Source: Chryseolinea serpens
GTDB taxonomy: Bacteria > Bacteroidota > Bacteroidia > Cytophagales > Cyclobacteriaceae
DNA length: 64,000 nucleotides
Assembly: GCF_900129725.1 (NCBI RefSeq)
Contig: NZ_FQWQ01000001.1
Location: 2,976,001-3,040,000 of the forward strand
Reading direction: 5' to 3'
The stretch's first letter is position 1; the number at the start of each line of letters is the position of its first letter. The notes beneath the pieces are model-generated. The model was not told the DNA's origin. It worked only from the letters and a program-made list of their open reading frames with translations, and did no database searches. The position numbers and the translations under genes are program-made. Shown one piece after another: positions 1-64,000 of the stretch.

Positions 1-36
1 TTGCATTTTTCAAACACACTTTTGACATGACCCCTC

Positions 37-1575
37 ATGAAAAACGGTCTTCGCTGTACCATTTTTTCCGCTGCTGATCAAACGATCAAGGCATCGGCCC
101 CTGTCAGCAAAAAAGCTTACTTCCTTGCTGCGTTGTTTTTATCGCTGACCGCCTTCCCGGCTTTCAGCCAAGTCCCGGTGCCTGCACTCGACTCTTTGTC
201 GGTGGTCGACTCCCTGGAAGTGGCCGTGGCAGAAGAGGACATGCTGTATAAGGAAGACACAGCCGACTTCGTTTACTATGCCCTGCCCAGCGTGCTGGAG
301 CACATTCCCGGCAACGACGACCCGGCAACGCTTGCTGACCGCCTCGCGTGTATTCAAAAGACGATGCCCCTGGTGTACAACGAACGCATCCACGCCTTCA
401 TCAACTACTTCACGGTGAAAGACCGCGAGTATACCCGTATGATGATGCGCCGGAAAAATCTTTACTTCCCGATCTTCGAAAAATGCCTGGCCAAATACGG
501 CCTGCCCGACGAGCTGAAATATCTTTCCATCATCGAATCGGGATTGAATCCCCGCGCCATCTCCCGTGCGCGTGCGGTGGGCCTCTGGCAATTCATGTCG
601 GCCACCGGCAGACATTATGGATTGAACAACGACTGGTACATCGACGACCGCATGGATCCGGAGAAAGCCACGGAAGCAGCTTGCCGCTACTTGCGCGACC
701 TCTACAGCATGTTCCATGACTGGGAACTGGCCCTGGCCGCCTATAACACCGGTCCCGGCAATGTGAAGCGCGCCATTCGCCGTTCAGGATACAAACACAC
801 ATTCTGGGAAATCTATCCCAACCTCCCGCGCGAAACGCGCTCGTACGTTCCGCAATTCGTAGCCATTACCTACGCTATGAACTACCTGGATGAGCACAAC
901 TTCTTCGACGAAGGCGAAGAGATGCTGCCCAAGTATGACACGGTGCAGGTGACCAAATTCCTCCACTTCGAGACCTTTGCCAACCTGACGGGTACTTGCC
1001 TGGAAGACATGCAAAAGCTCAATCCTTCCATCCAGCACAACGCCATTCCGGAAACCAGCAGAACGTATACCCTATACGTTCCCACGGGTGCAAAAGAAAA
1101 GTTGTTGGCCGACCGTCGCTCGATCCTCGACTCTGCATCGAAAGTGGGCAAGAAAGACCTGGAGGTGCTGGCCAAGACTTCAGAAGGCTCAACCTATGGT
1201 CGTGACCGCATTACCTACAAAGTGCGCAGTGGCGACGTGTTGGGATCGATTGCCATGCGCCACGGTGTTCGCCTGGCCGATCTGAAAAAGTGGAACAATC
1301 TGCACAACAACAATATTCGCGCAGGTCAGCGATTGAACATTTGGCTGCACCAGCCGTCGCACGCCTCCACGGCGGTGGCATCGGCCCGTACCACCAAAGC
1401 AGCGGTAACGCCCGTAGCGCTTCCCGATTCAAAGACCTATACGGTTCAACCCGGCGACACGCTCTGGGAGATCTCTAAAAAATTTGAAGGCCTCACCATC
1501 GAGAAGATCAAGAGCCTGAACAACCTCAACAACAGCCAGCTGAAGCCCGGTCAGAAATTGATCATCGGCATGTAA
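37..1575 (+). CDS. MltD-like lytic transglycosylase with two LysM domains
   Basis: Predicted periplasmic or outer-membrane-associated murein hydrolase that cleaves the glycan strand between MurNAc and GlcNAc. The 512-residue product has a hydrophobic export segment near residues 25-45 ending AFSQ. An SLT domain follows at about 140-290, with the catalytic Glu in SIIESGLNP (about residue 167) and the family pattern AVGLWQFM downstream. Two C-terminal LysM domains (about 394-437 and 467-511, the second with VQPGDTLWEI) should bind peptidoglycan. This matches the MltD architecture of SLT plus LysM repeats. The chosen ATG leaves an unusually long basic segment before the hydrophobic core, so the true start could be later, but no better ATG is visible. 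It faces the histidine kinase, with a hairpin between the two stops. Family assignment is firm; the exact in vivo role is inferred. Confidence 0.9.
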   Translation: MKNGLRCTIFSAADQTIKASAPVSKKAYFLAALFLSLTAFPAFSQVPVPALDSLSVVDSLEVAVAEEDMLYKEDTADFVYYALPSVLEHIPGNDDPATLADRLACIQKTMPLVYNERIHAFINYFTVKDREYTRMMMRRKNLYFPIFEKCLAKYGLPDELKYLSIIESGLNPRAISRARAVGLWQFMSATGRHYGLNNDWYIDDRMDPEKATEAACRYLRDLYSMFHDWELALAAYNTGPGNVKRAIRRSGYKHTFWEIYPNLPRETRSYVPQFVAITYAMNYLDEHNFFDEGEEMLPKYDTVQVTKFLHFETFANLTGTCLEDMQKLNPSIQHNAIPETSRTYTLYVPTGAKEKLLADRRSILDSASKVGKKDLEVLAKTSEGSTYGRDRITYKVRSGDVLGSIAMRHGVRLADLKKWNNLHNNNIRAGQRLNIWLHQPSHASTAVASARTTKAAVTPVALPDSKTYTVQPGDTLWEISKKFEGLTIEKIKSLNNLNNSQLKPGQKLIIGM

Positions 1576-1587
1576 GCAGATTTCAAC

Positions 1588-1621
1588 CGTGGTGACTCGT
1601 GAAGCGGGTCACCACGCGTTG
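1588..1621 (+). terminator. Hairpin terminator after the lytic transglycosylase
   Basis: Arms CGTGGTGAC (1588-1596) and GTCACCACG (1608-1616) are perfect complements with an 11-nt loop, followed by CGTTGTTTTT. The right arm overlaps the stop codon of the convergent histidine kinase gene. Confidence 0.7.
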
Positions 1622-3291
1622 TTTTTAGAAGGATGTTCGCGTTGCAACGATACGCGGAAGATCGTCCCCTCTCCTACTACACTTTCCACCTCGATCCGTC
1701 CCCCCAACGCTGCGACCTGTGTTTTGACCAGGTACAATCCCATGCCTTTTCCTTCCACGTGGTAGTGGAAGCGTTTATATAAATTGAAGATCTTGTCTTT
1801 GTACCGCTCCAGGTCGATGCCCAGGCCGTTGTCGCGAATGGTGATGACCATGTTGTTATGATCTACGGTTGACTGGATCCGGATGATGGGTTGTTTTTGC
1901 GGGTTGCGGTATTTGATGGCGTTGCTCAGCAGGTTGTAGAAAATGCTTTCGATGTAGGGGTGTAGCGAGTGGATCGTTTTCTCTTCGGCCAGTTGAATGT
2001 CCACCCATGCATCGGTCTGTTTGATCTCCTCTTCGAGCAGCTGTCTCACTTTCTCCAGCACCGCTTCAAGATTCACATCCGTGAAAACCTGTGTGTTCAT
2101 TTTTTGGATGCCCAGGATGAGGGTAAGGTCCTTGATGACCTGGTCGAGATCGTGGGTGGAGCGCACCATGAGTTGCACCATTTCGGCCGTTTCTTTTTCG
2201 TCTTTTGCATAGGTCAGGATATCCGAAAGACCGACGAGCCGCGCCATGGGCGCCCGCAGGTTGTGCGAGATGATGAACGCAAATTGCTGCAGACGGCTGT
2301 TGTGTTCGATCAATTCCAGGTTGGCCTCCTTGAGGTCTTGCGTTTGTCGGGTTACCTCGATGACGAGCTCGCGGTTCTTGCGCTGAATGAGGTCGTTTTT
2401 TTCTTCGATGATCTTTTTGGCCAGTTGCACGCTTTCATGCTGCTCGGCCAGGACATTGCGCTGGCGTTCGATCTCTTTTTGTTGTAAGATCAACTGCTCG
2501 TTATGCGCCACGATTTCTTCATTCTGCGCGCTGATCTCTTCGTTCTGTGCAAGGATCTCGCGTGTTCGTTCGTAGACGGTGCGCTCCAGCACGAGATTTT
2601 GTTCGGAGAGCAGAAGGGCGCGTTGTGTTTCCGATTTTCGCAGTTGCTCGGAGATGCCGAGACTGCGATTGGTTTGGAACGCGGTGTAGGCCAGCAAAGG
2701 CGTGGTGAACAGGAACAGGACAATTTGCAGGATGTAGCTGTTTTGCAATGCGTTTTCATAGCGAACCTTGGCCTGCGCGGAAATATTATCTTCAAAATTT
2801 TCGACGCGCTTTTTGAATTCCATGAAATGCAACCACACCGGGAATCCCGGATCGAGGTCGAGCAGAGCCGCGAATTTATCGTGTTGCCCGCGTTGCAAAT
2901 ATCTTGTCATCACGCCGGTGATGTCGATGTAGTGGTTCACCGAGTCGCGTTGGACGTACACCTCGTTGAGGTCGTAGTGTTGCTCGTGCAAGGCAGTTTC
3001 CAGTCGGTTGAAGGCTTGGTTGATATCGTAGATGGCCGTGTCGCGCGCATCCAGGAAGGAGAGTTTTTCCACGATGGCATAACTTCTCACGGCCATGTCG
3101 AGCAAGTGCAGGCCACGAATCACATCCGTTGCACTCACCTTGATCCGTGCGGCTTCCTCCTGCTGCCGCTTGTTGAACTCGATGACCTGGCTGTTGCGAT
3201 AGATCAGGTAAACATTAATAAGCATCAGCCCCGCCACGAGACAAACCACGCCGTACAATACAGCTCCTTTGAGCCACGACACTGCCGTCAT
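1609..3291 (-). CDS. Orphan membrane-bound sensor histidine kinase
   Basis: Predicted inner-membrane sensor kinase of 560 residues. TM1 lies at about 8-31, an extracytoplasmic sensor region at 32-185, and TM2 at about 186-204. A long coiled coil (about 215-335) has heptads such as AQNEEI repeated. The phospho-acceptor His is in ISHNLRAPM (about 343). The HATPase domain shows the N box NLLSNAIKYRN, the G1 box DNGLGID and the G2 box GKGMGLYLV. No receiver domain is fused and no response regulator gene lies nearby, so the partner is unknown. The extracytoplasmic part is helical and resembles the CHASE3/4HB class in size, but this is not a firm assignment. The start gives a normal N-terminal membrane anchor. 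Convergent with the transglycosylase gene. Confidence 0.88.
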   Translation of the reverse strand: MTAVSWLKGAVLYGVVCLVAGLMLINVYLIYRNSQVIEFNKRQQEEAARIKVSATDVIRGLHLLDMAVRSYAIVEKLSFLDARDTAIYDINQAFNRLETALHEQHYDLNEVYVQRDSVNHYIDITGVMTRYLQRGQHDKFAALLDLDPGFPVWLHFMEFKKRVENFEDNISAQAKVRYENALQNSYILQIVLFLFTTPLLAYTAFQTNRSLGISEQLRKSETQRALLLSEQNLVLERTVYERTREILAQNEEISAQNEEIVAHNEQLILQQKEIERQRNVLAEQHESVQLAKKIIEEKNDLIQRKNRELVIEVTRQTQDLKEANLELIEHNSRLQQFAFIISHNLRAPMARLVGLSDILTYAKDEKETAEMVQLMVRSTHDLDQVIKDLTLILGIQKMNTQVFTDVNLEAVLEKVRQLLEEEIKQTDAWVDIQLAEEKTIHSLHPYIESIFYNLLSNAIKYRNPQKQPIIRIQSTVDHNNMVITIRDNGLGIDLERYKDKIFNLYKRFHYHVEGKGMGLYLVKTQVAALGGRIEVESVVGEGTIFRVSLQREHPSKNNAW

Positions 3292-3540
3292 AGAACAGAT
3301 TTAAACCAAACCTCGATTGTCTATGAAGTTCAGAAGAAAAAGGTAAACCTTTGTTATTCCGCTCAAACTTTGTTCACTTTATTTCATCAGGACTTGCATT
3401 TTACAAACAGACTATTCTGCCTTCGATGCGAAGAACCGCAACCCGGGCAAGATGCTCCCTTCGCCATGGACAACCTGTTTTCGGGCCGGTAAGGCGAGGG
3501 TTCTTCGCGATATAATCCTGTAATTTTTGCCGTGGCTTGT

Positions 3541-3548
3541 TATCTTTG
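3541..3548 (+). promoter_or_regulatory. Bacteroidota -7 element upstream of maeB
   Basis: TATCTTTG fits TAnnTTTG and lies 22 nt before the maeB ATG. No convincing -33 TTG at the usual 17-23 nt spacing; a TTTTTG at 3524-3529 is too close. Confidence 0.5.
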
Positions 3549-3570
3549 CCCACCTAACTAACATTCATAC

Positions 3571-5850
3571 ATGTCCATCAAAATCAGAAAACAGGATGCC
3601 CTGAATTTTCACATGCAGGGACAACCGGGAAAGATTGAAGTTGTTCCCACGAAATCGTTGAGTACGCAACTGGACCTGGCCCTGGCCTATTCGCCTGGCG
3701 TTGCTGTGCCCTGCCTGGAGATTGCCGCGAACAAAGAAGATGTTTATAAGTATACTTCCAAAGGAAACCTGGTAGCCGTTATCTCCAATGGCACGGCCGT
3801 GTTGGGACTGGGCAACATCGGCCCCGAAGCCTCCAAGCCCGTGATGGAAGGCAAGGGTGTGCTCTTCAAAAAATTCGCCGGCATCGATGTGTTCGACATC
3901 GAGATCGACGAAGAAGATCCCGATGCGTTCATCAAGATCGTCAAATCGCTGGAACCTACATTCGGTGGCATCAACCTGGAAGACATTAAGGCGCCGGAGT
4001 GTTTCAAGATTGAGACGGAGCTGAAGGCGAAGATGAACATTCCCATCATGCACGACGACCAGCATGGCACGGCCATCATATCGTGTTCCGCCTTGCTCAA
4101 TGCACTGGAGATCGTAGGCAAAAAAATAGAAGACATTTCGATCGTGGTGAACGGCGCCGGTGCGGCGGCCGTGAGCTGCACCAAGCTCTACATCGCGCTG
4201 GGCGCGCGCCCGGAGAACATTATCATGTGCGACAGCAAAGGTGTGCTCAACAGCAAGCGCACCGGGTTGGACGACATTAAGAAACAATTTGTCACCAGCA
4301 AGAATATCGACAGTTTGCAAGAGGCCATGAAGGGCGCGGATGTTTTCGTGGGCCTGTCTGTGGCCGACGCCATCACGCCCGACGATCTGAATGCGATGGC
4401 CAAAGATCCGATCGTGTTTGCCCTGTCCAACCCCGATCCGGAGATTGCCTACGACCTGGCGATGAAAACGCGTCACGACATCATCATGGCCACGGGCCGT
4501 TCCGATCACCCCAACCAGGTGAACAACGTGCTGGGCTTTCCCTATATTTTCCGCGGCGCCCTCGATGTGCGGGCAACCGAAATCAACGAGGCGATGAAGC
4601 TGGCCGCTGTAAAAGCCCTGGCCGAGCTGGCCAAAGAGCCGGTGCCCGACATCGTGGTAAAAGCCTATGGCGCCGATAAGATCCGTTTCGGTCGCGACTA
4701 CCTCATACCCAAACCCCTCGACACACGCCTCATCACAACGGTGTCGCCGGCGGTCGCCAAGGCGGCGATGGACTCGGGCGTGGCAAAAAATCCCATCACG
4801 GATTGGGGCGCCTATCACGAGATCTTGCAAAAACGCATTGGCATCGATCAGAAATTGATGTCGCGCGTGATCGACCGCGCCAAGAAACAGCCCAAACGCG
4901 TGGTGTTCACAGAGGCCGATCATCATAAGGTGCTGAAGGCGGCACAAATCCTGAAGGATGAGGGTATTGCGTTCCCGATCTTGCTGGGAAATAAAGAGCG
5001 GATCATGAAGCTTATGGAAGAGTACAAACTCGACCTGTACGATTGTCCCATTCTCTATCCGCGCCTGGAAGAAGAAACGGTAAAGCGCTATGCGCAGGAG
5101 TTCTACAAAAAACGCCAGCGCAAGGGCATGAACTACCAGGATTGCGAACGCCTGATGCGCGAACGCAATTATTTTGCTGCCATGATGGTGGAGCACGGCG
5201 ATGCGGATGCCCTGGTGAGCGGTCTTACCAAAGATTATCCCAAGACCATTCTCCCCTCCCTGCAGATCATCGGCACGGCCGAGGGAGTGAATCGCGTGGC
5301 GGGCATGTACATTGTTCTGGCCAAGCGCGGCACGTTCTTTTTTGCCGACACCACGGTGAACGTCGAGCCCGACGCCCAACAATTGGCCGAGATCATCGAA
5401 CTGACGGCCCACGGCGTGAAGTTCTTTGACATCGAACCTCGTGTGGCCATGCTGTCGTATTCCAACTTCGGGTCGTCCAAGGGTGACGTGCCCGAGAAAG
5501 CAAAGGAGGCCGTGCGGCTGGCCAAGTTGAAGAACCCCGACCTGGTGGTGGAGGGCGACATCCAGGCGAACGTGGCCTTGAACACCACGTTGCAGCAAGA
5601 GACTTTCCCGTTCAGCGCGTTGGCGAAAGAGGGGGCGAACACACTCATCTTCCCCAACCTGGCGTCGGGCAACATTGCCTACAAGCTGTTGATGGAGATT
5701 GGCGGGGCGGAAACCATCGGACCCATTTTGCTGGGGATGAAAAAACCGGTGCATGTGCTGCAGCTGGGTAGTTCCATTCGCGAGATTGTGAACATGGCGG
5801 CGATTGCCGTGGTGGATGCACAGCTTCATGAGCAGAACGGGCATTTGTAA
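3571..5850 (+). CDS. maeB: NADP-dependent malic enzyme (malic enzyme-phosphotransacetylase fusion)
   Basis: Predicted to convert malate to pyruvate and CO2 with NADP reduction, linking the TCA cycle to pyruvate and NADPH supply. The 759-residue length is typical of MaeB hybrids. The first about 430 residues are the malic enzyme: AYSPGVAVPCLEI, the metal-site stretch IPIMHDDQHGTA, the Rossmann motif VVNGAGAAAVSC and FALSNPDPEI. The C-terminal about 320 residues are the phosphotransacetylase-like domain (starting near RVVFTEADHHKVL). In characterised MaeB proteins this domain is regulatory (acetyl-CoA sensing) rather than catalytic; that role here is inferred. Start ATG follows a -7 element by 22 nt. 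Single-gene unit, followed by a 185-nt intergenic region with a palindromic repeat. Confidence 0.95.
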   Translation: MSIKIRKQDALNFHMQGQPGKIEVVPTKSLSTQLDLALAYSPGVAVPCLEIAANKEDVYKYTSKGNLVAVISNGTAVLGLGNIGPEASKPVMEGKGVLFKKFAGIDVFDIEIDEEDPDAFIKIVKSLEPTFGGINLEDIKAPECFKIETELKAKMNIPIMHDDQHGTAIISCSALLNALEIVGKKIEDISIVVNGAGAAAVSCTKLYIALGARPENIIMCDSKGVLNSKRTGLDDIKKQFVTSKNIDSLQEAMKGADVFVGLSVADAITPDDLNAMAKDPIVFALSNPDPEIAYDLAMKTRHDIIMATGRSDHPNQVNNVLGFPYIFRGALDVRATEINEAMKLAAVKALAELAKEPVPDIVVKAYGADKIRFGRDYLIPKPLDTRLITTVSPAVAKAAMDSGVAKNPITDWGAYHEILQKRIGIDQKLMSRVIDRAKKQPKRVVFTEADHHKVLKAAQILKDEGIAFPILLGNKERIMKLMEEYKLDLYDCPILYPRLEEETVKRYAQEFYKKRQRKGMNYQDCERLMRERNYFAAMMVEHGDADALVSGLTKDYPKTILPSLQIIGTAEGVNRVAGMYIVLAKRGTFFFADTTVNVEPDAQQLAEIIELTAHGVKFFDIEPRVAMLSYSNFGSSKGDVPEKAKEAVRLAKLKNPDLVVEGDIQANVALNTTLQQETFPFSALAKEGANTLIFPNLASGNIAYKLLMEIGGAETIGPILLGMKKPVHVLQLGSSIREIVNMAAIAVVDAQLHEQNGHL

Positions 5851-5910
5851 TTTTTAGTCGCTCGCCTGAAGGTTCGGGGCGGAGTCTCGCGTTCGCTGAA
5901 TTCGGGCGAG

Positions 5911-5936
5911 CCCGCCTTCGCTAAAGCTTCGGCGGG
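5911..5936. repeat. Dispersed palindromic repeat, single copy
   Basis: A 26-bp imperfect palindrome with arms CCCGCC / GGCGGG around TTCGCTAAAGCTTC. The core GCTAAAGCTTC is the reverse complement of GAAGCTTTAGC, found three times at 26752-26827. It sits between maeB and ruvA and can fold as a hairpin. Confidence 0.75.
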
Positions 5937-6035
5937 TGAAAAAAGTTTAACGCAAAGATCACGGTAGGTTCTTTGTGGCGTTGTGCTTTTTCGTTTTATC
6001 CTACCGTTCTTTCATCCTAAATTAGCGTACAAAAA

Positions 6036-6629
6036 ATGATCGCTTTCCTCAAAGGCAGGCTGGTGCAGCGAGACCCGACCCACGTGATCGTGGACGTTAA
6101 CGGCGTGGGATATCTGTTGCACATTTCCCTGCAGACGTTTTCCGAAATCAAAGAGCAGGAGCACATCATGCTGCACACGCACCTCAGCATTCGCGAGGAC
6201 GCGCATGTGTTGTTCGGCTTCAGCAGCGAGACGGAAAAGAAGCTCTTTCAACAACTGGTGTCGGTGAACGGGGTGGGCCCGAGCACGGCCATTGTGATGT
6301 TGTCGTATATGAACAGCCAGGAGTTGAAGGCCGCCATTGTGCGCGAGGATGCCGCCGCCCTGCAATCCATCAAGGGGATCGGGGGCAAGACCGCACAACG
6401 GGTCATCATCGAATTGAAGGACAAGCTGAAGAAGGAGAGTTGGGACGAAACTCAGCCGTCTATTTCAGTAAGCCCTCACAATACCCTGCGGAAGGAAGCG
6501 TTATCTGCTTTGCTTACGCTTGGCCTGCCCAAAGCAGCCGCTGAGAAAAGTGTTGATACCGTCCTGAAAAAATCGGGAAATACCATTACCTTAGAAGATT
6601 TAGTTAAGCAGGCCCTAAAAAACGCATAG
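6036..6629 (+). CDS. ruvA: Holliday junction branch migration protein RuvA
   Basis: The DNA-binding subunit of the RuvAB branch-migration complex; it binds Holliday junctions as a tetramer and loads the RuvB motor. The 197-residue product starts MIAFLKGRL, with the OB fold in the first about 65 residues. Two helix-hairpin-helix motifs follow: VNGVGPSTAIVML (about 77-90) and IKGIGGKTAQRVIIEL (about 111-126). The flexible C-terminal RuvB-binding domain covers about residues 150-197. ATG start in A-rich sequence without a clear Shine-Dalgarno. Its stop lies 5 nt before the sprA start; a ruvA-sprA-gcvH order is conserved in Bacteroidota although the functions differ. Confidence 0.96.
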   Translation: MIAFLKGRLVQRDPTHVIVDVNGVGYLLHISLQTFSEIKEQEHIMLHTHLSIREDAHVLFGFSSETEKKLFQQLVSVNGVGPSTAIVMLSYMNSQELKAAIVREDAAALQSIKGIGGKTAQRVIIELKDKLKKESWDETQPSISVSPHNTLRKEALSALLTLGLPKAAAEKSVDTVLKKSGNTITLEDLVKQALKNA

Positions 6630-6634
6630 TACGT

Positions 6635-9600
6635 TTGACTGTCTCTACACGGAAGAATCAGGTTGCTCTAACGCTTGGCCAGTTGTTTGTAGCATGGCTG
6701 AGTATTTTGCTCGTACCCCAGACGGTATCGGGGCAAGTCCGACCTACGCGCCAAAACCCTTCCGACACTACCCAGAGTGACAGTTACAAACCCACTCGGC
6801 GACCTACATACCGGGCCACCGACCGTTATGGCGATCCGTTCTCCAACACCACCACGGCCTCGCCCCTCTACCTGAAAGATCCCAACCAGATGAAACTGGA
6901 CGTGGACATCGACACGGCCCTGAACTATACCATCTATGAAAAGATCGGCGACCTGAACTACCGCCCCACCTCGAGCATGAGCTTCGAGGAGTTCAAACAG
7001 TACCAGGACCGCCAGATCCTGAAAAGCTACTGGAAAGGACGTGCCCGCGCCCAGGACGGCGAGAGCGCTGTGAGCGGCCGCAGCCTCATCCCCAAGATCT
7101 TTATCAGCCCGGTACTGGACCGCATCTTTGGGGGGAGCTATGTAGAACTGGTGCCCCGCGGATTTGTGACCCTGGATTTCGGGGCCGCCTTCCAACGCCT
7201 CAACAACCCCAACATCCCCATCCGCCAGCAGCGCAACGGCGGCTTTGAGTTCGACCAGCAGATCAACATGAGCGTGGTGGGCAAAGTGGGCGAAAAACTG
7301 GCCGTGACCGCCAACTTCGACAACAACAACTCCTTCGACTTCCAGAACAACATGAAGGTGGAATACACTGGTTTCAAGGAAGACATTTTGCAAAAGCTAG
7401 AGATCGGTAACGTGAGCCTGCCCCTGAACAACACCCTGATCCAGGGTGCGCAAAACCTCTTCGGTATCAAAGCCAAGATGCAGTTCGGCAAACTGGACGT
7501 CACTTCCATCGCCACCACACAACGGGGGAAGACCGCGTCCATCAACCTGGGAGGAGGTAACAACGCCGGGCAAGGGCGACCGTTTGAGATCATCGCCTCC
7601 AACTACGACGAGAACCGTCACTTTTTCCTGGGCCAGTTTTTCCGCGACAACTATCAAAAATGGATCGGCAACCCACCCCAGATCATTTCCGGGGTGAACA
7701 TTACACGCGTGGAAGTGTACATCCTGAACCGGAACAACGACACGCAGACCTTGCGCAACGTAATTGGTTTAATGGACCTTGCCGAGCCTACGCGCATTTA
7801 CAACCGCAATATTGGCGGACGAAATCCCAATGCACCAAACGGCAACACCTCCAACGACCTTTTCGCATCGGTCAAGGGACTAAACCGCGACGCCGACGGA
7901 ATCAATGCCCTCCTCGAGGGTCTGTATGGTGGTACGCTCGTAAATGGAACCGACTACGAAAAAATCACCGGCGCCCGCAAACTTGCAACCACCGAATATA
8001 CCTTCCACCAACAGTTGGGCTATGTTACGTTGACGCGCAAACTTCAAAATGACGAAGCGCTCGCCGTCGCGTATGAGTACACCTATAACGGCCGAGCTTA
8101 CCGTGTAGGTGAGCTCTCCGACGACTATGCGAGCTTGAAAGACAACGAAGTGATCTTTCTGAAACTGCTGCGTCCCCGTAAGATCGCCATCCGCGATGCG
8201 AACAAAAATATCATCCCCACCTGGGACCTGATGATGAAGAACATCTACAACCTGAACGTGACCCAACTCACACGCGATGGTTTCCAGCTCCGGGTGATCT
8301 ACCGCGATGACAAATCCGGTATCGACAACCCACAATTGCAGGAAGGGACGAAAGTACGAACGCGGCAGTTGGTGGAAGTAATGGGTTTGGATAAACTCAA
8401 CCCCGTGAACGACCCGCAAAAGGATGGGAACTTCGACTATATCGAAGGCATCACCATAAATTCCACAACGGGTCTTATCATCTATCCCTACCTCCATCCT
8501 TTCAGTGACGCCTTGCGACAGGCGTTTGCCGGGGATCCCCAGCAGAGTTATCTCATCCAGAAATACGCTTACGATACGCTCTATCACACCACCAAGGCCG
8601 ATGCCGAATTGTTTGCCACAAAGAACAAGTTCTACATGAAGGGTATGTACAGTGCCGGTTCATCGAAGGAAATATTGATACCAGGCTTTGGTGTGTCGCA
8701 GGGGTCGGTGAAGTTGTATGCCGGCGGCATCCCTTTGAATGAAGGAACCGACTTCGTTGTGGACTACACCTTTGGCAAGGTGACCATCCTGAACGAATCG
8801 GTTTTAAACTCGGGCAAAAATATTGAAGTGAAGTATGAGCAGTCGGACCCGTTTGCTTTTCAAACCCGAAGCTTGCTGGGAACACGGTTGGACTACCACC
8901 TCAGTGAAGATGTGAACCTGGGCGCCACCGCGTTGTATTACAACGAACGGCCGCTCATCAGCCGTAACCAGATCGGCACCGAGCCTGCGCGCAACTTGCA
9001 ATACGGTCTTGATTTCAACGTCAATAAAAAAAGCCGCATGCTCACCAAGCTGGTGGATGCATTGCCTTTTTTGGAAACCAAAGAGCAATCATCGGTGACC
9101 ATGACGGGCGAGTTTGCCCAATTGCTTCCCGGCACATCAAACAAAATCAACGGCGAGGGAACGGCCTACATCGACGACTTCGAGAACACGGCCACGCCTT
9201 ATTCGCTGATGAGCCCGAACGGCTGGAAACTTTCTTCCGTTCCCAAAACGCTGGACTACCGGTTCGATCCCGCCAATGGCCTGGGTAACGATCTTTCCGC
9301 GGGATACTTGCGCGCCAAAATTGCCTGGTACACGGTCGACAATCAACTTTATCGGAACGTGGGTCGCTTCAAACCGGACAACATCACCGACAACGATTTG
9401 AAGAACCACTATGTGCGCCCTGTGGATCCGAAAGAAATTTTCCCGTTGCGCCAGCTCACGCAGGGTATTTTTTATGAACAGATCTTCGATGTTGCCTACT
9501 ATCCAAAAGAACGGGGACCCTACAACTACAATCCGCAACAAACGTCGGACGGTTTTCTGAACAGCCCCGAAAAGAACTGGGGCGCCATTACGAACGCCAT

Positions 9601-12600
9601 CCGAACCGAAGTTGATTTCGACAAGGCGAATATTGAGTACGTTGAATTCTGGTTGCTCGACCCGTTCATCAACACACAATACGGTTATATCGACGATGGT
9701 ATTACTGACACCCCACAACCCAACCGGACCGGTGGTAAAGTAACCTTCCAACTCGGCAGTATTTCCGAAGACGTGATCCGCGATTCCAAGCATGCGTTTG
9801 AGAACGGACTTCCTCCCACCGGAAACCTCGACACGGAGGCCACCAAAAATAATTGGGGTTATGTCACTTCGCAGCAATACCTGACCAACGCCTTCAACAA
9901 CGACCCTAGCACACGGGTGAACCAGGATGTGGGATTGGACGGTTTGCCGACCGACAAGGAAGTGAGCTTCTTTCAAAATTACATCAATCAACTGGGTGGC
10001 GCAGCAAAGGACAAATCCATCCAGGATCCGTCAGCAGATAACTTCCACTATTTCTTAGGTTCCGATCTGGATGCCAACAACGCGCAGATCCTGGAACGCT
10101 ACAAACAGATCAACGGCCAGGATGGAAACTCGCCCGTGATCACGGGTAGCGACGCCGTTACGCCTTCGGGCAGCACGATCCCTGACAACGAAGATATCAA
10201 CGCCGATAATACGCTGAGCGAACTGGAAGAATATTACGAATACAACCTCGACCTGCGCCCCGGCCAACTTGACATCAACAAAGGGTATATCGTAGACAAG
10301 ATCAACACCAAAGGCACCAATTCGCCGGAGCAGGTGACGTGGTATTTGTTCCGTATTCCCGTGCGGCAATTCGAGAACAAGGTCGGTGCCATCGATGGTT
10401 TTAAGTCCATCAAGTATGCGCGGATGTTGCTCACGGGGTTCAAGGATCCAGTGGTGTTGCGTTTTGCAAACTTCCGCATGGTGGGTAGCCGCTGGAGAAG
10501 ATACACCGACAATTTGCTCGAAAGCGACCTGGTGAAAGATCCCGAACTCGATCCGAATAACTTTACTGTGAACGTGGTGAACCTGGAAGAAAACGCCGCG
10601 CCTTCCGAAAATAAATCCGGTTATGTGATCCCTCCTGGCGTGGTGCGCGACCGCGACAACACATCGGCGGTGCCTCGCCAGTTGAACGAGCAGTCGGTGC
10701 AGGTGTGTGTCGACAATCTCAATGATGGCGATTCACGGGCGATCTATAAGACGGGCGCGGTGGATTTGTTCAACTATGGCCGTATCAAAATGTATTTCCA
10801 CGCCAACAGCGATGCCAATGACGGTGACCTGCAAGGGTTCCTGCGGTTGGGTACGGACTTCGATCAAAACTATTATGAAGTAGCGATACCGTTGAAGATC
10901 ACGCGCCCCACCAACTCCACCGATCCCGAAGTGGTCTGGCCCGATGAGAATACTATCGACATGGCCTTGGATGATCTTTATGCGCTGAAAGCCGCCCGAG
11001 ACCGCGAAGCTTTTCCGTTAACGGAGTTGTATCCGCGCGATGGCCCCAAACTGGTGGAGGACCGCCATCTGATCCGGATCTTCGGACGCCCCGACCTGAG
11101 CAGTGTGCAGGTGATGATGATCGGGATCCGCAACCCAAAGACGGCCGACAAAAAAACGATATCGGCCTGTATCTGGGCGAACGAACTTCGCGTGACCGAT
11201 TTTAACCGAACGCCAGGCTGGGCGGTGAACTCTACCATCAGCGCCAAGCTGGCTGACTTTGCCACGGTGACCGGTGCGTTCCGTCACACCACTTTTGGTT
11301 TTGGACCCGTGAGTTCCAAGATCTTCGAGCGGACGCGCGACGAAACCACAGCCTACGACATCTCGGCCAACGTGAATGTGGATAAACTGCTGCCCGGCAA
11401 CACCGGCATCAAGATCCCTATGTTCATGAGTTATCAGAACACGACGATCAATCCGCAATACGACCCCGCCAACCCGGACATGAAATTGAGCGCAGCCTTG
11501 CAGTCGTTCAATACCGACCAGGAACGGCACGACTATCTCAAGATCATTCGCGACCAGGAAACGCGACGAAGTTTGAACTTTATCAACGTCCGAAAGGTGA
11601 AGACCCGGGCGGATGCACCGGTACGGCTATGGGACATCGAGAACTTTGCCTTCAGCTATGCCTACAGTGAGGCAAACCGGTCAAACTTCACCACCCAACA
11701 AGCCCTGCAAAAAGAATATAAGGGTTCGATCGCCTACACCTTTTCGCCAAAAGCTACCGGCATCGAACCGTTCAAGGATTCGAAGGGGTTGAGTTCGCCC
11801 TGGTTGAAGGTGATCAAGGATTTCAACTTCAGTCTCATGCCGTCCAGCATCAGTATCCGGGCGGATCTTGACCGGTCGTTCCAGAAGAATGTGTACCGGA
11901 ACTCCGGTTTTATTTCCGATCCGAACTATGTGAAGTTCTTCACCTTCAACCGATCATACGCCGTACACTGGAATTTTTCCAAGAACCTGTCGTTCGACTA
12001 TAACTCCCGCATGAACGCCATCATCGACGAGCCCGATGGCGAAGGGGATTCGGTGTCGACCGAAATAAAAAAGAATTTGAAAAAATTTGGTCGTGCCAAG
12101 CTTTTCGATCAGAGCATGACCCTGAACTATACGGTACCCCTCGACAAAATTCCCGCCACGGACTGGCTGGGGGCCGACTATCGCTACCAGGTGAACTACA
12201 ACTGGCGCGCCGGGCCACGCGACACGCCTGACACCCCGGGCAATCCTCCCATTGTGAATGGACTGCCTGACGACTTAAATTTTAAAAACACTATCCAGAA
12301 TTTGCGTGAACAGAACTATACTGGTCGAATAGACATGATCAAGCTGTATAACAAAGTGAAGTTCCTCAAGGAACTCAATGCAGCGCCAAAGGTGAGCACC
12401 CGGCCCACCAACCCAAAACTCCCACCAAAGCCGACGAAGGCTGACAGCGTTAAAGAAAAATCCATGCCGGGCCTGGCAAAAGGAATCCTGCGCCTGCTCA
12501 TGTCGCTTCGTTCTATCAACGGTACGTACACCCTTTCGGAAGGAACGATCCTACCTGGGTTCGTCCGCGATCCTAAATTATTCGGGATGGACGACACCTG

Positions 12601-13870
12601 GGATGCACCGGGGTGGGGTTTCATTTTTGGTAGCCAGGATCCCAACATCCGCTATAAAGCCGCATCCAAGGGTTGGCTCACCACCAACACGAGCCTCACC
12701 ATGCCCTTCACGCAACAGCGAAACCAGACCATAAACCTGCGGGCAAACATAGAGCCTTCGCCCGACCTGAAGGTACAGGTCGATTTCAGGAAAGAGACCA
12801 CCAACTCGTATCAATCCATTTTCCGCGCCTCCGAAGAGGGAAACATCAATAGTTTTAGCGATCTCAGTCCGAGTCGCAGCGGTTCCTATCGCATTTCGTT
12901 CAACACCATTCGCACGGCGTTCAATCGAAGCAACGGTGAAGTCACGTCGGCCGTGTTCCAAAAGTTTGAGGAGAACCTGGTCACCATTCAGCAACGCTTC
13001 AGTTTGCGCGGCGCGGCGAACACCGAATACGACACCACCATGCAGGACGTGGTGATCCCGGCTTTTCTGGCAGCGTATTCAGGAAAAGATGCAAAGGCCG
13101 TAAGCTTGTCGCCTTTCCCCAAGATACCGATGCCAAACTGGCGCGTCGACTATACAGGGCTTAATAAAATAGAGTTTTTTAAAAATGCGTTTCAATCCAT
13201 CACCATTTCTCATGCGTATCAATCGACGTATTCGGTGATGAATTACTCCAACTCGTTGGACTCCCTGGCGAATACGGGAGGGAACCAAGCCTACCTGGCC
13301 ATCGACCGGCCGATCGAAGATTACAACCGAACTTATTTCGGGCAGCCCAATGCCGAGGGAAAATATGTTCCCCTGTATGTGATCAGCCAAGTCTTGCTCT
13401 CCGAACAATTTGCGCCACTCATCGGCGTGAACGTGCGAACAAAAAGCCGGGTGACGGCCAACTTCCAATACAAAACCAAACGCGACGTCTCGCTCACCAT
13501 CTCCAACGCGCAGATCACCGAGATGCTGAGCAAGGACATTTCGCTGGAAATCGGCTTTACAAAAAACAACATGAAGCTGCCGTTCAAATCCGAAGGCAGG
13601 CTCATCGTGTTGAAGAACGACGTGACCTTCCGCCTGAACACCACCGTGTCGGATCAGCGGACCATTCAACGGAAGGTGAACGAGTTGAATATGATCACCA
13701 ACGGCAGTGTCAACATCCAGTTGCGGCCTAACATCAGCTATGTGGTGAACCAGAAACTCAATATCCAGGCCTACTTCGAGCGGACCATCAACGACCCGAA
13801 GGTTTCGAACTCCTACCGGCGGGCCACCACGCGGTTCGGGGTGCAGGTGCGGTTCAGCCTGGCGCAATAG
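6635..13870 (+). CDS. sprA: T9SS outer-membrane translocon protein SprA/Sov
   Basis: A 2411-residue protein expected to form the giant outer-membrane beta-barrel channel of the type IX secretion system, needed in relatives for secretion and gliding. The N-terminus has a hydrophobic export segment (LFVAWLSILLVPQTVSGQ). The rest is a long Asn/Thr/aromatic-rich beta protein ending RFGVQVRFSLAQ, typical of an outer-membrane barrel, and the length matches known SprA/Sov proteins of about 2,300-2,500 residues. Recurrent blocks such as LNLNTTVSD-like and YEYTYNGRAYRVGE agree with the SprA N-terminal domains. The start is TTG, 5 nt after the ruvA stop; the first ATG (6694) is out of frame, so TTG is the only start keeping the signal peptide. 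Neighbours ruvA and gcvH match the conserved locus. A T9SS substrate lies in the same window at 60.5-62.6 kb. Confidence 0.95.
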   Translation: MTVSTRKNQVALTLGQLFVAWLSILLVPQTVSGQVRPTRQNPSDTTQSDSYKPTRRPTYRATDRYGDPFSNTTTASPLYLKDPNQMKLDVDIDTALNYTIYEKIGDLNYRPTSSMSFEEFKQYQDRQILKSYWKGRARAQDGESAVSGRSLIPKIFISPVLDRIFGGSYVELVPRGFVTLDFGAAFQRLNNPNIPIRQQRNGGFEFDQQINMSVVGKVGEKLAVTANFDNNNSFDFQNNMKVEYTGFKEDILQKLEIGNVSLPLNNTLIQGAQNLFGIKAKMQFGKLDVTSIATTQRGKTASINLGGGNNAGQGRPFEIIASNYDENRHFFLGQFFRDNYQKWIGNPPQIISGVNITRVEVYILNRNNDTQTLRNVIGLMDLAEPTRIYNRNIGGRNPNAPNGNTSNDLFASVKGLNRDADGINALLEGLYGGTLVNGTDYEKITGARKLATTEYTFHQQLGYVTLTRKLQNDEALAVAYEYTYNGRAYRVGELSDDYASLKDNEVIFLKLLRPRKIAIRDANKNIIPTWDLMMKNIYNLNVTQLTRDGFQLRVIYRDDKSGIDNPQLQEGTKVRTRQLVEVMGLDKLNPVNDPQKDGNFDYIEGITINSTTGLIIYPYLHPFSDALRQAFAGDPQQSYLIQKYAYDTLYHTTKADAELFATKNKFYMKGMYSAGSSKEILIPGFGVSQGSVKLYAGGIPLNEGTDFVVDYTFGKVTILNESVLNSGKNIEVKYEQSDPFAFQTRSLLGTRLDYHLSEDVNLGATALYYNERPLISRNQIGTEPARNLQYGLDFNVNKKSRMLTKLVDALPFLETKEQSSVTMTGEFAQLLPGTSNKINGEGTAYIDDFENTATPYSLMSPNGWKLSSVPKTLDYRFDPANGLGNDLSAGYLRAKIAWYTVDNQLYRNVGRFKPDNITDNDLKNHYVRPVDPKEIFPLRQLTQGIFYEQIFDVAYYPKERGPYNYNPQQTSDGFLNSPEKNWGAITNAIRTEVDFDKANIEYVEFWLLDPFINTQYGYIDDGITDTPQPNRTGGKVTFQLGSISEDVIRDSKHAFENGLPPTGNLDTEATKNNWGYVTSQQYLTNAFNNDPSTRVNQDVGLDGLPTDKEVSFFQNYINQLGGAAKDKSIQDPSADNFHYFLGSDLDANNAQILERYKQINGQDGNSPVITGSDAVTPSGSTIPDNEDINADNTLSELEEYYEYNLDLRPGQLDINKGYIVDKINTKGTNSPEQVTWYLFRIPVRQFENKVGAIDGFKSIKYARMLLTGFKDPVVLRFANFRMVGSRWRRYTDNLLESDLVKDPELDPNNFTVNVVNLEENAAPSENKSGYVIPPGVVRDRDNTSAVPRQLNEQSVQVCVDNLNDGDSRAIYKTGAVDLFNYGRIKMYFHANSDANDGDLQGFLRLGTDFDQNYYEVAIPLKITRPTNSTDPEVVWPDENTIDMALDDLYALKAARDREAFPLTELYPRDGPKLVEDRHLIRIFGRPDLSSVQVMMIGIRNPKTADKKTISACIWANELRVTDFNRTPGWAVNSTISAKLADFATVTGAFRHTTFGFGPVSSKIFERTRDETTAYDISANVNVDKLLPGNTGIKIPMFMSYQNTTINPQYDPANPDMKLSAALQSFNTDQERHDYLKIIRDQETRRSLNFINVRKVKTRADAPVRLWDIENFAFSYAYSEANRSNFTTQQALQKEYKGSIAYTFSPKATGIEPFKDSKGLSSPWLKVIKDFNFSLMPSSISIRADLDRSFQKNVYRNSGFISDPNYVKFFTFNRSYAVHWNFSKNLSFDYNSRMNAIIDEPDGEGDSVSTEIKKNLKKFGRAKLFDQSMTLNYTVPLDKIPATDWLGADYRYQVNYNWRAGPRDTPDTPGNPPIVNGLPDDLNFKNTIQNLREQNYTGRIDMIKLYNKVKFLKELNAAPKVSTRPTNPKLPPKPTKADSVKEKSMPGLAKGILRLLMSLRSINGTYTLSEGTILPGFVRDPKLFGMDDTWDAPGWGFIFGSQDPNIRYKAASKGWLTTNTSLTMPFTQQRNQTINLRANIEPSPDLKVQVDFRKETTNSYQSIFRASEEGNINSFSDLSPSRSGSYRISFNTIRTAFNRSNGEVTSAVFQKFEENLVTIQQRFSLRGAANTEYDTTMQDVVIPAFLAAYSGKDAKAVSLSPFPKIPMPNWRVDYTGLNKIEFFKNAFQSITISHAYQSTYSVMNYSNSLDSLANTGGNQAYLAIDRPIEDYNRTYFGQPNAEGKYVPLYVISQVLLSEQFAPLIGVNVRTKSRVTANFQYKTKRDVSLTISNAQITEMLSKDISLEIGFTKNNMKLPFKSEGRLIVLKNDVTFRLNTTVSDQRTIQRKVNELNMITNGSVNIQLRPNISYVVNQKLNIQAYFERTINDPKVSNSYRRATTRFGVQVRFSLAQ

Positions 13871-13965
13871 ATTTCGGCCCTTTCCGGCGGTTTTTCCTGC
13901 TTTAATTGTCCATCCCAGGCCTGTTTTCCCTACTTTATCCATTTCCCAATCTTCCGATTTTCACC

Positions 13966-13973
13966 TATTTTTG
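13966..13973 (+). promoter_or_regulatory. Bacteroidota -7 element upstream of gcvH
   Basis: TATTTTTG fits TAnnTTTG and lies 44 nt before the gcvH ATG. No good -33 TTG at the usual spacing. Confidence 0.5.
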
Positions 13974-14017
13974 GGCCACTGAAAATCTCCTTAACCACTT
14001 AAAAATTTCCCCTGAAC

Positions 14018-14392
14018 ATGAATATCCCGGATTCACTGAAGTACACCAAAGACCACGAATGGGTTAAGATCGAAGGCAACACGGCCACGGTAGGCATCAC
14101 CGATTTCGCACAAGGCGAGTTGGGTGACATTGTGTATGTCGACATTACTTCCGTGGGCCAGGAAATTGCCGCACACGAAATTTTCGGAACGGTAGAGGCC
14201 GTAAAGACGGTTTCCGACCTGTATATGCCCGTTGGCGGCAAAGTGCTGGAACTGAATGCCATTTTGGACGGCAGCCCCGAAAAAGTGAACGAAGACCCCT
14301 ATGGCGATGGCTGGATGATCAAAATCCAGATCAACGGAAGCACGAACGATCTGCTTTCGGCTGCTCAATACAAGGAACTTATCGGCAAGTAG
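14018..14392 (+). CDS. gcvH: Glycine cleavage system H protein
   Basis: Lipoyl carrier of the glycine cleavage system, shuttling the aminomethyl intermediate between the P, T and L proteins. The 124-residue length is typical. The lipoylated lysine is Lys63 in [12 protein letters not shown], followed by the conserved [15 protein letters not shown] stretch. A good -7 element stands 44 nt upstream. lipA follows 66 nt downstream on the same strand and would supply the lipoyl cofactor, so the pair makes functional sense. In some bacteria GcvH is also the main lipoyl donor for other complexes, which would also explain pairing with lipA. Confidence 0.97.
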
Positions 14393-14458
14393 GGCGCGTT
14401 TGGATACAGTGAAACCGCTGTATTCACCGGTCCTTTCTTCAAACGTGAACATTCTGTC

Positions 14459-15346
14459 ATGATCGAGCTGCCTGTTATATCCCCAGAACAAACCCGCAAA
14501 CGCAAACCGGATTGGCTGCGCGTGAAACTGCCGGTAGGACCGGACTATGCCCGGGTGCGCAAGTTGGTGGACAACTATAAACTGCACACCATCTGCGAAA
14601 GCGGCAATTGCCCTAACATGGGCGAATGCTGGGGGGCCGGCACGGCTACGTTTATGATCCTGGGCAACGTGTGTACCCGCAGCTGCACCTTTTGCGCTGT
14701 GGCCACCGGAAGACCCACCGAATATGACGCCGACGAACCCAAGCGCGTGGCCGAGGCCATCAAGCTGATGCAGGTGAAACACGCCGTGATCACATCCGTG
14801 AACCGCGACGAATTGAAAGATCGCGGCGCCGAGATCTGGTATCAAACCGTTGTTGAAACCAAGAAAATAAGCCCCGAAACCACCATTGAAACGCTCATCC
14901 CCGACACAAAAGGAAACTGGGATGCCCTGTACCGCATGATTGAAGGCGGCCAGGAAGTGGTGTCGCACAATATGGAAACCGTTGGGCGGCTCTACCGCAT
15001 GGTGCGTCCCCAAGCTAAATACGAGCGCAGCCTCGAACAGATCAAGCGCATCCGCGAAGCCGGCATGCGCACCAAGTCGGGCATTATGCTGGGCGTGGGC
15101 GAAACAAAAGAGGAAGTGTTCAAGGCCATGGACGACCTGGTGGAAAACGGCCTGCTCATCCTAACCCTGGGCCAATACCTGCAGCCCACCAAAATGCACC
15201 TCGAGGTGGCCGAATTCATCCACCCCGAAACGTTCGACATGTATAAGGAAGAGGGACTGAAACGCGGCCTCCGCTATGTGGAGTCCGGTCCGCTGGTGCG
15301 ATCTTCATATCACGCCGAGCGCCATGTGAACGTGCCCCTTTCATAG
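14459..15346 (+). CDS. lipA: Lipoyl synthase (radical SAM)
   Basis: Inserts two sulfurs at C6 and C8 of a protein-bound octanoyl group. The 295-residue product carries both iron-sulfur signatures. The auxiliary cluster cysteines are in [12 protein letters not shown] (46, 51, 57). The radical SAM CxxxCxxC is in CTRSCTFC (72, 76, 79). The C-terminal serine of the auxiliary-cluster motif is in [11 protein letters not shown]. Other landmarks are [10 protein letters not shown] and the substrate-side [10 protein letters not shown]. It follows gcvH on the same strand and is probably co-transcribed with it. Confidence 0.97.
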
Positions 15347-15430
15347 GGCTATTGTTCCCGTTAACGATTTTTCTTTGTGTTTTTGAATGGTCCGTTGTGA
15401 AAGCCACTCCCGGTTTTCACTTTTTCTTTT

Positions 15431-15438
15431 TACTTTTG
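15431..15438 (+). promoter_or_regulatory. -7 element that fixes the start of the next small gene
   Basis: TACTTTTG fits TAnnTTTG and lies 20 nt before the GTG at 15459. An alternative upstream start at 15387 would place this element inside the coding region, which argues for the GTG. Confidence 0.5.
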
Positions 15439-15458
15439 CGAAACCCCATCGCAACCCT

Positions 15459-15965
15459 GTGCTTCGAAAATTCTTCCCACGCGACAAGAATTATATCCTG
15501 GAAGAGGCACAACTTTCCCTGGAAACCACTTTGCTGCACTACCTGGTTGACTTCGTGAAGGTGGAGTACCTGATGCGTTGCAACCCGCTGGGCCTGGCGG
15601 ACGATACGTCCAAAAAGATCCAGTCACATCACGCCACCCAATTCGAACACCTGCACGAGTTCTACCTGAACCTGGCCGGCCTGTTCCGCTTCAAATATTA
15701 CAGCGACAATCAACTGGAGTTCCTTTTCGATGGCCGTGACGACTCGCGGAAATACCAGGAAGAATGGAGCGTCATGTTCAAGCGCTGGATCAAAGAGTTT
15801 TGCAAGCACGAAAATTTCACCCGCGCCGTGCTGGAGCTCACCGTGTTCTATCCCGATGACTATACGCCGCAAATGGCCGGCATGCGCCTCAGCGCATTCA
15901 TCACGAAATTCTTTGAAGTGAAGATCGACCCCCAGAAAGGGATCATCAAAAAGAGCGTCGCTTAA
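15459..15965 (+). CDS. Uncharacterised 168-residue protein
   Basis: Not recognised. From the GTG at 15459 the product starts VLRKFFPRDKNYILEEAQLS, has no signal peptide or membrane segment, and looks mostly helical with many aromatic and charged residues. It ends in a basic tail. An in-frame start at 15387 would add 24 residues that look untypical (Ser/Phe/His-rich) and would overlap a -7 element, so the shorter form is preferred. Its TAA overlaps the TAA of the convergent beta-CASP gene in the shared TTAA at 15962-15965. The codon pattern looks coding throughout. A soluble cytoplasmic protein is likely; function unknown. Confidence 0.7.
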   Translation: MLRKFFPRDKNYILEEAQLSLETTLLHYLVDFVKVEYLMRCNPLGLADDTSKKIQSHHATQFEHLHEFYLNLAGLFRFKYYSDNQLEFLFDGRDDSRKYQEEWSVMFKRWIKEFCKHENFTRAVLELTVFYPDDYTPQMAGMRLSAFITKFFEVKIDPQKGIIKKSVA

Positions 15966-17359
15966 ATTCCTGTAAACAGTGTTACCTGGTCCAGGGGTTT
16001 GGGCACCATCACATTCCATTGCAATGTGTCGCGAATGGCTTGGGCGTATTTTTCCTGGGCCTCACCTTCGCCGTGCACACAAAACGTGAGCTTTGGTTTT
16101 TCCGTGAAGCCCCCCATCCATTGAAACAGTTCGCGACGGTCGGCGTGACCCGACATCGACGCAATTTGTTCGACTTTGCAATGGACCGGCACATCCTCGC
16201 CAAAAATGCGTATAGACGGCGCGTGGTCCTGCAGGTTGCGGCCGCGCGTTCCTTCAGCCTGGTATCCGGCAATGAGAAAGGTATCCTGCGGATTTCTTAA
16301 CCGGTTGAACATGTGGTGCAGGATGCGACCTCCTGTCATCATGCCGCTGGAGGCGATGATGATGGCGTTGGTCTTCAGGTGGTTTAGCGATTTGGAATGT
16401 TCGGGCGATTTCACAAACACCAGCATGTTGGTTTCCATAGCATGCGCCAGTTCCTCCCGCGCAGATTCGAAGGTGTGGTAATTTGGATACTTATAAAATA
16501 GATAGGTCGTTGAAATCGCCATGGGGCTGTCGATGTAGACGGGTACATCGGGAATTTTATCTTCCTTCATCAGCTTCCTGAAATAATAGAGCAGGCTTTG
16601 GGTGCGGCCCACGGCAAATGCCGGGATCACCAGCACACCTCCGCGACGGAAGGCGTCGTTCACCACGCGGGTCAATTCATGTTCCGGGTCGTTGTAGGGA
16701 TTGTCCTTCGTACCATAGGTGGACTCGATAAAAAGTACGTCAGCCTGAGTGATGGTTTCGGGTGGGTGAAGCATGGCCTGCTGGTAGCGGCCGAGATCGC
16801 CGGAGAAGACGATCTTTTTGGTTTGCGTGTCGCCCTGGATAAAAACTTCCGTGATGGCCGAACCCAATAAATGGCCGGCGTCGTGGTATACTATTTCTAC
16901 GCGGTCGTGGACTCTGAATTTGGTTTTATAGTCGAACGTTTTGAAAAGCGGAAACACATTGCGTGCATCGTGTTCGTCATAGAGGCCGCTCGGTTCGGCG
17001 TGTTTGGAGTAGCCTTTCTTCCGGGCGTATTGCGCTTCTTCATGTTGCAGCTTGGCAGAATCCAGCAACATGATTTGCATGAGGTCGGCTGTGGGCGGCG
17101 TGCAATAGATGGGGCCGTTGTAGCCGTCCTTCACCAATTTTGGAAGGTAGCCCGTGTGATCAATGTGAGCATGGCTGATCACGACGGCATGGATCTTTTT
17201 CGGGTCGACCGGAAATTTATCCCAGTTGCGCAGACGCAATTCTTTCAAGCCTTGAAACAATCCGCAGTCCAACAAAATGTAGGTTCCTCCAATGTCGATG
17301 AGGTGGCGTGAGCCGGTAACGCTTTTGGCCGCGCCTAAGAATTGTGCCTTTACATCCAT
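15962..17359 (-). CDS. MBL-fold/beta-CASP RNA-processing metallo-hydrolase
   Basis: A 465-residue metallo-beta-lactamase-fold protein with a beta-CASP insert, the family of RNA endo/exonucleases related to CPSF73/Ysh1 and bacterial RNase J-like enzymes. The zinc motif HAHIDH is at residues 63-68. Other metal ligands lie in DAGHLLGSA and SGDLGR. The beta-CASP region shows FIESTYG, FAVGRTQSLLY and IIASSGMMTGG. The C-terminal motif-C histidine lies in FCVHGEGEAQ. No KH domain is present, as in the shorter bacterial members. RNA cleavage is the established family activity; the target here is unknown. It ends overlapping the convergent small gene by 4 nt. Confidence 0.9.
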   Translation of the reverse strand: MDVKAQFLGAAKSVTGSRHLIDIGGTYILLDCGLFQGLKELRLRNWDKFPVDPKKIHAVVISHAHIDHTGYLPKLVKDGYNGPIYCTPPTADLMQIMLLDSAKLQHEEAQYARKKGYSKHAEPSGLYDEHDARNVFPLFKTFDYKTKFRVHDRVEIVYHDAGHLLGSAITEVFIQGDTQTKKIVFSGDLGRYQQAMLHPPETITQADVLFIESTYGTKDNPYNDPEHELTRVVNDAFRRGGVLVIPAFAVGRTQSLLYYFRKLMKEDKIPDVPVYIDSPMAISTTYLFYKYPNYHTFESAREELAHAMETNMLVFVKSPEHSKSLNHLKTNAIIIASSGMMTGGRILHHMFNRLRNPQDTFLIAGYQAEGTRGRNLQDHAPSIRIFGEDVPVHCKVEQIASMSGHADRRELFQWMGGFTEKPKLTFCVHGEGEAQEKYAQAIRDTLQWNVMVPKPLDQVTLFTGI

Positions 17360-17390
17360 GTACGAAAGATAGAGGAAAATAATTTTCCCA

Positions 17391-17660
17391 TTACCGCCGT
17401 TGCTTGAAATCCGGAAAGTTCTGGAGCGGTCCTTCCGTAGACGTTACATCGGAAACGCGGGCATGGGGTGGTCCCTGGCGGCACCAATCCAACAGCGATT
17501 GAAGCGCACTGTCGTCACCTTCGGCTTCAATGTATACACTTCCGTCGGGTTCATTTTGGACAAATCCCTTCAACCCCAGCGCCCTGGCTTTTTCGACGGT
17601 GGAAGCCCGGTAGAAAACGCCTTGCACTTTGCCGGTGACCTGGATGGCGAGGTGTTTCAT
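17391..17660 (-). CDS. acyP: Acylphosphatase
   Basis: A small enzyme hydrolysing carboxyl-phosphate bonds of acyl phosphates such as 1,3-bisphosphoglycerate or carbamoyl phosphate. The 89-residue length is typical. The catalytic arginine is in KVQGVFYR and the catalytic asparagine in GFVQNEPDGSV; both are present. It lies 31 nt before the beta-CASP gene and downstream of the deoC-aldehyde dehydrogenase pair, but a terminator hairpin separates it from the latter. Confidence 0.92.
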   Translation of the reverse strand: MKHLAIQVTGKVQGVFYRASTVEKARALGLKGFVQNEPDGSVYIEAEGDDSALQSLLDWCRQGPPHARVSDVTSTEGPLQNFPDFKQRR

Positions 17661-17701
17661 TTTCTGTTCTGTTTATAATACCGTTTGTCTAAAATACAAA
17701 A

Positions 17702-17733
17702 GAACCTGGATGCTTCTCGCAGCACCCAGGTTC
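17702..17733 (-). terminator. Terminator after the aldehyde dehydrogenase gene
   Basis: Arms GAACCTGG and CCAGGTTC (outer 17702-17709 and 17726-17733), extended by TGCT/AGCA. On the minus strand the hairpin is followed by TTTTGTATTTT. T-runs on both sides suggest it may work in both directions. Confidence 0.75.
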
Positions 17734-17762
17734 CTTTTTTATTCCATTCAAAAAATCTGTTA

Positions 17763-19382
17763 TTAGAAAATATAGTCCGTGCTCAAAAACGCCGACTCGT
17801 GGTTCCGGATGATGTTGCTGATCATTTGCTTATTCTCATCGGTCGTCTTCGTGGCCACGATCGTGCGGATGGAAAATACGCGCAGTGCGTCTGAAACGGA
17901 GAGGGTTCCTTCGGCAGAATCTTTTCTACCGTTGAAGGGGAATGTATCTGGTCCGCGTTGGCTTTGTGTGTTGAGGTTGATGCGCCCTACCTGGTTGACA
18001 AAAGCATCCATCAGGCTGGCCACGCGTTTTGAGTCTTTGCCAAAAATGCTGATCTGCTGACCGAAGTTGGAGTTCACCACGTAGTCGATCACCTCGCTGT
18101 CGTTCTCAAAAGGAACGATGGGGATGACGGGGCCGAATTGTTCCTCGGTGTACAGTTTCATTTTGTCATTGACGGGATAGACCACGGCGGGGTAATAGAA
18201 GGAATGCGAATATTCTCCGCCGCCATCATTCACAATCTTTGCGCCGTGTTGTTTTGCATCCTCCACGAGGTTCCGCAGGTAGTCTACCTTGCCGGGCTCT
18301 GGAAGGGGCGTGAGTGAAACGCCAGGGTCCCAGGGCATGCCGGGTTTGAGCGCTGCAACGGCTTTGTTGAATTTTGCGATGAAGGTGTCGGCGATGCTCT
18401 TGTGCACGAACAATACTTTCAATGCCGTGCAACGCTGGCCGTTGAACGACAGCGAACCGGTAATGGATTCGCTCACCGCGTTGTCGATGTCGGCATCCGG
18501 AAGCACGATGGCTGGATTCTTGGCATCCAATCCTAACACGGCTTTGAGACGATGCGATTTAGGGTGAAGCTTTTTCAATTCGTTGGCGCCTTTGTTTGTT
18601 CCGATGAAGGCGAACACATCGATGAGGCCCGTCTCCATGAGCGCTCCAACGGTTTCGCGACCTCTTCCATAAATGATGTTGATCACCCCGGGAGGGAAGC
18701 TGGTGCGGAATGCTTCCAGCAGCGGACGGATCAACAGCACTCCAAACTTCGCGGGTTTGAACACCACGGTGTTGCCCATGATAAGCGCCGGGATGAGCGT
18801 GGAGAACGTTTCGTTCAACGGATAGTTGTAAGGACCCATACACAATGCTACACCATAAGGCACGCGGCGGATCTGCGCCATGAAGCCTTGATCTTCCACG
18901 AGCTTGGCAGAATTGCGATCGATCTCTTTGTACACCTTGATGGTATCGACAATGTAGTCGCACGTGCGATCAAATTCTTTTTCAGAATCTTTCAAGGTCT
19001 TGCCGATCTCCCACATGAGCAGCTTCACCACCTCGGCGCGTTTCAGGCGCATGGCGGCGAGAAATTTCTCTACGTGTTCGATGCGGGCGGTAACGCTCAG
19101 GGTAGGCCACACCCCGTGGCCGAGGTCATAGGCTTTTACGGCGCCGTCTAATGCTTCGAGCGCTTCTTTCGAGGTGAGCAGCGGTGTGCTACCGATGTTC
19201 TTGGGAACAATTTCATTTCCTTGTTTCACATAGACGGGGCTCAGGATGGGGTTGAGACTTCCCGGCCACGTTTTCAATTCACCGTTGATGAGGTACTCCC
19301 GTTGATCGATGGGTTGCGAGATCCGGTAGGCTTCGGGAATGTCGGCCTCCGAAGGGAAAACATTTGTTAAGCGTTCGCTCAT
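17763..19382 (-). CDS. Aldehyde dehydrogenase, GapN-like, with an altered general-base site
   Basis: A 539-residue aldehyde dehydrogenase resembling non-phosphorylating NADP-dependent glyceraldehyde-3-phosphate dehydrogenases. The nucleophile is Cys318 in FNGQRCTALKV. The cofactor-binding region includes GPYNYPLNETF and NTVVFKPAKFGV, and the Asn of the oxyanion hole lies in the same stretch. The usual ELGG box reads LGLDAK. Residue 284, exactly 34 before the Cys (the spacing of Glu268 to Cys302 in ALDH2), is Gly instead of the general-base Glu. The enzyme may use another base or have altered chemistry. Its ATG overlaps the deoC TGA (ATGA), so the two are translationally coupled. DeoC releases glyceraldehyde-3-phosphate and acetaldehyde, and either could be this enzyme's substrate; this is inference. 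Confidence 0.85.
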   Translation of the reverse strand: MSERLTNVFPSEADIPEAYRISQPIDQREYLINGELKTWPGSLNPILSPVYVKQGNEIVPKNIGSTPLLTSKEALEALDGAVKAYDLGHGVWPTLSVTARIEHVEKFLAAMRLKRAEVVKLLMWEIGKTLKDSEKEFDRTCDYIVDTIKVYKEIDRNSAKLVEDQGFMAQIRRVPYGVALCMGPYNYPLNETFSTLIPALIMGNTVVFKPAKFGVLLIRPLLEAFRTSFPPGVINIIYGRGRETVGALMETGLIDVFAFIGTNKGANELKKLHPKSHRLKAVLGLDAKNPAIVLPDADIDNAVSESITGSLSFNGQRCTALKVLFVHKSIADTFIAKFNKAVAALKPGMPWDPGVSLTPLPEPGKVDYLRNLVEDAKQHGAKIVNDGGGEYSHSFYYPAVVYPVNDKMKLYTEEQFGPVIPIVPFENDSEVIDYVVNSNFGQQISIFGKDSKRVASLMDAFVNQVGRINLNTQSQRGPDTFPFNGRKDSAEGTLSVSDALRVFSIRTIVATKTTDENKQMISNIIRNHESAFLSTDYIF

Positions 19383-20044
19383 TTTATTTGATTTGGGTTG
19401 GTTGTTTGCAACATAGAGATGCCGGACGATGTGCCGATGCGGGTCGCGCCGGCATCTATCATAGCCAACGCCTGCTCGCGTGTTTTAATTCCGCCCGATG
19501 CTTTTATGCCAACGTGTGCTGGCAAACTTTTTTTCATGATCGCGATCTGCTCGATGGTTGCTCCCCGCGGAGCAAATCCTGTCGAGGTCTTAACGTAGTC
19601 GGCACCTGCATCGGCACAGAGTTTACAGGCCTGCTCCAGCTCTTCATCAGAAAGATACGCCGTCTCGACAATCACTTTCAACAGCCGCTCACTGGCGTGG
19701 ACCAGGTGGCTGCATTTGGCGATCTCGATCTTTGTCCAGGGAAGTCCGGTCTTGAAGGCGCTGATGTTCCAGACGACGTCGATCTCGTTGGCGCCGTTAT
19801 CGATTGCGCGGCGCACGTCGTCGACTTTGGTCTCGGTCATGGTGTAGCCAAAGGGAAATCCGGCCACGGTGACGAGGGTGATCTTGGCCGTGCCGATCTC
19901 ACGACTGGCGCGCTTCACCCAAAACGGCGGCACGCATATTCCCAAAAAGCCATACTGCTTGGCATCGTCCACCAGTTGGTCGATGTCGCGGATGGTCAGC
20001 GTGGGACTGAGGTTGGTATGCTCGATGTAGCCGGCGAGATTCAT
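19379..20044 (-). CDS. deoC: Deoxyribose-phosphate aldolase
   Basis: Class I aldolase that cleaves 2-deoxyribose-5-phosphate into glyceraldehyde-3-phosphate and acetaldehyde in deoxynucleoside breakdown. From the ATG at 20044 (MNLAGYIEHTNL) the protein has 221 residues, normal for DeoC. The Schiff-base lysine is in DYVKTSTGF, the second catalytic lysine in ASGGIKT, and the catalytic Asp in NEIDVVWN. An in-frame start 33 nt upstream would add MCVCTFLYLVP, which does not fit the family. The gene is first in a two-gene unit with the aldehyde dehydrogenase (4-nt overlap), arguing for a joint catabolic role. Confidence 0.94.
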   Translation of the reverse strand: MNLAGYIEHTNLSPTLTIRDIDQLVDDAKQYGFLGICVPPFWVKRASREIGTAKITLVTVAGFPFGYTMTETKVDDVRRAIDNGANEIDVVWNISAFKTGLPWTKIEIAKCSHLVHASERLLKVIVETAYLSDEELEQACKLCADAGADYVKTSTGFAPRGATIEQIAIMKKSLPAHVGIKASGGIKTREQALAMIDAGATRIGTSSGISMLQTTNPNQIK

Positions 20045-20112
20045 CGGTACAAGATACAGAAAAGTGCACACGCACACCGTTATCTGTCACGATGCAAAAA
20101 AGGGATCGGGAA

Positions 20113-20490
20113 TTAGTGGCGGATGCCGCACTCCTTGCAATACTTCAACTTGCCCGCCTTGTGTTTCTTGGGTGGACGTTTGTGTCCGAAATACATGGGG
20201 TTGGAGTATTGGGGCTTGGCCATTTCGCGTTCGGCTTTGCCGCGTTCTTTGGCCACCGCCATCATGCGGTCGTAGTAGTCTTGCTGACTGTCGTAGGTGG
20301 GCCCTTTGGATTTGGATTTTTTCTTCTTGGGCTCGCGGAACGTCGATTCGGCGCCCTGGTAAGGACTCAACGAATTGGGATCGACGGTCGATTGCTCGGT
20401 CGCGTCCTTGTCGCGCTTTTTCTTTTTGGGCTTTTGGGCGTAGGTGCCAAAGCCGATCAGGAAAAACAATATAATAAGGAGTGCTCGCAT
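20113..20490 (-). CDS. Small exported Lys-rich protein with a C-terminal CxxC
   Basis: Not recognised. The 125-residue product has a clear signal peptide (MRALLIILFFLIGFGTYAQ). A very basic low-complexity region follows (KPKKKKRDKD and KKKKSKSKG), then a short helical part. The C-terminus LKYCKECGIRH has a Cys-x-x-Cys-x(3)-His layout that could bind metal. Such short basic exported proteins are common in Bacteroidota without known function. A good -7 element lies 12 nt before the ATG. Its stop is 68 nt before the deoC start, so it could be co-transcribed with deoC. Confidence 0.75.
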   Translation of the reverse strand: MRALLIILFFLIGFGTYAQKPKKKKRDKDATEQSTVDPNSLSPYQGAESTFREPKKKKSKSKGPTYDSQQDYYDRMMAVAKERGKAEREMAKPQYSNPMYFGHKRPPKKHKAGKLKYCKECGIRH

Positions 20491-20501
20491 AAGCGTAAGA
20501 T

Positions 20502-20509
20502 CAAATATA
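20502..20509 (-). promoter_or_regulatory. Bacteroidota -7 element for the Lys-rich protein gene
   Basis: TATATTTG on the minus strand, 11 nt before the ATG at 20490, implying a very short leader. A TTTT stands about 19 nt upstream in the -33 position. Confidence 0.55.
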
Positions 20510-20597
20510 TTAACTATCCGGCGCTATTAAAATTGTTTTGGCCGGGTTCAATCGGCTGGAATTGTCGCCCAACCTAAACCAGGCGTTGTCGAAATGA

Positions 20598-20625
20598 AAC
20601 TGCCCCCGACAGCTCAGGGGCAGTT
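20598..20625 (-). terminator. Hairpin downstream of the thermonuclease-like gene
   Basis: Arms AACTGCCCC (20598-20606) and GGGGCAGTT (20617-20625) are perfect complements; a weak TTTCATTT follows on the minus strand. Confidence 0.6.
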
Positions 20626-20695
20626 CAACTAAACCCTAAAAACTTAACTAACCTAACTTCTAAACTTTAACTAAACTTTACTTTCTAAACTTTAA
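20626..20695. repeat. Low-complexity TAAACTTTAACT-type tract
   Basis: Imperfect tandem copies of TAAACTTTAACT and TTAACTAACCT fill the sequence just past the thermonuclease stop. No gene is visible between 20510 and 20691. Confidence 0.5.
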
Positions 20696-21237
20696 CTGCT
20701 CTTGGGCTGTAGCATGGTCTGCTGGCGGCGGAAAGTCCACGGGGGCGTGGGATTTTCCTGTTTCCAGAGGCCTTTGCCCTTTTGCTGCGCCAGGGTGCGA
20801 TACGACTCCAGGTCGGGCAGCGGGTTCCTTTCGGCGGTCCAGGCATAGCCTTGCTTGAGCAGTTCTACGCGGGGATCCTCTTTTCCATTCACCAGCACTT
20901 CGGCAAAATAGTTGCCCAGGCGATCACGGCCGGTAAACTTTACCACAACCGTTTTCTTCAATACGATCTTTTCCAGGGCGGATTTGGCTTTGTCGCCATA
21001 TTCCTGTTCCAGTTCGGGGCTGTCGATGCCGGCCAGCATCACTTTGTGCGTTTCGTTGTCTTCACCAACAATGCTCAGGGTGTTGCCGTCGATCACCTCC
21101 ACCACTTTCCCTTTCACTTCCTCTTCGGCCAGGGCGACTCCCCAGAACATAAACGCCACGATCGTCGCTCCTACCAGCCTTCTACTGTACGTGGCCTCGC
21201 TGCGTTTTTGTTGTTCAAAATTGTGCTTTAAAATCAT
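20692..21237 (-). CDS. Exported thermonuclease (SNase)-like protein
   Basis: A staphylococcal-nuclease-fold protein of 181 residues, predicted to be exported by the hydrophobic segment LVGATIVAFMFWGVALA after a basic N-terminus. The SNase core runs from about residue 42: VVEVIDGNTLSIV, VMLAGIDSPELEQEYG, then the GRDRLGNYFAEV strand and GYAWTAERNP. The C-terminal GLWKQENPTPPWTFR matches the end of the family. The first catalytic Arg of the canonical RLxxIDxPE pattern appears as MLAGIDSPE, so nuclease activity is not assured. A perfect 15-nt palindrome lies 36 nt upstream. Confidence 0.85.
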   Translation of the reverse strand: MILKHNFEQQKRSEATYSRRLVGATIVAFMFWGVALAEEEVKGKVVEVIDGNTLSIVGEDNETHKVMLAGIDSPELEQEYGDKAKSALEKIVLKKTVVVKFTGRDRLGNYFAEVLVNGKEDPRVELLKQGYAWTAERNPLPDLESYRTLAQQKGKGLWKQENPTPPWTFRRQQTMLQPKSS

Positions 21238-21272
21238 GTTGTGTGGCGCGGTTCGCGGAGGGGTCTGTCGCG

Positions 21273-21287
21273 TGTAAGATTTTCTTA
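21273..21287. promoter_or_regulatory. Perfect palindrome upstream of the thermonuclease gene
   Basis: GTAAGA-TTT-TCTTAC, 36 nt before the ATG at 21237. Its size and place suit a small operator or leader hairpin; function unproven. Confidence 0.35.
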
Positions 21288-21368
21288 CAACTCCCCAGCC
21301 GTGCGCGCGAGGGATAATGCAAATTCTTTACCAAAAGCTAAAGAGTGGTTTTTTGCCCTAAAAACGAA

Positions 21369-21393
21369 AGCAGCGCCGGTTTTCAGCGCTGCT
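21369..21393 (-). terminator. Terminator after the TPR gene
   Basis: Arms AGCAGCGC (21369-21376) and GCGCTGCT (21386-21393), followed on the minus strand by TTCGTTTTT. It lies 40 nt past the TPR stop. Confidence 0.8.
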
Positions 21394-21432
21394 TTTGTTT
21401 CAATACGGGATGCGTTTGCTATCAGAATGAGA

Positions 21433-24400
21433 TCACTTACAGTATTGGTCGATCTGGAATCGCGATTTCGCATCGCCAAATTCCACGGCTTTGCGCCAGT
21501 CGAAGCACGCCTTGGTCTTGTCTTTCATCTGATAATAAAAATTGCCGCGCTGTTTATAGTACATGGCATTCTTGGGCTCGATGCGGATGGCCTCGTCCAT
21601 GTCGGAGATGCCTGCCCCATAGTCGTCCAGTTGCGACTTGCAGGTGGCGCGATTGTAGTAAGCCAGGCCATCGCTGGGATTGAACTGGATCGCCTTGTTG
21701 TAGTCCAGCATGGCGCCTTCGTAGTCTTCCAGTCCCTCCTTTACTAACCCCCGGTTAAAGTGCGCGTCCGCATTCTTGGGGTCCAGGTCGATGGCCTTGT
21801 TCAGCTCGGTCACGGCCGACTTGGTGTCTTCCAGCCCGATGTAGGCGCGACCTTTGTTGAGATAGAGCTGCACGGTATTTTCACCTGCCTTTTGTGCATC
21901 GTTAAAGTCACTTATGGCAGCTTGGAACTCATCTTCCTCCAACTGCATCAGGCCGCGTTTGTAAAACACTTCCTTGTCTTTCACACCGGCTGCGATCAGC
22001 TTGTCATAATATTCCCGCGCGGGAGGAAATTTTTGCAGGTTGTAAAAGGTATTTCCCAACAGCCGGTATAGTTCCGGATCGGGTTTCTCGGTGAGCTTCT
22101 CTACCTCGCGGAGATCTTTCACAGCCTCTTCGTATTTCTTCGTGTTGTAGTAGGCAAGCCCGCGGTTTTCGAAGGCCTTCACATAGTCCGGCTTTTTATC
22201 AATGGCCGTGGTGAAGTCGGCAATGGCCGACGGATAATTTTCCAGTTTGAAATAGGCCTTGCCACGGTTGTTGAACAGCACGGGATCTTTCAATCCCAAC
22301 GTAACGGCTTTCGAATAATCTTCTACTGCCCCAGGCAAATTGTTCACACTAAACTTCGCATCGCCGCGGTGATAAAATGCCGACGACAACGTGGCGTCCT
22401 TGACGATGGCTTCATCATAGTCTTTGATGGCTTCGTCAAAATTCTTGCTGTCGTAGCGGCAATAGCCGCGCATGTCGTAGGCAGTGGCTTCTTTTGTTCC
22501 ACCGGTGATCGCCTTGTCCAGATCCGCGAAAGCGCCTTTGTAGTCCTTGAGGTTGTAGCGCGCAGCTCCGCGTTTGAAGTACAGGTCGTTGTCTGTTATG
22601 CCCTTCTCTATCGCCTTTGTGAAATCGGCCACGGACTTTTCATACTCCTTCAATTCGAACAAGGAATAACCCCGGGCGGCAAAAACAAAATTCTCCTTGC
22701 TTGCCCCTTCTATGGCCTTGGTGAGGTCGGGCACGGCGCCCTGGTAATCTTTTGTGTAATATTTCGATATCCCCAACACGGCAAACTCTTCCGCACCCGC
22801 TTCTCCACGCGAAGCCAAAACGGCGAGGTCGCCGATAACACCGGCATAGTCTTTCAACTGATAGCGGGCAGCGGCGCGGTTTTTCAAGGCTTGTGTATAA
22901 TCTTTTTTGATGCCCAGCGCGCGATCGAAGTCGGCGATGGATTCCTTGGGCATGTTCGCATTCAATTTGGCCTTCCCCCGGTTGTTAAAGACCACTTCGT
23001 CGCTGGCGCCCAGCGTGATGGCCTGGTCGTAGGCCTCGATAGCGCCTTTGAAATTATTTTGTTTGAAGCGGAGATTACCCATTTGATAATACAGCTCTTT
23101 ATTCTTGCTGCCCATGGTCATCGCTTTTTCCATCACGGGCAATGCCTCTTTATCTTTTTGCACGACCATGTAGGAAAGGGCCAGCGCTTCATAGGCAGGC
23201 AGATCGGCTTTATTCTTCAGGGTTGCTTTTTCCAGGTCGGTTATGGCAGTGGTGTATTCTTTTTGTTGATACAATGCCTTGCCCCGTTTCAAATAAATAT
23301 CATCCTCTTTTTCGCCAGCGAGTTCGGCGGCGTTCAGGGCTTCCGTTGCACCTTTGTAGTTTGCAGCATCAAAGCGCAGGTAGCCGGCGTAGAGCGACAC
23401 TTTACTGTCTTTCACACCTGCCGCTAAGGCTTTGTCGAGGTAGGTTTGGGCAAGGTCTTTTTTGGCGAGGGAATAGTTGGCGATGCCGAGCATCTTCAAC
23501 ACATCGGCCGATTCGCCTTCGGTGGTCTTTGCTTTTTCCAGGTCGGTCGCTGCGCCGGCATAATCCTTTAGTGCAAATTTGGCTGTGCCGCGGTTGAGGA
23601 ATGCCTTGCCATAGCTGGCGTTGGCCTGGATCGCTTTGTCGAAATCGGCTACGGCGCCGGGCAGGTCGTTCAGGTTCATTTTCGCTTTGCCCCGGTTGTT
23701 GAACAACACGGCATCAGTGGCGCCGGCTTTCACCGCATTGTCGTAGTATTTGATGGCATTCGCGAAATCGCTTTTCAAAAATTTCAGATCGCCGAGGTTC
23801 TTGAAGGCTTCCACATCGGATGCACCGAGGGTAACTGCTTTCTCCAAATCCTTCAAGGCGTTCTCATTGTCTTTTTGGATGAACTCTGCATTGCCTTTGT
23901 ACAGGAACGCTTCTTTCGACGCCACGCCCGCCGTGATGGCTTTGTTCAGGCTTTCAATGGCGGGAGCATATTCTTTGTTTTTATATTGGCATGAACCCAA
24001 TGCATAAAAAACGTCCTTGTCGTTCACGCCCATCGACACGGCGGCCGACAAACTTTTTGCGGCCTCGGTGCAGTTGCCCAGGGCGGTGTGGCTCAATCCC
24101 AGCATTCGGAACACATCCTTATCCTTCACTCCTTTTTGAGCAACCTTGTCCAACGCCTCGGCCGTGCCTTTGTCGTCTTTCAACATGAATTTGGCGGTGC
24201 CCACTTTTTGATAGAACTCCACATCGGCGCGGCCGCTGGCCATCAGTTTCTCGAAGTCGGCCACGCTGCCCTTCCAGTCCTGGAGTTTGTAGCGGGTCTC
24301 GGCGCGGTTTTCAATGGCCTTGTCGTAGCCGGATTTCAGTTCCAGTGCTTTATCGAAATCGGGAAGCGCTCCCTTGAAATCGCCGAGGTTGAATTTTGCT

Positions 24401-24909
24401 TTGCCGCGGTTGTTGTACAGCGTGGCATCGGCTTTGCCGGAGGCGATGGCCTTGTCGTAGTAGGTGACGGCTTCGCGATAATTCTCCATGCGAAACTTGG
24501 CGTTGCCCAGGTTGGCAAACGTTTCATAGCCGGTGGCGCCCATGGTCACGGCCTTGTCCAGGTCGGTGGCTGCGCCCTGGTAGTCGTCGAGTTGATACTT
24601 GGCGTTGCCGCGGTATTCGAAAAGTTCGGCGGAGTTGATGCGGGCCTTCAGGGCTTCGTCCAGGTCGGCCTTGGCTTTGTCGTATTGTTTCAAGCTGTAG
24701 TAGGCCACGCCGCGTTTCACATACACTTGCTTGTCGCCAAAACCGGAGTTGATCAATTGGGTAAATTGCAGGGCGGCATCGTCGAAGTTGCCGGCCTTTA
24801 ATTTTTTCTGCCCGGCTTCCCATTGCACCTGCATCAGGGAGTCTGCCTTTTGTGCCCATGCGGTGGAAACCAGGAACAGCAGGCCTACGGCTAAAAGTTT
24901 TTCTCTCAT
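21433..24909 (-). CDS. Giant exported tetratricopeptide-repeat protein
   Basis: An exported scaffold-like protein of 1158 residues: signal peptide MREKLLAVGLLFLVSTAWAQ, then about 33 tandem 34-residue TPR units to the C-terminus. No other domain is visible. The units are highly regular, and the phrase NNRGKA recurs at exactly 238-residue (7 x 34) intervals, with codons at 24414, 23700, 22986 and 22272 (714 nt apart). This implies a higher-order repeat. The ATG at 24909 is chosen because the in-frame TTG at 24939 lies inside the -7 element. TPR arrays mediate protein-protein binding, so a periplasmic or surface assembly scaffold is likely; the partner is unknown. Single-gene unit with its own promoter and terminator. 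Confidence 0.92.
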   Translation of the reverse strand: MREKLLAVGLLFLVSTAWAQKADSLMQVQWEAGQKKLKAGNFDDAALQFTQLINSGFGDKQVYVKRGVAYYSLKQYDKAKADLDEALKARINSAELFEYRGNAKYQLDDYQGAATDLDKAVTMGATGYETFANLGNAKFRMENYREAVTYYDKAIASGKADATLYNNRGKAKFNLGDFKGALPDFDKALELKSGYDKAIENRAETRYKLQDWKGSVADFEKLMASGRADVEFYQKVGTAKFMLKDDKGTAEALDKVAQKGVKDKDVFRMLGLSHTALGNCTEAAKSLSAAVSMGVNDKDVFYALGSCQYKNKEYAPAIESLNKAITAGVASKEAFLYKGNAEFIQKDNENALKDLEKAVTLGASDVEAFKNLGDLKFLKSDFANAIKYYDNAVKAGATDAVLFNNRGKAKMNLNDLPGAVADFDKAIQANASYGKAFLNRGTAKFALKDYAGAATDLEKAKTTEGESADVLKMLGIANYSLAKKDLAQTYLDKALAAGVKDSKVSLYAGYLRFDAANYKGATEALNAAELAGEKEDDIYLKRGKALYQQKEYTTAITDLEKATLKNKADLPAYEALALSYMVVQKDKEALPVMEKAMTMGSKNKELYYQMGNLRFKQNNFKGAIEAYDQAITLGASDEVVFNNRGKAKLNANMPKESIADFDRALGIKKDYTQALKNRAAARYQLKDYAGVIGDLAVLASRGEAGAEEFAVLGISKYYTKDYQGAVPDLTKAIEGASKENFVFAARGYSLFELKEYEKSVADFTKAIEKGITDNDLYFKRGAARYNLKDYKGAFADLDKAITGGTKEATAYDMRGYCRYDSKNFDEAIKDYDEAIVKDATLSSAFYHRGDAKFSVNNLPGAVEDYSKAVTLGLKDPVLFNNRGKAYFKLENYPSAIADFTTAIDKKPDYVKAFENRGLAYYNTKKYEEAVKDLREVEKLTEKPDPELYRLLGNTFYNLQKFPPAREYYDKLIAAGVKDKEVFYKRGLMQLEEDEFQAAISDFNDAQKAGENTVQLYLNKGRAYIGLEDTKSAVTELNKAIDLDPKNADAHFNRGLVKEGLEDYEGAMLDYNKAIQFNPSDGLAYYNRATCKSQLDDYGAGISDMDEAIRIEPKNAMYYKQRGNFYYQMKDKTKACFDWRKAVEFGDAKSRFQIDQYCK

Positions 24910-24936
24910 GTTTGTTTCGGAAAAAATGACGCGAAA

Positions 24937-24966
24937 CAAAGTTATTAAATCCCGTCATGATTCAAG
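24937..24966 (-). promoter_or_regulatory. Bacteroidota promoter (-33/-7) of the TPR gene
   Basis: On the minus strand CTTG (24966-24963), an 18-nt spacer, then TAACTTTG (24944-24937). This is the best full promoter match noted here. Its -7 lies 27 nt before the ATG at 24909. Confidence 0.7.
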
Positions 24967-25002
24967 GCCCTGGAAAAACGGCTTCATGTAAGGTGCGCCC
25001 TG

Positions 25003-25038
25003 AAAAAAGAAAAATCCTTCCCGTGGTGGGGAAGGATT
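25003..25038 (-). terminator. Rho-independent terminator of the sigma/anti-sigma operon
   Basis: Arms AATCCTTCCC (25013-25022) and GGGAAGGATT (25029-25038), followed on the minus strand by TTTTCTTTTTT. It lies about 210 nt past the anti-sigma stop, leaving a long 3' region. Confidence 0.8.
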
Positions 25039-25248
25039 GGAGAGGGTCTTTCCAACCTATAGATCAGTGCATGAAAAAGGCGACGGTCGCATCCAAAAAA
25101 AGGATCAAAAGCAAGTCCTGAGCCCTTTCGTAATAGGAATGGATGGGTAGTAAGGTTTTCATAGATCAGGATGGCCTGTCGCCTACTTACGAAGCAGACC
25201 GGCCGGCCGGATCTATGGATTTTAAACTTTTTTGGGGAAATTTTTTGG
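25039..25248 (-). other. Non-coding 3' region of the anti-sigma gene
   Basis: No gene seen. It contains an inverted repeat CATAGATC (25160-25167) / GATCTATG (25210-25217) enclosing GC-rich sequence, and a second TATAGATCAG near 25059. A structured 3' UTR is possible. Confidence 0.35.
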
Positions 25249-26055
25249 CTAGACCTTCACCACGTTGCCCATCACCTGCATGGTTTCCAGGGTTGGGGTG
25301 GGCTTTCCGCCGCGGGGTTCGATGGTCACGGCAAAAGCCGCCGCCCCGGAGGCGATGTCTTTCATTTTGAGGAGTCCGGCCACGTCGCCGTCGAACACTC
25401 CGGCGTCTACCGGCTTGCCGTCGATGATGGCCCACAGTTGATATTGATTGTCTTTCGACAATTGTTTCAGGCTTTGGATGCTGAGGTATACTTCTTTGGA
25501 GGATTCGTTCCAATACACATAGGCCATGGACTGTGGCGCGTTGGGCGTGCCCATCATCATCACCCGTTTGAAGGCGGGGTTGTTCACCACATTCTTCAAA
25601 TCGTTCTCCATTTTGTCGAGGTGCTGGTTCACCCGGTTGTAGTCTTGCGCCATGCGCTGGTTTTGGGCGGTCAGTTCGGTGAGGCTGGTTTCGGATGCGC
25701 GCCATTTGTTCCAGTAATAATAGGCCTGGAGGGAAGCGATCAACGCAATCGTGACGGAGGCCGCCGCGGCATATTTCCAGAGGCGGATGCTGGACGATGG
25801 CATCGCCACGACCTTGGCTTCTGTTGAAGAGGCCTTGTCGATCAGGGCAAACAGGTTCGTCTTGATAGATGCTTTCGGCGTCACGGCCGCATCCATCAAA
25901 AGTCTTTCCTGGGTTTCTTCCACGCGGGCGAGTTCTTCCCGGAGCTCGGGATATTGCGCAAGGTTTTTCTCCACCTCTTCGCGTTCCCGTTCAGAAAGTT
26001 CTCCCAGCGCGTAGGCCTCCAGGATACCGGTCGCTATGTAGTCGTGTATGTTCAC
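25249..26055 (-). CDS. RskA-type anti-sigma factor
   Basis: A membrane anti-sigma factor of 268 residues. The N-terminal anti-sigma domain (MNIHDYIATGILEAYALGEL, about 1-75) should bind the sigma factor in the cytoplasm. One membrane segment lies at about 94-115 (YAAAASVTIALIASLQAYYYW). A short coiled coil follows (about 118-150), then a periplasmic RskA-like domain with YQLWAIIDGKPVDAGVF and FAVTIEPRGG. It starts at a GTG whose GTGA overlaps the sigma stop, so the two are translationally coupled. By family rule, regulated proteolysis releases the sigma factor; the signal is unknown. Confidence 0.9.
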   Translation of the reverse strand: MNIHDYIATGILEAYALGELSEREREEVEKNLAQYPELREELARVEETQERLLMDAAVTPKASIKTNLFALIDKASSTEAKVVAMPSSSIRLWKYAAAASVTIALIASLQAYYYWNKWRASETSLTELTAQNQRMAQDYNRVNQHLDKMENDLKNVVNNPAFKRVMMMGTPNAPQSMAYVYWNESSKEVYLSIQSLKQLSKDNQYQLWAIIDGKPVDAGVFDGDVAGLLKMKDIASGAAAFAVTIEPRGGKPTPTLETMQVMGNVVKV

Positions 26056-26567
26056 GTGACTCCCAATGTTGTTCTCAGTTGTTTCATCGCCAAACGCAGG
26101 CGTGTTTTTATCGTTCCCAGGGGAATATTATGTTCATCAGCCAGTTCTGACTGCGTATAGCCCTTAAAATAAAGGTGTTCCACTACGAAACGTTGTTCTT
26201 CCGGAAGGTTTTTCAGGATGTCCTTTACACCAATGTCGTCGATGCCCTGCTCCAGGTATTCTGAGCGATCAATCCTATTTACGACATTGTCGATACCGGT
26301 GGTTTTCTTTTCCTTACTTATTTCGCGTGACCGCGTTTTGTCGATGGCCTGGTTGCGGGCCACGTTCAGGATCCAGGTGAAAAGCTTGCCCTTGGTGCTG
26401 TCGTAACTCTCGAATTTGTCCCAGATCTTCAGAAAAACGTCTTGCAACACTTCATCCGCAATGTCTTCTTTCCTGACAATGCGGAGAATGGCACCATACA
26501 ACGCCCCGGAATAGTGGTCGTAGAGATATTCCAGCGCCAGGCGGTCCTTCCCCCGCAACCGGCTCAC
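26052..26567 (-). CDS. ECF sigma-70 family RNA polymerase sigma factor
   Basis: A group IV sigma factor of 171 residues. Region 2 includes LEYLYDHYSGALYGAI and DEVLQDVFLKIWDKF. Region 4 includes LPEEQRFVVEHLYFKGYTQ and IPLGTIKTRLRLAMKQL. The start is a GTG reading into SRLRGKDRLALEYL. Homologues usually have about 8-15 residues before this point, and the in-frame upstream codons do read HIEESEL, but no ATG, GTG or TTG lies between the upstream in-frame TAA and this GTG. It forms an operon with the anti-sigma factor (4-nt overlap). The regulon is unknown; no target promoter motif can be derived here. Confidence 0.9.
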   Translation of the reverse strand: MSRLRGKDRLALEYLYDHYSGALYGAILRIVRKEDIADEVLQDVFLKIWDKFESYDSTKGKLFTWILNVARNQAIDKTRSREISKEKKTTGIDNVVNRIDRSEYLEQGIDDIGVKDILKNLPEEQRFVVEHLYFKGYTQSELADEHNIPLGTIKTRLRLAMKQLRTTLGVT

Positions 26568-26743
26568 AAGTTCTGACTCTTCGATATGTTGACGCGCAGG
26601 ACTGATGGTATTTAAGAGGGTATTTTAGGAAAGTAAATTAAATAGAACCGAATAAGCAAGATTGGGATGGACGGTCTACGCCGCCAAACCCTTAACGTTC
26701 TCTTTGCACTGCTGCACTTTCTTTGCTTTAGGAAGCGCGGCCC

Positions 26744-26836
26744 CGCCCGCTGAAGCTTTAGCCAAAGCGGCTTTGCCCGCCGAAGCTTTAGCCAAAGCGG
26801 GCGGGCTTTGCCCGCCGAAGCTTTAGCGAAGGCGGG
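26744..26836. repeat. Three tandem palindromic repeats
   Basis: GAAGCTTTAGC occurs at 26752, 26782 and 26817, each flanked by GCCCGC-type and GCGGG-type arms, with spacings of 30 and 35 nt. It matches the single copy at 5911-5936 in inverse orientation. The cluster fills most of the space just past the methyltransferase stop. Confidence 0.8.
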
Positions 26837-26845
26837 GAATTCAAA

Positions 26846-27622
26846 CTATTTCCGCACGATCAACAAAAGATCCAAAGCCTCCGAAGCATCATTCACAACA
26901 ACATAATCGGAGTGATGAATGTTTGTCACCAATGTATTGTCAGTGGATTGTAATTTATTCCGGTTCCAGCGATTCAAGATCTCATAAGGAATGCGCAAGA
27001 GCGATGCCGGCAACCTGTATTGCAAATTAAAAATATCGAACCACGTGATGCGCTCTACGGATTTCTTGTTCTCGGCATAATACGTCATCACCTTGTCATT
27101 CCCCGTGATGCCTCTCATCTCCACCGATGAAAAGATCTTCGCCGCCAGGGCTTTCAATTCCTGCGGCAAGTACTCGCGGATGTGCCAGGGATTTCGCGAC
27201 AGCGACATCTTCCGGTTTGGGGTGGTCACCAGCGCCGTGCCCCCGGGTTTGAGCACGCGGTGTATTTCTTTCAGGAAAAGAAAATCGTCTTCAATATGCT
27301 CGATCACCTGGAAACTAAAGATGCGGTCGTATGCGTTATCCTGCAGGCCGTTCAGCGGCGGGATGTTCATGCTGATGAATTTTCCGGAAGGATGCTTCTG
27401 CTGCAGTTGGTCGATGAGGGGTTTGATCTTGTCTACGGCCGTGAAGGTCCTGGCCTTTTCGATCAACGTGCCCACGCCCCGGCCTTCGCCGCAACCTACT
27501 TCCAGCACATCGCCCTCAACATAGTCCTGCGCCACAACATAGGCCTTGAAAAGACGTTGATGGATGGGATTGTCGGAGACGATCTCTTCGCTGGTGATTT
27601 CCGTTGTATATACTTTGGCCAT
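26846..27622 (-). CDS. Class I SAM-dependent methyltransferase
   Basis: A Rossmann-fold methyltransferase of 258 residues. Motif I is VLEVGCGEGRGVGTL. The acidic ribose-binding stretch is AVDKIKPLI. Motif IV is FSFQVIEHIEDDFLFLKE, followed by HRVLKPGGTALVTTPN. The substrate cannot be inferred; the layout resembles small-molecule or lipid/sugar methyltransferases (Methyltransf_11 type). Monocistronic, divergent from the GWxTD gene, with tandem palindromic repeats directly after its stop that may act as 3' structure. Confidence 0.85.
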   Translation of the reverse strand: MAKVYTTEITSEEIVSDNPIHQRLFKAYVVAQDYVEGDVLEVGCGEGRGVGTLIEKARTFTAVDKIKPLIDQLQQKHPSGKFISMNIPPLNGLQDNAYDRIFSFQVIEHIEDDFLFLKEIHRVLKPGGTALVTTPNRKMSLSRNPWHIREYLPQELKALAAKIFSSVEMRGITGNDKVMTYYAENKKSVERITWFDIFNLQYRLPASLLRIPYEILNRWNRNKLQSTDNTLVTNIHHSDYVVVNDASEALDLLLIVRK

Positions 27623-27791
27623 ATTGGCGGCAAAAATAAGGATTTGAGCTTGCCGGATCGCCGGTTTGGCACAATTTTAAAGCATGACCCCGCGTATGCA
27701 ACGGATTTTATCGTTTAACACTCAAAAAGCCTTACTTCCTTCACCTTCACGCTCGTACTTTTACAAAAGCTTCTTAATTTTCAAGTGACAT

Positions 27792-28961
27792 ATGCGATAC
27801 CTATTCATCGTCCTTTTACTGCTCACCCTGAGCGCCGGGGCCCAGACCCTGCGGGACATTAATTATAGCTTCCTCTACAATCCGGCCGAACCCTTCACCT
27901 TCGACGTGAAGGTGACGCGCAACGCCGCTGGCTGGACGGCCTTTTATAGCCTCACGCTTCGCGACACGACCCTGCGCGCAGACCAGTTCCTCGTGCAATG
28001 GGACACGCGCTCCTCGCTGGGCGACAAAGAAGGCACTCCCATCAATGGTGAGGCCATCACCAAAACCCTGGACAAATTCACCGCCGAGGGCGAGTTGAAG
28101 GTACCCCTCTCCAGCGCTCCCCTCATCTTAACCGCGAAAGTGCTCAACAACAACCTGAAACACGCATGGATCTACTGGCGCATCCTGGAACCCAACTACC
28201 CCACCAATGGATTCCTGACGACCAGCGCAAAACCCGTGACGACGTCTTATGTAAAAGTGAACACACCCGTGACGCTCCACGGTGACGAAGGCGCCCGCAT
28301 CGTATCGTACTACGGCGACGATTTTCCCGCCGCCGTGCCGGCCTTCTCCGAAGGAATGGCCCGCGTATCGCGAGGTCTGCACGTCGATACCACCATGGCC
28401 ATGATCGATGGCCAGGAAATATCTTTTCCCCGAAAAGGATTATACCTCGTTCAGAAAGATACGCTGAGCGCAGAGGGTGTCGCTTTTCGTGTAGAGGACG
28501 ACTATCCCCGGTTGGCGAGAATTCAGAGTCTGGCCGATCCGTTGATCTATGTGTGCACGCGCCAGGAATTTGATCGCGTAAAGGCTGCCAAGGGCGACAA
28601 GAAGGCTTTCGACCGTGTGATCCTGGGGATTACCGGCGACACGGAGCGCGCAAAACATTTTATGCGCACCTATTTTCGCCGCGTGGAGTTGGCCAATCAA
28701 TACTTTACTTCTTACAAGGAAGGCTGGAAAACCGATCGCGGTATGATCTATATTATTTTCGGATTGCCGCACGAGATCTTCCGCTTCAACGATCGCGAAG
28801 TGTGGCAATACAAGGATTCGATGTTCAAAAAGATAGAATTCACCTTCGTGAAATCGAGCACGCTCTTCGACCCCGACAATTTTGTGCTGATCCGCGACAA
28901 AAAATTTCAGGAGACGTGGTACGACGTGATCGACCTCTGGCGTAACGCCCGCTTTAACTAA
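27792..28961 (+). CDS. Exported GWxTD-domain protein
   Basis: A Bacteroidota protein of 389 residues with signal peptide MRYLFIVLLLLTLSAGAQ. A beta-rich middle part is followed by a C-terminal GWxTD domain (from about residue 300), whose signature reads YKEGWKTDRGMIYIIFGLP. The GWxTD domain is a named family without an assigned biochemical role. The protein is probably periplasmic or outer-membrane-associated. rsmI starts 8 nt after its stop, so the two are co-transcribed although functionally unrelated. Confidence 0.85.
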   Translation: MRYLFIVLLLLTLSAGAQTLRDINYSFLYNPAEPFTFDVKVTRNAAGWTAFYSLTLRDTTLRADQFLVQWDTRSSLGDKEGTPINGEAITKTLDKFTAEGELKVPLSSAPLILTAKVLNNNLKHAWIYWRILEPNYPTNGFLTTSAKPVTTSYVKVNTPVTLHGDEGARIVSYYGDDFPAAVPAFSEGMARVSRGLHVDTTMAMIDGQEISFPRKGLYLVQKDTLSAEGVAFRVEDDYPRLARIQSLADPLIYVCTRQEFDRVKAAKGDKKAFDRVILGITGDTERAKHFMRTYFRRVELANQYFTSYKEGWKTDRGMIYIIFGLPHEIFRFNDREVWQYKDSMFKKIEFTFVKSSTLFDPDNFVLIRDKKFQETWYDVIDLWRNARFN

Positions 28962-28969
28962 CGCGAGGC

Positions 28970-29653
28970 ATGGAGCAAAAGACATCACTCTATATTGTGC
29001 CCACCCCGATCGGCAACCTGGCCGATATTACACTGCGCGCACTGGACATTCTTAAGTCAGTAGACCTTATCCTGGCAGAAGACACGCGCACGTCGGGTTT
29101 TCTGTTGAAGCATTATGCCATCAGCAAGCCCTTGCAAAGCTTTCACAACTTTAACGAACACAAAGTGGTGAATCTTTTTATCCAGCGCATGGAGAAGGGC
29201 GAGGTGATGGCGCTGGTTTCGGATGCGGGCACACCGGGGATCTCCGATCCGGGCTTTCTCATCATCCGTGCCTGCCTGCAAGCCGGTTTGAAAGTGGAAT
29301 GTTTGCCGGGGGCCACGGCTTTTGTGCCGGCGCTGGTGAAATCGGGGTTGCCTTGCGACCGTTTTGTGTTCGAAGGCTTTTTGCCTGTGAAAAAAGGAAG
29401 ACAAACCCTGCTGACCGCGCTCGCCAAAGAAGAACGCACGATGATCTTTTATGAGTCGCCCTATCGGCTGGTGAAAACATTGGAGCACTTCAAGGAATAT
29501 TTCGGGAGCCAGCGCCGGGCATCGGTTTCGCGCGAGCTTTCAAAGATGTTTGAGGAAACCGTGAACGGCACACTGGAGGAGATCGCAATTCATTTTCAGT
29601 CGAAAGAAGTGAAGGGAGAGATCGTGATGGTGGTGGCCGGTTATGCGGAGTGA
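28970..29653 (+). CDS. rsmI: 16S rRNA (cytidine-1402-2'-O)-methyltransferase
   Basis: Methylates the ribose of C1402 in 16S rRNA in the ribosomal P-site. The 227-residue product is a tetrapyrrole-methylase-fold protein. It starts LYIVPTPIGNLADITLRAL, with LILAEDTRTSGFLL, the glycine-rich VSDAGTPGISDPG, LPGATAFVPALVKSGLP and FYESPYRLVKTL, all hallmarks of RsmI. It lacks the optional C-terminal extension seen in longer homologues. Second gene of a unit with the GWxTD gene. Confidence 0.95.
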   Translation: MEQKTSLYIVPTPIGNLADITLRALDILKSVDLILAEDTRTSGFLLKHYAISKPLQSFHNFNEHKVVNLFIQRMEKGEVMALVSDAGTPGISDPGFLIIRACLQAGLKVECLPGATAFVPALVKSGLPCDRFVFEGFLPVKKGRQTLLTALAKEERTMIFYESPYRLVKTLEHFKEYFGSQRRASVSRELSKMFEETVNGTLEEIAIHFQSKEVKGEIVMVVAGYAE

Positions 29654-29852
29654 GCAGGGGTTGAAATTGGGGTGATGCGCGTGACCTTCCGATTCGCGCC
29701 ACAGAAATAATTTGGCCCGGGCATCTACACAAGAATTAATATGAGAGGGCCATGTGGTGTTTCAGACCGGTTCGCTATCTTCACCTGCAGAAAAGGATAC
29801 CGGAAAACGATGGAGCCCCGTTATTCTGAAAATTTAAAATAAGACGAGCGAC

Positions 29853-30650
29853 ATGAATCTAAAGGAAATCCAAAAGAGCGTAAGAGAAGTTTGTGCCGAG
29901 GTAGGAGAATTTATCTATACGGAAGGAGCCAACTTCGACCGTTCACGCATCGAACAAAAGACCGGATTCAACAACCTTGTGTCGTATGTGGACAAAGAGG
30001 CGGAGCGGCGGCTTGTCAAAGTGTTGCACGCCATCCTGCCGCAGGCCGGCTTCATCACCGAAGAGGGCACGGTAGAACAATCCAAGACCAAAGAATACAA
30101 CTGGATCATCGACCCCCTGGACGGAACCACGAACTTTCTGCACGGCTTGCCCATCTATGCCATCAGCATCGGGCTGTCGCGCGGCGATAAAGTGGTGTTG
30201 GGCGCCATCTTTCACGTGGTGCGCAAAGAATGTTTTCACGCCATCGAGAACGACGACGCCTATTGCAACAACCAGATCATCCGCGTGTCGACCATCCCAA
30301 CCCTGAATGAAAGTTTACTCGCCACGGGTTTTCCCTACTATCATTTTGACAAAGGCGAAGTATACCTGGACATCATCAAAGAATTCCTGGAGCACACCCA
30401 CGGCATTCGCCGGCTGGGCAGCGCGGCCATCGACCTGGCCTATGTAGCGGCCGGTCGTCTGGAGGGATTTTTTGAATACAACCTCAACCCCTGGGATGTG
30501 GCGGCGGGTACCCTCATCGTGCAGCAGGCCGGTGGAAAAGTGACCGACTTCAAAGGCGGTAACAATTTCGTGTTTGGGGGCGAGCTGTGTGCCGCCAACG
30601 GCAATATGCACGGCGAAATGCTGAAGCTCATCAAGAACAAATGGTACTGA
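29853..30650 (+). CDS. Inositol monophosphatase family protein (SuhB-like)
   Basis: A Mg-dependent phosphomonoesterase of 265 residues. The metal-binding motif is WIIDPLDGTTNFLHG, with an upstream glutamate in ITEEGT. The C-terminal signature WDVAAGTLIVQQAGG is intact. Family members act on inositol-1-phosphate and related sugar or nucleotide phosphates; the substrate here cannot be told from sequence. The 200 nt before the start hold no gene. Single-gene unit. Confidence 0.93.
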   Translation: MNLKEIQKSVREVCAEVGEFIYTEGANFDRSRIEQKTGFNNLVSYVDKEAERRLVKVLHAILPQAGFITEEGTVEQSKTKEYNWIIDPLDGTTNFLHGLPIYAISIGLSRGDKVVLGAIFHVVRKECFHAIENDDAYCNNQIIRVSTIPTLNESLLATGFPYYHFDKGEVYLDIIKEFLEHTHGIRRLGSAAIDLAYVAAGRLEGFFEYNLNPWDVAAGTLIVQQAGGKVTDFKGGNNFVFGGELCAANGNMHGEMLKLIKNKWY

Positions 30651-30787
30651 GCCCAGCAATGTAACGTCACTGGGGGTAAGCCGTCTTGTCGCCAACGAAA
30701 AGGTCTTCGTGGTGTGCTTTCTGTTCTGAAAAAATCGATCTACCTTCACTCCTTTCATTGTAAACAAAACAACTAACCTTTCGTTGT

Positions 30788-33631
30788 ATGAGGATGACAT
30801 CCATCAACCCAATCATATCGTCATGGAAACGGCCCGGCGCTTTTTTCATGCTCCTGCTGCTGGCGCTTACCGGCGCCGCGCAAGACCAGCTCACGGACAA
30901 ACTCCCTGTCGACCCCCGGCTGAAAGTGGGCAAACTGGCCAACGGCCTGACCTACTACATTCAGAAAAATTCAAGACCGGAAAAGAAAGTAGAGCTTCGG
31001 CTGGTCGTTAACGCCGGCTCCATCCTCGAAGAGGACGACCAACAAGGATTGGCACACTTCACGGAGCACATGGCCTTCAACGGTTCCAAAAATTTCAAGA
31101 AGAACGACCTGGTTTCGTTTTTGCAATCCATCGGCGTAGAGTTTGGTGCCGACCTGAATGCCTACACAGGATTTGACGAAACCGTTTACATTCTGCCGAC
31201 CCCCACCGAGAAAAAGGAGAACATTGAAAAAGGGTTCCAAATCCTTGAAGACTGGGCCACCACGGTCGCCTTCGAGAATGGTGAGATCGACAAAGAACGC
31301 GGCGTAGTCCTGGAAGAATCACGGCTGGGCAAAGGCGCCGAAGACCGGATGTTCCGCGTGGTCTATCCCAAATTGTTTGAAGGATCCAAGTATGCCACCC
31401 GTCTCCCCATCGGGAAAGACGACATTCTGAAAAATTTTAAATATGATGCCATCAAACGCTTCTACAAAGATTGGTATCGCCCCGACCTGATGGCCGTGAT
31501 CGTGGTGGGCGACATCGACCCTGCGGAAGCCGAACGTCTCGTGAAACTGCATTTTGAAAAAATAAAAGCACCCGCCTCATCCAAAGCCCGCAGCTATGCG
31601 GATGTTCCCGCACGCACGAAAAGTGAAGGGCTGGTGGTGACAGACCCCGAGGCCACCAACCCCGTGATCGAGATCTTCTATTCCAGCAAAAAGACCAAAG
31701 ACGAAACCACGGTGGGCGACTACCGCGACTACCTTGTGCGTTCACTGTTCACCTCGCTGATGGGTCAACGCCTGCAGGAGCTGACACAAAAAGCCGAGCC
31801 GCCTTTCATTTTTGGCGCCAGCAACATCGGCGGTTTTGCACGCGGCTTTGAGGGATACCAGTTGTTTGCCTATGTGGGAAAAACCGGTGTTGAAGTAGCC
31901 ATGAATGCCCTGATCCAGGAAAACGAACGCGCCCGTCGCTATGGCTTCACGGCCACCGAACTGGACCGCCTGAAGAAAATGATGATGAAAGGAATTGAAC
32001 GCAGCTACAACGAACGCGACAAAACCGAATCATCCAACATCGTGTCGGAATATGTGCGAAACTTCCTGGAAAAAGAACCGATCCCCGGCATCGAGAACGA
32101 ATACAAATATTTCAAAGCCTATCTCGACGGCATCACGCTCGATGAAGTGAACGCGTTCGCCGCCAAGACCATTCCGCCCCCGGCCGACCATCGCCTGGTG
32201 GTGTTGAGCAGCCCGGAAAAAGTAGATTTCAAAATTCCGACCAACGCCGAGTTGCTGGCCATGGCCGATGAAGCTTCCAAGAAAGATCCCGGCGCTTATG
32301 AGGAAAAAGCGATAGCCGCCGCGTTGCTCGACAAAGCTCCCGCTGCCGGCACCATCACTTCTGAAAAACAAAATCAAGCGTTGGGCACCACGGAACTCAC
32401 CCTTAGCAACGGCGTGAAAGTTATTCTGAAATCAACCGACTTCAAGAATGACCAGGTGATCATGAACGCGTCGCGCTTTGGCGGCCAGTATTTGTTCGAT
32501 CCCTCCAAAGACCGCTTCAACGCCGAGTTTGCCTCCACGGTGGTAGGGCAAATGGGTGTTGGACAATTTTCGCCGCTCGACCTGCGCAAAGTGCTGGCCG
32601 GAAAAACGGCGACGGTATCGCCGCGCATCGGCACCATTTCGGAAACGCTCAACGGACAATGCAGCGCCGTGGATGTAGAAACGATGTTGCAGCTCACGTA
32701 TCTCTACTTCACGCAACCGCGCAAAGACGACGACCTGTTCAAGTCGTTTGTCTCCAAGCAACAAGCCTTGTATCAAAACATGGCATCGGATCCTCAGTTT
32801 ACTTTCCAGGATTCGGTGATCTCCATCCTCTATAAAAATCAGCCGTGGGCACCCAAGCTGCCCAAGCCCGAGAATTTTTCAAAGATCGACGAGCAGCGTG
32901 CGCTGGATATTTACAAAGAACGCTTTGGCAACGCCAACGGCTTCACCTTCGTGCTGGTAGGTAAATTCGACCTGGCCGCGATCAAACCTTTGCTGGCCAC
33001 CTACCTCGCCAGCCTCCCGTCGACACAACAGAGGTCAACCTTCAAAGATGTGGGCTTGCGCCCGGTGAAGGGAACGGTGAAAAAAGAGATCCGGAAAGGC
33101 ACGGAGCCCAAGAGCTTCATCCGCATGTTCTGGAACGGTGAAGCACCCTACTCGGAAGCAGAGCACCTGAAACTCGAGGCCCTGACGGAAGTGCTCAACA
33201 TCAAACTCATCGAAACGCTGCGCGAAGACCTGAGCGGCATTTACGGTGGCGGCATGTATGGCAACCTGAACAAGTACCCCTATAACTATTATTCCGCAGG
33301 CGTGTCGCTTCCCTGTGGTCCGGAGAATGTAGACAAGCTGATCAAGGCTACCATGGCCGAAATTGAAAAGATGAAAACGAATGGTCCCTCCGAAACCGAC
33401 CTGAACAAGGTGAAGGAAACCTGGAAACAACAATACGAAGTGAACATCAAAGACAACACCTTCTGGGCACGCCAGCTGCTGCAAAGCGCAGAACTCGGCA
33501 GCACCGGCGGCGAAGTGTTGAGCTATGAAAAACGCATCGCGGCCCTCACCCCCAAGGACGTGAAAGATGCCGCCAACAAATATCTCAACATGAGTAACTT
33601 TGTTCAGGTAGTGCTTTACCCTGAGAAATAG
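30788..33631 (+). CDS. M16 family zinc metallopeptidase
   Basis: A pitrilysin/insulinase-family peptidase of 947 residues, exported by the segment GAFFMLLLLALTGAAQ after a basic N-terminus. The inverted zinc motif HFTEH gives His90, Glu93 (base) and His94. The third ligand lies in the downstream GEIDKERGVVLEE, as in active M16 proteins. The single chain holds two M16 units: the first catalytic, the second (from about residue 520) without HxxEH and presumably structural. Probably periplasmic degradation of small peptides. A strong terminator follows. Confidence 0.93.
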   Translation: MRMTSINPIISSWKRPGAFFMLLLLALTGAAQDQLTDKLPVDPRLKVGKLANGLTYYIQKNSRPEKKVELRLVVNAGSILEEDDQQGLAHFTEHMAFNGSKNFKKNDLVSFLQSIGVEFGADLNAYTGFDETVYILPTPTEKKENIEKGFQILEDWATTVAFENGEIDKERGVVLEESRLGKGAEDRMFRVVYPKLFEGSKYATRLPIGKDDILKNFKYDAIKRFYKDWYRPDLMAVIVVGDIDPAEAERLVKLHFEKIKAPASSKARSYADVPARTKSEGLVVTDPEATNPVIEIFYSSKKTKDETTVGDYRDYLVRSLFTSLMGQRLQELTQKAEPPFIFGASNIGGFARGFEGYQLFAYVGKTGVEVAMNALIQENERARRYGFTATELDRLKKMMMKGIERSYNERDKTESSNIVSEYVRNFLEKEPIPGIENEYKYFKAYLDGITLDEVNAFAAKTIPPPADHRLVVLSSPEKVDFKIPTNAELLAMADEASKKDPGAYEEKAIAAALLDKAPAAGTITSEKQNQALGTTELTLSNGVKVILKSTDFKNDQVIMNASRFGGQYLFDPSKDRFNAEFASTVVGQMGVGQFSPLDLRKVLAGKTATVSPRIGTISETLNGQCSAVDVETMLQLTYLYFTQPRKDDDLFKSFVSKQQALYQNMASDPQFTFQDSVISILYKNQPWAPKLPKPENFSKIDEQRALDIYKERFGNANGFTFVLVGKFDLAAIKPLLATYLASLPSTQQRSTFKDVGLRPVKGTVKKEIRKGTEPKSFIRMFWNGEAPYSEAEHLKLEALTEVLNIKLIETLREDLSGIYGGGMYGNLNKYPYNYYSAGVSLPCGPENVDKLIKATMAEIEKMKTNGPSETDLNKVKETWKQQYEVNIKDNTFWARQLLQSAELGSTGGEVLSYEKRIAALTPKDVKDAANKYLNMSNFVQVVLYPEK

Positions 33632-33654
33632 ATCATACGATTCTGATCTCTCTG

Positions 33655-33692
33655 AAAGCCTTCCCGTCAAACCGGGAAGGCTTTCTTTTTTA
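33655..33692 (+). terminator. Rho-independent terminator after the M16 gene
   Basis: Arms AAAGCCTTCCCG (33655-33666) and CGGGAAGGCTTT (33673-33684) followed by CTTTTTTA. Confidence 0.88.
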
Positions 33693-33771
33693 TCATCCAT
33701 TTTTGCGCCGGGCGGCAACCTGGGCGCTGATCATTACGTTGTCCCGAATAACCCCCCAACCCCCCTCTGTT

Positions 33772-34572
33772 ATGAAATTCAATTTCTTGCCTGTGTTGTT
33801 CATGGCCGTTGTGTTTATCGGTTGCAACAACGATGATGACGTCGTCCCGGAAACGCCCGTGCCGGTTCTGGGGCCCAAGCTGACATCGGCTACCACGCAT
33901 TTCCTTGGAAAGAATGGCTTCCGGCCAGGCGACAAAAATGAATACACTTACGACGACTACGGCCGGTTGTCCGTGAAGGAATACTCCACCTACGACATCC
34001 TTTCCCAAAAATTCAATTTGATTTCCGTCACCCGTTTCACCTACGCGTCCAACAAGCTGAAGACCATGGACGAAATCATCAGCGGTGTGCAGCGACAGAT
34101 CACGCAGTATAGCTACACGGGCGATAAGCTCACCAAAATGGTGCGCAACGGCGAGAACATCACCACGGAAGTGACCATCCAATATTTGCCCGGCGACACC
34201 ATCCAGGCTTTCTATCAGCATAGCAACGGCCGCTCATTTACCTACGTGTTTCACGCGCCCCAGGGCAACATCCGCTATGAAAAAACGATCAACGATTCGC
34301 ATGCCCTTTCCAGCGTCGTCACGAATGAATTCGACGGCCACATCAATCCCTATAGCTTGTTGGGCTACACCGACATCCTGTTCTCCAATTTGTCGAAAAG
34401 CAACAAGATAAAGACCGAAAGCGCCTACTACACCAACCTCCCCAACTCGGTGCCGACAACGTATGACTATACGTACAACGACGATGGCCTACCGCTCGTG
34501 CAAACCGTCATCTACAAATCATATCCCAACCAGGATGTGGAGACAAAGATGATGGTGGTGTTCGAATACTAG
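33772..34572 (+). CDS. Uncharacterised lipoprotein
   Basis: Not recognised beyond being a lipoprotein. From the ATG at 33772 the 266-residue product starts MKFNFLPVLFMAVVFIGC, with a lipobox Cys at residue 18 followed by an acidic NDDD linker that favours outer-membrane or surface sorting in Bacteroidota. The rest is beta-rich with YD-like phrases (YTYDDYGRLSVKEY, YDYTYNDDGLP), as in Bacteroidota DUF4595-like lipoproteins. An earlier in-frame start would add 23 residues overlapping non-signal sequence and is rejected. Single gene after a strong terminator. Confidence 0.8.
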   Translation: MKFNFLPVLFMAVVFIGCNNDDDVVPETPVPVLGPKLTSATTHFLGKNGFRPGDKNEYTYDDYGRLSVKEYSTYDILSQKFNLISVTRFTYASNKLKTMDEIISGVQRQITQYSYTGDKLTKMVRNGENITTEVTIQYLPGDTIQAFYQHSNGRSFTYVFHAPQGNIRYEKTINDSHALSSVVTNEFDGHINPYSLLGYTDILFSNLSKSNKIKTESAYYTNLPNSVPTTYDYTYNDDGLPLVQTVIYKSYPNQDVETKMMVVFEY

Positions 34573-34821
34573 GATCCACCAAAAAAAACGGGTGGCTGCC
34601 GGGGATGCCACGACTCCTTGGACGAAGCCATCCAGCTCGCTCATCCAAACCCAACACGCTCCCTTGGAAGCCAGCGCTGTTGCATTCGAAGAACCACCAT
34701 GTGAGCAAGAGCCTTCCTAAGCCCGGCCTCCGCATGTGCTAACATACTTTAGTTTGCTGCGACGGCGCAAAAGAACCTCGATAAAAGCGAGCGCGCAGTA
34801 TTATTTATTTTTTGTGATACT

Positions 34822-34829
34822 TATATTTG
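34822..34829 (+). promoter_or_regulatory. Bacteroidota -7 element upstream of lysC
   Basis: TATATTTG fits TAnnTTTG and lies 25 nt before the ATG. The rest of the gap 34573-34821 shows no gene, only a weak CCACC/GGTGG inverted repeat just past the lipoprotein stop. Confidence 0.55.
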
Positions 34830-34854
34830 CCCGTTTTAAAAAATATAAGAAGCT

Positions 34855-36177
34855 ATGGTCGTACTAAAATTTGGAGGAACATCTGTCGGCAAGCCCGAAC
34901 GCATGAAGAAGATCGCCGAACTTGTGTTAGGCACTCCGGGTAAAAAGATTGTGGTCCTCTCCGCGCTATCGGGCACCACCAACACGTTGGTGGCCATCGG
35001 AGATCATCTCCTCCTGGGCCAGAAGGCAAAGGCAGAAGAAGAGATCGCCGCCCTCGAAAAACACTACCAGGCTTTCATCAAAGAACTCTATGGCAGCGAC
35101 TCCTTCCAGGCCATCGGCCAGGAACTGGTGAGCCGTTTCTTTATTTTTATCCGCCTCCTGGCCGCCGGACAGTTCGACAACAAGAGCTATCGCGAATTGC
35201 TGGCCCAGGGCGAATTGATCTCCACCGAATTATTTTATCAGCACCTGCAGGAACGCAAGATCAGCGCCCGGCTTTTGCCCGCACTCTATTTCATGTCCAT
35301 CGACGAGAACGACGAGCCGGAACTGGAAAAAATTTCGGAACGCCTCAAGCCGCTGGTCAATTCGCTCAACAACATCGACATCATCATCACGCAAGGCTAT
35401 ATCTGCCGCAACAACCGTAACGAGATCGACAACCTGAAGCGCGGCGGAAGCGACTATACCGCTTCGCTGGTGGGAGCCGCCATCCGCGCCGAAGAGATCC
35501 AGATCTGGACCGACATCGACGGCATGCACAACAACGATCCGCGCATCGTGAAGAAGACCGTGCCCATCTCGGAGCTCACCTTCGACGAAGCCTCGGAACT
35601 TGCTTACTTCGGCGCAAAGATCCTGCACCCCTCCACCATCGTGCCCGCACAGAAATACAATGTACCCGTGCGTTTGAAAAATACGATGGACGAAAAAGCA
35701 CCCGGCACCATCATCACCAGCAAAGGCACCGAGGGCTCGTTCAAAGCCATCGCCGCCAAAGACGGCATCACCGCCATCAACATCCGCTCGTCGCGTATGC
35801 TCATGGCGTATGGATTTTTACGCCGCGTATTCGAGGTGTTTGAGAATCATAAAACTTCCATCGACATGATCACGACCTCGGAAGTGGCGGTGTCGTTGAC
35901 GATCGATAGCAATTCGCAACTTCCTTCGATCGAAACGGAACTGAGAAAGTTCGGGAACATCGAAGTAGACAAGGATCAAACCATCATTTGTATCGTCGGT
36001 CAGAAGATCACGGAGCAAAAAGGTGTGTTGAAGAAGATCTTTGATGCACTTTCGGAAGTGCCCGTGCGGATGGTTTCTTGTGGGGGCAGCACGAACAATG
36101 TGTCGGTGTTGGTGGATAAGCAATATAAAGAGAAGGCTCTCAATGATCTTAATGAGAAGTTGTTTGGATTGAAATAG
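34855..36177 (+). CDS. lysC: Aspartate kinase (monofunctional)
   Basis: Phosphorylates aspartate, the first step to lysine, threonine, methionine and diaminopimelate. The 440-residue product starts MVVLKFGGTSVGKPERM (kinase motif). It has LKRGGSDYTASLVGAA and the regulatory-substrate stretch IWTDIDGMHNNDPRIV. Two ACT domains lie at about 300-440 (INIRSSRMLMAYGFLRRVFEVF and VSCGGSTNNVSVLV), expected to bind an end-product amino acid. It is not fused to homoserine dehydrogenase. A -7 element stands upstream and a terminator downstream; transcribed alone. Confidence 0.95.
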   Translation: MVVLKFGGTSVGKPERMKKIAELVLGTPGKKIVVLSALSGTTNTLVAIGDHLLLGQKAKAEEEIAALEKHYQAFIKELYGSDSFQAIGQELVSRFFIFIRLLAAGQFDNKSYRELLAQGELISTELFYQHLQERKISARLLPALYFMSIDENDEPELEKISERLKPLVNSLNNIDIIITQGYICRNNRNEIDNLKRGGSDYTASLVGAAIRAEEIQIWTDIDGMHNNDPRIVKKTVPISELTFDEASELAYFGAKILHPSTIVPAQKYNVPVRLKNTMDEKAPGTIITSKGTEGSFKAIAAKDGITAINIRSSRMLMAYGFLRRVFEVFENHKTSIDMITTSEVAVSLTIDSNSQLPSIETELRKFGNIEVDKDQTIICIVGQKITEQKGVLKKIFDALSEVPVRMVSCGGSTNNVSVLVDKQYKEKALNDLNEKLFGLK

Positions 36178-36230
36178 CAATCACCCGACCGCACTGGTCG
36201 ATAAACGATACTAGTTTACAGCGTAGAGAG

Positions 36231-36259
36231 GCTCCCGGAAGGGAGCTTTTCTTTTTTTT
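36231..36259 (+). terminator. Rho-independent terminator after lysC
   Basis: Arms GCTCCC (36231-36236) and GGGAGC (36241-36246) around GGAA, followed by TTTTCTTTTTTTT. Confidence 0.88.
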
Positions 36260-36279
36260 GGGTGGGCACACCGACTGAA

Positions 36280-36302
36280 GTTGTTGGTGAGACACCAACA
36301 AC
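36280..36302. repeat. Perfect 10-bp inverted repeat between lysC and anmK
   Basis: GTTGTTGGTG-AGA-CACCAACAAC. It lies about 50 nt past the anmK stop (minus) and just after the lysC terminator. It could be the 3' structure of anmK, though no T-run follows directly. Confidence 0.6.
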
Positions 36303-36349
36303 CGTGGTGGATATGGTTTGGTGTGGGTGGATGATTGTTTGGGCAGCTG

Positions 36350-37426
36350 TTAAAATCCGATTTTTATTCCGGAGGAGGAGTCGCGTTTGGCGCCGGTTAC
36401 GCTTTGGAGACAGTTCACTTCGTTGAGGGTGCGGAGGACGCCGAGGAAGGCGAAGACGAGGGCTTCTTTGAATTTGATGATGTCGTCGTCGGGGATGACG
36501 AGTTGGGCGTCGTCGGCGCAGGCGTCGAGGAGTTGGGAGATGAAGAAGGCGTTGAAGGCGCCCCCTCCGCTGCAGAGCACGCGCGCATTCCGGGTGGAGG
36601 TGCGGATGGCTTCGGCGATTTCCTGGGCGCTGGAGAAGGCAAAGGTGTGGAGCTTATCTTTTGTGGGAATGCCCGGCATGTCGAGGATGGGTTGGATGCG
36701 CTGTTCGAAGATCTCGCGGCCTAGCGAGGGGCGTTTCTTTTTCAAGGCATTGTTCACCGTGTTCAGGGCTTTGAGCATCGGGGCGTTGATCTTGCCGTCG
36801 GAAGCCATGGCGCCGTCTTTGTCGAACGTTTTGCCGGTCTTGAGGGCGAGATAGTTCAAGCCCATGTTATTAAAGCAAACATCATAGGCTCTGCGGGCAT
36901 TGTCTACGTCCACCGAGAGGTTGGCGATGCCACCCAGATTGAGGCATACATCGTATTCCTGGAACAGAAACTTGTCGCCGGCCGGCACCAGGGGAGCTCC
37001 CTCGCCACCGAGCGTGACATCCAGGGTCCGAAAGTCGCACACCACGGGTACACCACACGCTGCGTGCAAGGCATTGCCGTTACCCAGCTGGTAGGTGAAT
37101 CCCTTTCGCGGCTGGTGAAAGATGGTGTGGCCGTGGGAGGCAATGAAGTCGGGTCGCACTTTGTGTTGCTTCATGAAAGCGGCACACGTCTTGCCCAGCC
37201 ACTGGCCGTAGGCCGCATCCAGGGCAATGAGATCTTCACCGGTCAGGTTCTGGGCGGTCGATAAATGCTGGATCCAGGTCGCCGGATACTTTACCGTGGT
37301 CGCTTTTTTGATCGCATACGACCATCCTTTCTCATTTTTCTTAAAATGACAATAGGCTATGTCTAGGCCGTCGAGGGAAGTGCCCGACATCAGGCCAATA
37401 ACTTTAAAGTTCTGCGGTGAATCCAT
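36350..37426 (-). CDS. anmK: Anhydro-N-acetylmuramic acid kinase
   Basis: Recycles the cell-wall product 1,6-anhydro-MurNAc by hydrolysing the anhydro ring and phosphorylating to MurNAc-6-phosphate. The 358-residue length is typical. Motifs: LMSGTSLDGLDIA (phosphate 1), IASHGHTIFHQP, VCDFRTLDVTLGGEGAPLVP, LNLGGIANLSV, and VLCSGGGAFNAFF near the C-terminus. It is divergent from coaX with only 39 nt between starts, and its ATG overlaps the coaX -7 element, so the two promoters are interleaved. It fits functionally with the lytic transglycosylase at the start of the window. Confidence 0.95.
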   Translation of the reverse strand: MDSPQNFKVIGLMSGTSLDGLDIAYCHFKKNEKGWSYAIKKATTVKYPATWIQHLSTAQNLTGEDLIALDAAYGQWLGKTCAAFMKQHKVRPDFIASHGHTIFHQPRKGFTYQLGNGNALHAACGVPVVCDFRTLDVTLGGEGAPLVPAGDKFLFQEYDVCLNLGGIANLSVDVDNARRAYDVCFNNMGLNYLALKTGKTFDKDGAMASDGKINAPMLKALNTVNNALKKKRPSLGREIFEQRIQPILDMPGIPTKDKLHTFAFSSAQEIAEAIRTSTRNARVLCSGGGAFNAFFISQLLDACADDAQLVIPDDDIIKFKEALVFAFLGVLRTLNEVNCLQSVTGAKRDSSSGIKIGF

Positions 37427-37433
37427 ATTTTTG
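37403..37433 (+). promoter_or_regulatory. Promoter of coaX overlapping the anmK start
   Basis: TTTA (37403-37406), a 19-nt spacer, then TATTTTTG (37426-37433), 32 nt before the coaX ATG. The -7 begins within the anmK ATG on the other strand. Confidence 0.55.
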
Positions 37434-37465
37434 ATCGATGAGCACTATCGCTTATAAGAAACAGA

Positions 37466-38200
37466 ATGAACACTGAGCCGCGCAATGTGGTGGTAGATTA
37501 CGGTAACTCTGCTGCCAAGGTAGGAATTTTTAACGGTGACACGCTGACCGCGCGCCATGTGTTTGCGGAGCCTGAAGAATTGAAAACCTTTCTTCAAAAC
37601 TTTTCGGCATCGGGCTTCATCATCAGTTCGGTGAACCGGGACGCGGCGATGGTGGCGGAATGGGCCCGGCAGGTGGCTCAAAAATTTATTCTGACCCCCT
37701 CGCTCCCATTGCCCATCCAAAACCGGTATGCCACGCCGGCCACGTTGGGTGTGGACCGTATCGCCGGCGCATGTGGCGCCCTGCATTTGTATCCGGGCGC
37801 TCCCTGCCTGGTGATCGACGCAGGCACATGCATCACCTACGATTTCCTGGATAAGGATGGTGCGTATCACGGTGGCGGCATTTCCCCGGGACTGCGGATG
37901 CGGTTTCAGGCCGTACATACGTTCACGGCAAAATTGCCGTTGATAGCTCCCGTGGATCATCCGCCACTCATCGGAAACAGCACCGAAACCTGCATTCAAA
38001 GCGGGGTGGAAAATGGTGTGGTGGCCGAGTTGAATGGCATAATTGCGCAGTACAGGGAGAAATTTGAGGGTTTGCGTGTGATTTTGTGCGGCGGTGATGC
38101 CCTATTTTTTGAAAACCAGTTGAAAGGGTCCATATTTGCGGTCCCTGAATTGGTACTCAGCGGATTAAACAGCATTTTGATTTATAATGTCAGTCGTTAA
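37466..38200 (+). CDS. coaX: Type III pantothenate kinase
   Basis: First step of coenzyme A synthesis: phosphorylates pantothenate. The 244-residue ASKHA-fold protein has VVDYGNSAAKVGIF (phosphate 1), VDRIAGACGA, VIDAGTCITYDFLD (phosphate 2, catalytic Asp), YHGGGISPGLRMR and the adenosine region VILCGGDALFF. Its last 14 nt overlap the next gene, so coaX is probably the first gene of the envelope run that follows. Confidence 0.95.
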   Translation: MNTEPRNVVVDYGNSAAKVGIFNGDTLTARHVFAEPEELKTFLQNFSASGFIISSVNRDAAMVAEWARQVAQKFILTPSLPLPIQNRYATPATLGVDRIAGACGALHLYPGAPCLVIDAGTCITYDFLDKDGAYHGGGISPGLRMRFQAVHTFTAKLPLIAPVDHPPLIGNSTETCIQSGVENGVVAELNGIIAQYREKFEGLRVILCGGDALFFENQLKGSIFAVPELVLSGLNSILIYNVSR

Positions 38201-39458
38201 AAAGTGTTTTTTGGTGTTTGCTGTGGTCATTTCCGCGGCAAACGTGTGGGGACAGGCCGCTCGTTCGCCGTTCACAGGGTTTGGTATCGGAGAGCCCTAT
38301 GGCAATGCGCTCATCCAAAACCAGGGTGTCGGCGGCATGGGCGTGAGCCAACCGCAGGTGTGGTACCTCAACAACCAAAACCCGGCATTGCTGGTCTATA
38401 ATTCACTTACCGTATTCCAGGTGGGCATCCTCGGCGAGCGCCGCACCATCAAAGGCGACACCACCAACGAAAGAAGTACCGGTGGAAACCTGAACTACCT
38501 GGTGATGGCCTTCCCCGTAAAGCTCAACAAGTGGACCACGTCCGCGGGCCTCATGCCCTATACGAATGTGAACTATGGTCTCAAGTACTCCAAAGCCATA
38601 CCCGATCAGACCGGGGCACCGGTCGATACCACCACGGTGATTGAAACCGGGACCGGTGGCCTCACCCAGGTGTATTGGTCCAATGGCGTGCGACTCACCA
38701 AAGAAATTTCCGTGGGCTTGAAAACCTCCTACTTGTTCGGTCCCGTATCGAATGTGCAATCCAGTCAGCAGGCAGGGCTTCCTTACATTGGCAATGTGGA
38801 GCAAAAAATGAATGTGAATGGCTTCAGCTTCGGATTGGGCTTTTCCTATAGCAAAGATTCGTTGGGACGGAAGCATGACCGTCGCTTCAGCGCAGGCAGT
38901 GTCTACACCTTTCGCGCGGATCTGAAAGCAAAAAATAAAGAACAGGTCTACCTGACCACGCTTGCAAACGACACGATCTTGCGCTCGAAAGTAGCCGAGT
39001 CGACGGGCCATGTCCATCTGCCCTCCACGTTAACGGTGGGCTTTTCCTATGGCCGCGATCTGCATTGGTATGTAGGCACGGAGTTCAGCTATCAGAACTG
39101 GGCGAACTATTCGAGCCTCATCCAGGACAACACGACCCTGTCGCAAGCCTGGCGTGCATCCCTTGGGGGTGAGGTCACACCCGATCCTTCGGCACTCGAA
39201 AGCTATTTGAAGCGTATCACCTACCGCATGGGGTTGAGCTATGAACGTTATCCGTTCCAGGCCAACAGCAAGGAAGTGAAGGATATTGGCATCAATTTTG
39301 GGTTTTCACTACCTGCAGGAAGATCCAGTCTTGACTTCGGTGGAAAAATCGGGCAACGCGGCAACAAGGCCGATAACATTTTAGAAGAGACCTATTTCAA
39401 GATCTATTTCGGCATCACCTTCAACGACCAGTGGTTCATTAAACGAAAGTTCGATTAA
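38187..39458 (+). CDS. Putative outer-membrane beta-barrel protein
   Basis: A 423-residue protein with signal peptide (VVKKCFLVFAVVISAANVWGQ). The body is beta-rich and Gly/Tyr/Ser-rich and ends in an aromatic strand (YFGITFNDQWFIKRKFD). The N-terminal SPFTGFGIGEPYGNALIQNQ and the NNQNPALL phrase recall Bacteroidota FadL/PorV-like barrels. It overlaps coaX by 14 nt and precedes lptC, in an order (coaX, barrel protein, lptC, hemolysin-like, ppiD) often seen in Bacteroidota. Function is not established; a role in envelope biogenesis is inferred from context only. Confidence 0.8.
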   Translation: MSVVKKCFLVFAVVISAANVWGQAARSPFTGFGIGEPYGNALIQNQGVGGMGVSQPQVWYLNNQNPALLVYNSLTVFQVGILGERRTIKGDTTNERSTGGNLNYLVMAFPVKLNKWTTSAGLMPYTNVNYGLKYSKAIPDQTGAPVDTTTVIETGTGGLTQVYWSNGVRLTKEISVGLKTSYLFGPVSNVQSSQQAGLPYIGNVEQKMNVNGFSFGLGFSYSKDSLGRKHDRRFSAGSVYTFRADLKAKNKEQVYLTTLANDTILRSKVAESTGHVHLPSTLTVGFSYGRDLHWYVGTEFSYQNWANYSSLIQDNTTLSQAWRASLGGEVTPDPSALESYLKRITYRMGLSYERYPFQANSKEVKDIGINFGFSLPAGRSSLDFGGKIGQRGNKADNILEETYFKIYFGITFNDQWFIKRKFD

Positions 39459-39460
39459 GC

Positions 39461-39589
39461 ATGACAAAACTTCCGAAAACGATGATACGCATCTGCTCAG
39501 CATCATTGACCATCCTGAGTGCCGTCATCGCCTCGTTTTCGAAAGGCTTCGAACAGGATAGCGACACGCTAATGATCTGCCCCGCATGA
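39461..39589 (+). CDS. Putative 42-residue small protein before lptC
   Basis: A short ORF starting 2 nt after the barrel-protein stop (TAAGCATG) and ending in an ATGA that is also the lptC start. The product begins MTKLPKTMIRICSASLTIL, has a hydrophobic stretch (about 13-26) and ends FEQDSDTLMICPA. Its position, both-end junctions and basic-hydrophobic N-terminus support translation. It could also be a leader whose translation couples the barrel gene to lptC. No family recognised. Confidence 0.5.
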   Translation: MTKLPKTMIRICSASLTILSAVIASFSKGFEQDSDTLMICPA

Positions 39590-40107
39590 TGCGCTGCATT
39601 TTTTTTATCGCCCTGGCCGCGCTGGCGTGTAGCTGCAGCAAAACGGACGTGAAGAAACCCGTGGAATATACCGGCCCCATCAGCGAGGCCGAAAAAGTAG
39701 AACTCTACTACACGGAAAACGACAAGGTGAAAATAAAAATGCTCGCCGACGTGCTCTACGAGTTCCAAACGGGCGATCGCGAATTTCCCAAGGGCATCTA
39801 CATGGAGTTTTATAAAGAAGACGGCAGCCTCGAGTCGACGTTGCGCGCCAACCATGCCTATTTTTTCAAGGCCGAAAACCAGTGGCGCGGACGTGGCAAG
39901 GTGGAAGTAAAAAATCTGCAGAAAAGCGAACAGCTCAACACGGAAGAACTGTTTTGGAAACCCGCCGAAAAGAAAATATTTACCGAAAAATTTGTCACCA
40001 TCCGCCAGCAAGGCGATGTGATCTATGGCGTTGGGCTGGACGCCAAACAAGATCTTTCCGATTATACCATCCGCACGCCAACCGGCGAGTTTGAGGTGAA
40101 GGAATAG
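39586..40107 (+). CDS. lptC: LPS export protein LptC
   Basis: Periplasmic bridge component of the Lpt machinery that moves LPS from LptB2FG to LptA. The 173-residue product has a lipoprotein-like signal (FIALAALACSC, Cys about residue 17), so in this lineage it may be lipid-anchored rather than held by a TM helix. A beta-jellyroll typical of LptC follows: GDREFPKGIYMEFYKEDG, LRANHAYFFKAENQW and YGVGLDAKQDLSDYTI. The ATG is shared with the stop of the preceding mini-ORF. Two adjacent ATGs (39586, 39589) are possible starts. Confidence 0.88.
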   Translation: MMRCIFFIALAALACSCSKTDVKKPVEYTGPISEAEKVELYYTENDKVKIKMLADVLYEFQTGDREFPKGIYMEFYKEDGSLESTLRANHAYFFKAENQWRGRGKVEVKNLQKSEQLNTEELFWKPAEKKIFTEKFVTIRQQGDVIYGVGLDAKQDLSDYTIRTPTGEFEVKE

Positions 40108-40168
40108 GCTTCGCCTGCGCCGGCAACCCGCATAATCCATTGTTTTCCCGACCCGTCTGAAAAATCGC

Positions 40169-40176
40169 TATTTTTG
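40169..40176 (+). promoter_or_regulatory. -7 element upstream of the 54-residue membrane protein
   Basis: TATTTTTG lies 7 nt before the ATG at 40184, implying an almost leaderless transcript. It suggests an internal promoter after lptC. Confidence 0.5.
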
Positions 40177-40183
40177 CAGGAGC

Positions 40184-40348
40184 ATGAAATTGATCGACGT
40201 TCTCCTGTTTTCGCTTGCGGTAGCTTTCTTTATTATCGGCATCCACCAAATCATGACCTTGGGCCTGGGAAAAGGCTACTGGGCCATAATGCTCACCACG
40301 GTTTTCTATTTTCTGTATATTTTGAGAAAGAAGAAGAAACAACCATGA
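40184..40348 (+). CDS. 54-residue membrane mini-protein
   Basis: A short ORF of 54 codons. The product has two hydrophobic segments (about residues 5-24 and 33-47) joined by LGLGKGYW, and a basic tail RKKKKQP, giving a likely two-TM hairpin with a cytoplasmic C-terminus by the positive-inside rule. A -7 element precedes it directly. Its stop overlaps the start of the CNNM/CorC transporter gene (ATGA at 40345-40348), suggesting translational coupling. A longer frame through this region (from 40174) reads nonsense for the transporter family. It may assist the transporter; this is inference. Confidence 0.7.
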   Translation: MKLIDVLLFSLAVAFFIIGIHQIMTLGLGKGYWAIMLTTVFYFLYILRKKKKQP

Positions 40349-41619
40349 ATGCTCTCCTCTTCCCGGGTAGTATGATCGCCTTGGCGTTTTCGTTTTTCTT
40401 CTCGGGTATGGAGACTGCCTTCCGCCACGTGCACATGGACCGTGTTCCCGCGGGAAAATATCCACGGCTCCCCTACAACATCATTGCCTATTTCATGAAA
40501 CGTCCCACATGGTTTGTGGGCACTACGCGGGTGGGCAACACCCTGGCCCTGGCCGGCTTCAGCTTTGGCATGGCCCTGTGGATGGCACCAGCGTTTGGCG
40601 CGCAATTCGGACCACAGTACATGACCCTGCAAGTGTTGTTGCAAACGGTGATCACCACCGCCTTGCTCACCTTCACGTCCGACATTTTATCGCACCGCAT
40701 CTTCCGGCTCAGCCCCGAGCGCATCCTCTTCGCACTGGCCCCGCTGTTTGGTCTTTGTTTTATTTTACTCTTCTGGCTGACGTACCCGTTGGTTTCGCTT
40801 TCGCGATGGATCACCATCCGCGTGCTGCACCTGCCTTATAATGACCAGCGACCCGTGTTTGGCTTTACGGACCTGAATCAATACCTGAAAAGAATTTACA
40901 ACGTCAAGCCTGATGCCGAAGTGCTTCATGTGGACAAGAAGATCTTCTACAATGCTCTTGAATTTAAGACGGTGAAAGTACGCGAGTGCATGATCCCCCG
41001 CACAGAGATCACCGCCACGGAAATAAACGAAAGCATCGACACGTTGCGCGAAGCTTTTGTGGAGAGCGGCCACTCGAAGGTGATCATCTACAACCAGGTG
41101 ATCGACGACGTCGTGGGATATTGTCACTCGTCGTCGCTTTTCAAAAAGCCGCAACACATCCGCGACATTCTTACTCCCATCATCATCGTGGCCGAAACCT
41201 CACTGGCCAACGAACTCATGATCCGCTTCATCAACGAACGCAAAAGCCTGGCCGTAGTGGTCGACGAATTTGGCGGCACGTCGGGCATCGTGAGCATGGA
41301 GGACGTGATCGAAGAGATCTTTGGTGACATTGAAGACGAGCACGACGAAGACACATTGGTGGAGCAACAGCAGGACGATCATACCTACCTGGTGAGTGCC
41401 CGCCTGGAGATCGACTACCTCAACGAAACCTATGGCTGGAAGCTGCCCGAAGGAGAATATGAGACCCTGGGCGGCCTCATCCTGGCCCTGGCGGAGGACT
41501 TTCCGAAGGCCGGCCAGACCTTCACCATGCCGCCCTATACTTTTACCATTCAGTCCACTCTAGACAACCGCATCGGCACCGTGAAGGTGACCCTTGAAAA
41601 AGCTGAAGAAACGGCCTGA
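40345..41619 (+). CDS. CNNM/CorC-type transporter (hemolysin family, GldE-like)
   Basis: A 424-residue membrane protein of the CNNM/CorC_HlyC family, linked to divalent cation transport. An N-terminal DUF21/CNNM region with about four TM helices (about 1-150) includes FFFSGMETAFRHVHMD and the helix LALAPLF-GLCFILLF. Two CBS domains follow (VRECMIPRTEITATEI and VVVDEFGGTSGIVSMEDVIEEI), then a C-terminal CorC_HlyC domain (LPEGEYETLGGLIL). GldE, a gliding protein, has the same architecture, but similarity alone cannot settle that. The start is the ATG in the ATGA overlap with the mini-protein gene. Confidence 0.87.
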   Translation: MNALLFPGSMIALAFSFFFSGMETAFRHVHMDRVPAGKYPRLPYNIIAYFMKRPTWFVGTTRVGNTLALAGFSFGMALWMAPAFGAQFGPQYMTLQVLLQTVITTALLTFTSDILSHRIFRLSPERILFALAPLFGLCFILLFWLTYPLVSLSRWITIRVLHLPYNDQRPVFGFTDLNQYLKRIYNVKPDAEVLHVDKKIFYNALEFKTVKVRECMIPRTEITATEINESIDTLREAFVESGHSKVIIYNQVIDDVVGYCHSSSLFKKPQHIRDILTPIIIVAETSLANELMIRFINERKSLAVVVDEFGGTSGIVSMEDVIEEIFGDIEDEHDEDTLVEQQQDDHTYLVSARLEIDYLNETYGWKLPEGEYETLGGLILALAEDFPKAGQTFTMPPYTFTIQSTLDNRIGTVKVTLEKAEETA

Positions 41620-41730
41620 AAAGCCCCCGGGGAGGGGTTAAAATACTGCTATTCAGGGCCATTCTGTCAACTTTTTGCCTTCCAAACCGGTCTTTTTTCC
41701 GGCGCTATTTTTCTAATAGAGATAACGGGT

Positions 41731-41738
41731 TAAATTTG
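41731..41738 (+). promoter_or_regulatory. -7 element upstream of the ppiD-like gene
   Basis: TAAATTTG lies 21 nt before the ATG at 41760. It overlaps an in-frame TTG (41736), which rules that codon out as the start. Confidence 0.55.
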
Positions 41739-41759
41739 CGGCTCTTTAAAATTTACATT

Positions 41760-43868
41760 ATGGCATTTATTGGAACGTTGCGCAATAAGATGGGTACCTG
41801 GGTGGTAATTTTCGTGTTTATTGCGATCGCGGCTTTTACTCTGAACGACATTTTTAGCGGTAAGTCTTCTATCCTCAACTGGGGAAAAAATTCCGTGGGC
41901 GAGATCGCCGGAAAAGAAATCTCCTATGACGAATATCAGTCCGTGATCCGCGAACGCGAGCAAAACTACGCGCTCAATTTTGGCCGTGATCCCGGCGAGC
42001 GCGAGATGCCCAGCATCCGCCAGCAAGCCTGGGACCTGCTCATTGCCCGCCATGCCATTCAGGCCGAATTTGCCAAAGTGGGCGTCGAGGTTACTACCGA
42101 CGAGCAATGGGATATGGTAGCCGGAAAAAATGTTGACCCCAACGTGAAGATGGCGTTTACCGACCCGAACACCGGGCAGTTCGATCCGAACAAGGTGACA
42201 ACCTATCTCAACCAAATCAAAGCCATGCCTATGGGATCGGAACCCCGCGTACGCTGGGAAACGTTCCAACGCGACCTCATCCCCGGTCGTGAGCGCATCA
42301 AATATGAAAACCTGTTGATCAAAAGCACATACGTCACCGCCGCCGAGGCCGAACGCGAATATCACCAGCAAACCGACGTGGCCGAAGTGCGCTATGTTTA
42401 CGTTCCTTATTTCGCCGTGAGCGACTCGGCTGTGAACGTGACCGAAGATGCGTTGAAAGCCTACTACAACAAGAACGTAGAAAAATTCAAGACCGAAGAA
42501 AGCCGCGACATCAAGTACGTGTCTATCCCGGTGGTAGCATCGGCTTCCGATAGCCTCACGGTAAAAGAAGACCTGGCCCGCGACGTGAACGAATTCAAAA
42601 CCTCTTCGGAAGATTCGGTTTACGCTGCAAAAAGCTCCGACAGCAAAAATGCTTTCGCCACATACAACGCAGGAAACCTTCCCACGTTCCTTTCGCCCGA
42701 CAGCCTCATACAAGGCAAAGTGATCGGCCCCTTCCTGGATGGCCAGGTGTATAAAGTAGTGAAGGTGTCCAAGGTCTTTAATGATACGACCTACAGCGCT
42801 CGTGCCAAACACATTCTCATCAAATGGAACACTCCTGACGCAGCAGGAAAGAAAGAAGCCAAAGACAAAGCACTGGCTATTTTGAAAGACATTAAAGCCG
42901 GCGCCAACTTCGGTGCAAAAGCCGCCGAATTTGGCACGGACGGAACCGCAAGCCGCGGTGGCGACCTGGGCTGGTTCAGCAGCGGACAAATGGTGAAACC
43001 TTTCCAGACGGCTGTGTTCAACGCAACCAAGACCGGCGTGTTGAACGATGTGGTAGAAACCGAATTCGGCTATCATATCATTTCTGTGACCGACGTCAAA
43101 ACCAACAAAGCCTATAAGCTGGCCATCATCGAGCGCGAGATCGTGCCGACCGATGCTACGCTGAACGAAGCCTTCCGCGCAGCCGAAAAATTCGTTTCGG
43201 ATCTGGGCAGCATCGCTGATTTCGAAAAAAGAGCAAAAGAACAAGGACTTGTACTGCAGGAAGCCAAGAACATCGCCGCCGGCGACCGTCGCATTGGCAC
43301 ATTGGGTGAAGCCCGCCAGATCGTGCAGTGGCTTTTCAGAGAAGCTTCTGTGGGCAAGATCTCGCAAGTGTTCGACCTGCAGGAAGAGAACGTCGTGGTG
43401 GTGATGACCAACGAGATCAAGAAGGGCTACAAGCCCCTGGCCTCGGTAACGGCCGAGATCACGCCTGCCGTTCGCAACGAACTGAAAGGAAAAGTTATTA
43501 TCGATAAACTCAGCGCCGCCAAGGGCACGCTGGAAGAGATCGCCGCTTCTTTTGGCACCGACGCCAACGTGTATTCGAGCAGCGATTTAAAATTGAACAG
43601 CAACTCGTTGCCTACTGTCGGATTCGATCCGCAAGCAGTGGGTGTTGCCTTCGGACTGGAGAACGGAAAACGTTCCAAGCCCATGGCCGGTGAGAACGGT
43701 GTGGTGATCGTGGAATTGCAAAACAAGACCATCGCTCCCGCCGTTGGAGACTACGCCACGTTCAAAGCCGGACTGGAACAAAATGCAGTGAATCGCAATA
43801 GCGCGGGCATCGCCGATGCCATCAAAGAAAGCGCCGATATCGTAGACAAGCGCTACCGGTTCTTTTAG
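41760..43868 (+). CDS. PpiD/SurA-like peptidylprolyl isomerase
   Basis: A membrane-anchored periplasmic foldase. From the ATG at 41760 it has 702 residues. One N-terminal TM (about 11-30, GTWVVIFVFIAIAAFTL) precedes a SurA_N-like helical domain. A parvulin domain lies around 345-450 (ARAKHILIKWNT, FGTDGTASRGGDLGWFSSG and TEFGYHIISVTDV). A second helical/parvulin-like part continues to the C-terminus. The layout fits PpiD-type chaperones that help outer-membrane proteins leave the Sec translocon. It follows the CNNM/CorC gene, with its own -7 element. Confidence 0.9.
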   Translation: MAFIGTLRNKMGTWVVIFVFIAIAAFTLNDIFSGKSSILNWGKNSVGEIAGKEISYDEYQSVIREREQNYALNFGRDPGEREMPSIRQQAWDLLIARHAIQAEFAKVGVEVTTDEQWDMVAGKNVDPNVKMAFTDPNTGQFDPNKVTTYLNQIKAMPMGSEPRVRWETFQRDLIPGRERIKYENLLIKSTYVTAAEAEREYHQQTDVAEVRYVYVPYFAVSDSAVNVTEDALKAYYNKNVEKFKTEESRDIKYVSIPVVASASDSLTVKEDLARDVNEFKTSSEDSVYAAKSSDSKNAFATYNAGNLPTFLSPDSLIQGKVIGPFLDGQVYKVVKVSKVFNDTTYSARAKHILIKWNTPDAAGKKEAKDKALAILKDIKAGANFGAKAAEFGTDGTASRGGDLGWFSSGQMVKPFQTAVFNATKTGVLNDVVETEFGYHIISVTDVKTNKAYKLAIIEREIVPTDATLNEAFRAAEKFVSDLGSIADFEKRAKEQGLVLQEAKNIAAGDRRIGTLGEARQIVQWLFREASVGKISQVFDLQEENVVVVMTNEIKKGYKPLASVTAEITPAVRNELKGKVIIDKLSAAKGTLEEIAASFGTDANVYSSSDLKLNSNSLPTVGFDPQAVGVAFGLENGKRSKPMAGENGVVIVELQNKTIAPAVGDYATFKAGLEQNAVNRNSAGIADAIKESADIVDKRYRFF

Positions 43869-43890
43869 GTATTACGAAAATCTTTATGCC

Positions 43891-43916
43891 ACGCCTCCCG
43901 AGTCATTGGGGGGCGT
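43891..43916 (+). terminator. Hairpin after the ppiD-like gene
   Basis: Arms ACGCCTCCC (43891-43899) and GGGGGGCGT (43908-43916), one G-U pair; no T-run follows, so termination is uncertain. Confidence 0.45.
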
Positions 43917-43927
43917 TGCCATTTCAT

Positions 43928-44191
43928 ATGGACCAAAACTGGGTCGATTCGTTTCGGGAAAAGCTTGACCAGCACTATGCCTGGCCCGAGATCTACGTGT
44001 TCAAATTCATCGTACCCACCGGCAAGGAAGAACAAGTGAAGAAATTATTCCCCAACAACGAGGCCACCGAAAAATTGTCAAAACAAGGTAACTACACCAG
44101 TGTTACCATACAGGCCATGATGCCCTCCAGCGATGCCGTGATCGAACTGTACCAGCTGGCCGCGGAAATAGAAGGGATCGTGGCGCTTTGA
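43928..44191 (+). CDS. DUF493 family protein
   Basis: A small cytoplasmic protein with the ferredoxin-like fold of the DUF493/YbeD family. From the ATG at 43928 (MDQNWVDSFREKLDQ) it has 87 residues, typical for the family. It shows FKFIVPTGKEEQV and YTSVTIQAMMPSSDAVIELYQ. Earlier in-frame codons (from 43886) lie in a hairpin region and are rejected. The family may act as a small regulatory domain; no role is known here. The pterin dehydratase gene follows 69 nt later. Confidence 0.8.
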   Translation: MDQNWVDSFREKLDQHYAWPEIYVFKFIVPTGKEEQVKKLFPNNEATEKLSKQGNYTSVTIQAMMPSSDAVIELYQLAAEIEGIVAL

Positions 44192-44260
44192 TCGCGTCGC
44201 CAACATCACGGGCGAGCGGTTCAAAAAATTATTTCGTATCACAAAAAAAATGCAAGGCTT

Positions 44261-44503
44261 ATGGAATGGACCACCGACAACAACACCCTGAAGAAGACGT
44301 TCACCTTCGCCGATTTTACGGAGGCCTTCGCCTTTATGACAAAAGTGGCCATAACGGCCGAAAAAATGAATCACCATCCCACCTGGACGAACACCTACAA
44401 CACCGTTAGCTTTGCGCTCTCCACCCATGATGCCGGCAACATCGTGACGGACAAAGACCGCAAGCTGGCCAAGGAGATCGACCGGCTGGCCACTAACCGC
44501 TGA
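44261..44503 (+). CDS. phhB: Pterin-4-alpha-carbinolamine dehydratase
   Basis: Dehydrates 4a-hydroxytetrahydrobiopterin, regenerating pterin cofactor for aromatic amino acid hydroxylases; DCoH family members also have non-enzymatic roles. The 80-residue product is slightly short but complete. It contains the catalytic EKMNHHPTWTNTYN motif (two His and the Trp) and the C-terminal TDKDRKLAKEIDRLA helix. No hydroxylase gene is in the window. rlmB begins 13 nt after its stop. Confidence 0.93.
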   Translation: MEWTTDNNTLKKTFTFADFTEAFAFMTKVAITAEKMNHHPTWTNTYNTVSFALSTHDAGNIVTDKDRKLAKEIDRLATNR

Positions 44504-44516
44504 GCAACATTTCGCA

Positions 44517-45254
44517 ATGGAAAAAACAGACATGATCTATGGCACCCGGGCCGTCATCGAGGCGATCCTGGCAGGAAAAGATATTGACAAAGTAATGATC
44601 CAATCGGGCCTCACCAACGACCTGGTGAAGGAGCTCATCGCCGTGGCGCGCAACAACAACGTGCCCATCCTCTTTGTGCCCCCCGAAAAGCTCAAACGAC
44701 TTTCGACCAAGAATCACCAGGGTGTGATCTGTATTCTGTCTGCCGTGAGCTACTCTTCCGCAGACGATCTCATCTATAAAGCTTATCAGGAAGGACGCGA
44801 ACCTTTCTTCCTCATCCTCGACCGCATCACCGACGTACGGAATTTTGGCGCCATCGTGCGCACCGCCGAATGCGCGGGCATGACCGGCATCATCATCGGT
44901 GAAAAAGGCAGCGCGCCCATCACCAGCGATGCCATGAAAACATCGGCAGGGGCGTTGAACCACCTGCCGATCTGCCGCGAAAAGGACATGAAGAAAACCA
45001 TCCAGTTGTTGCGCGACAATGGTATCCGCATCGTAGCGTGCACGGAGAAAACCGAGAAGAGCTTGTACTCCCTCACCCTCACCGGCCCCATCGCACTCAT
45101 CCTCGGCTCGGAAGAAGACGGCATCAGCGATGCTTTCCTGAAAGAGGCCGACGAGTTGGCACGCATTCCTTTGAAGGGAAAGATCGGTTCACTCAATGTG
45201 TCCGTCGCCGCGGGTGTGGCCATCTATGAAGTGCTCCGTCAACACGGCAACTGA
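44517..45254 (+). CDS. rlmB: 23S rRNA (guanosine-2251-2'-O)-methyltransferase
   Basis: SPOUT-fold rRNA methyltransferase modifying G2251 in the 23S P-loop. The 245-residue product starts MIYGTRAVIEAILAG, with an N-terminal L30e-like substrate domain (HQGVICILS near its end). The trefoil-knot SpoU domain follows: FLILDRITDVRNFGAIVRTA, IALILGSEEDGISD and SLNVSVAAGVAIYEVLR. All three SpoU motifs are intact. The TGA directly abuts the stop of the convergent MuiA-family gene (no gap). Confidence 0.93.
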   Translation: MEKTDMIYGTRAVIEAILAGKDIDKVMIQSGLTNDLVKELIAVARNNNVPILFVPPEKLKRLSTKNHQGVICILSAVSYSSADDLIYKAYQEGREPFFLILDRITDVRNFGAIVRTAECAGMTGIIIGEKGSAPITSDAMKTSAGALNHLPICREKDMKKTIQLLRDNGIRIVACTEKTEKSLYSLTLTGPIALILGSEEDGISDAFLKEADELARIPLKGKIGSLNVSVAAGVAIYEVLRQHGN

Positions 45255-47138
45255 TCACTCCAGCAACATCCGGTTTCCTTTGGGATAGCGCACGGCATAC
45301 TTCAGGGTGATGAGCTCCGTTTTGCCCGACGCGATCTCTTTTTTCCAGGTGAGCGTACCGGTGTTGTGATCGTATTCGCCATGCGAGTCCTCCAGCTTGT
45401 CGACGGTGATCTCCTTGTCGTTTGAAATGGGAATCTGATCTTCCACGACGATGCTGATGGGCAATCCCTTTTTGTTCCGGATGGATATTTCATAGGCCAG
45501 CGCAACCTTCTGATTGGAGCCGACGAATTGGCGCGACGAATATTCCTTTTTCTTTTCACGTTTCACCAGCACGTTGCTATCGCGGCCCAGCGAAACCACG
45601 AGCGTGTCGGCGGTGTTGCGCGTGTCGAGGATACTTTTGCCGATGTATTTGCCTTCAAAGAAAAGACTGGCTTCGCCTTCGAGAAAATTATATTGATCCC
45701 AGTCCATGATCTTGGCCGTGAGAAATGCGTCCTCCTCCAGTTTGGGCACGCAGTAATATTCATAGATCGCCGGCAGTTCGTACTCTACCATGTCCGTTGC
45801 CCGCACCGCGCCGTCTGATTTTATGGAGAACGGCTCATCCAATTTAAATTCTACATTAGTCTGCCGGATCACTTCGGTAGCCGTGATCTCGCGTTTCATT
45901 TTTTGTGCGGACGATCCGTAAATTCTGGATTTGTCATCCGAATCATCATCGCCACTGGTAGCATATCCCACCGTTACGACCTCATTCAGGGCTGTCACAT
46001 CCGGAGCCAACTGGACGTTGATCTCGCTTCCCTTGTCCAATCTTTTTTCGATGGCGTTATAGCCGATGAAAGAGAACACCACCGCTTCCGCGTCGGACGT
46101 GAGCGGCACGGAGTAGTTGCCGTTAACATCCGTTACGGTTCCTACGGATGTTCCTTTCACAACGACGTTCACGCCCGGGATAGGCTGGCCCTCATCGTCC
46201 ATTACCTTTCCGTGCACCTCATTGCCGGCGGTGACCGTCATCATGGAGCCTGAAACGGTTCGTCGCGACAAGGCGTTGTTGTAGCCCACGATCCAGGGCT
46301 TGATGATCGGCCGCACGCCTTGTTCCGACGGATTGGCCGAAGAAATAGTGAGCGTCACATTTTCCCAATCCTCACCCGACTGCTGGCTCACATTGGCTTT
46401 GTAGGTGATGCCCACCGGTGCTTTAACGTTCTTCGCACGGATGTCATACGAAGGAAACCAACGTGCCTCATTCACCAGGTAGTTCACATCCAACTCCGCG
46501 GTGGTGGCCGCCTTCGTCGATACCTTCACCACGATCTCGCCACTGGGTTGCCCCTTAATGGCGCGAAGCTCTGTTAATTGTGCATCCACCTTAGCAAGCT
46601 CTTCCTGGTACGAGCGGATGGTTCGCTCCGATTGCATCAATTGCTGTTTGATGTCCAGCAAGCGTTGACGAAAATAGTCCATGGCGGCCTTCAACTCGGC
46701 TACTTCCACACCTTTCTCTGTGCCGCCAATGGACTTATTTGTTTTTAGAATATTTTCTTCCTCCAGATAAACTTCCTGGATGGATTTCTCTTGGGTGATC
46801 AGGGTCGTGAGTCGCTTACGCTCCGCGTCGAGGAGCTTGATCTTTTCGGGTTTCTTGTGTTCTTCCATGTAGTTGATCCGGAAAGAAACCGAAAGGATCT
46901 TCACCGACGCCGGGCCATCCACCTGGATACTTTGTTGCTGAACGGCCGGAGCAATTCCTGTCAATGTCAGAATAGAAACACCGGCCTTCAAAGGCACCGA
47001 CGCGTGACGGGTGATCTGGGCGCCCTGGAGAAAGACGGCGACCTGGTTTATTTTGGAGGAAACAGTTTGTTCAGCTTCCTGGGCGACTACGCGGGTCAGG
47101 GAAGCGAGGAGTAAGGCGATGGTGTAGATTCTTTTCAT
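45255..47138 (-). CDS. MuiA-family (DUF4139) protein with a SusC-like insertion
   Basis: A 627-residue exported protein (signal MKRIYTIALLLASLTRVVAQ). The N-terminal DUF4140-like domain (about 28-95) includes VAVFLQGAQITRHASVPLKAG. A coiled coil spans about 97-195. The DUF4139 domain begins near 215 (LDVNYLVNEARWFPSYDIRA). It is split by an insert of about 90 residues: a CarboxypepD_reg-like domain (306-378, VHGKVMDDEGQPIPGVNVVV) plus the phrase ALNEVVTVGYA (383-393), which resembles the TonB-box/plug entry of SusC proteins. DUF4139 resumes and ends YAVRYPKGNRMLLE. MuiA in other bacteria affects mucoidy; the function here is unknown. It may be envelope-associated. Confidence 0.82.
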   Translation of the reverse strand: MKRIYTIALLLASLTRVVAQEAEQTVSSKINQVAVFLQGAQITRHASVPLKAGVSILTLTGIAPAVQQQSIQVDGPASVKILSVSFRINYMEEHKKPEKIKLLDAERKRLTTLITQEKSIQEVYLEEENILKTNKSIGGTEKGVEVAELKAAMDYFRQRLLDIKQQLMQSERTIRSYQEELAKVDAQLTELRAIKGQPSGEIVVKVSTKAATTAELDVNYLVNEARWFPSYDIRAKNVKAPVGITYKANVSQQSGEDWENVTLTISSANPSEQGVRPIIKPWIVGYNNALSRRTVSGSMMTVTAGNEVHGKVMDDEGQPIPGVNVVVKGTSVGTVTDVNGNYSVPLTSDAEAVVFSFIGYNAIEKRLDKGSEINVQLAPDVTALNEVVTVGYATSGDDDSDDKSRIYGSSAQKMKREITATEVIRQTNVEFKLDEPFSIKSDGAVRATDMVEYELPAIYEYYCVPKLEEDAFLTAKIMDWDQYNFLEGEASLFFEGKYIGKSILDTRNTADTLVVSLGRDSNVLVKREKKKEYSSRQFVGSNQKVALAYEISIRNKKGLPISIVVEDQIPISNDKEITVDKLEDSHGEYDHNTGTLTWKKEIASGKTELITLKYAVRYPKGNRMLLE

Positions 47139-47279
47139 GGCCGTGGGATTAAAGTGTATGGGTAAGATGCAGGGTTCGGGCAGATTCCATAAAGAGGGGT
47201 AAAAAAGAGCCGGAAGCCGTGAGTCAGTGTGAGTAGCCAGTAGTGAGTAGTCGCTAATTTGGGCGTAGATATAAAAAGT

Positions 47280-47303
47280 AAACCCCGGTGCCTGCCGGGG
47301 TTT
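47280..47303 (-). terminator. Terminator after the OmpA/PD40 gene
   Basis: Arms AAACCCCGG (47280-47288) and CCGGGGTTT (47295-47303); ACTTTTTAT follows on the minus strand. The rest of the 47139-47344 gap has only a GTGAGTAG-like short direct repeat. Confidence 0.85.
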
Positions 47304-47344
47304 GTGTATTTGAAAAAAATCGGAAGTGGACTCTTGTCGAAAGG

Positions 47345-49375
47345 TTATTTTCGGAGGATGGTGAATTCTACGCGTTGATTTTTGGCTTTGCCTTCTTCGG
47401 TTTTGGCGGAGGCTAGGGGTTTGGAGCCTCCGTAGCCTTTGGACACGATGCGTTCTTTGGCGATTCCTTTTTGGACCAGGTATTCGGCGACGGCTTTGGC
47501 GCGGGCGGAGGAGAGTTTTCCTTTGCCGGCTTTATCGCTGTGGTCGCCCACTTCGATGCGGATGGCTTTGTCGGATTCCAGGAGGGCGGCAAGGCGGTCG
47601 AGTTCAGCGAACGATTTTTCTTTTAGTTCGGATTTGTCGGGGTCAAACGAGATGGTGTTGAGCCGTACGGATTGACCTACTTCGATGGGCACTACCCAAA
47701 GATCGCGGCTCAGCGTTACTTCGTTCGTTTCGTTTGTGACGTCGATGGTTTCGGCGATGGGATAAAAACCCGGGGCGGTGGCACTGAGTACATAGGCTTC
47801 CTTCAACGGCACACGCAAGTCGTAGGTACCCAGCAAGGAGTCGATAGCGGCTGCAGAATTGTCGATGCCTTCTACCATGATCCGCAGACCGGGATTGCCT
47901 GACCAGGGGCGACCAGTTTTTTTGTTGATCACTTTGCCGGAAACGATCGCCATTTTTTCGGCGTCGGCCAGCAGGTCGAGGGTGATGCTCCGGTATTCGT
48001 CCACAGCGTTCAGGTCGAGCGGTTCGGGGAAAGATTCGAAATGTTTGGCGCTCACCTGCATATAGTAGAGTGTGCCGTGGGGTAACTTCACTTCATACGT
48101 GCCGGCATCTTTGTCCACACGCGCAGAGTCCACCTGCTCGCCATCGATCACGATCTTGGCGTTGGATTTGGCGGGAAGCAGGTTGTTGGTGTTTTTGATA
48201 AACAGTTTACCCTTCACCACCACGTACGTCAGCGGTTCGGCTTTCAGGTCTTTGTTCAGTTCGGTGTATTCTTTTATTTCCGAAGCATCGATGACATCTT
48301 TCACTTCTTTGTAGTCGGGCACCACAACCGATACCTCATAACGTTTGCGCATCGGCAGTTTCAACCGGTAGGTCCCGGAATCAGCATGCATCCAAACGCT
48401 GTCGGCAGGTTGGCCGTTCACCAGGATTTTTGCCGTCTTGCCTTTCAGCGTGCGGTTGCTCTTTTGATTCTGGATCTTGCCGGTGGCGATGATGAAAGGG
48501 TTGTCTTCATAGATTTTTACCTTAAAGATGTCGGCGCCGCCCAGCGATTGATTGCCGGAAGAAAAGTAGCCCATGCTGCCGTTGGCGTTGGTCTTGAAAT
48601 AAGACTCATAGCCGGAGGTGTTGATGGTGTCGTTCAAGGCAACGGGTGCCGACCAGGAGATCCAGTCCGATCCCGTACGGGTGGTTTTATAGATGTTATA
48701 GCTACCGTTGGTGCCGCGGTTGCTGGAAAAATACAAGGTCTTGTTGTCGGCCAACAGGAAAGGTGTTTCTTCACTGGCGGCGTCAGACGAAAGGGCGTCG
48801 ATCTTTTTGGGTTTGGTCCACTTTCCTTTTTCATTCAGCTCACTCACATAGAGCTTGCTGGTTTTGCCTTTTGCAAAGCTGAACACGATGGACTTCCCAT
48901 CGGCGCTCATCGACGCGGGGCTTTTCGCGCCACGCGTGGATACTTTCAGCGGCATGGGCATCGACCATCCATCGGCCGTCTTCGACACCGTGGAGAGACC
49001 GTTCTTCTTCCAGGTCATGCCGTCGGCGCTATAGATGCCGTTGATCAAAAGCGTGTTGCCATCGGCCGAGGTGGAAAGCACGGCGTTGTAATGACCGAGG
49101 TTGAAGCGCGGCAGGCGTTCTGCAACGGACCAGCTACCATCGGCCTGGAGTTTCGAGAACCAGATATCCTGGCTGTCGGTGGCGCCAAAGGTGTTGGAGG
49201 GGTGATTGACGCGGGAGAAGTAAAGCGTTTTCCCGTCGGCCGAAAGCACGGGATTGATCTCATCGTACGTGGAGTTGATGTTGGGTCCGAGGTTCTTCGG
49301 AATGAACGACGATTGCGCCCACGCCGGGCTGGCAAGCAGGAGGAAGAGGGAGACAGCGTATATATTTTTTTTCAT
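47345..49375 (-). CDS. OmpA-family protein with PD40 propeller and three beta-sandwich repeats
   Basis: An exported 676-residue protein (signal from MKKNIYAVSLFLLLASPAWAQ; a start 27 nt upstream is less signal-like). The N-terminal WD40-like PD40 repeats lie at about 30-290 (NPVLSADGKTLYFSR, ASMSADGKSIVFSF and LLADNKTLYFSSNRG). Three similar beta-sandwich units of about 85 residues follow, each starting like GKIQN/GKLFI/GKVIN and carrying a GTYxLxxP phrase (PEGA/CarboxypepD_reg type). The C-terminal OmpA domain (about 570-676) has FDPDKSELKEKSF and the DHSDKAGKGKLSSARAKAV peptidoglycan-binding stretch. It probably links the outer membrane to murein; PorE-like proteins of the T9SS are related in layout, but the assignment is not secure. 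Confidence 0.88.
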   Translation of the reverse strand: MKKNIYAVSLFLLLASPAWAQSSFIPKNLGPNINSTYDEINPVLSADGKTLYFSRVNHPSNTFGATDSQDIWFSKLQADGSWSVAERLPRFNLGHYNAVLSTSADGNTLLINGIYSADGMTWKKNGLSTVSKTADGWSMPMPLKVSTRGAKSPASMSADGKSIVFSFAKGKTSKLYVSELNEKGKWTKPKKIDALSSDAASEETPFLLADNKTLYFSSNRGTNGSYNIYKTTRTGSDWISWSAPVALNDTINTSGYESYFKTNANGSMGYFSSGNQSLGGADIFKVKIYEDNPFIIATGKIQNQKSNRTLKGKTAKILVNGQPADSVWMHADSGTYRLKLPMRKRYEVSVVVPDYKEVKDVIDASEIKEYTELNKDLKAEPLTYVVVKGKLFIKNTNNLLPAKSNAKIVIDGEQVDSARVDKDAGTYEVKLPHGTLYYMQVSAKHFESFPEPLDLNAVDEYRSITLDLLADAEKMAIVSGKVINKKTGRPWSGNPGLRIMVEGIDNSAAAIDSLLGTYDLRVPLKEAYVLSATAPGFYPIAETIDVTNETNEVTLSRDLWVVPIEVGQSVRLNTISFDPDKSELKEKSFAELDRLAALLESDKAIRIEVGDHSDKAGKGKLSSARAKAVAEYLVQKGIAKERIVSKGYGGSKPLASAKTEEGKAKNQRVEFTILRK

Positions 49376-49402
49376 AAGGTCGACGAGGGCGGTTTTTTTC
49401 AT

Positions 49403-49721
49403 TCACATCGATGATGTCTTTTCGCGCGGGGTGGAAGCCAGAAATAACGTCCAACCTAAACCAATCAAATCAGCCCGACGGGGAATGCGTTTACCGATTT
49501 CAAAAGTAACGCGTCGGCAACATCTGTTGAAATCGCTTTTATTTAGAATCGGGGAAAATCATACATCCCAAAGAATTTTGCATAATCATCCTAAACCAAC
49601 ACGAAGCCCCCGGAAATCGGGTGGAAACCGCTATCTTATTCGGGAAATCCAGCGGATCGCCAAAACGCTGTTCATTTTGGAATCCGGAACGCCGGGTTCG
49701 CATTATCTCAATGTTATCCCT
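49403..49721. other. Divergent intergenic region between OmpA/PD40 and ldhA
   Basis: About 320 nt without a convincing gene, expected to hold both divergent promoters. An open plus-strand frame from 49254 runs into ldhA but reads unlike protein. No clear TAnnTTTG seen. Confidence 0.4.
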
Positions 49722-50720
49722 ATGAAAATCACCTTCTTCAGCACTCAGTCCTACGACAAAACATTCTTCGAAAGCCACAATAAGGACTTCGGTTTCGAAA
49801 TCGATTTCTTTGAAGTTGCCCTCACGGAGCAAACCGTGAACCTGGCCGCCGGTGCCCAGGCCGTCTGCGTTTTTGTGAACGACCGGGTGAATGCCGCCGT
49901 GCTGGAAAAGCTTGCTGCCCTGGGTGTGATCATCATTGCCTTGCGCTGCGCCGGTTTCAACAACGTGGACCTGGCCGCAGCCGCCAAACGCGGCCTGCCC
50001 GTGGTGCGCGTGCCCGCCTACTCGCCCCATGCCGTCGCCGAACACGCCGTGGCCATGATGCTGACACTGAACCGGAAAACACACAAAGCCTATAACCGAA
50101 TCCGCGAACAAAATTTCTCACTCGCCGGCCTCCTGGGCTTCGATCTTTTTGGAAAGACCGTGGCCGTCATCGGCACGGGCAACATCGGGCAGGTGTTCTG
50201 CAGGATCATGCTGGGCTTTGGATGCCGGGTGCTGGCCTATGATGTGGTAGAGCAGGATGCCCTGAAACAAGCGGGCGTTACCTACCTGCCCCTCGATGAC
50301 GTGTTGCCCCAAGCCGATGTGCTCTCCCTGCATTGCCCGCTGAACGAACACACCAAATACCTGGTCAACGACAAAACCCTGGGTCGCATGAAACCCGGCG
50401 CCATGCTCATCAACACCAGCCGCGGCGGCCTCATCGACACCCAGAGCGTTATCCTGGCCCTGAAGTCGGGACACCTCGGCGCATTGGGTGTGGACGTCTA
50501 TGAACAAGAAGAATCGCTCTTCTTCCGCGATCTCTCCGACCACATCGTGACCGACGACGTGATCATGCGCCTCATAAGCTTCCCCAACGTGTTGATCACC
50601 GCCCACCAGGGATTTTTCACACAAGAGGCCTTAACGCAAATTGCCCAAGTCACCCTGGGCAATCTGAAAGCGTTCACCGAAGGCAAGCCTTTGACAAACG
50701 CGGTCCGCTTTATTTCTTAA
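49722..50720 (+). CDS. ldhA: D-lactate dehydrogenase (2-hydroxyacid dehydrogenase)
   Basis: NAD-dependent reduction of pyruvate to D-lactate. From the ATG at 49722 the protein has 332 residues, exactly the LdhA size. It starts MKITFFSTQSYDKTFFE and has ALRCAGFNNVDL (substrate Arg-Ala region). The Rossmann motif is VIGTGNIGQVFCRIM. The catalytic Arg lies in INTSRGGLID, the Glu in VDVYEQEESLF, and the His in TAHQGFFT. The frame is open further upstream, but those residues are not family-like. Convergent with acs, 12 nt between stops. Confidence 0.93.
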   Translation: MKITFFSTQSYDKTFFESHNKDFGFEIDFFEVALTEQTVNLAAGAQAVCVFVNDRVNAAVLEKLAALGVIIIALRCAGFNNVDLAAAAKRGLPVVRVPAYSPHAVAEHAVAMMLTLNRKTHKAYNRIREQNFSLAGLLGFDLFGKTVAVIGTGNIGQVFCRIMLGFGCRVLAYDVVEQDALKQAGVTYLPLDDVLPQADVLSLHCPLNEHTKYLVNDKTLGRMKPGAMLINTSRGGLIDTQSVILALKSGHLGALGVDVYEQEESLFFRDLSDHIVTDDVIMRLISFPNVLITAHQGFFTQEALTQIAQVTLGNLKAFTEGKPLTNAVRFIS

Positions 50721-50732
50721 CCGCAGTAAAAC

Positions 50733-52628
50733 CTACAACGCACCGGCTTTGATCTCGTCTACTACCGCCGGGTCCAGGAGGGTTGTGGTGTCGCCTAAAT
50801 TTGACGTATCGCCTTCGGCCACCTTCCGCAAAATGCGGCGCATGATCTTCCCGGAACGTGTTTTGGGGAGCCCGCTCACGAACTGGATCTTGTCCGGCTT
50901 GGCAATGGGGCCGATGATCTTGGACACGGTTTCCTTGATCTCGCTGCGAAGTTTATCCTCGTCCTTGGGCGGATGATAGAGGATGACGAAGGCATAGATG
51001 CCCTGACCTTTGATGTCATGAGGGTAGCCCACCACCGCGGTTTCGCATACTTCGTGATGTTCGTCGATGGCGCTTTCCACTTCGGCGGTGCCCATGTTGT
51101 GACCGGAAACGATGATGATATCGTCTACCCGTCCCGTTATTCTGTAGTAGCCTTCTTCATCGCGTTTGCAGCCGTCGCCGGTAAAATATTTTCCGGGGAA
51201 GGTCGAGAAATAGGTTTCAAAAAAACGCTTGTGGTCGCCATAGATGGTGCGGGCCATGGAAGGCCAGGGGAATTTTATGGTGAGACGTCCTTCGACGCCA
51301 TTTGTGGTCAGCTCTTTTCCATTTTCGTCCATCACAGCGGGTTGCACACCGGGTAGGGGCAGCGTAGCATGGGCGGGTTTCAGTTTTGTTACGTTGGCGA
51401 TGGGCGAGATCATGAAGCCACCGGTTTCGGTTTGCCACCACGTGTCGATGATGGGGCATTTTTCTTTACCGATATTTTTGTTGTACCAGTGCCAGGCTTC
51501 TTCGTTGATGGGTTCACCCACGGTGCCCAATACTTCCAGGGAAGACAGGTCATACTTTTCAACAAAACTCAGCGGCGCTTTCTCCAGCGAGCGGATCGCG
51601 GTGGGCGCTGTATAAAAAATATTCACCTTATGCCGTTCGATCGCCTGCCAGAACCGGCCCATGTCGGGCCACGAAGGGATGCCCTCAAAGATCACGGTAG
51701 TGCCACCCGCCGATAGCGGGCCGTAAAGAATATAGGAGTGGCCGGTGATCCATCCCAGGTCGGCCGTGCACCAGTACACCTGGCCGTCGCGGTATTGGAA
51801 GGCTGTCTTGAACGTATAGTTTATATAGACCATATACCCACCGCAGGTATGCACCATGCCTTTGGGTTTGCCGGTAGAGCCGGAAGTATAGAGAATGAAC
51901 AGCATGTCTTCGGCGTCCATTTCCTCGGGCGGGCAATCGGCCGAAGCTTTGGCAATTTCTTCGTGCCACCACAAATCGCGGCCGGCTTTCATTTTGACGT
52001 TGATCTTCAGCTTTTGGAGGACTATGGCCTTCTTCACGGTGGGGCATTTCTCCAGGGCTTCGTCGACGATGCTTTTGAGGTCGAGTTTTTTCTCCCCGCG
52101 GAACGAACCGTCGGAGGTGATCACCATGCTGCAACCGGAATCCTGGATGCGGTCGGCAATGGAGCCTGCCGAAAAACCGGCAAAGACCACGGAGTGTACG
52201 GCGCCGATGCGGGCACAGGCTAACACAGCGTAGGCCAGCTCCGGGATCATCGGCATGTAGATACACACCCGGTCGCCCTTCTTCACACCTTGCGCGCGAA
52301 GCATGTTGCCGACTTTGCTCACTTGTTCGTGCAGCTCCTTATAGGTAATGTGTTTGGCCTCGTCTTTGGGGTCGTTGGGCTCCCAGATAATGGCCGTTTG
52401 GTTTGCACGCTGGGGCAGGTGACGGTCGATGCAGTTTTCGGTGATGTTCAGCTTGCCGCCGACGAACCACTTCACTTCGGCCTTGTGAAAGTCCCACTCC
52501 AGCACCTTGTCCCATTTTTTACGCCACTTGAAGTCGGCGGCGATGTTGCTCCAAAAATCTTCAGGGTTTGCGATACTTTTCTGGTACTGTTCTGCGTAGG
52601 CGTCGAAGGAAGAAAGGGTTGTGTTCAT
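50733..52628 (-). CDS. acs: Acetyl-coenzyme A synthetase
   Basis: ATP-dependent activation of acetate to acetyl-CoA through acetyl-AMP. The 631-residue product has the AMP-forming core motif LYTSGSTGKPKGMVH, the Acs-specific TADLGWITGHSYILYGP and WWQTETGGFM, the hinge/ATP stretch TGDGCKRDEEGYYRITGR and VDDIIIVSGHNMGTAEVE. The C-terminal acetylation-site lysine is in KTRSGKIMRRIL. No pat or deacetylase gene is nearby. Divergent from no close gene; the 318 nt upstream carry its promoter. Confidence 0.96.
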   Translation of the reverse strand: MNTTLSSFDAYAEQYQKSIANPEDFWSNIAADFKWRKKWDKVLEWDFHKAEVKWFVGGKLNITENCIDRHLPQRANQTAIIWEPNDPKDEAKHITYKELHEQVSKVGNMLRAQGVKKGDRVCIYMPMIPELAYAVLACARIGAVHSVVFAGFSAGSIADRIQDSGCSMVITSDGSFRGEKKLDLKSIVDEALEKCPTVKKAIVLQKLKINVKMKAGRDLWWHEEIAKASADCPPEEMDAEDMLFILYTSGSTGKPKGMVHTCGGYMVYINYTFKTAFQYRDGQVYWCTADLGWITGHSYILYGPLSAGGTTVIFEGIPSWPDMGRFWQAIERHKVNIFYTAPTAIRSLEKAPLSFVEKYDLSSLEVLGTVGEPINEEAWHWYNKNIGKEKCPIIDTWWQTETGGFMISPIANVTKLKPAHATLPLPGVQPAVMDENGKELTTNGVEGRLTIKFPWPSMARTIYGDHKRFFETYFSTFPGKYFTGDGCKRDEEGYYRITGRVDDIIIVSGHNMGTAEVESAIDEHHEVCETAVVGYPHDIKGQGIYAFVILYHPPKDEDKLRSEIKETVSKIIGPIAKPDKIQFVSGLPKTRSGKIMRRILRKVAEGDTSNLGDTTTLLDPAVVDEIKAGAL

Positions 52629-52947
52629 AGGGTTGCGTCCGGATTTATGTTATGGAGACACGGGTGATAAAATTCTATCCTTTTTCTGGAAATTCAAATA
52701 TTGTTTTCGTGTGTGGTGAGCACATTTGGGAAAATTTATGTCTTTTTAATGTCAGGCAATTCCCAGGGATGTCGCTTAAGCCTGTGTATGGTTCACTCCA
52801 GGGTGCGGCTGTGAGGTCCGCACACATCACACACCGGGGATTAACGGAGACATGGTTATATGTCTGGGCGCAGTTGCCGTATGAAATCTGAATACATACT
52901 GGAGTAAAAGTTGAGGAAGTGCATGGAAGGCTAACGCCAAAAATCCA
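52629..52947. other. Intergenic region upstream of acs
   Basis: About 319 nt, A/T-rich, without a convincing gene. It holds an inverted repeat GTGCGG (52803-52808) / CCGCAC and marks the switch to a more A/T-rich accessory region. An open plus frame (52652-52891) has no family-like features. Confidence 0.4.
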
Positions 52948-53685
52948 CTATTTCCGAATGCAAATCCATGGGAATACGCCTTGAGATAATTTGATCACTT
53001 TTCTCTTGAGACGAGAAATGACGGACTTGGGATTGTACAACACCTTATGGTTGTAATGCGCCAGTTGTTGGAACGAATGATGAAAATACTTGCCACACAT
53101 TTCAGGCGTCGCTGTCAAAACAAAATAACGTTCGCTTCTTTGCCTGGCGAGTGAGACATCGTCTTGTGATCCGTAAAACGGGCTGTCCATGATATGTATT
53201 TCTCCGGTGTCTTTTAGAAGAGATAATAATTTTGAAATCAGTTCATTGAAATTTTCAAAATACTGAACTGAGGCCGCCAGAATGATCGCATCGATGGATT
53301 GCTTTCTAAATACATCGCGGAAAATATTCACATACATAAAATATAAATTCTGCTGCTCACCAAAAGCATGTGTGGCCTGCCTCAGTTCAGTGCGTTGCAC
53401 ATCGACACCGATTACCAGGGCATCCAAATTTCTGGCGAGCATGGCAGAGAGCCAGCCGTTACCACAACCCACTTCCAAGACGACCAAGCTATTTTTCTGA
53501 CTTAAATAGGTTACGAGTTTTCGCGACGAAAATTGCCGCACTTGCCATTCTTTATAGTGAGGATGCGTCGTGGGCACTACAGGAAGTTTACGAATGGCCT
53601 CGATTGGCAATATCCTTTTCTCCTGATCTCTTACTTTAATATAACAGGTCTCAAAGTCTTCGGAGACGAACGAATCGTCTTGCAC
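52948..53685 (-). CDS. Class I SAM-dependent methyltransferase
   Basis: A Rossmann-fold methyltransferase of 245 residues. Motif I is VVLEVGCGNGWLSAML, the ribose-binding acid is in VIGVDVQRTEL, and motif IV lies around DAIILAASVQYFENF. Then come LLSLLKDTGEIHIMDSPFYGS and a basic C-terminus. It starts at a GTG; an in-frame stop lies about 50 nt upstream. A different frame upstream opens with an ATG near 53743 (MTLQDILIDQ), so a start problem or small frameshift is possible. The base composition is A/T-rich compared with the core genes. It stands on the opposite strand, about 390 nt before the radical SAM operon, and may belong to the same accessory locus. Confidence 0.8.
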   Translation of the reverse strand: MQDDSFVSEDFETCYIKVRDQEKRILPIEAIRKLPVVPTTHPHYKEWQVRQFSSRKLVTYLSQKNSLVVLEVGCGNGWLSAMLARNLDALVIGVDVQRTELRQATHAFGEQQNLYFMYVNIFRDVFRKQSIDAIILAASVQYFENFNELISKLLSLLKDTGEIHIMDSPFYGSQDDVSLARQRSERYFVLTATPEMCGKYFHHSFQQLAHYNHKVLYNPKSVISRLKRKVIKLSQGVFPWICIRK

Positions 53686-54072
53686 GTATACTTTATCTTC
53701 TTCACGAAAGCAGCCTGGTCAATAAGAATGTCCTGGAGCGTCATTTTGCTGGCAAGTATAAATTAGGAGATCAACACTCAATTTAACCATTGTAAAGATT
53801 TCGTAACACAACAAGGAACACGATGAAGGGTAATGATTTTAGGATTGCCGTATTGAAGCCCAACGTATTCTCCGAAAAAATACCGTTTTTTTTATCGATG
53901 ATTACCACATCCCATAAATTTCACTACCTTTAAACGTCCGTCAACTCCCCTGACGTTTTACCCCATTTCAGTTTTTTTGCATTCTTATTCCGTGGCTTGG
54001 ACAGCAACTGCCCAGTTTGCACCCTGTTTTCGCCTGCGGAAGAAAGGATAGAAACTCAAAACTTTGCGTCGT
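53686..54072. other. Divergent intergenic region before the radical SAM operon
   Basis: About 390 nt, A/T-rich. It contains an inverted repeat AAACGTC (53932-53938) / GACGTTT (53952-53958) and a TACCTTTA -7-like box just before it. A 36-codon frame at 53823 is weak. Promoters for both flanking units must lie here. Confidence 0.45.
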
Positions 54073-55035
54073 ATGACTGTAGCTCTGCCGGACCGCATGG
54101 TGTTTAACGCAGTGGATGAACACATCCTTCGCACCTTGCTCTATTATGACATCTTTCATTATCCCCTGAAGGCGGATGAAGTCCACCGCTTCCTCGGCGC
54201 GCCGCTGGAACACGAAGACTATATCTATTCGCGATTGAGGGTGCTCGCCGCCCATCGCTATATTTCGCAGTTCGGGGATTTTTTTGGCATTCAGCCCGGC
54301 GAGAGCGACACTGTACGCCGGGCGAAAGGCAATGCCGAGGCCGAACGGCTTACGGTACTCGCGCGTAAAAAAGCGCACTTGATTGGAAGCTTCCCGTTTG
54401 TGCGGGGCGTGATGGCCTCCGGTTCGCTATCGAAAGGATATATGGACGAGAAGTCGGACCTGGACTTCTTTATCGTCACCGCCCCGGGCCGCTTATGGAT
54501 TGCCCGGACGTTGCTGGTGATGTATAAACGCATCTTTCTTTTCAACTCGCACAAATATTTTTGTGTGAACTATTTTGTTGACGAGCAACATTTGGAGATT
54601 GAAGAAAAAAATCTATTCACCGCCACCGAGTTGGCCACGGCGTTGCCCTTGTATGGCCCGGAGCAATACCAAAATCTTCTGAAGGCCAATCCCTGGCTGA
54701 CCAATTTCTTCCCCAACTTCCGGCCGCGCACCACCGAAGACGTATTGCCCTCGAAACAACGCGGCCTAAAAAAGATACTCGAAGCATTTTTCAACCTCGC
54801 ACCGTTTTCCAGGCTCGACCATCATTTTAAAAAGATGACCTTGCAACGCTGGGAAAAATTATACCGGCGCGATTATTCTGACGCCGACTTCAAGGTGGCG
54901 TTCAAAACGAAAGATCACGCTTCCAAAAATCATCCCCGCAATTATCAGCGCAAGGTCCTGGATCTGTATGCTGACAAGGTTAAGGCGTTCGGCCTTTCGC
55001 CGTTGCGCAGTTGTGCAGAAGAACCAGGCAAGTAA
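54073..55035 (+). CDS. Nucleotidyltransferase-domain protein
   Basis: A 320-residue protein. An N-terminal winged-helix-like part (about 15-75, HILRTLLYYDIFHYPLKADE) is followed by a minimal nucleotidyltransferase signature. The signature has Gly-Ser at 117-118 (ASGSLSKGY) and acidic residues Asp129 and Asp131 in EKSDLDFFIV, the DxD metal site. The C-terminal half is helical and basic. This pattern is shared by MNT/KNT-type and antitoxin-type transferases; the nucleotide and acceptor are unknown. ATG chosen over an in-frame TTG 9 nt upstream. First gene of the six-gene operon; the next gene starts 13 nt after its stop. Confidence 0.75.
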   Translation: MTVALPDRMVFNAVDEHILRTLLYYDIFHYPLKADEVHRFLGAPLEHEDYIYSRLRVLAAHRYISQFGDFFGIQPGESDTVRRAKGNAEAERLTVLARKKAHLIGSFPFVRGVMASGSLSKGYMDEKSDLDFFIVTAPGRLWIARTLLVMYKRIFLFNSHKYFCVNYFVDEQHLEIEEKNLFTATELATALPLYGPEQYQNLLKANPWLTNFFPNFRPRTTEDVLPSKQRGLKKILEAFFNLAPFSRLDHHFKKMTLQRWEKLYRRDYSDADFKVAFKTKDHASKNHPRNYQRKVLDLYADKVKAFGLSPLRSCAEEPGK

Positions 55036-55048
55036 AAGACAGTGGCGT

Positions 55049-56521
55049 ATGAAGATCCTGTTTACGCATTCGTATTTCTACAAGCGCGACCCCAAACAGT
55101 GGCGCTTCAAACAACCCTACCCGCCGTTGGGCACCATACTGGCCGCGGCCGTCATGCGGACCCAAGGGCATGATGTGGCGTTGGTGGATAACAATCTAAA
55201 GGATGGTCCACACGTCATCGTTCCGGCATTGACCGAACATCGCCCCCAATATGTGGTGATCTATGACGATGGTTTTAACTATCTCACCAAAATGTGTCTC
55301 ACCGTGATGCGCGAGGCAGCCTTTGTAATGGCCGAAGAAAGCCGCAAACACGGCTGCACCGTGATCATCTGCAGCTCCGACGCCACCGATCACTACGAAA
55401 AATATTTTCAGCATCACGTGGACTACGTGATCCGGGGTGAAGGCGAAGAAACATTAAAGCAACTCATCGGCACCCTGGAAAAAGACGGCGACGTGTCGGC
55501 TGTGCAAGGGCTGGCCTTCCAGAAAAACGGGGCGACCATCCTAACGCCGCCCCGGACCGTGCTCCGCGACCTGGATGCCCTGCCCATGCCGGCGTGGGAC
55601 CTTGTAGATATGGAAGCCTATCGCACGCTGTGGTTAAAACATCATGGCTATTTTTCGCTGAACCTGGCCACTACCCGCGGCTGCCCATTCAAATGCAACT
55701 GGTGCGCCAAACCGATCTACGGAAACCGCTATACGTCACGGTCGCCACAGCACGTTGCCGACGAGATCGCTTTCTTATTGGAACACCACCGGCCGGACCA
55801 TTTCTGGATGAGCGACGATATTTTCGGGCTACGGCCGGGTTGGGTGCAGGAATTTAACCGGATTGTAAAAGAGCGAAAGTTGTCTTTTATCTATAAAATC
55901 CAGTCCCGCGTGGACCTTTTGCTGGAAGACGAGGTGATCGACGCCCTGGCCGCCTCGGGAGCCCGAACGGTTTGGGTGGGGGCTGAATCCGGGTCACAAT
56001 CCGTTTTGGATGCCATGGACAAGGGCACTACGGTGGGACAAATCTATGACGCGACCCGCCTCTTAAAGACACATGGCATCGCTGTAGGCTTCTTTCTGCA
56101 ATTCGGCTACCCCGGCGAAACGGAAACCGACATCCAGGCAACCCTGCGGATGGTGCTGGAATTGATGCCTGAGGAAGTGGGAATTTCGATTTCGTACCCC
56201 CTGCCGGGCACAAAATTTTATGAAAACGTGAAAGGACAGCTCCTGGAAAAGCAAAATTGGTCCGATTCCGATGATTTGGCCATGCTCTTTAAAAGCACAT
56301 TTAACAATGCGTATTATAAAGCGTTACACAGGTACGTGCACTACGTGTATCGAAAACAAAAAGGTTATGCCAGTTTGAAGAAACTTATGCGCAGTCCTTT
56401 GCGTCTTACGTATAAGGACCTTAAGCAAGGCCTAGGTACGTTTTATTTCGGCGCCCGTGTCACACTTTTGTCCAAAAGACTTCGTATCTTAAAAGACTCT
56501 ACCATCCCAAATCAGCGGTAA
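55049..56521 (+). CDS. B12-binding-type radical SAM protein 1
   Basis: A 490-residue protein with the layout of cobalamin-binding radical SAM enzymes (BchE/HpnP type). The N-terminal Rossmann-like domain (about 1-140) has PYPPLGTILAAAVM and YVIRGEGEETLKQL. The SAM-radical domain has CxxxCxxC cysteines at 212, 216 and 219 (TTRGCPFKCNWC), then GAESGSQSVLDAM and FGYPGETETDIQATL. No DxHxxG cobalamin-ligand motif is seen, so base-off/His-on B12 binding is unlikely, although B12 may still bind. Such enzymes methylate or rearrange unactivated carbons. The ATG at 55049 is chosen; an upstream in-frame extension overlaps the previous gene. The next gene starts 1 nt after its stop. Confidence 0.88.
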   Translation: MKILFTHSYFYKRDPKQWRFKQPYPPLGTILAAAVMRTQGHDVALVDNNLKDGPHVIVPALTEHRPQYVVIYDDGFNYLTKMCLTVMREAAFVMAEESRKHGCTVIICSSDATDHYEKYFQHHVDYVIRGEGEETLKQLIGTLEKDGDVSAVQGLAFQKNGATILTPPRTVLRDLDALPMPAWDLVDMEAYRTLWLKHHGYFSLNLATTRGCPFKCNWCAKPIYGNRYTSRSPQHVADEIAFLLEHHRPDHFWMSDDIFGLRPGWVQEFNRIVKERKLSFIYKIQSRVDLLLEDEVIDALAASGARTVWVGAESGSQSVLDAMDKGTTVGQIYDATRLLKTHGIAVGFFLQFGYPGETETDIQATLRMVLELMPEEVGISISYPLPGTKFYENVKGQLLEKQNWSDSDDLAMLFKSTFNNAYYKALHRYVHYVYRKQKGYASLKKLMRSPLRLTYKDLKQGLGTFYFGARVTLLSKRLRILKDSTIPNQR

Positions 56522-56522
56522 C

Positions 56523-57320
56523 ATGGCAGCCCCCTTCGATCATATCGCCACCTCCTACGACTCCCAGTTCACGCGGAGCGCCATTGGTCAATTGCAACGG
56601 AAAAGGGTATGGTCCTACCTGGAAAAGATCACCCCCGAATTGAACGGGCTGGAAATCCTGGAATTGAATTGCGGTACGGGGGAAGACGCCTTATTGTTTA
56701 GCGAAAAAGGCTTCAACATTGTGGCTACCGATGTTTCGGAAGAGATGCTGAAGGTGACCATGCAAAAGGCCCAGCAATATTCCATGCAAAACAAGATCAG
56801 CTCCCAATACCTCGACCTGGATAGTTTTGACGACACGCTGTTTGACAAAAAATTCGACCTGGTGTTCTCCAACTTCGGCGGTTTGAATTGCATTAACCCG
56901 GAAGCCATGCAGAAATTGCTGGCCAAAATTCCGTCCATCCTTTCGCCCGGCGGTCGTTTTGTTGCCGTGGTCATGCCCAAATTTTGTCTCTGGGAGACCA
57001 ACTATTTCCTGATGAAACTCCGTTTCCTGCGAGCCTTTCGCCGGATGACCGACAAAGAAGTGATGGCCGATCTGCAAGGCACACAGATGAAAACCTGGTA
57101 TTACACCCCCACCCAAATAAAGAAATGGTCGAAGCACGCTTTCCGTCACGTGACGACAAAGCCCGTAGGATTTGCCATCCCCCCCTCCTATTTTGAAAAT
57201 TTCTTTTCGCGCAAAAAAAGACTGCTGCTTCAACTCAACCGGATGGAGCAAGCGCTGGACCGGTTCTCCTTTCTGGGCGGCATGGCCGATCACTTCCTCA
57301 TCGACCTCCGGCTTCTATGA
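56523..57320 (+). CDS. Class I methyltransferase in the radical SAM operon
   Basis: A 265-residue SAM-dependent methyltransferase. Motif I is LEILELNCGTGEDALL (47-55 core), the ribose acid is in IVATDVSEEML, and motif IV is FDLVFSNFGGLNCI, followed by LSPGGRFVAVVMPKF. The C-terminal region is basic with an aromatic patch (YYTPTQIKKWSKH), and a predicted amphipathic helix precedes it. The substrate is unknown. It lies 1 nt after radical SAM 1 and shares the phrase FxNFGGLNCI with the second methyltransferase (LANFAVLNCI), suggesting that the two are related. Confidence 0.85.
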   Translation: MAAPFDHIATSYDSQFTRSAIGQLQRKRVWSYLEKITPELNGLEILELNCGTGEDALLFSEKGFNIVATDVSEEMLKVTMQKAQQYSMQNKISSQYLDLDSFDDTLFDKKFDLVFSNFGGLNCINPEAMQKLLAKIPSILSPGGRFVAVVMPKFCLWETNYFLMKLRFLRAFRRMTDKEVMADLQGTQMKTWYYTPTQIKKWSKHAFRHVTTKPVGFAIPPSYFENFFSRKKRLLLQLNRMEQALDRFSFLGGMADHFLIDLRLL

Positions 57321-57356
57321 ACTTTATTTTCCCTGCCGCCTAAGCACTGAACAGCC

Positions 57357-58784
57357 ATGGATGTATTGCTTGCGCATGGATATTTTTTAGAAGACGATGT
57401 GAAGGAACAGCGCATCATGCGTCCTTACCCGCCGCTGGGAATCCTCTATATCGCGGCCTACCTGGACAAACATGCAATAAAAAACGAAGTCTACGACACG
57501 ACCTTCTCCTCCAAAAAAAATTTCCAGGACCATTTGCTGCACACAAGTCCGCCACTGCTGGCGCTTTATGTGAACCTGATGACAAAGCTGAACATATTGG
57601 AGATCGTTCGCTTTGTTAAAAAAAATCTCCCTGCCACCCGCGTCATCCTCGGTGGCCCGGAAGTGAAACATAGCGCTGAAAATTTCCTGCGCGCCGGGGC
57701 CGATGTCATCGTGATCGGCGAGGGCGAAGAAACTACGTTGGAGTTGGTGACAAACCTCTCTCAACACGCCTATCGTCCCGGAGCATTTCTGAATGACATA
57801 AAAGGCATTGCCTTTCTTCAAGACGACCTCTTTGTTGAAAACCCGGAACGCGACAAGATCAAGGACATCAACGAACTGATACCGGCCCGTCACAAAATAG
57901 ACCTTCATCTGTACCTCAACGCCTGGAAAGAACGGCATGGCACCAATGCGATCTCGGTGAGCACCATGCGTGGTTGTCCCTACACGTGCAAGTGGTGCAG
58001 TCGTGCGGTTTATGGATTAAGTTACCGGAGGCGATCGCCCGAAAAAGTTGCTGACGAACTGGAAGCCCTTCAGCGCGACTACCGGCCCGACAGCCTATGG
58101 TTTGTGGATGATGTTTTTACGATCAGTCACAAATGGCTGACTGCTTTTCGCGACGAGCTGCGAAAACGAAATGTGACCATTCCCTACGAATGCATTACGC
58201 GCGCCGATCGCATGAACGATGAAGTGGTCCGGCTGCTAAAAGAAACGGGATGTTTCCGCGTGTGGATCGGCGCGGAAAGCGGCTCCCAAAAAGTGATCGA
58301 CCTCATGGACCGCCGCGTGGACGTGAACCAGGTGCGCGACATGATCCGGCTCACCAAAAATTACGGCATCGAAACCGGCACCTTCATCATGCTGGGCTAT
58401 CCCGGCGAAACGGAAGCCGACATCGAGGAAACTATTCACCATCTCAAAGAATCCAACCCTGATCATTTTACGATCACGGTAGCTTATCCTATCCGGGGTA
58501 CGGAGCTTTACCAGGAGGTGGAAGCGGATCAGACTACTTCTTTGGATTGGACCACCAGTACGGACCGGGAGATTGATTTCAAGCGGTCGTATTCGAGACG
58601 GTATTATGATTTTGCGGTGCGGCATGTGATCAATGAAGTTCAGTGGGCAAAAGGATCGCAACGCGCCCTGGATGTTAAGAACATGCTCCTCAAAGTGAAA
58701 TCGGTGGCAGCGAAGCTGGGGATGATCTGGCACCGGCAACGGTCGTTGGCAAAAGCCCTTCACTACAGCAACTCAACGGAATAA
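57357..58784 (+). CDS. B12-binding-type radical SAM protein 2
   Basis: A 475-residue paralogue of the upstream radical SAM protein. The N-terminal B12-domain-like part has RPYPPLGILYIAAYL and VIGEGEETTLEL. CxxxCxxC cysteines are at 207, 211 and 214 (TMRGCPYTCKWC). It shares WFVDDVF (versus WMSDDIF), GAESGSQKVIDLMD and GYPGETEADIEETI with protein 1, in the same order. No DxHxxG motif. The duplicated gene suggests two related steps on one scaffold. It follows methyltransferase 1 by 36 nt and precedes methyltransferase 2 by 11 nt. Confidence 0.88.
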   Translation: MDVLLAHGYFLEDDVKEQRIMRPYPPLGILYIAAYLDKHAIKNEVYDTTFSSKKNFQDHLLHTSPPLLALYVNLMTKLNILEIVRFVKKNLPATRVILGGPEVKHSAENFLRAGADVIVIGEGEETTLELVTNLSQHAYRPGAFLNDIKGIAFLQDDLFVENPERDKIKDINELIPARHKIDLHLYLNAWKERHGTNAISVSTMRGCPYTCKWCSRAVYGLSYRRRSPEKVADELEALQRDYRPDSLWFVDDVFTISHKWLTAFRDELRKRNVTIPYECITRADRMNDEVVRLLKETGCFRVWIGAESGSQKVIDLMDRRVDVNQVRDMIRLTKNYGIETGTFIMLGYPGETEADIEETIHHLKESNPDHFTITVAYPIRGTELYQEVEADQTTSLDWTTSTDREIDFKRSYSRRYYDFAVRHVINEVQWAKGSQRALDVKNMLLKVKSVAAKLGMIWHRQRSLAKALHYSNSTE

Positions 58785-58795
58785 ACGCTCAACCA

Positions 58796-59479
58796 ATGGC
58801 AAGACCCATGGAGACCATCACGTCGTTTTATGATGCCATCGCCGGGCAATACGATGCTTTTCTGACCGACCACGATGCAAGGGCGCGCAAAACAATTGCA
58901 CAGGTTTTCACAGAAACCGTGCCCCGCGGCGTTGTGCTTGATTTTGGTGGTGGCACAGGACTCGATCTTCCGTGGCTTCAGGAATACTATTCGACAATCC
59001 TGTTTTTGGAGCCCTCGTCAAATATGAGAGAAGAAGCTCGGAAAAAGGTTACATCGTCGGAGCTCGTGCGTTTTGTTGATCGGCAAACAGAATTCAGCGA
59101 ATGGTCGGAGCAGGCGCTTCCTTTCCAGGAGAAGGCCGATGGCGTTCTCGCCAACTTCGCAGTCCTCAATTGTATAGAAGACACGTCGAAGTTTTTTGAA
59201 AAGATTGCCCTGGTCACCTCCAAGCAATCTCATGTTGTAGCCGCCTTGCTGGATCCGCGCGTGAGCCATATTCTTAAAAAGAATTCTGTTTTTTCTGCGC
59301 TCCGCATGTTAGTGACCAACTCCTTAACCATCCACCATCAACGCGACGGAGTGCTTCACAAAACTTTCGTGCACAGCCTGCAAAAACTCAGAAACGCCGC
59401 TTCGCCTTATTTTGATATGCTTTCGTTTACAGCGATCCCTCCATCGGATTTTGTTTTGGTAATCTTTGCGAAAAAATGA
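58796..59479 (+). CDS. Second class I methyltransferase in the radical SAM operon
   Basis: A 227-residue SAM-dependent methyltransferase. Motif I is VVLDFGGGTGLDLPWL (49-57), the post-I acid is in LFLEPSSNM, and motif IV lies near GVLANFAVLNCIEDT. It starts with an N-terminal helix typical of small-molecule methyltransferases (TSFYDAIAGQYDAFL). The last codons overlap the next gene by ATGA, so translation is coupled. Substrate unknown. Confidence 0.85.
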   Translation: MARPMETITSFYDAIAGQYDAFLTDHDARARKTIAQVFTETVPRGVVLDFGGGTGLDLPWLQEYYSTILFLEPSSNMREEARKKVTSSELVRFVDRQTEFSEWSEQALPFQEKADGVLANFAVLNCIEDTSKFFEKIALVTSKQSHVVAALLDPRVSHILKKNSVFSALRMLVTNSLTIHHQRDGVLHKTFVHSLQKLRNAASPYFDMLSFTAIPPSDFVLVIFAKK

Positions 59480-60390
59480 AGTCCTTCTTGAAGTCAATCG
59501 CGAAACGTGCTCTCTTTGGGGATCGTGTCGCAAAAAATTTTCCCCCCATCCGGATCGCCATCGGAAAGATGGAAGAAAAAGTTTTCCTGTCCTGGCACGA
59601 TGATCGACTCGATATCAGCGAACGGCATTGCATCGTTTGCCACGCACCCTTTTGCCTCACGGTTTGGCTTACTGCAGCTGAATCGATTAGAGTCCAAACG
59701 AATATCCTAATGATTTCCGTAGCCACGGGACAAAAAATCCATGCAGAGATTACTGCGTCGGTTATCAAAAAAATAGAAACAGAAAATGGCTTTCTGTTCG
59801 TGGTGAGAGCGGAGAAGGCCTCTTGCTATCAGAAGAATGCATTGTTCCAGTTGTTCATGCGGCGATACTTCAGACATAAAAATACTCCGCAAGAAGACAA
59901 GTTCTATGCGGCCGCGTATTCCTATCCACGGCGCGTTATTGCGGTTTCTTTTCAGGAAGCATCATATTATAATATTTTCCCAATGGATTTTCAGTGTTCC
60001 ATTGCCGGGACCGATCTATACGTGCTAGGCTTACGCACCACGAATGTTACGCTTGATAAAATTATCCAATCAAAACGGGTTGTCATCGGAGACACTGCAA
60101 GAGCAGATTTGGATGTGATCTATGCTTTGGGAAGAAATCACAGCGCCAGTCCTCCCCCGCAGGACAGCCTCGCGTTCGAGGTGCTTAAAAGTGAACGATT
60201 TGGTTTCCCCGTGCCGGTGTTCTCAGCATCTTATAAGGAAATCGATTTAATAGCACATCACAATCTCGGAACGCATACGATGCTTATCGGCCGAATAGCC
60301 AATGCCAAGTTGTTGTGGGCGGCGGAGTCTTATCTTTATCATATTCATTTCCTACAATCCTTTAGGATTCGTCATAACGCCGCGCAGTAG
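59476..60390 (+). CDS. Flavin-reductase-like (split barrel) domain protein
   Basis: A 304-residue protein without an obvious family at its N-terminus. Residues about 148-285 look like a flavin reductase/FMN-binding split barrel: SYPRRVIAVSFQEASYYNIFPMDF, a VTLDKIIQSKRVVIGD strand, and GTHTMLIGRIANAKLL near the end. If so, it may supply electrons (reduced flavin) to the radical SAM enzymes or oxidise or reduce a product; this is inference. It is the last gene of the operon, coupled by ATGA to methyltransferase 2 and followed by a strong terminator. Confidence 0.65.
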   Translation: MKSFLKSIAKRALFGDRVAKNFPPIRIAIGKMEEKVFLSWHDDRLDISERHCIVCHAPFCLTVWLTAAESIRVQTNILMISVATGQKIHAEITASVIKKIETENGFLFVVRAEKASCYQKNALFQLFMRRYFRHKNTPQEDKFYAAAYSYPRRVIAVSFQEASYYNIFPMDFQCSIAGTDLYVLGLRTTNVTLDKIIQSKRVVIGDTARADLDVIYALGRNHSASPPPQDSLAFEVLKSERFGFPVPVFSASYKEIDLIAHHNLGTHTMLIGRIANAKLLWAAESYLYHIHFLQSFRIRHNAAQ

Positions 60391-60432
60391 CACATTAGAG
60401 TAATAGGGCTTGCGTTAGCAACAAAACAGATA

Positions 60433-60460
60433 AGAGGACCGAATAAAAACTCGGTCCTCT
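60433..60460. terminator. Bidirectional terminator between the operon and the repeat protein
   Basis: Arms AGAGGACCGA (60433-60442) and TCGGTCCTCT (60451-60460) are perfect complements with an 8-nt loop. T-rich sequence follows on both strands, and the flanking genes are convergent. Confidence 0.85.
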
Positions 60461-60468
60461 TTCGAAGG

Positions 60469-62586
60469 TCATTTAGTTAGAATCATTCTTTTTGTGTCCA
60501 GAATTTTGCCGTCCAATAAAAGGGCATATATATACATACCTGCTCCTAGTTCGTTAGCTGAAATTCTCACAGTTGCGTCACCCCGCTCCTTTACATTGAT
60601 TGCTTTTAATTCCTTTCCGTCCAGCGCATATATCATTACATCCGCGCGAAGCGTAGATTCCGGCAATTTCATTTTGATCTCTGTGTCGACTGAAAATGGA
60701 TTCGGCACATTTTGAAATAGAACAGCCTCAACCGATACACTATCATTCGCCTTAGAGTCTGTTGTGGCAATTTTATTCAGCAAAATATCCATTTTCTGCT
60801 GTTGGTCTTCTAATTTTTGAGTGAGTTCCTGAACGGCTCTTACCAAAGGCACTACAAAATCAGAGTACCGAATGCTGTAGTGGTCATTGTCATTTTGAGG
60901 CAAATCCACGCCATTAAAGACGACGCCTAACTTTTCTACTGCATCTTGTACTTCTTGGGCGACAAAACCAGTCTGTCTAACTATTTTCTCCTTTTTAGCA
61001 GACTGACCTTGTTCCGGTAATTTTGTAGCGCCGAGAAAACGATTCAGCGACTCGAAATCAATTGAATAGCTGACGGGTCTGAGATGATTAATAAAATCAA
61101 GGCCTGCCACATCCTCCTTGATGTCCTTTTTAAAACGCCCATCCGAAAAAGTAGACCACGAAACCTGCCCGCTTATTTTGACAACGGCAGTATTCCCTAC
61201 TGCAACCGTGTTGTTTGCCGTAGGAATTGCATTATATCCCAAAGCCGTAGTATTGTCAAGTCCAGAGGTAGATGTCGGTCCTGACAAACTGCCAAACGCG
61301 CTATTGGAGGAGCCAATTGTATTGTTATACAATGCATTGTTCCCAACAGCAGTGTTATGAACACCAGCAGAATTGGAAAATAAAGCGGTATAACCCATCG
61401 CTGTATTATAATAACCCAATGCATTCGTGTATAGCGCAGCATGGCCTACAGATGTATTGTGGTAACCTATGTTTGTAAGATATTGAGACGTGTATCCGAC
61501 TGCGGTGTTCCCCTCGCCAGTGGATATAGAGTGAAGCGCCTTAAATCCAATCGCTGTACTCCAACCAATATTCGCTCCTGAATATAACGCTTCAAAGCCT
61601 ACCGCAGTGTTAAAACTTCCACCCGTATTAGAAAATAATGCACTCCCGCCGATGGCGAGATTGTACGATCCCGTGGTATTCGAATAGAGCGCATCTTGAC
61701 CATTTGCTGTGTTGAAATCTCCAATCGTGCTACCATAAAGGCTTCGATAACCCGTTGCGGTATTTCCCGCTCCTACTGTGTTCGAAAATAGTGAATTGAA
61801 TCCATTCGCCGTGTTATTTGAAGCTAGGTTGTTTTGAAGGGAACTAGTTCCAAAAGCAGTGTTGTTGGCTCCTGTCGCGTTAGCATATAAACTTCTGTAT
61901 CCGTTTGCAGTATTCCCTGACGCTGTTGTGTTGGAGTAGAGCGCTTCTTGTCCACTGGCTGTATTAAAAGCGCCAGTTGTGTTAAAATTTAGCGCCTGGT
62001 ATCCGATCGCACTATTGGAAAAGCCAGTCGTATTTGAAAACAGCGATTTAAATCCAATTGCCGTATTGTAGGACCCCAAATTGTTCAATAAAGAATTCGT
62101 TCCCGCGGCCGTATTGGCTGAACCAGAAACGTTGTAGAAAAGCGAAAAACTCCCCAAGGCCGTATTGTTTATTCCAGTTGTATTACTATAGAGTGCCGTA
62201 TATCCAATGCCGCTATTATCTGTCCCTGTCGTATTTTTATACAACGAGTATGCGCCAATTCCTGAGTTGTCAGTTCCGCTGGTATTGAAGTAAAGGGATT
62301 GGTATCCAACTGCAGAATTGAACGACGCCGTGGTGGTGGTAAAAAGAGCTTCCGACCCTATCGCCGTGTTTCGCTCACCCGTTGTTAAAGATCTCCCAGT
62401 CGACTCGCCGAAAAAGGAGTTGTTTGCACTCGTACCTAACGCAGCATTTCCCGTGAAATATCCAAAGAAACTATTGTTCGTTCCCAAAGTACCTGAAGAG
62501 GTCCCGTAGGGTGTTGTGGTTTGGGCCTTCAAGCCCACATAACAAAGTAATAACAGGGCAAGGATTTTAATTTTTTTCATAATCAT
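60469..62586 (-). CDS. T9SS-exported repeat protein with an S74 chaperone domain
   Basis: A 705-residue exported protein (signal MKKIKILALLLLCYVGLKAQ). Residues about 30-440 hold about 24 copies of a 16-18-residue beta-roll unit of the type NTAxGxxALxxNTTGxx, like trimeric adhesin/tail-fibre stalks. An endosialidase-chaperone (peptidase S74) domain begins at about 481 (SDGRFKKDI) and includes TGFVAQEVQDAVEKLG and YSDFVVPLVRAVQEL, followed by a short coiled coil. The C-terminal about 87 residues (from 619) are a type A T9SS sorting domain (VLFQNVPNPFSVDTEI and AGMYIYALLLDGK). Two ATGs 6 nt apart are possible. Base composition is A/T-rich. Probably a surface adhesin exported through the T9SS. 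Confidence 0.85.
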   Translation of the reverse strand: MIMKKIKILALLLLCYVGLKAQTTTPYGTSSGTLGTNNSFFGYFTGNAALGTSANNSFFGESTGRSLTTGERNTAIGSEALFTTTTASFNSAVGYQSLYFNTSGTDNSGIGAYSLYKNTTGTDNSGIGYTALYSNTTGINNTALGSFSLFYNVSGSANTAAGTNSLLNNLGSYNTAIGFKSLFSNTTGFSNSAIGYQALNFNTTGAFNTASGQEALYSNTTASGNTANGYRSLYANATGANNTAFGTSSLQNNLASNNTANGFNSLFSNTVGAGNTATGYRSLYGSTIGDFNTANGQDALYSNTTGSYNLAIGGSALFSNTGGSFNTAVGFEALYSGANIGWSTAIGFKALHSISTGEGNTAVGYTSQYLTNIGYHNTSVGHAALYTNALGYYNTAMGYTALFSNSAGVHNTAVGNNALYNNTIGSSNSAFGSLSGPTSTSGLDNTTALGYNAIPTANNTVAVGNTAVVKISGQVSWSTFSDGRFKKDIKEDVAGLDFINHLRPVSYSIDFESLNRFLGATKLPEQGQSAKKEKIVRQTGFVAQEVQDAVEKLGVVFNGVDLPQNDNDHYSIRYSDFVVPLVRAVQELTQKLEDQQQKMDILLNKIATTDSKANDSVSVEAVLFQNVPNPFSVDTEIKMKLPESTLRADVMIYALDGKELKAINVKERGDATVRISANELGAGMYIYALLLDGKILDTKRMILTK

Positions 62587-62940
62587 ATTGGTTTAGTTAA
62601 ACGATTTCCAAAACGATGTTTCCGAAACTCTCGTGAGCGCTGAGAGGCCTTCGGATTTTCCATAACTAATATACAATCCTTTTCCTGACTGAACGAGATT
62701 CCAAATCTATTTCTATGTTAAGAAATCGCCTTGAAAAAGCAGAAATCATTGAACCAATAGCCCTTACCCTAGAGGTAAATCATTCTACAAATAACATATA
62801 CGCTGTTCGACGTAGATCAAAATAACAAATACTAAATTGTTGCAGGCCATCACCAGTCTCTATTTTGGCCCTGTCTTTCTTCAACAGTTATTTTACACAT
62901 TTTTTCTCTTGTTCGCTCTGGAAGGGATACAGACATTGAG
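62587..62940. other. Intergenic region between the repeat protein and the glycosyltransferase
   Basis: About 350 nt, A/T-rich. No gene, RNA or clear promoter recognised. Confidence 0.4.
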
Positions 62941-64000
62941 TTATTTCCCAACATTTCCCTTAGATATCATTGAATCGATAAACAGACGATAATTTTCAGC
63001 CGCCCAATCGGCGTTATAGGATAGCACATATTGGCGGGCTTCTCTGCCCAGCATATTGTAGCGAAGAGGATCTGCAATTAACTGAAGGGTCCTTTCTGCT
63101 AATCCCTCAGCGTCGCCGGGAGCTGCTACAACGGCCAATCGCTCGCCGACATCAGCCAACATCCCTACAGCCGTGCCACAAACGACCACTCCGCTCGTCA
63201 TGGCCTCTTCCACCACGGCACAACTACCCTCAAAACGGGAAGTATGCAGGAGAATGTGAGCTTTTTGAAAACAGGCAGGTATTTTTTCCTGCGCTATGGC
63301 ACCTTCAAAGTCGACCAAGTTCTCAATGTTCAATGTTTCGAGCAATTGCCGAACACGGGGGATATTGTAGCCATCGCCAATCACCGTCAATCGGCAGGCA
63401 ACGCTTTTCGAAATGATGGAAAACGTCTTGAACATGGTCTCCTGATCCTTGATCGGGCTGAGATAGGCGATGTGAAGGAATTGAACCGGCAACGAAATTT
63501 CTCTTTGATGATAGGGGAATTTCTTGCTGTCTATTCCTAAAATCAGGGTATTGATCTTTCTCGTGGTGGGCAAACTACGCAAAGCAACTTCTTTTTGAAA
63601 ATCGGAAATCGTCACTAGTTCGTCGGTTTGTGCGCACACTCTTCTCGTGATCTCTGCCAGCCAGGGGATGATCAAATTTCCATGTCCAATATCCGGTAGG
63701 GCGGCTGCCTCACAGGCAATGAGTTGAACAACCAGTGGTTTGCGAATAAGTCTTCTTAACAGGAGGGCGTACCATCCTGTTGGGTATACGGAAACGGCGA
63801 ATATGATATCAAAGGGTCGAAACAGATGATCCCATGCGCATCGCAGTGTAAGGCAAAAATATTTTACCCGGCCAGGCAGGCGCCAACGTACCGGTTGTCT
63901 GACTTTTATCGCCGCAGGGATCTGTGTTGTATCAATTGGAACGTAAGAGTAATACACAATATCATACTGGAGTGACAATCTCTTAAACAAGTTTGCAACG
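62941..64000 (-). CDS. Family 4 (GT-B) glycosyltransferase, partial
   Basis: A retaining GT-B glycosyltransferase truncated at its N-terminus by the window edge; the frame is still open at 64000. The C-terminal sugar-nucleotide domain has LHIAYLSPIKDQETMF, VIGDGYNIPRVRQLL and the acidic motif HTSRFEGSCAVVEEAMTSGV (the E-x7-E pattern), then GTAVGMLADVG. The N-terminal domain shows SVYPTGWYALLL and ITRRVCAQTDELVTISDFQKEV. It likely transfers a hexose in surface polysaccharide or lipid glycan synthesis. Its direct link to the radical SAM operon is unproven. Confidence 0.85.
   Translation of the reverse strand, partial: VANLFKRLSLQYDIVYYSYVPIDTTQIPAAIKVRQPVRWRLPGRVKYFCLTLRCAWDHLFRPFDIIFAVSVYPTGWYALLLRRLIRKPLVVQLIACEAAALPDIGHGNLIIPWLAEITRRVCAQTDELVTISDFQKEVALRSLPTTRKINTLILGIDSKKFPYHQREISLPVQFLHIAYLSPIKDQETMFKTFSIISKSVACRLTVIGDGYNIPRVRQLLETLNIENLVDFEGAIAQEKIPACFQKAHILLHTSRFEGSCAVVEEAMTSGVVVCGTAVGMLADVGERLAVVAAPGDAEGLAERTLQLIADPLRYNMLGREARQYVLSYNADWAAENYRLFIDSMISKGNVGK

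Follow-up and report, generated by a model that had tools for sequence, protein, structure and literature searches.

A co-inherited nucleotidyltransferase, radical SAM and methyltransferase gene set in the Bacteroidota and its possible role in surface-glycan tailoring

Our analyses have identified a set of three genes, encoding a nucleotidyltransferase (A), a putative B12-type radical SAM (rSAM) enzyme (B, or rSAM1) and a class I methyltransferase (C, or MT1), which is a co-inherited unit in the phylum Bacteroidota and to which a second rSAM gene (D, or rSAM2) is a frequent addition. This enzyme set is real, widely spread, embedded in a larger locus and, as far as our searches reach, undescribed in the open-access literature; it is both narrower and more firmly delimited than the unit first suggested. 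We propose, at a probability of roughly 0.45, that A-B-C(-D) forms the core of an undescribed Bacteroidota tailoring pathway that acts on a polar scaffold (a sugar, a cyclitol or a lipid headgroup) destined for a lipid-linked surface glycan. The original prediction of an undescribed pathway is supported in part: none of the six proteins of the operon reaches the cut-off of any curated NCBIfam model, and among the open-access papers listed by our searches no title or opening of an abstract points to this gene set. If the chemistry proposed below is correct, it would represent a further route, besides that of the fosfomycin type, in which nucleotidylation readies a substrate for radical modification, and it would add a modified residue to the surface glycans of the Bacteroidota.

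Gene order and co-inheritance

The window, i.e. the whole stretch of DNA that was analysed, comprises 64,000 nucleotides (C10:2976001-3040000) of an 8.36-Mb genome. ORF calling places six genes of the operon on its plus strand, with gaps of 13, 1, 36 and 11 nt and one 4-nt overlap, and their order and positions agree exactly with those given earlier. The features referred to below are as follows (window positions).

52948..53685, minus strand: divergent class I methyltransferase upstream of A, not core (Pfam and relative loci)
54073 (ATG; TTG at 54064)..55035, plus strand: A, nucleotidyltransferase of the Pol-beta superfamily, core (PF01909 20 bits, motif, predicted structure)
55049..56521, plus strand: B (rSAM1), B12-binding-like domain and radical SAM core, core gene (PF04055 2.5e-19, PF02310 2.5e-07)
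56523..57320, plus strand: C (MT1), class I SAM methyltransferase, core (PF13649 2.8e-15)
57357..58784, plus strand: D (rSAM2), paralog of B, frequent optional partner (PF04055 3.5e-25, PF02310 1.2e-13)
58796..59479, plus strand: E (MT2), class I methyltransferase, lineage-specific (PF08241 1.1e-09)
59476..60390, plus strand: F, N-terminal domain and C-terminal split-barrel flavin-reductase-like domain, accessory (PF01613 25.3 bits)
60432..60461, no strand assigned: 13-pair stem-loop between F and a convergent S74 gene, terminator-like, scored on the minus strand
62941..64000, minus strand: GT4 glycosyltransferase, the closest member of a run of three GT4 genes, continuing beyond the window end (Pfam)

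Both elements said to bound the operon are present, viz. the stem-loop and the divergent methyltransferase gene upstream, the latter being matched in one (G001) of eight relative loci. Promoter-like sites are not above chance (9 found versus 7.1 expected, sd 2.7).

The phylum-wide distribution of the core was determined in an evenly drawn sample of 296 Bacteroidota genomes, in which presence was scored at E<=1e-25 for A, E<=1e-60 for B and E<=1e-25 for C. A is found in 24 of these genomes and B in the identical 24 (21 of the 140 genera), and in all 24 the two genes lie on a single contig with a gap of at most 4,488 nt, which is below 300 nt in 19 of them (for G695, whose A is broken across two contigs, the gap was taken from the piece next to B). 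Every one of the 24 core genomes has exactly one match to C at its threshold, never more than 10.7 kb away from B, and A, B and C share one contig in 24/24. The scattering of homologues without their partner genes, which the original prediction regarded as evidence against a unit, is not seen for A and B and is partly seen for C, which 6 of the remaining 272 genomes have without A or B. In this 296-genome sample an orphan nucleotidyltransferase family and one particular B12-type radical enzyme always occur together, which makes the two jointly testable. Six of the 24 core genomes have another rSAM of the B/D type, in each case no further than 10 kb from B. Within the taxonomic order to which the window belongs, D was recovered at E<=1e-100 in 8 of 390 genomes, hence the set is patchy.

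Gene order was compared in 85 rSAM1 loci, made up of the best B matches listed (80 named) and 5 from further relatives; picked by best rSAM1 match, this sample favours B. Three loci were left out (L018 and L020, on the same contigs as L024 and L025, and L019, which is without B), and the near-duplicates L027 and L028 were both counted. Culturable carriers among the loci include Ohtaekwangia koreensis DSM 25262 (L026) and Winogradskyella eximia CECT 7946 (L088). In 66 of the 85 loci the gene directly preceding B, in the same orientation, is A, and 74 loci contain A at some position. C directly follows B in 72 (4 at a contig edge), and in 37 the second gene past B is D (6 at an edge). With mechanical ORF starts, 12 of the 66 adjacent A-B pairs overlap by 4 nt and 20 by 8 nt. 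In 8 loci A is on the strand opposite to B, mostly directly behind C. Eleven loci are without a scorable A: nine of the genomes carry a full-length A on another contig (stops are flagged in the A match in three of them, viz. G705, G706 and G711), one (L076, in G708) has an A fragment only, behind C and broken by the contig end, and in one (L050, in G703) no A match was found in the genome. Because 9 of these 11 cases retain a full-length A elsewhere in the genome, the A-B pairing holds without linkage. The neighbours of the unlinked A genes (Saprospiraceae-like loci) are unrelated, with no B, C or glycosyltransferase recognised alongside. An AadA_C-type gene located between B and C in L074 was considered as a substitute for A and rejected, since that genome has a full-length A elsewhere.

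The six-gene unit that had been expected to recur in order is thus upheld for A-B-C, with D frequent, and is not upheld for E and F, which are lineage additions and not core. Strong matches to E occur in 2 of the 85 loci (L016 and L101). F homologues at E<=1e-5 occur in 12 of the 85 (two of them weak, L059 and L103), and a further rSAM is in view in 8 of these 12, or in 7 without the atypical L036. Among five same-genus relatives, A-B-C-D is found in four (G001-G004; on two contigs in G004) and not in G005, and the complete six-gene order in G001 only; in G003 an F homologue lies 3.5 kb from rSAM2. As to the second methyltransferase, one follows D on the same strand in 11 of the 37 testable D loci (L016 included), but with the exception of L016 these enzymes are not detectably homologues of E by phmmer. 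E and F are neighbours in L101 (Aestuariivivens), where they follow A-B-C-D and precede a third rSAM gene (rSAM3), a placement which makes them look like accessory parts of a wider locus.

The wider locus and the proposed pathway

The operon had been described as self-contained, a description that does not survive inspection of the adjoining DNA. In the same genome, rSAM3, a third B12-type rSAM of ~503 aa, is located at C10:3042713-3044215, 2.7 kb beyond the window end, with the three GT4 genes before it and a methyltransferase and an amidohydrolase behind it. Past this region, on the other strand, are genes for a SPASM rSAM, a ZIP transporter and an ApbE protein, and four radical SAM genes lie within ~17 kb. 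rSAM3 is present in 14 of the 296 genomes, all 14 being carriers of the core, and in 13 of these it shares a contig with the core, at a distance of no more than 16.6 kb. It is also found in 23 of the 46 loci longer than 19 kb, a count that lies apart from the atypical L036 and L078, both of which are included in our sets of further rSAMs (30 homologues; 28 loci).

The neighbours of 13 out of 16 retrieved core loci (the first 13 listed) were compared with 16 control stretches (10 genomes, round coordinates). GT4 glycosyltransferases make up 12 of the 123 neighbours versus 2 of 133 control ORFs (Fisher p 0.005, ignoring genome relatedness and uncorrected for the picking of the family and for the clustering of glycosyltransferases within loci); the 123 include two core genes that scored under the thresholds set for the core (the MT1 of L155 and the nucleotidyltransferase of L166), without which the count is 12/121 (p 0.004). 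Methyltransferases are borderline (9/123 versus 2/133, or 8/121 versus 2/133 without the core genes, the latter with p 0.05), Radical_SAM neighbours number 6/123 versus at most 1/133 in the controls, four of the six being rSAM3, and GT2 is not enriched near the core (5/123 versus 5/133). With GT4 enriched, methyltransferases borderline and GT2 not enriched, the link of the core to glycan genes is suggestive and not proven.

Representatives of the recurrent neighbours include GT2, GT4, GT9, GT87, Wzy_C, PMT_2, an FkbM methyltransferase and a polysaccharide deacetylase, a sulfotransferase being seen once, and an ABC exporter that is nearest to PglK/MsbA and below the cut-offs of both models. GT9, GT87, Wzy_C, PMT_2, FkbM, the sulfotransferase and the exporter were each identified in single representatives. 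GT4s, the PglK/MsbA-like exporter, the SPASM rSAM and the amidohydrolase recur near the core in varying subsets. Some recurrent neighbours are housekeeping genes, such as DNA polymerase I in 8 loci. A gene common to the surroundings of A (L135, L136) and to those of B-C (L072, L091) is an M14 peptidase in L136. The lack of GT2 enrichment counts against the surface-glycan reading, as does the commonness of GT4 genes, which are present in all 24 core genomes in any case (10-35 each among the matches listed). The surroundings of the unlinked A genes, the occurrence of C without A or B, the absent DxHxxG motif of the rSAMs and the chance that A targets RNA or a protein weigh on the same side. Several cores (e.g. 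those of G700 and G644) have no GT4 within 10 kb among the matches listed.

Under the surface-glycan reading, A would transfer a nucleoside monophosphate (NMP) to the polar scaffold as a handle or activating group, and B, together with D and with rSAM3 where present, would then carry out radical C-H chemistry, either C-methylation or a rearrangement or oxidation of the BchE/HpnJ type. MT1 would methylate a heteroatom, neighbouring glycosyltransferases would attach the product, and the ABC exporter would flip the carrier. In some lineages F probably gives reduced flavin or electrons to a step of radical or oxidative chemistry. A precedent for an NMP handle is Fom3, which methylates cytidylyl-2-hydroxyethylphosphonate, i.e. 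a nucleotidylated substrate (PMC8158854). The two radical steps on one scaffold that were suggested earlier are hypothetical, and D, a paralog of B, is often absent. A bolder version, a "tag-then-radical" biosynthesis in which an unrecognised nucleotidyltransferase family puts an NMP on a building block of a surface glycan or lipid and up to three B12-type radical enzymes rebuild that block (C-methylate, contract or dehydrate it), is in our estimation doubtful; if true, it would yield a bacterial surface group new to glycobiology.

Candidate enzymes and alternative readings

B and D belong to the radical SAM superfamily, scoring 70.5 and 89.5 bits, respectively, against PF04055 (cut-off 29.5), and they share 32-35% identity. 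The CxxxCxxC motif is present in 84 of 85 B and in all 39 D homologues. Against the B12-binding family PF02310, D scores 51.4 bits and B 31 bits (cut-off 32.1). Judged by the retained radical SAM cysteine motif and B12-binding-like domain, both are putative B12-type rSAM enzymes. No DxHxxG motif was found within the N-terminal 200 residues of the B (85), D (39) or further rSAM (30) homologues; this does not exclude cobalamin, since TsrM binds it His-off (PMC8992657). For both proteins the best-scoring curated model is TIGR02026 (BchE; B 166.1 and D 176.2 bits, cut-off 481.35). TIGR03471 (HpnJ; 131.8 and 134.1 bits, cut-off 577.6), TIGR04072 (a lipid-biosynthesis B12/rSAM model; 101 and 134.5 bits, cut-off 360) and TIGR04479 (PhpK-type P-methylase; 107.8 and 160.5 bits, cut-off 600) rank lower, and neither protein comes near the cut-off of any of the four models. 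Related proteins of solved structure are, among others, 9ccb, 6fd2 (apramycin oxidoreductase), TokK and CysS.

One alternative is a diffusible natural product, aminoglycoside- or phosphonate-like, with the nucleotidyltransferase serving as a tagging or self-protection enzyme. In its favour are the resemblance of B and D to enzymes of the AprD4 and PhpK types and the SPASM rSAM, methyltransferase, GT4 and amidohydrolase of the locus. AadA and kanamycin nucleotidyltransferase are among the weak fold matches of A, and in L074 the gene of an AadA_C-type protein separates B from C. However, a PEP-mutase-like EDK...NS pattern was found in 0 of 2,417 ORFs from 88 loci by a crude motif test, and no aminotransferase or cyclitol-synthase family is among the 25 commonest of the 155 neighbour families. 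We consider a diffusible product rather unlikely, and its phosphonate form is disfavoured.

A carries the two features of the Pol-beta nucleotidyltransferase superfamily, a GS...DxD motif and the nucleotidyltransferase core fold, and scores 20 bits against PF01909 (NTP_transf_2; cut-off 21). The query used for Pfam, NCBIfam, PHROGs and the alignment, and for the results derived from these, began at 54088, five residues past the ATG at 54073, and residue numbers count from the P at 54088. An SGSxxK...DxD-type motif is kept in 73 of 74 A homologues, the exception (L057) being poorly aligned in its N-terminal third, and residues invariant in 40 aligned homologues include K116, D124, D126, C159, N161, Y162 and E181 (alignment A3 comprises the window and 39 of 61 eligible homologues, and alignment A5 the window and 22 others). 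Among the best 50 Foldseek hits of the predicted structure (pLDDT 93.1), MNT, AadA and kanamycin nucleotidyltransferase match weakly and only in part, and there is no match at E<=0.001. A profile search of PDB sequences gave a single chance-level hit (E 0.47), and PHROGs no match. We read the architecture as a winged helix, a nucleotidyltransferase core and a helical C-terminal domain, with no close solved relative.

That MNT/MntA are the best fold matches of the catalytic core suggests a second alternative, in which A is a regulator that nucleotidylates a partner protein (e.g. B), as in MntA/HepT, the pathway proper consisting of the rSAM and methyltransferase steps. Yet these matches have an E no better than 5.5e-03 and TMq <=0.27 among the best 50, A scores 12.8 bits on the MntA antitoxin model NF047752 (cut-off 60), and the HEPN family is absent among the 25 commonest neighbour families. 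A regulatory role for A is, in our view, unlikely.

The N-terminal part of A weakly matches the small protein AF1382 in Foldseek and may be read as a winged helix, on which basis A could target RNA or a protein. Pol-beta nucleotidyltransferases and rSAM enzymes both modify RNA elsewhere, and the nucleotidyltransferase, rSAM and methyltransferase might accordingly form a unit that modifies tRNA or another RNA. Against this stand the patchy occurrence (24 of 296 genomes), the GT4 and exporter neighbours, and the fact that B and D match best to small-molecule enzymes of the BchE/HpnJ/PhpK type, with far lower MiaB-type scores; we give RNA modification little credence.

B and D score weakly on RiPP rSAM models (TIGR03975, ApyD), which might hint at RiPP maturation with a precursor peptide that escaped notice. 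This reading is disfavoured and very improbable, as RiPP models are far under their cut-offs for both proteins (among the best 25 models) and the 709 intergenic small ORFs of 73 loci yielded no family with the recurrence of a precursor, the widest occurring in 3 loci. A role in anti-phage defence was rejected, PADLOC having given generic rSAM and methyltransferase similarity only (best 1e-15, to the methyltransferase part of mad2).

Of the remaining proteins, C and E are class I methyltransferases by Pfam. F scores 25.3 bits against PF01613 (Flavin_Reduct; cut-off 27), which its homologue in L044 passes with 29.6. Its predicted structure (pLDDT 84.5) matches SgcE6 with the best Foldseek E-value (2.0e-09) and other flavin reductases as well, and PHROGs gave a single chance-level hit (E 0.082).

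Comparison with known systems

The proposed surface-glycan tailoring enzymes resemble several characterised systems in part. F shares the fold of its C-terminal half with the split-barrel flavin reductases SgcE6, HpaC and PheA2, but is 11-19% identical to them (in the matches listed), has an N-terminal domain of its own and lies in an operon without an oxygenase gene. A has the nucleotidyltransferase core fold (by weak matches) and the GS...DxD signature in common with MntA, AadA and KNTase, from which it differs by additional N-terminal and helical C-terminal parts and by the lack of a sequence match.

BchE (TIGR02026), the anaerobic cyclase of Mg-protoporphyrin monomethyl ester, which works after a methyltransferase, has a B12-binding domain and radical SAM core, to which the B12-binding-like domain and radical SAM core of B and D correspond; these are, however, far under its cut-off and have a nucleotidyltransferase as partner. 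HpnJ (TIGR03471) and TIGR04072, named for hopanoid and lipid pathways, are likewise B12-type rSAMs for which B and D are far under the cut-offs.

The fosfomycin pathway (Fom1/Fom3) differs from the present gene set in that no PEP-mutase-like motif is found near A-B-C and in that A is of the Pol-beta type, whereas the nucleotidyltransferase of Fom1 is of another type. What the two would have in common is a B12-dependent rSAM acting on an NMP-linked substrate (PMC8158854 for Fom3).

Genes flanking the operon

Two stretches near the six-gene operon are listed here with their positions.

60469-62586, convergent with the operon: S74 (endosialidase chaperone) protein containing numerous internal repeats that resemble one another
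L175 (the stretch of the same genome just past the window end), 9788-12783: consecutive genes for a SPASM radical SAM protein, a ZIP transporter and ApbE (flavin transferase)

The S74 protein is probably a surface protein, and two matches to it are found at the corresponding place in G001, a relative from the same genus that carries all six operon genes.

Variant loci

The space between rSAM1 and MT1 in the locus L074 is occupied by an AadA_C-type protein (7299-8120) that carries an NTase-like motif, even though a full-length nucleotidyltransferase (NTase) gene is present elsewhere in this genome. The rSAM2 gene of the locus L006 (G016:C4:61512-62903), from a relative, contains one in-frame TGA; the gene is broken unless this is a sequencing error. 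rSAM1 and MT1 are also found in L058, on a contig labelled Thermoanaerobaculia whose assembly additionally has the NTase gene (G705:C907); these sequences are possibly binning contaminants of Bacteroidota origin.

Conserved residues of the NTase

We know of no NTase that would account for Cys159-x-Asn161-Tyr162 or Asn175...Glu181, both of which are invariant in this family (positions 159-181 of the alignment of the window protein with 39 homologues, numbered from the proline at 54088).
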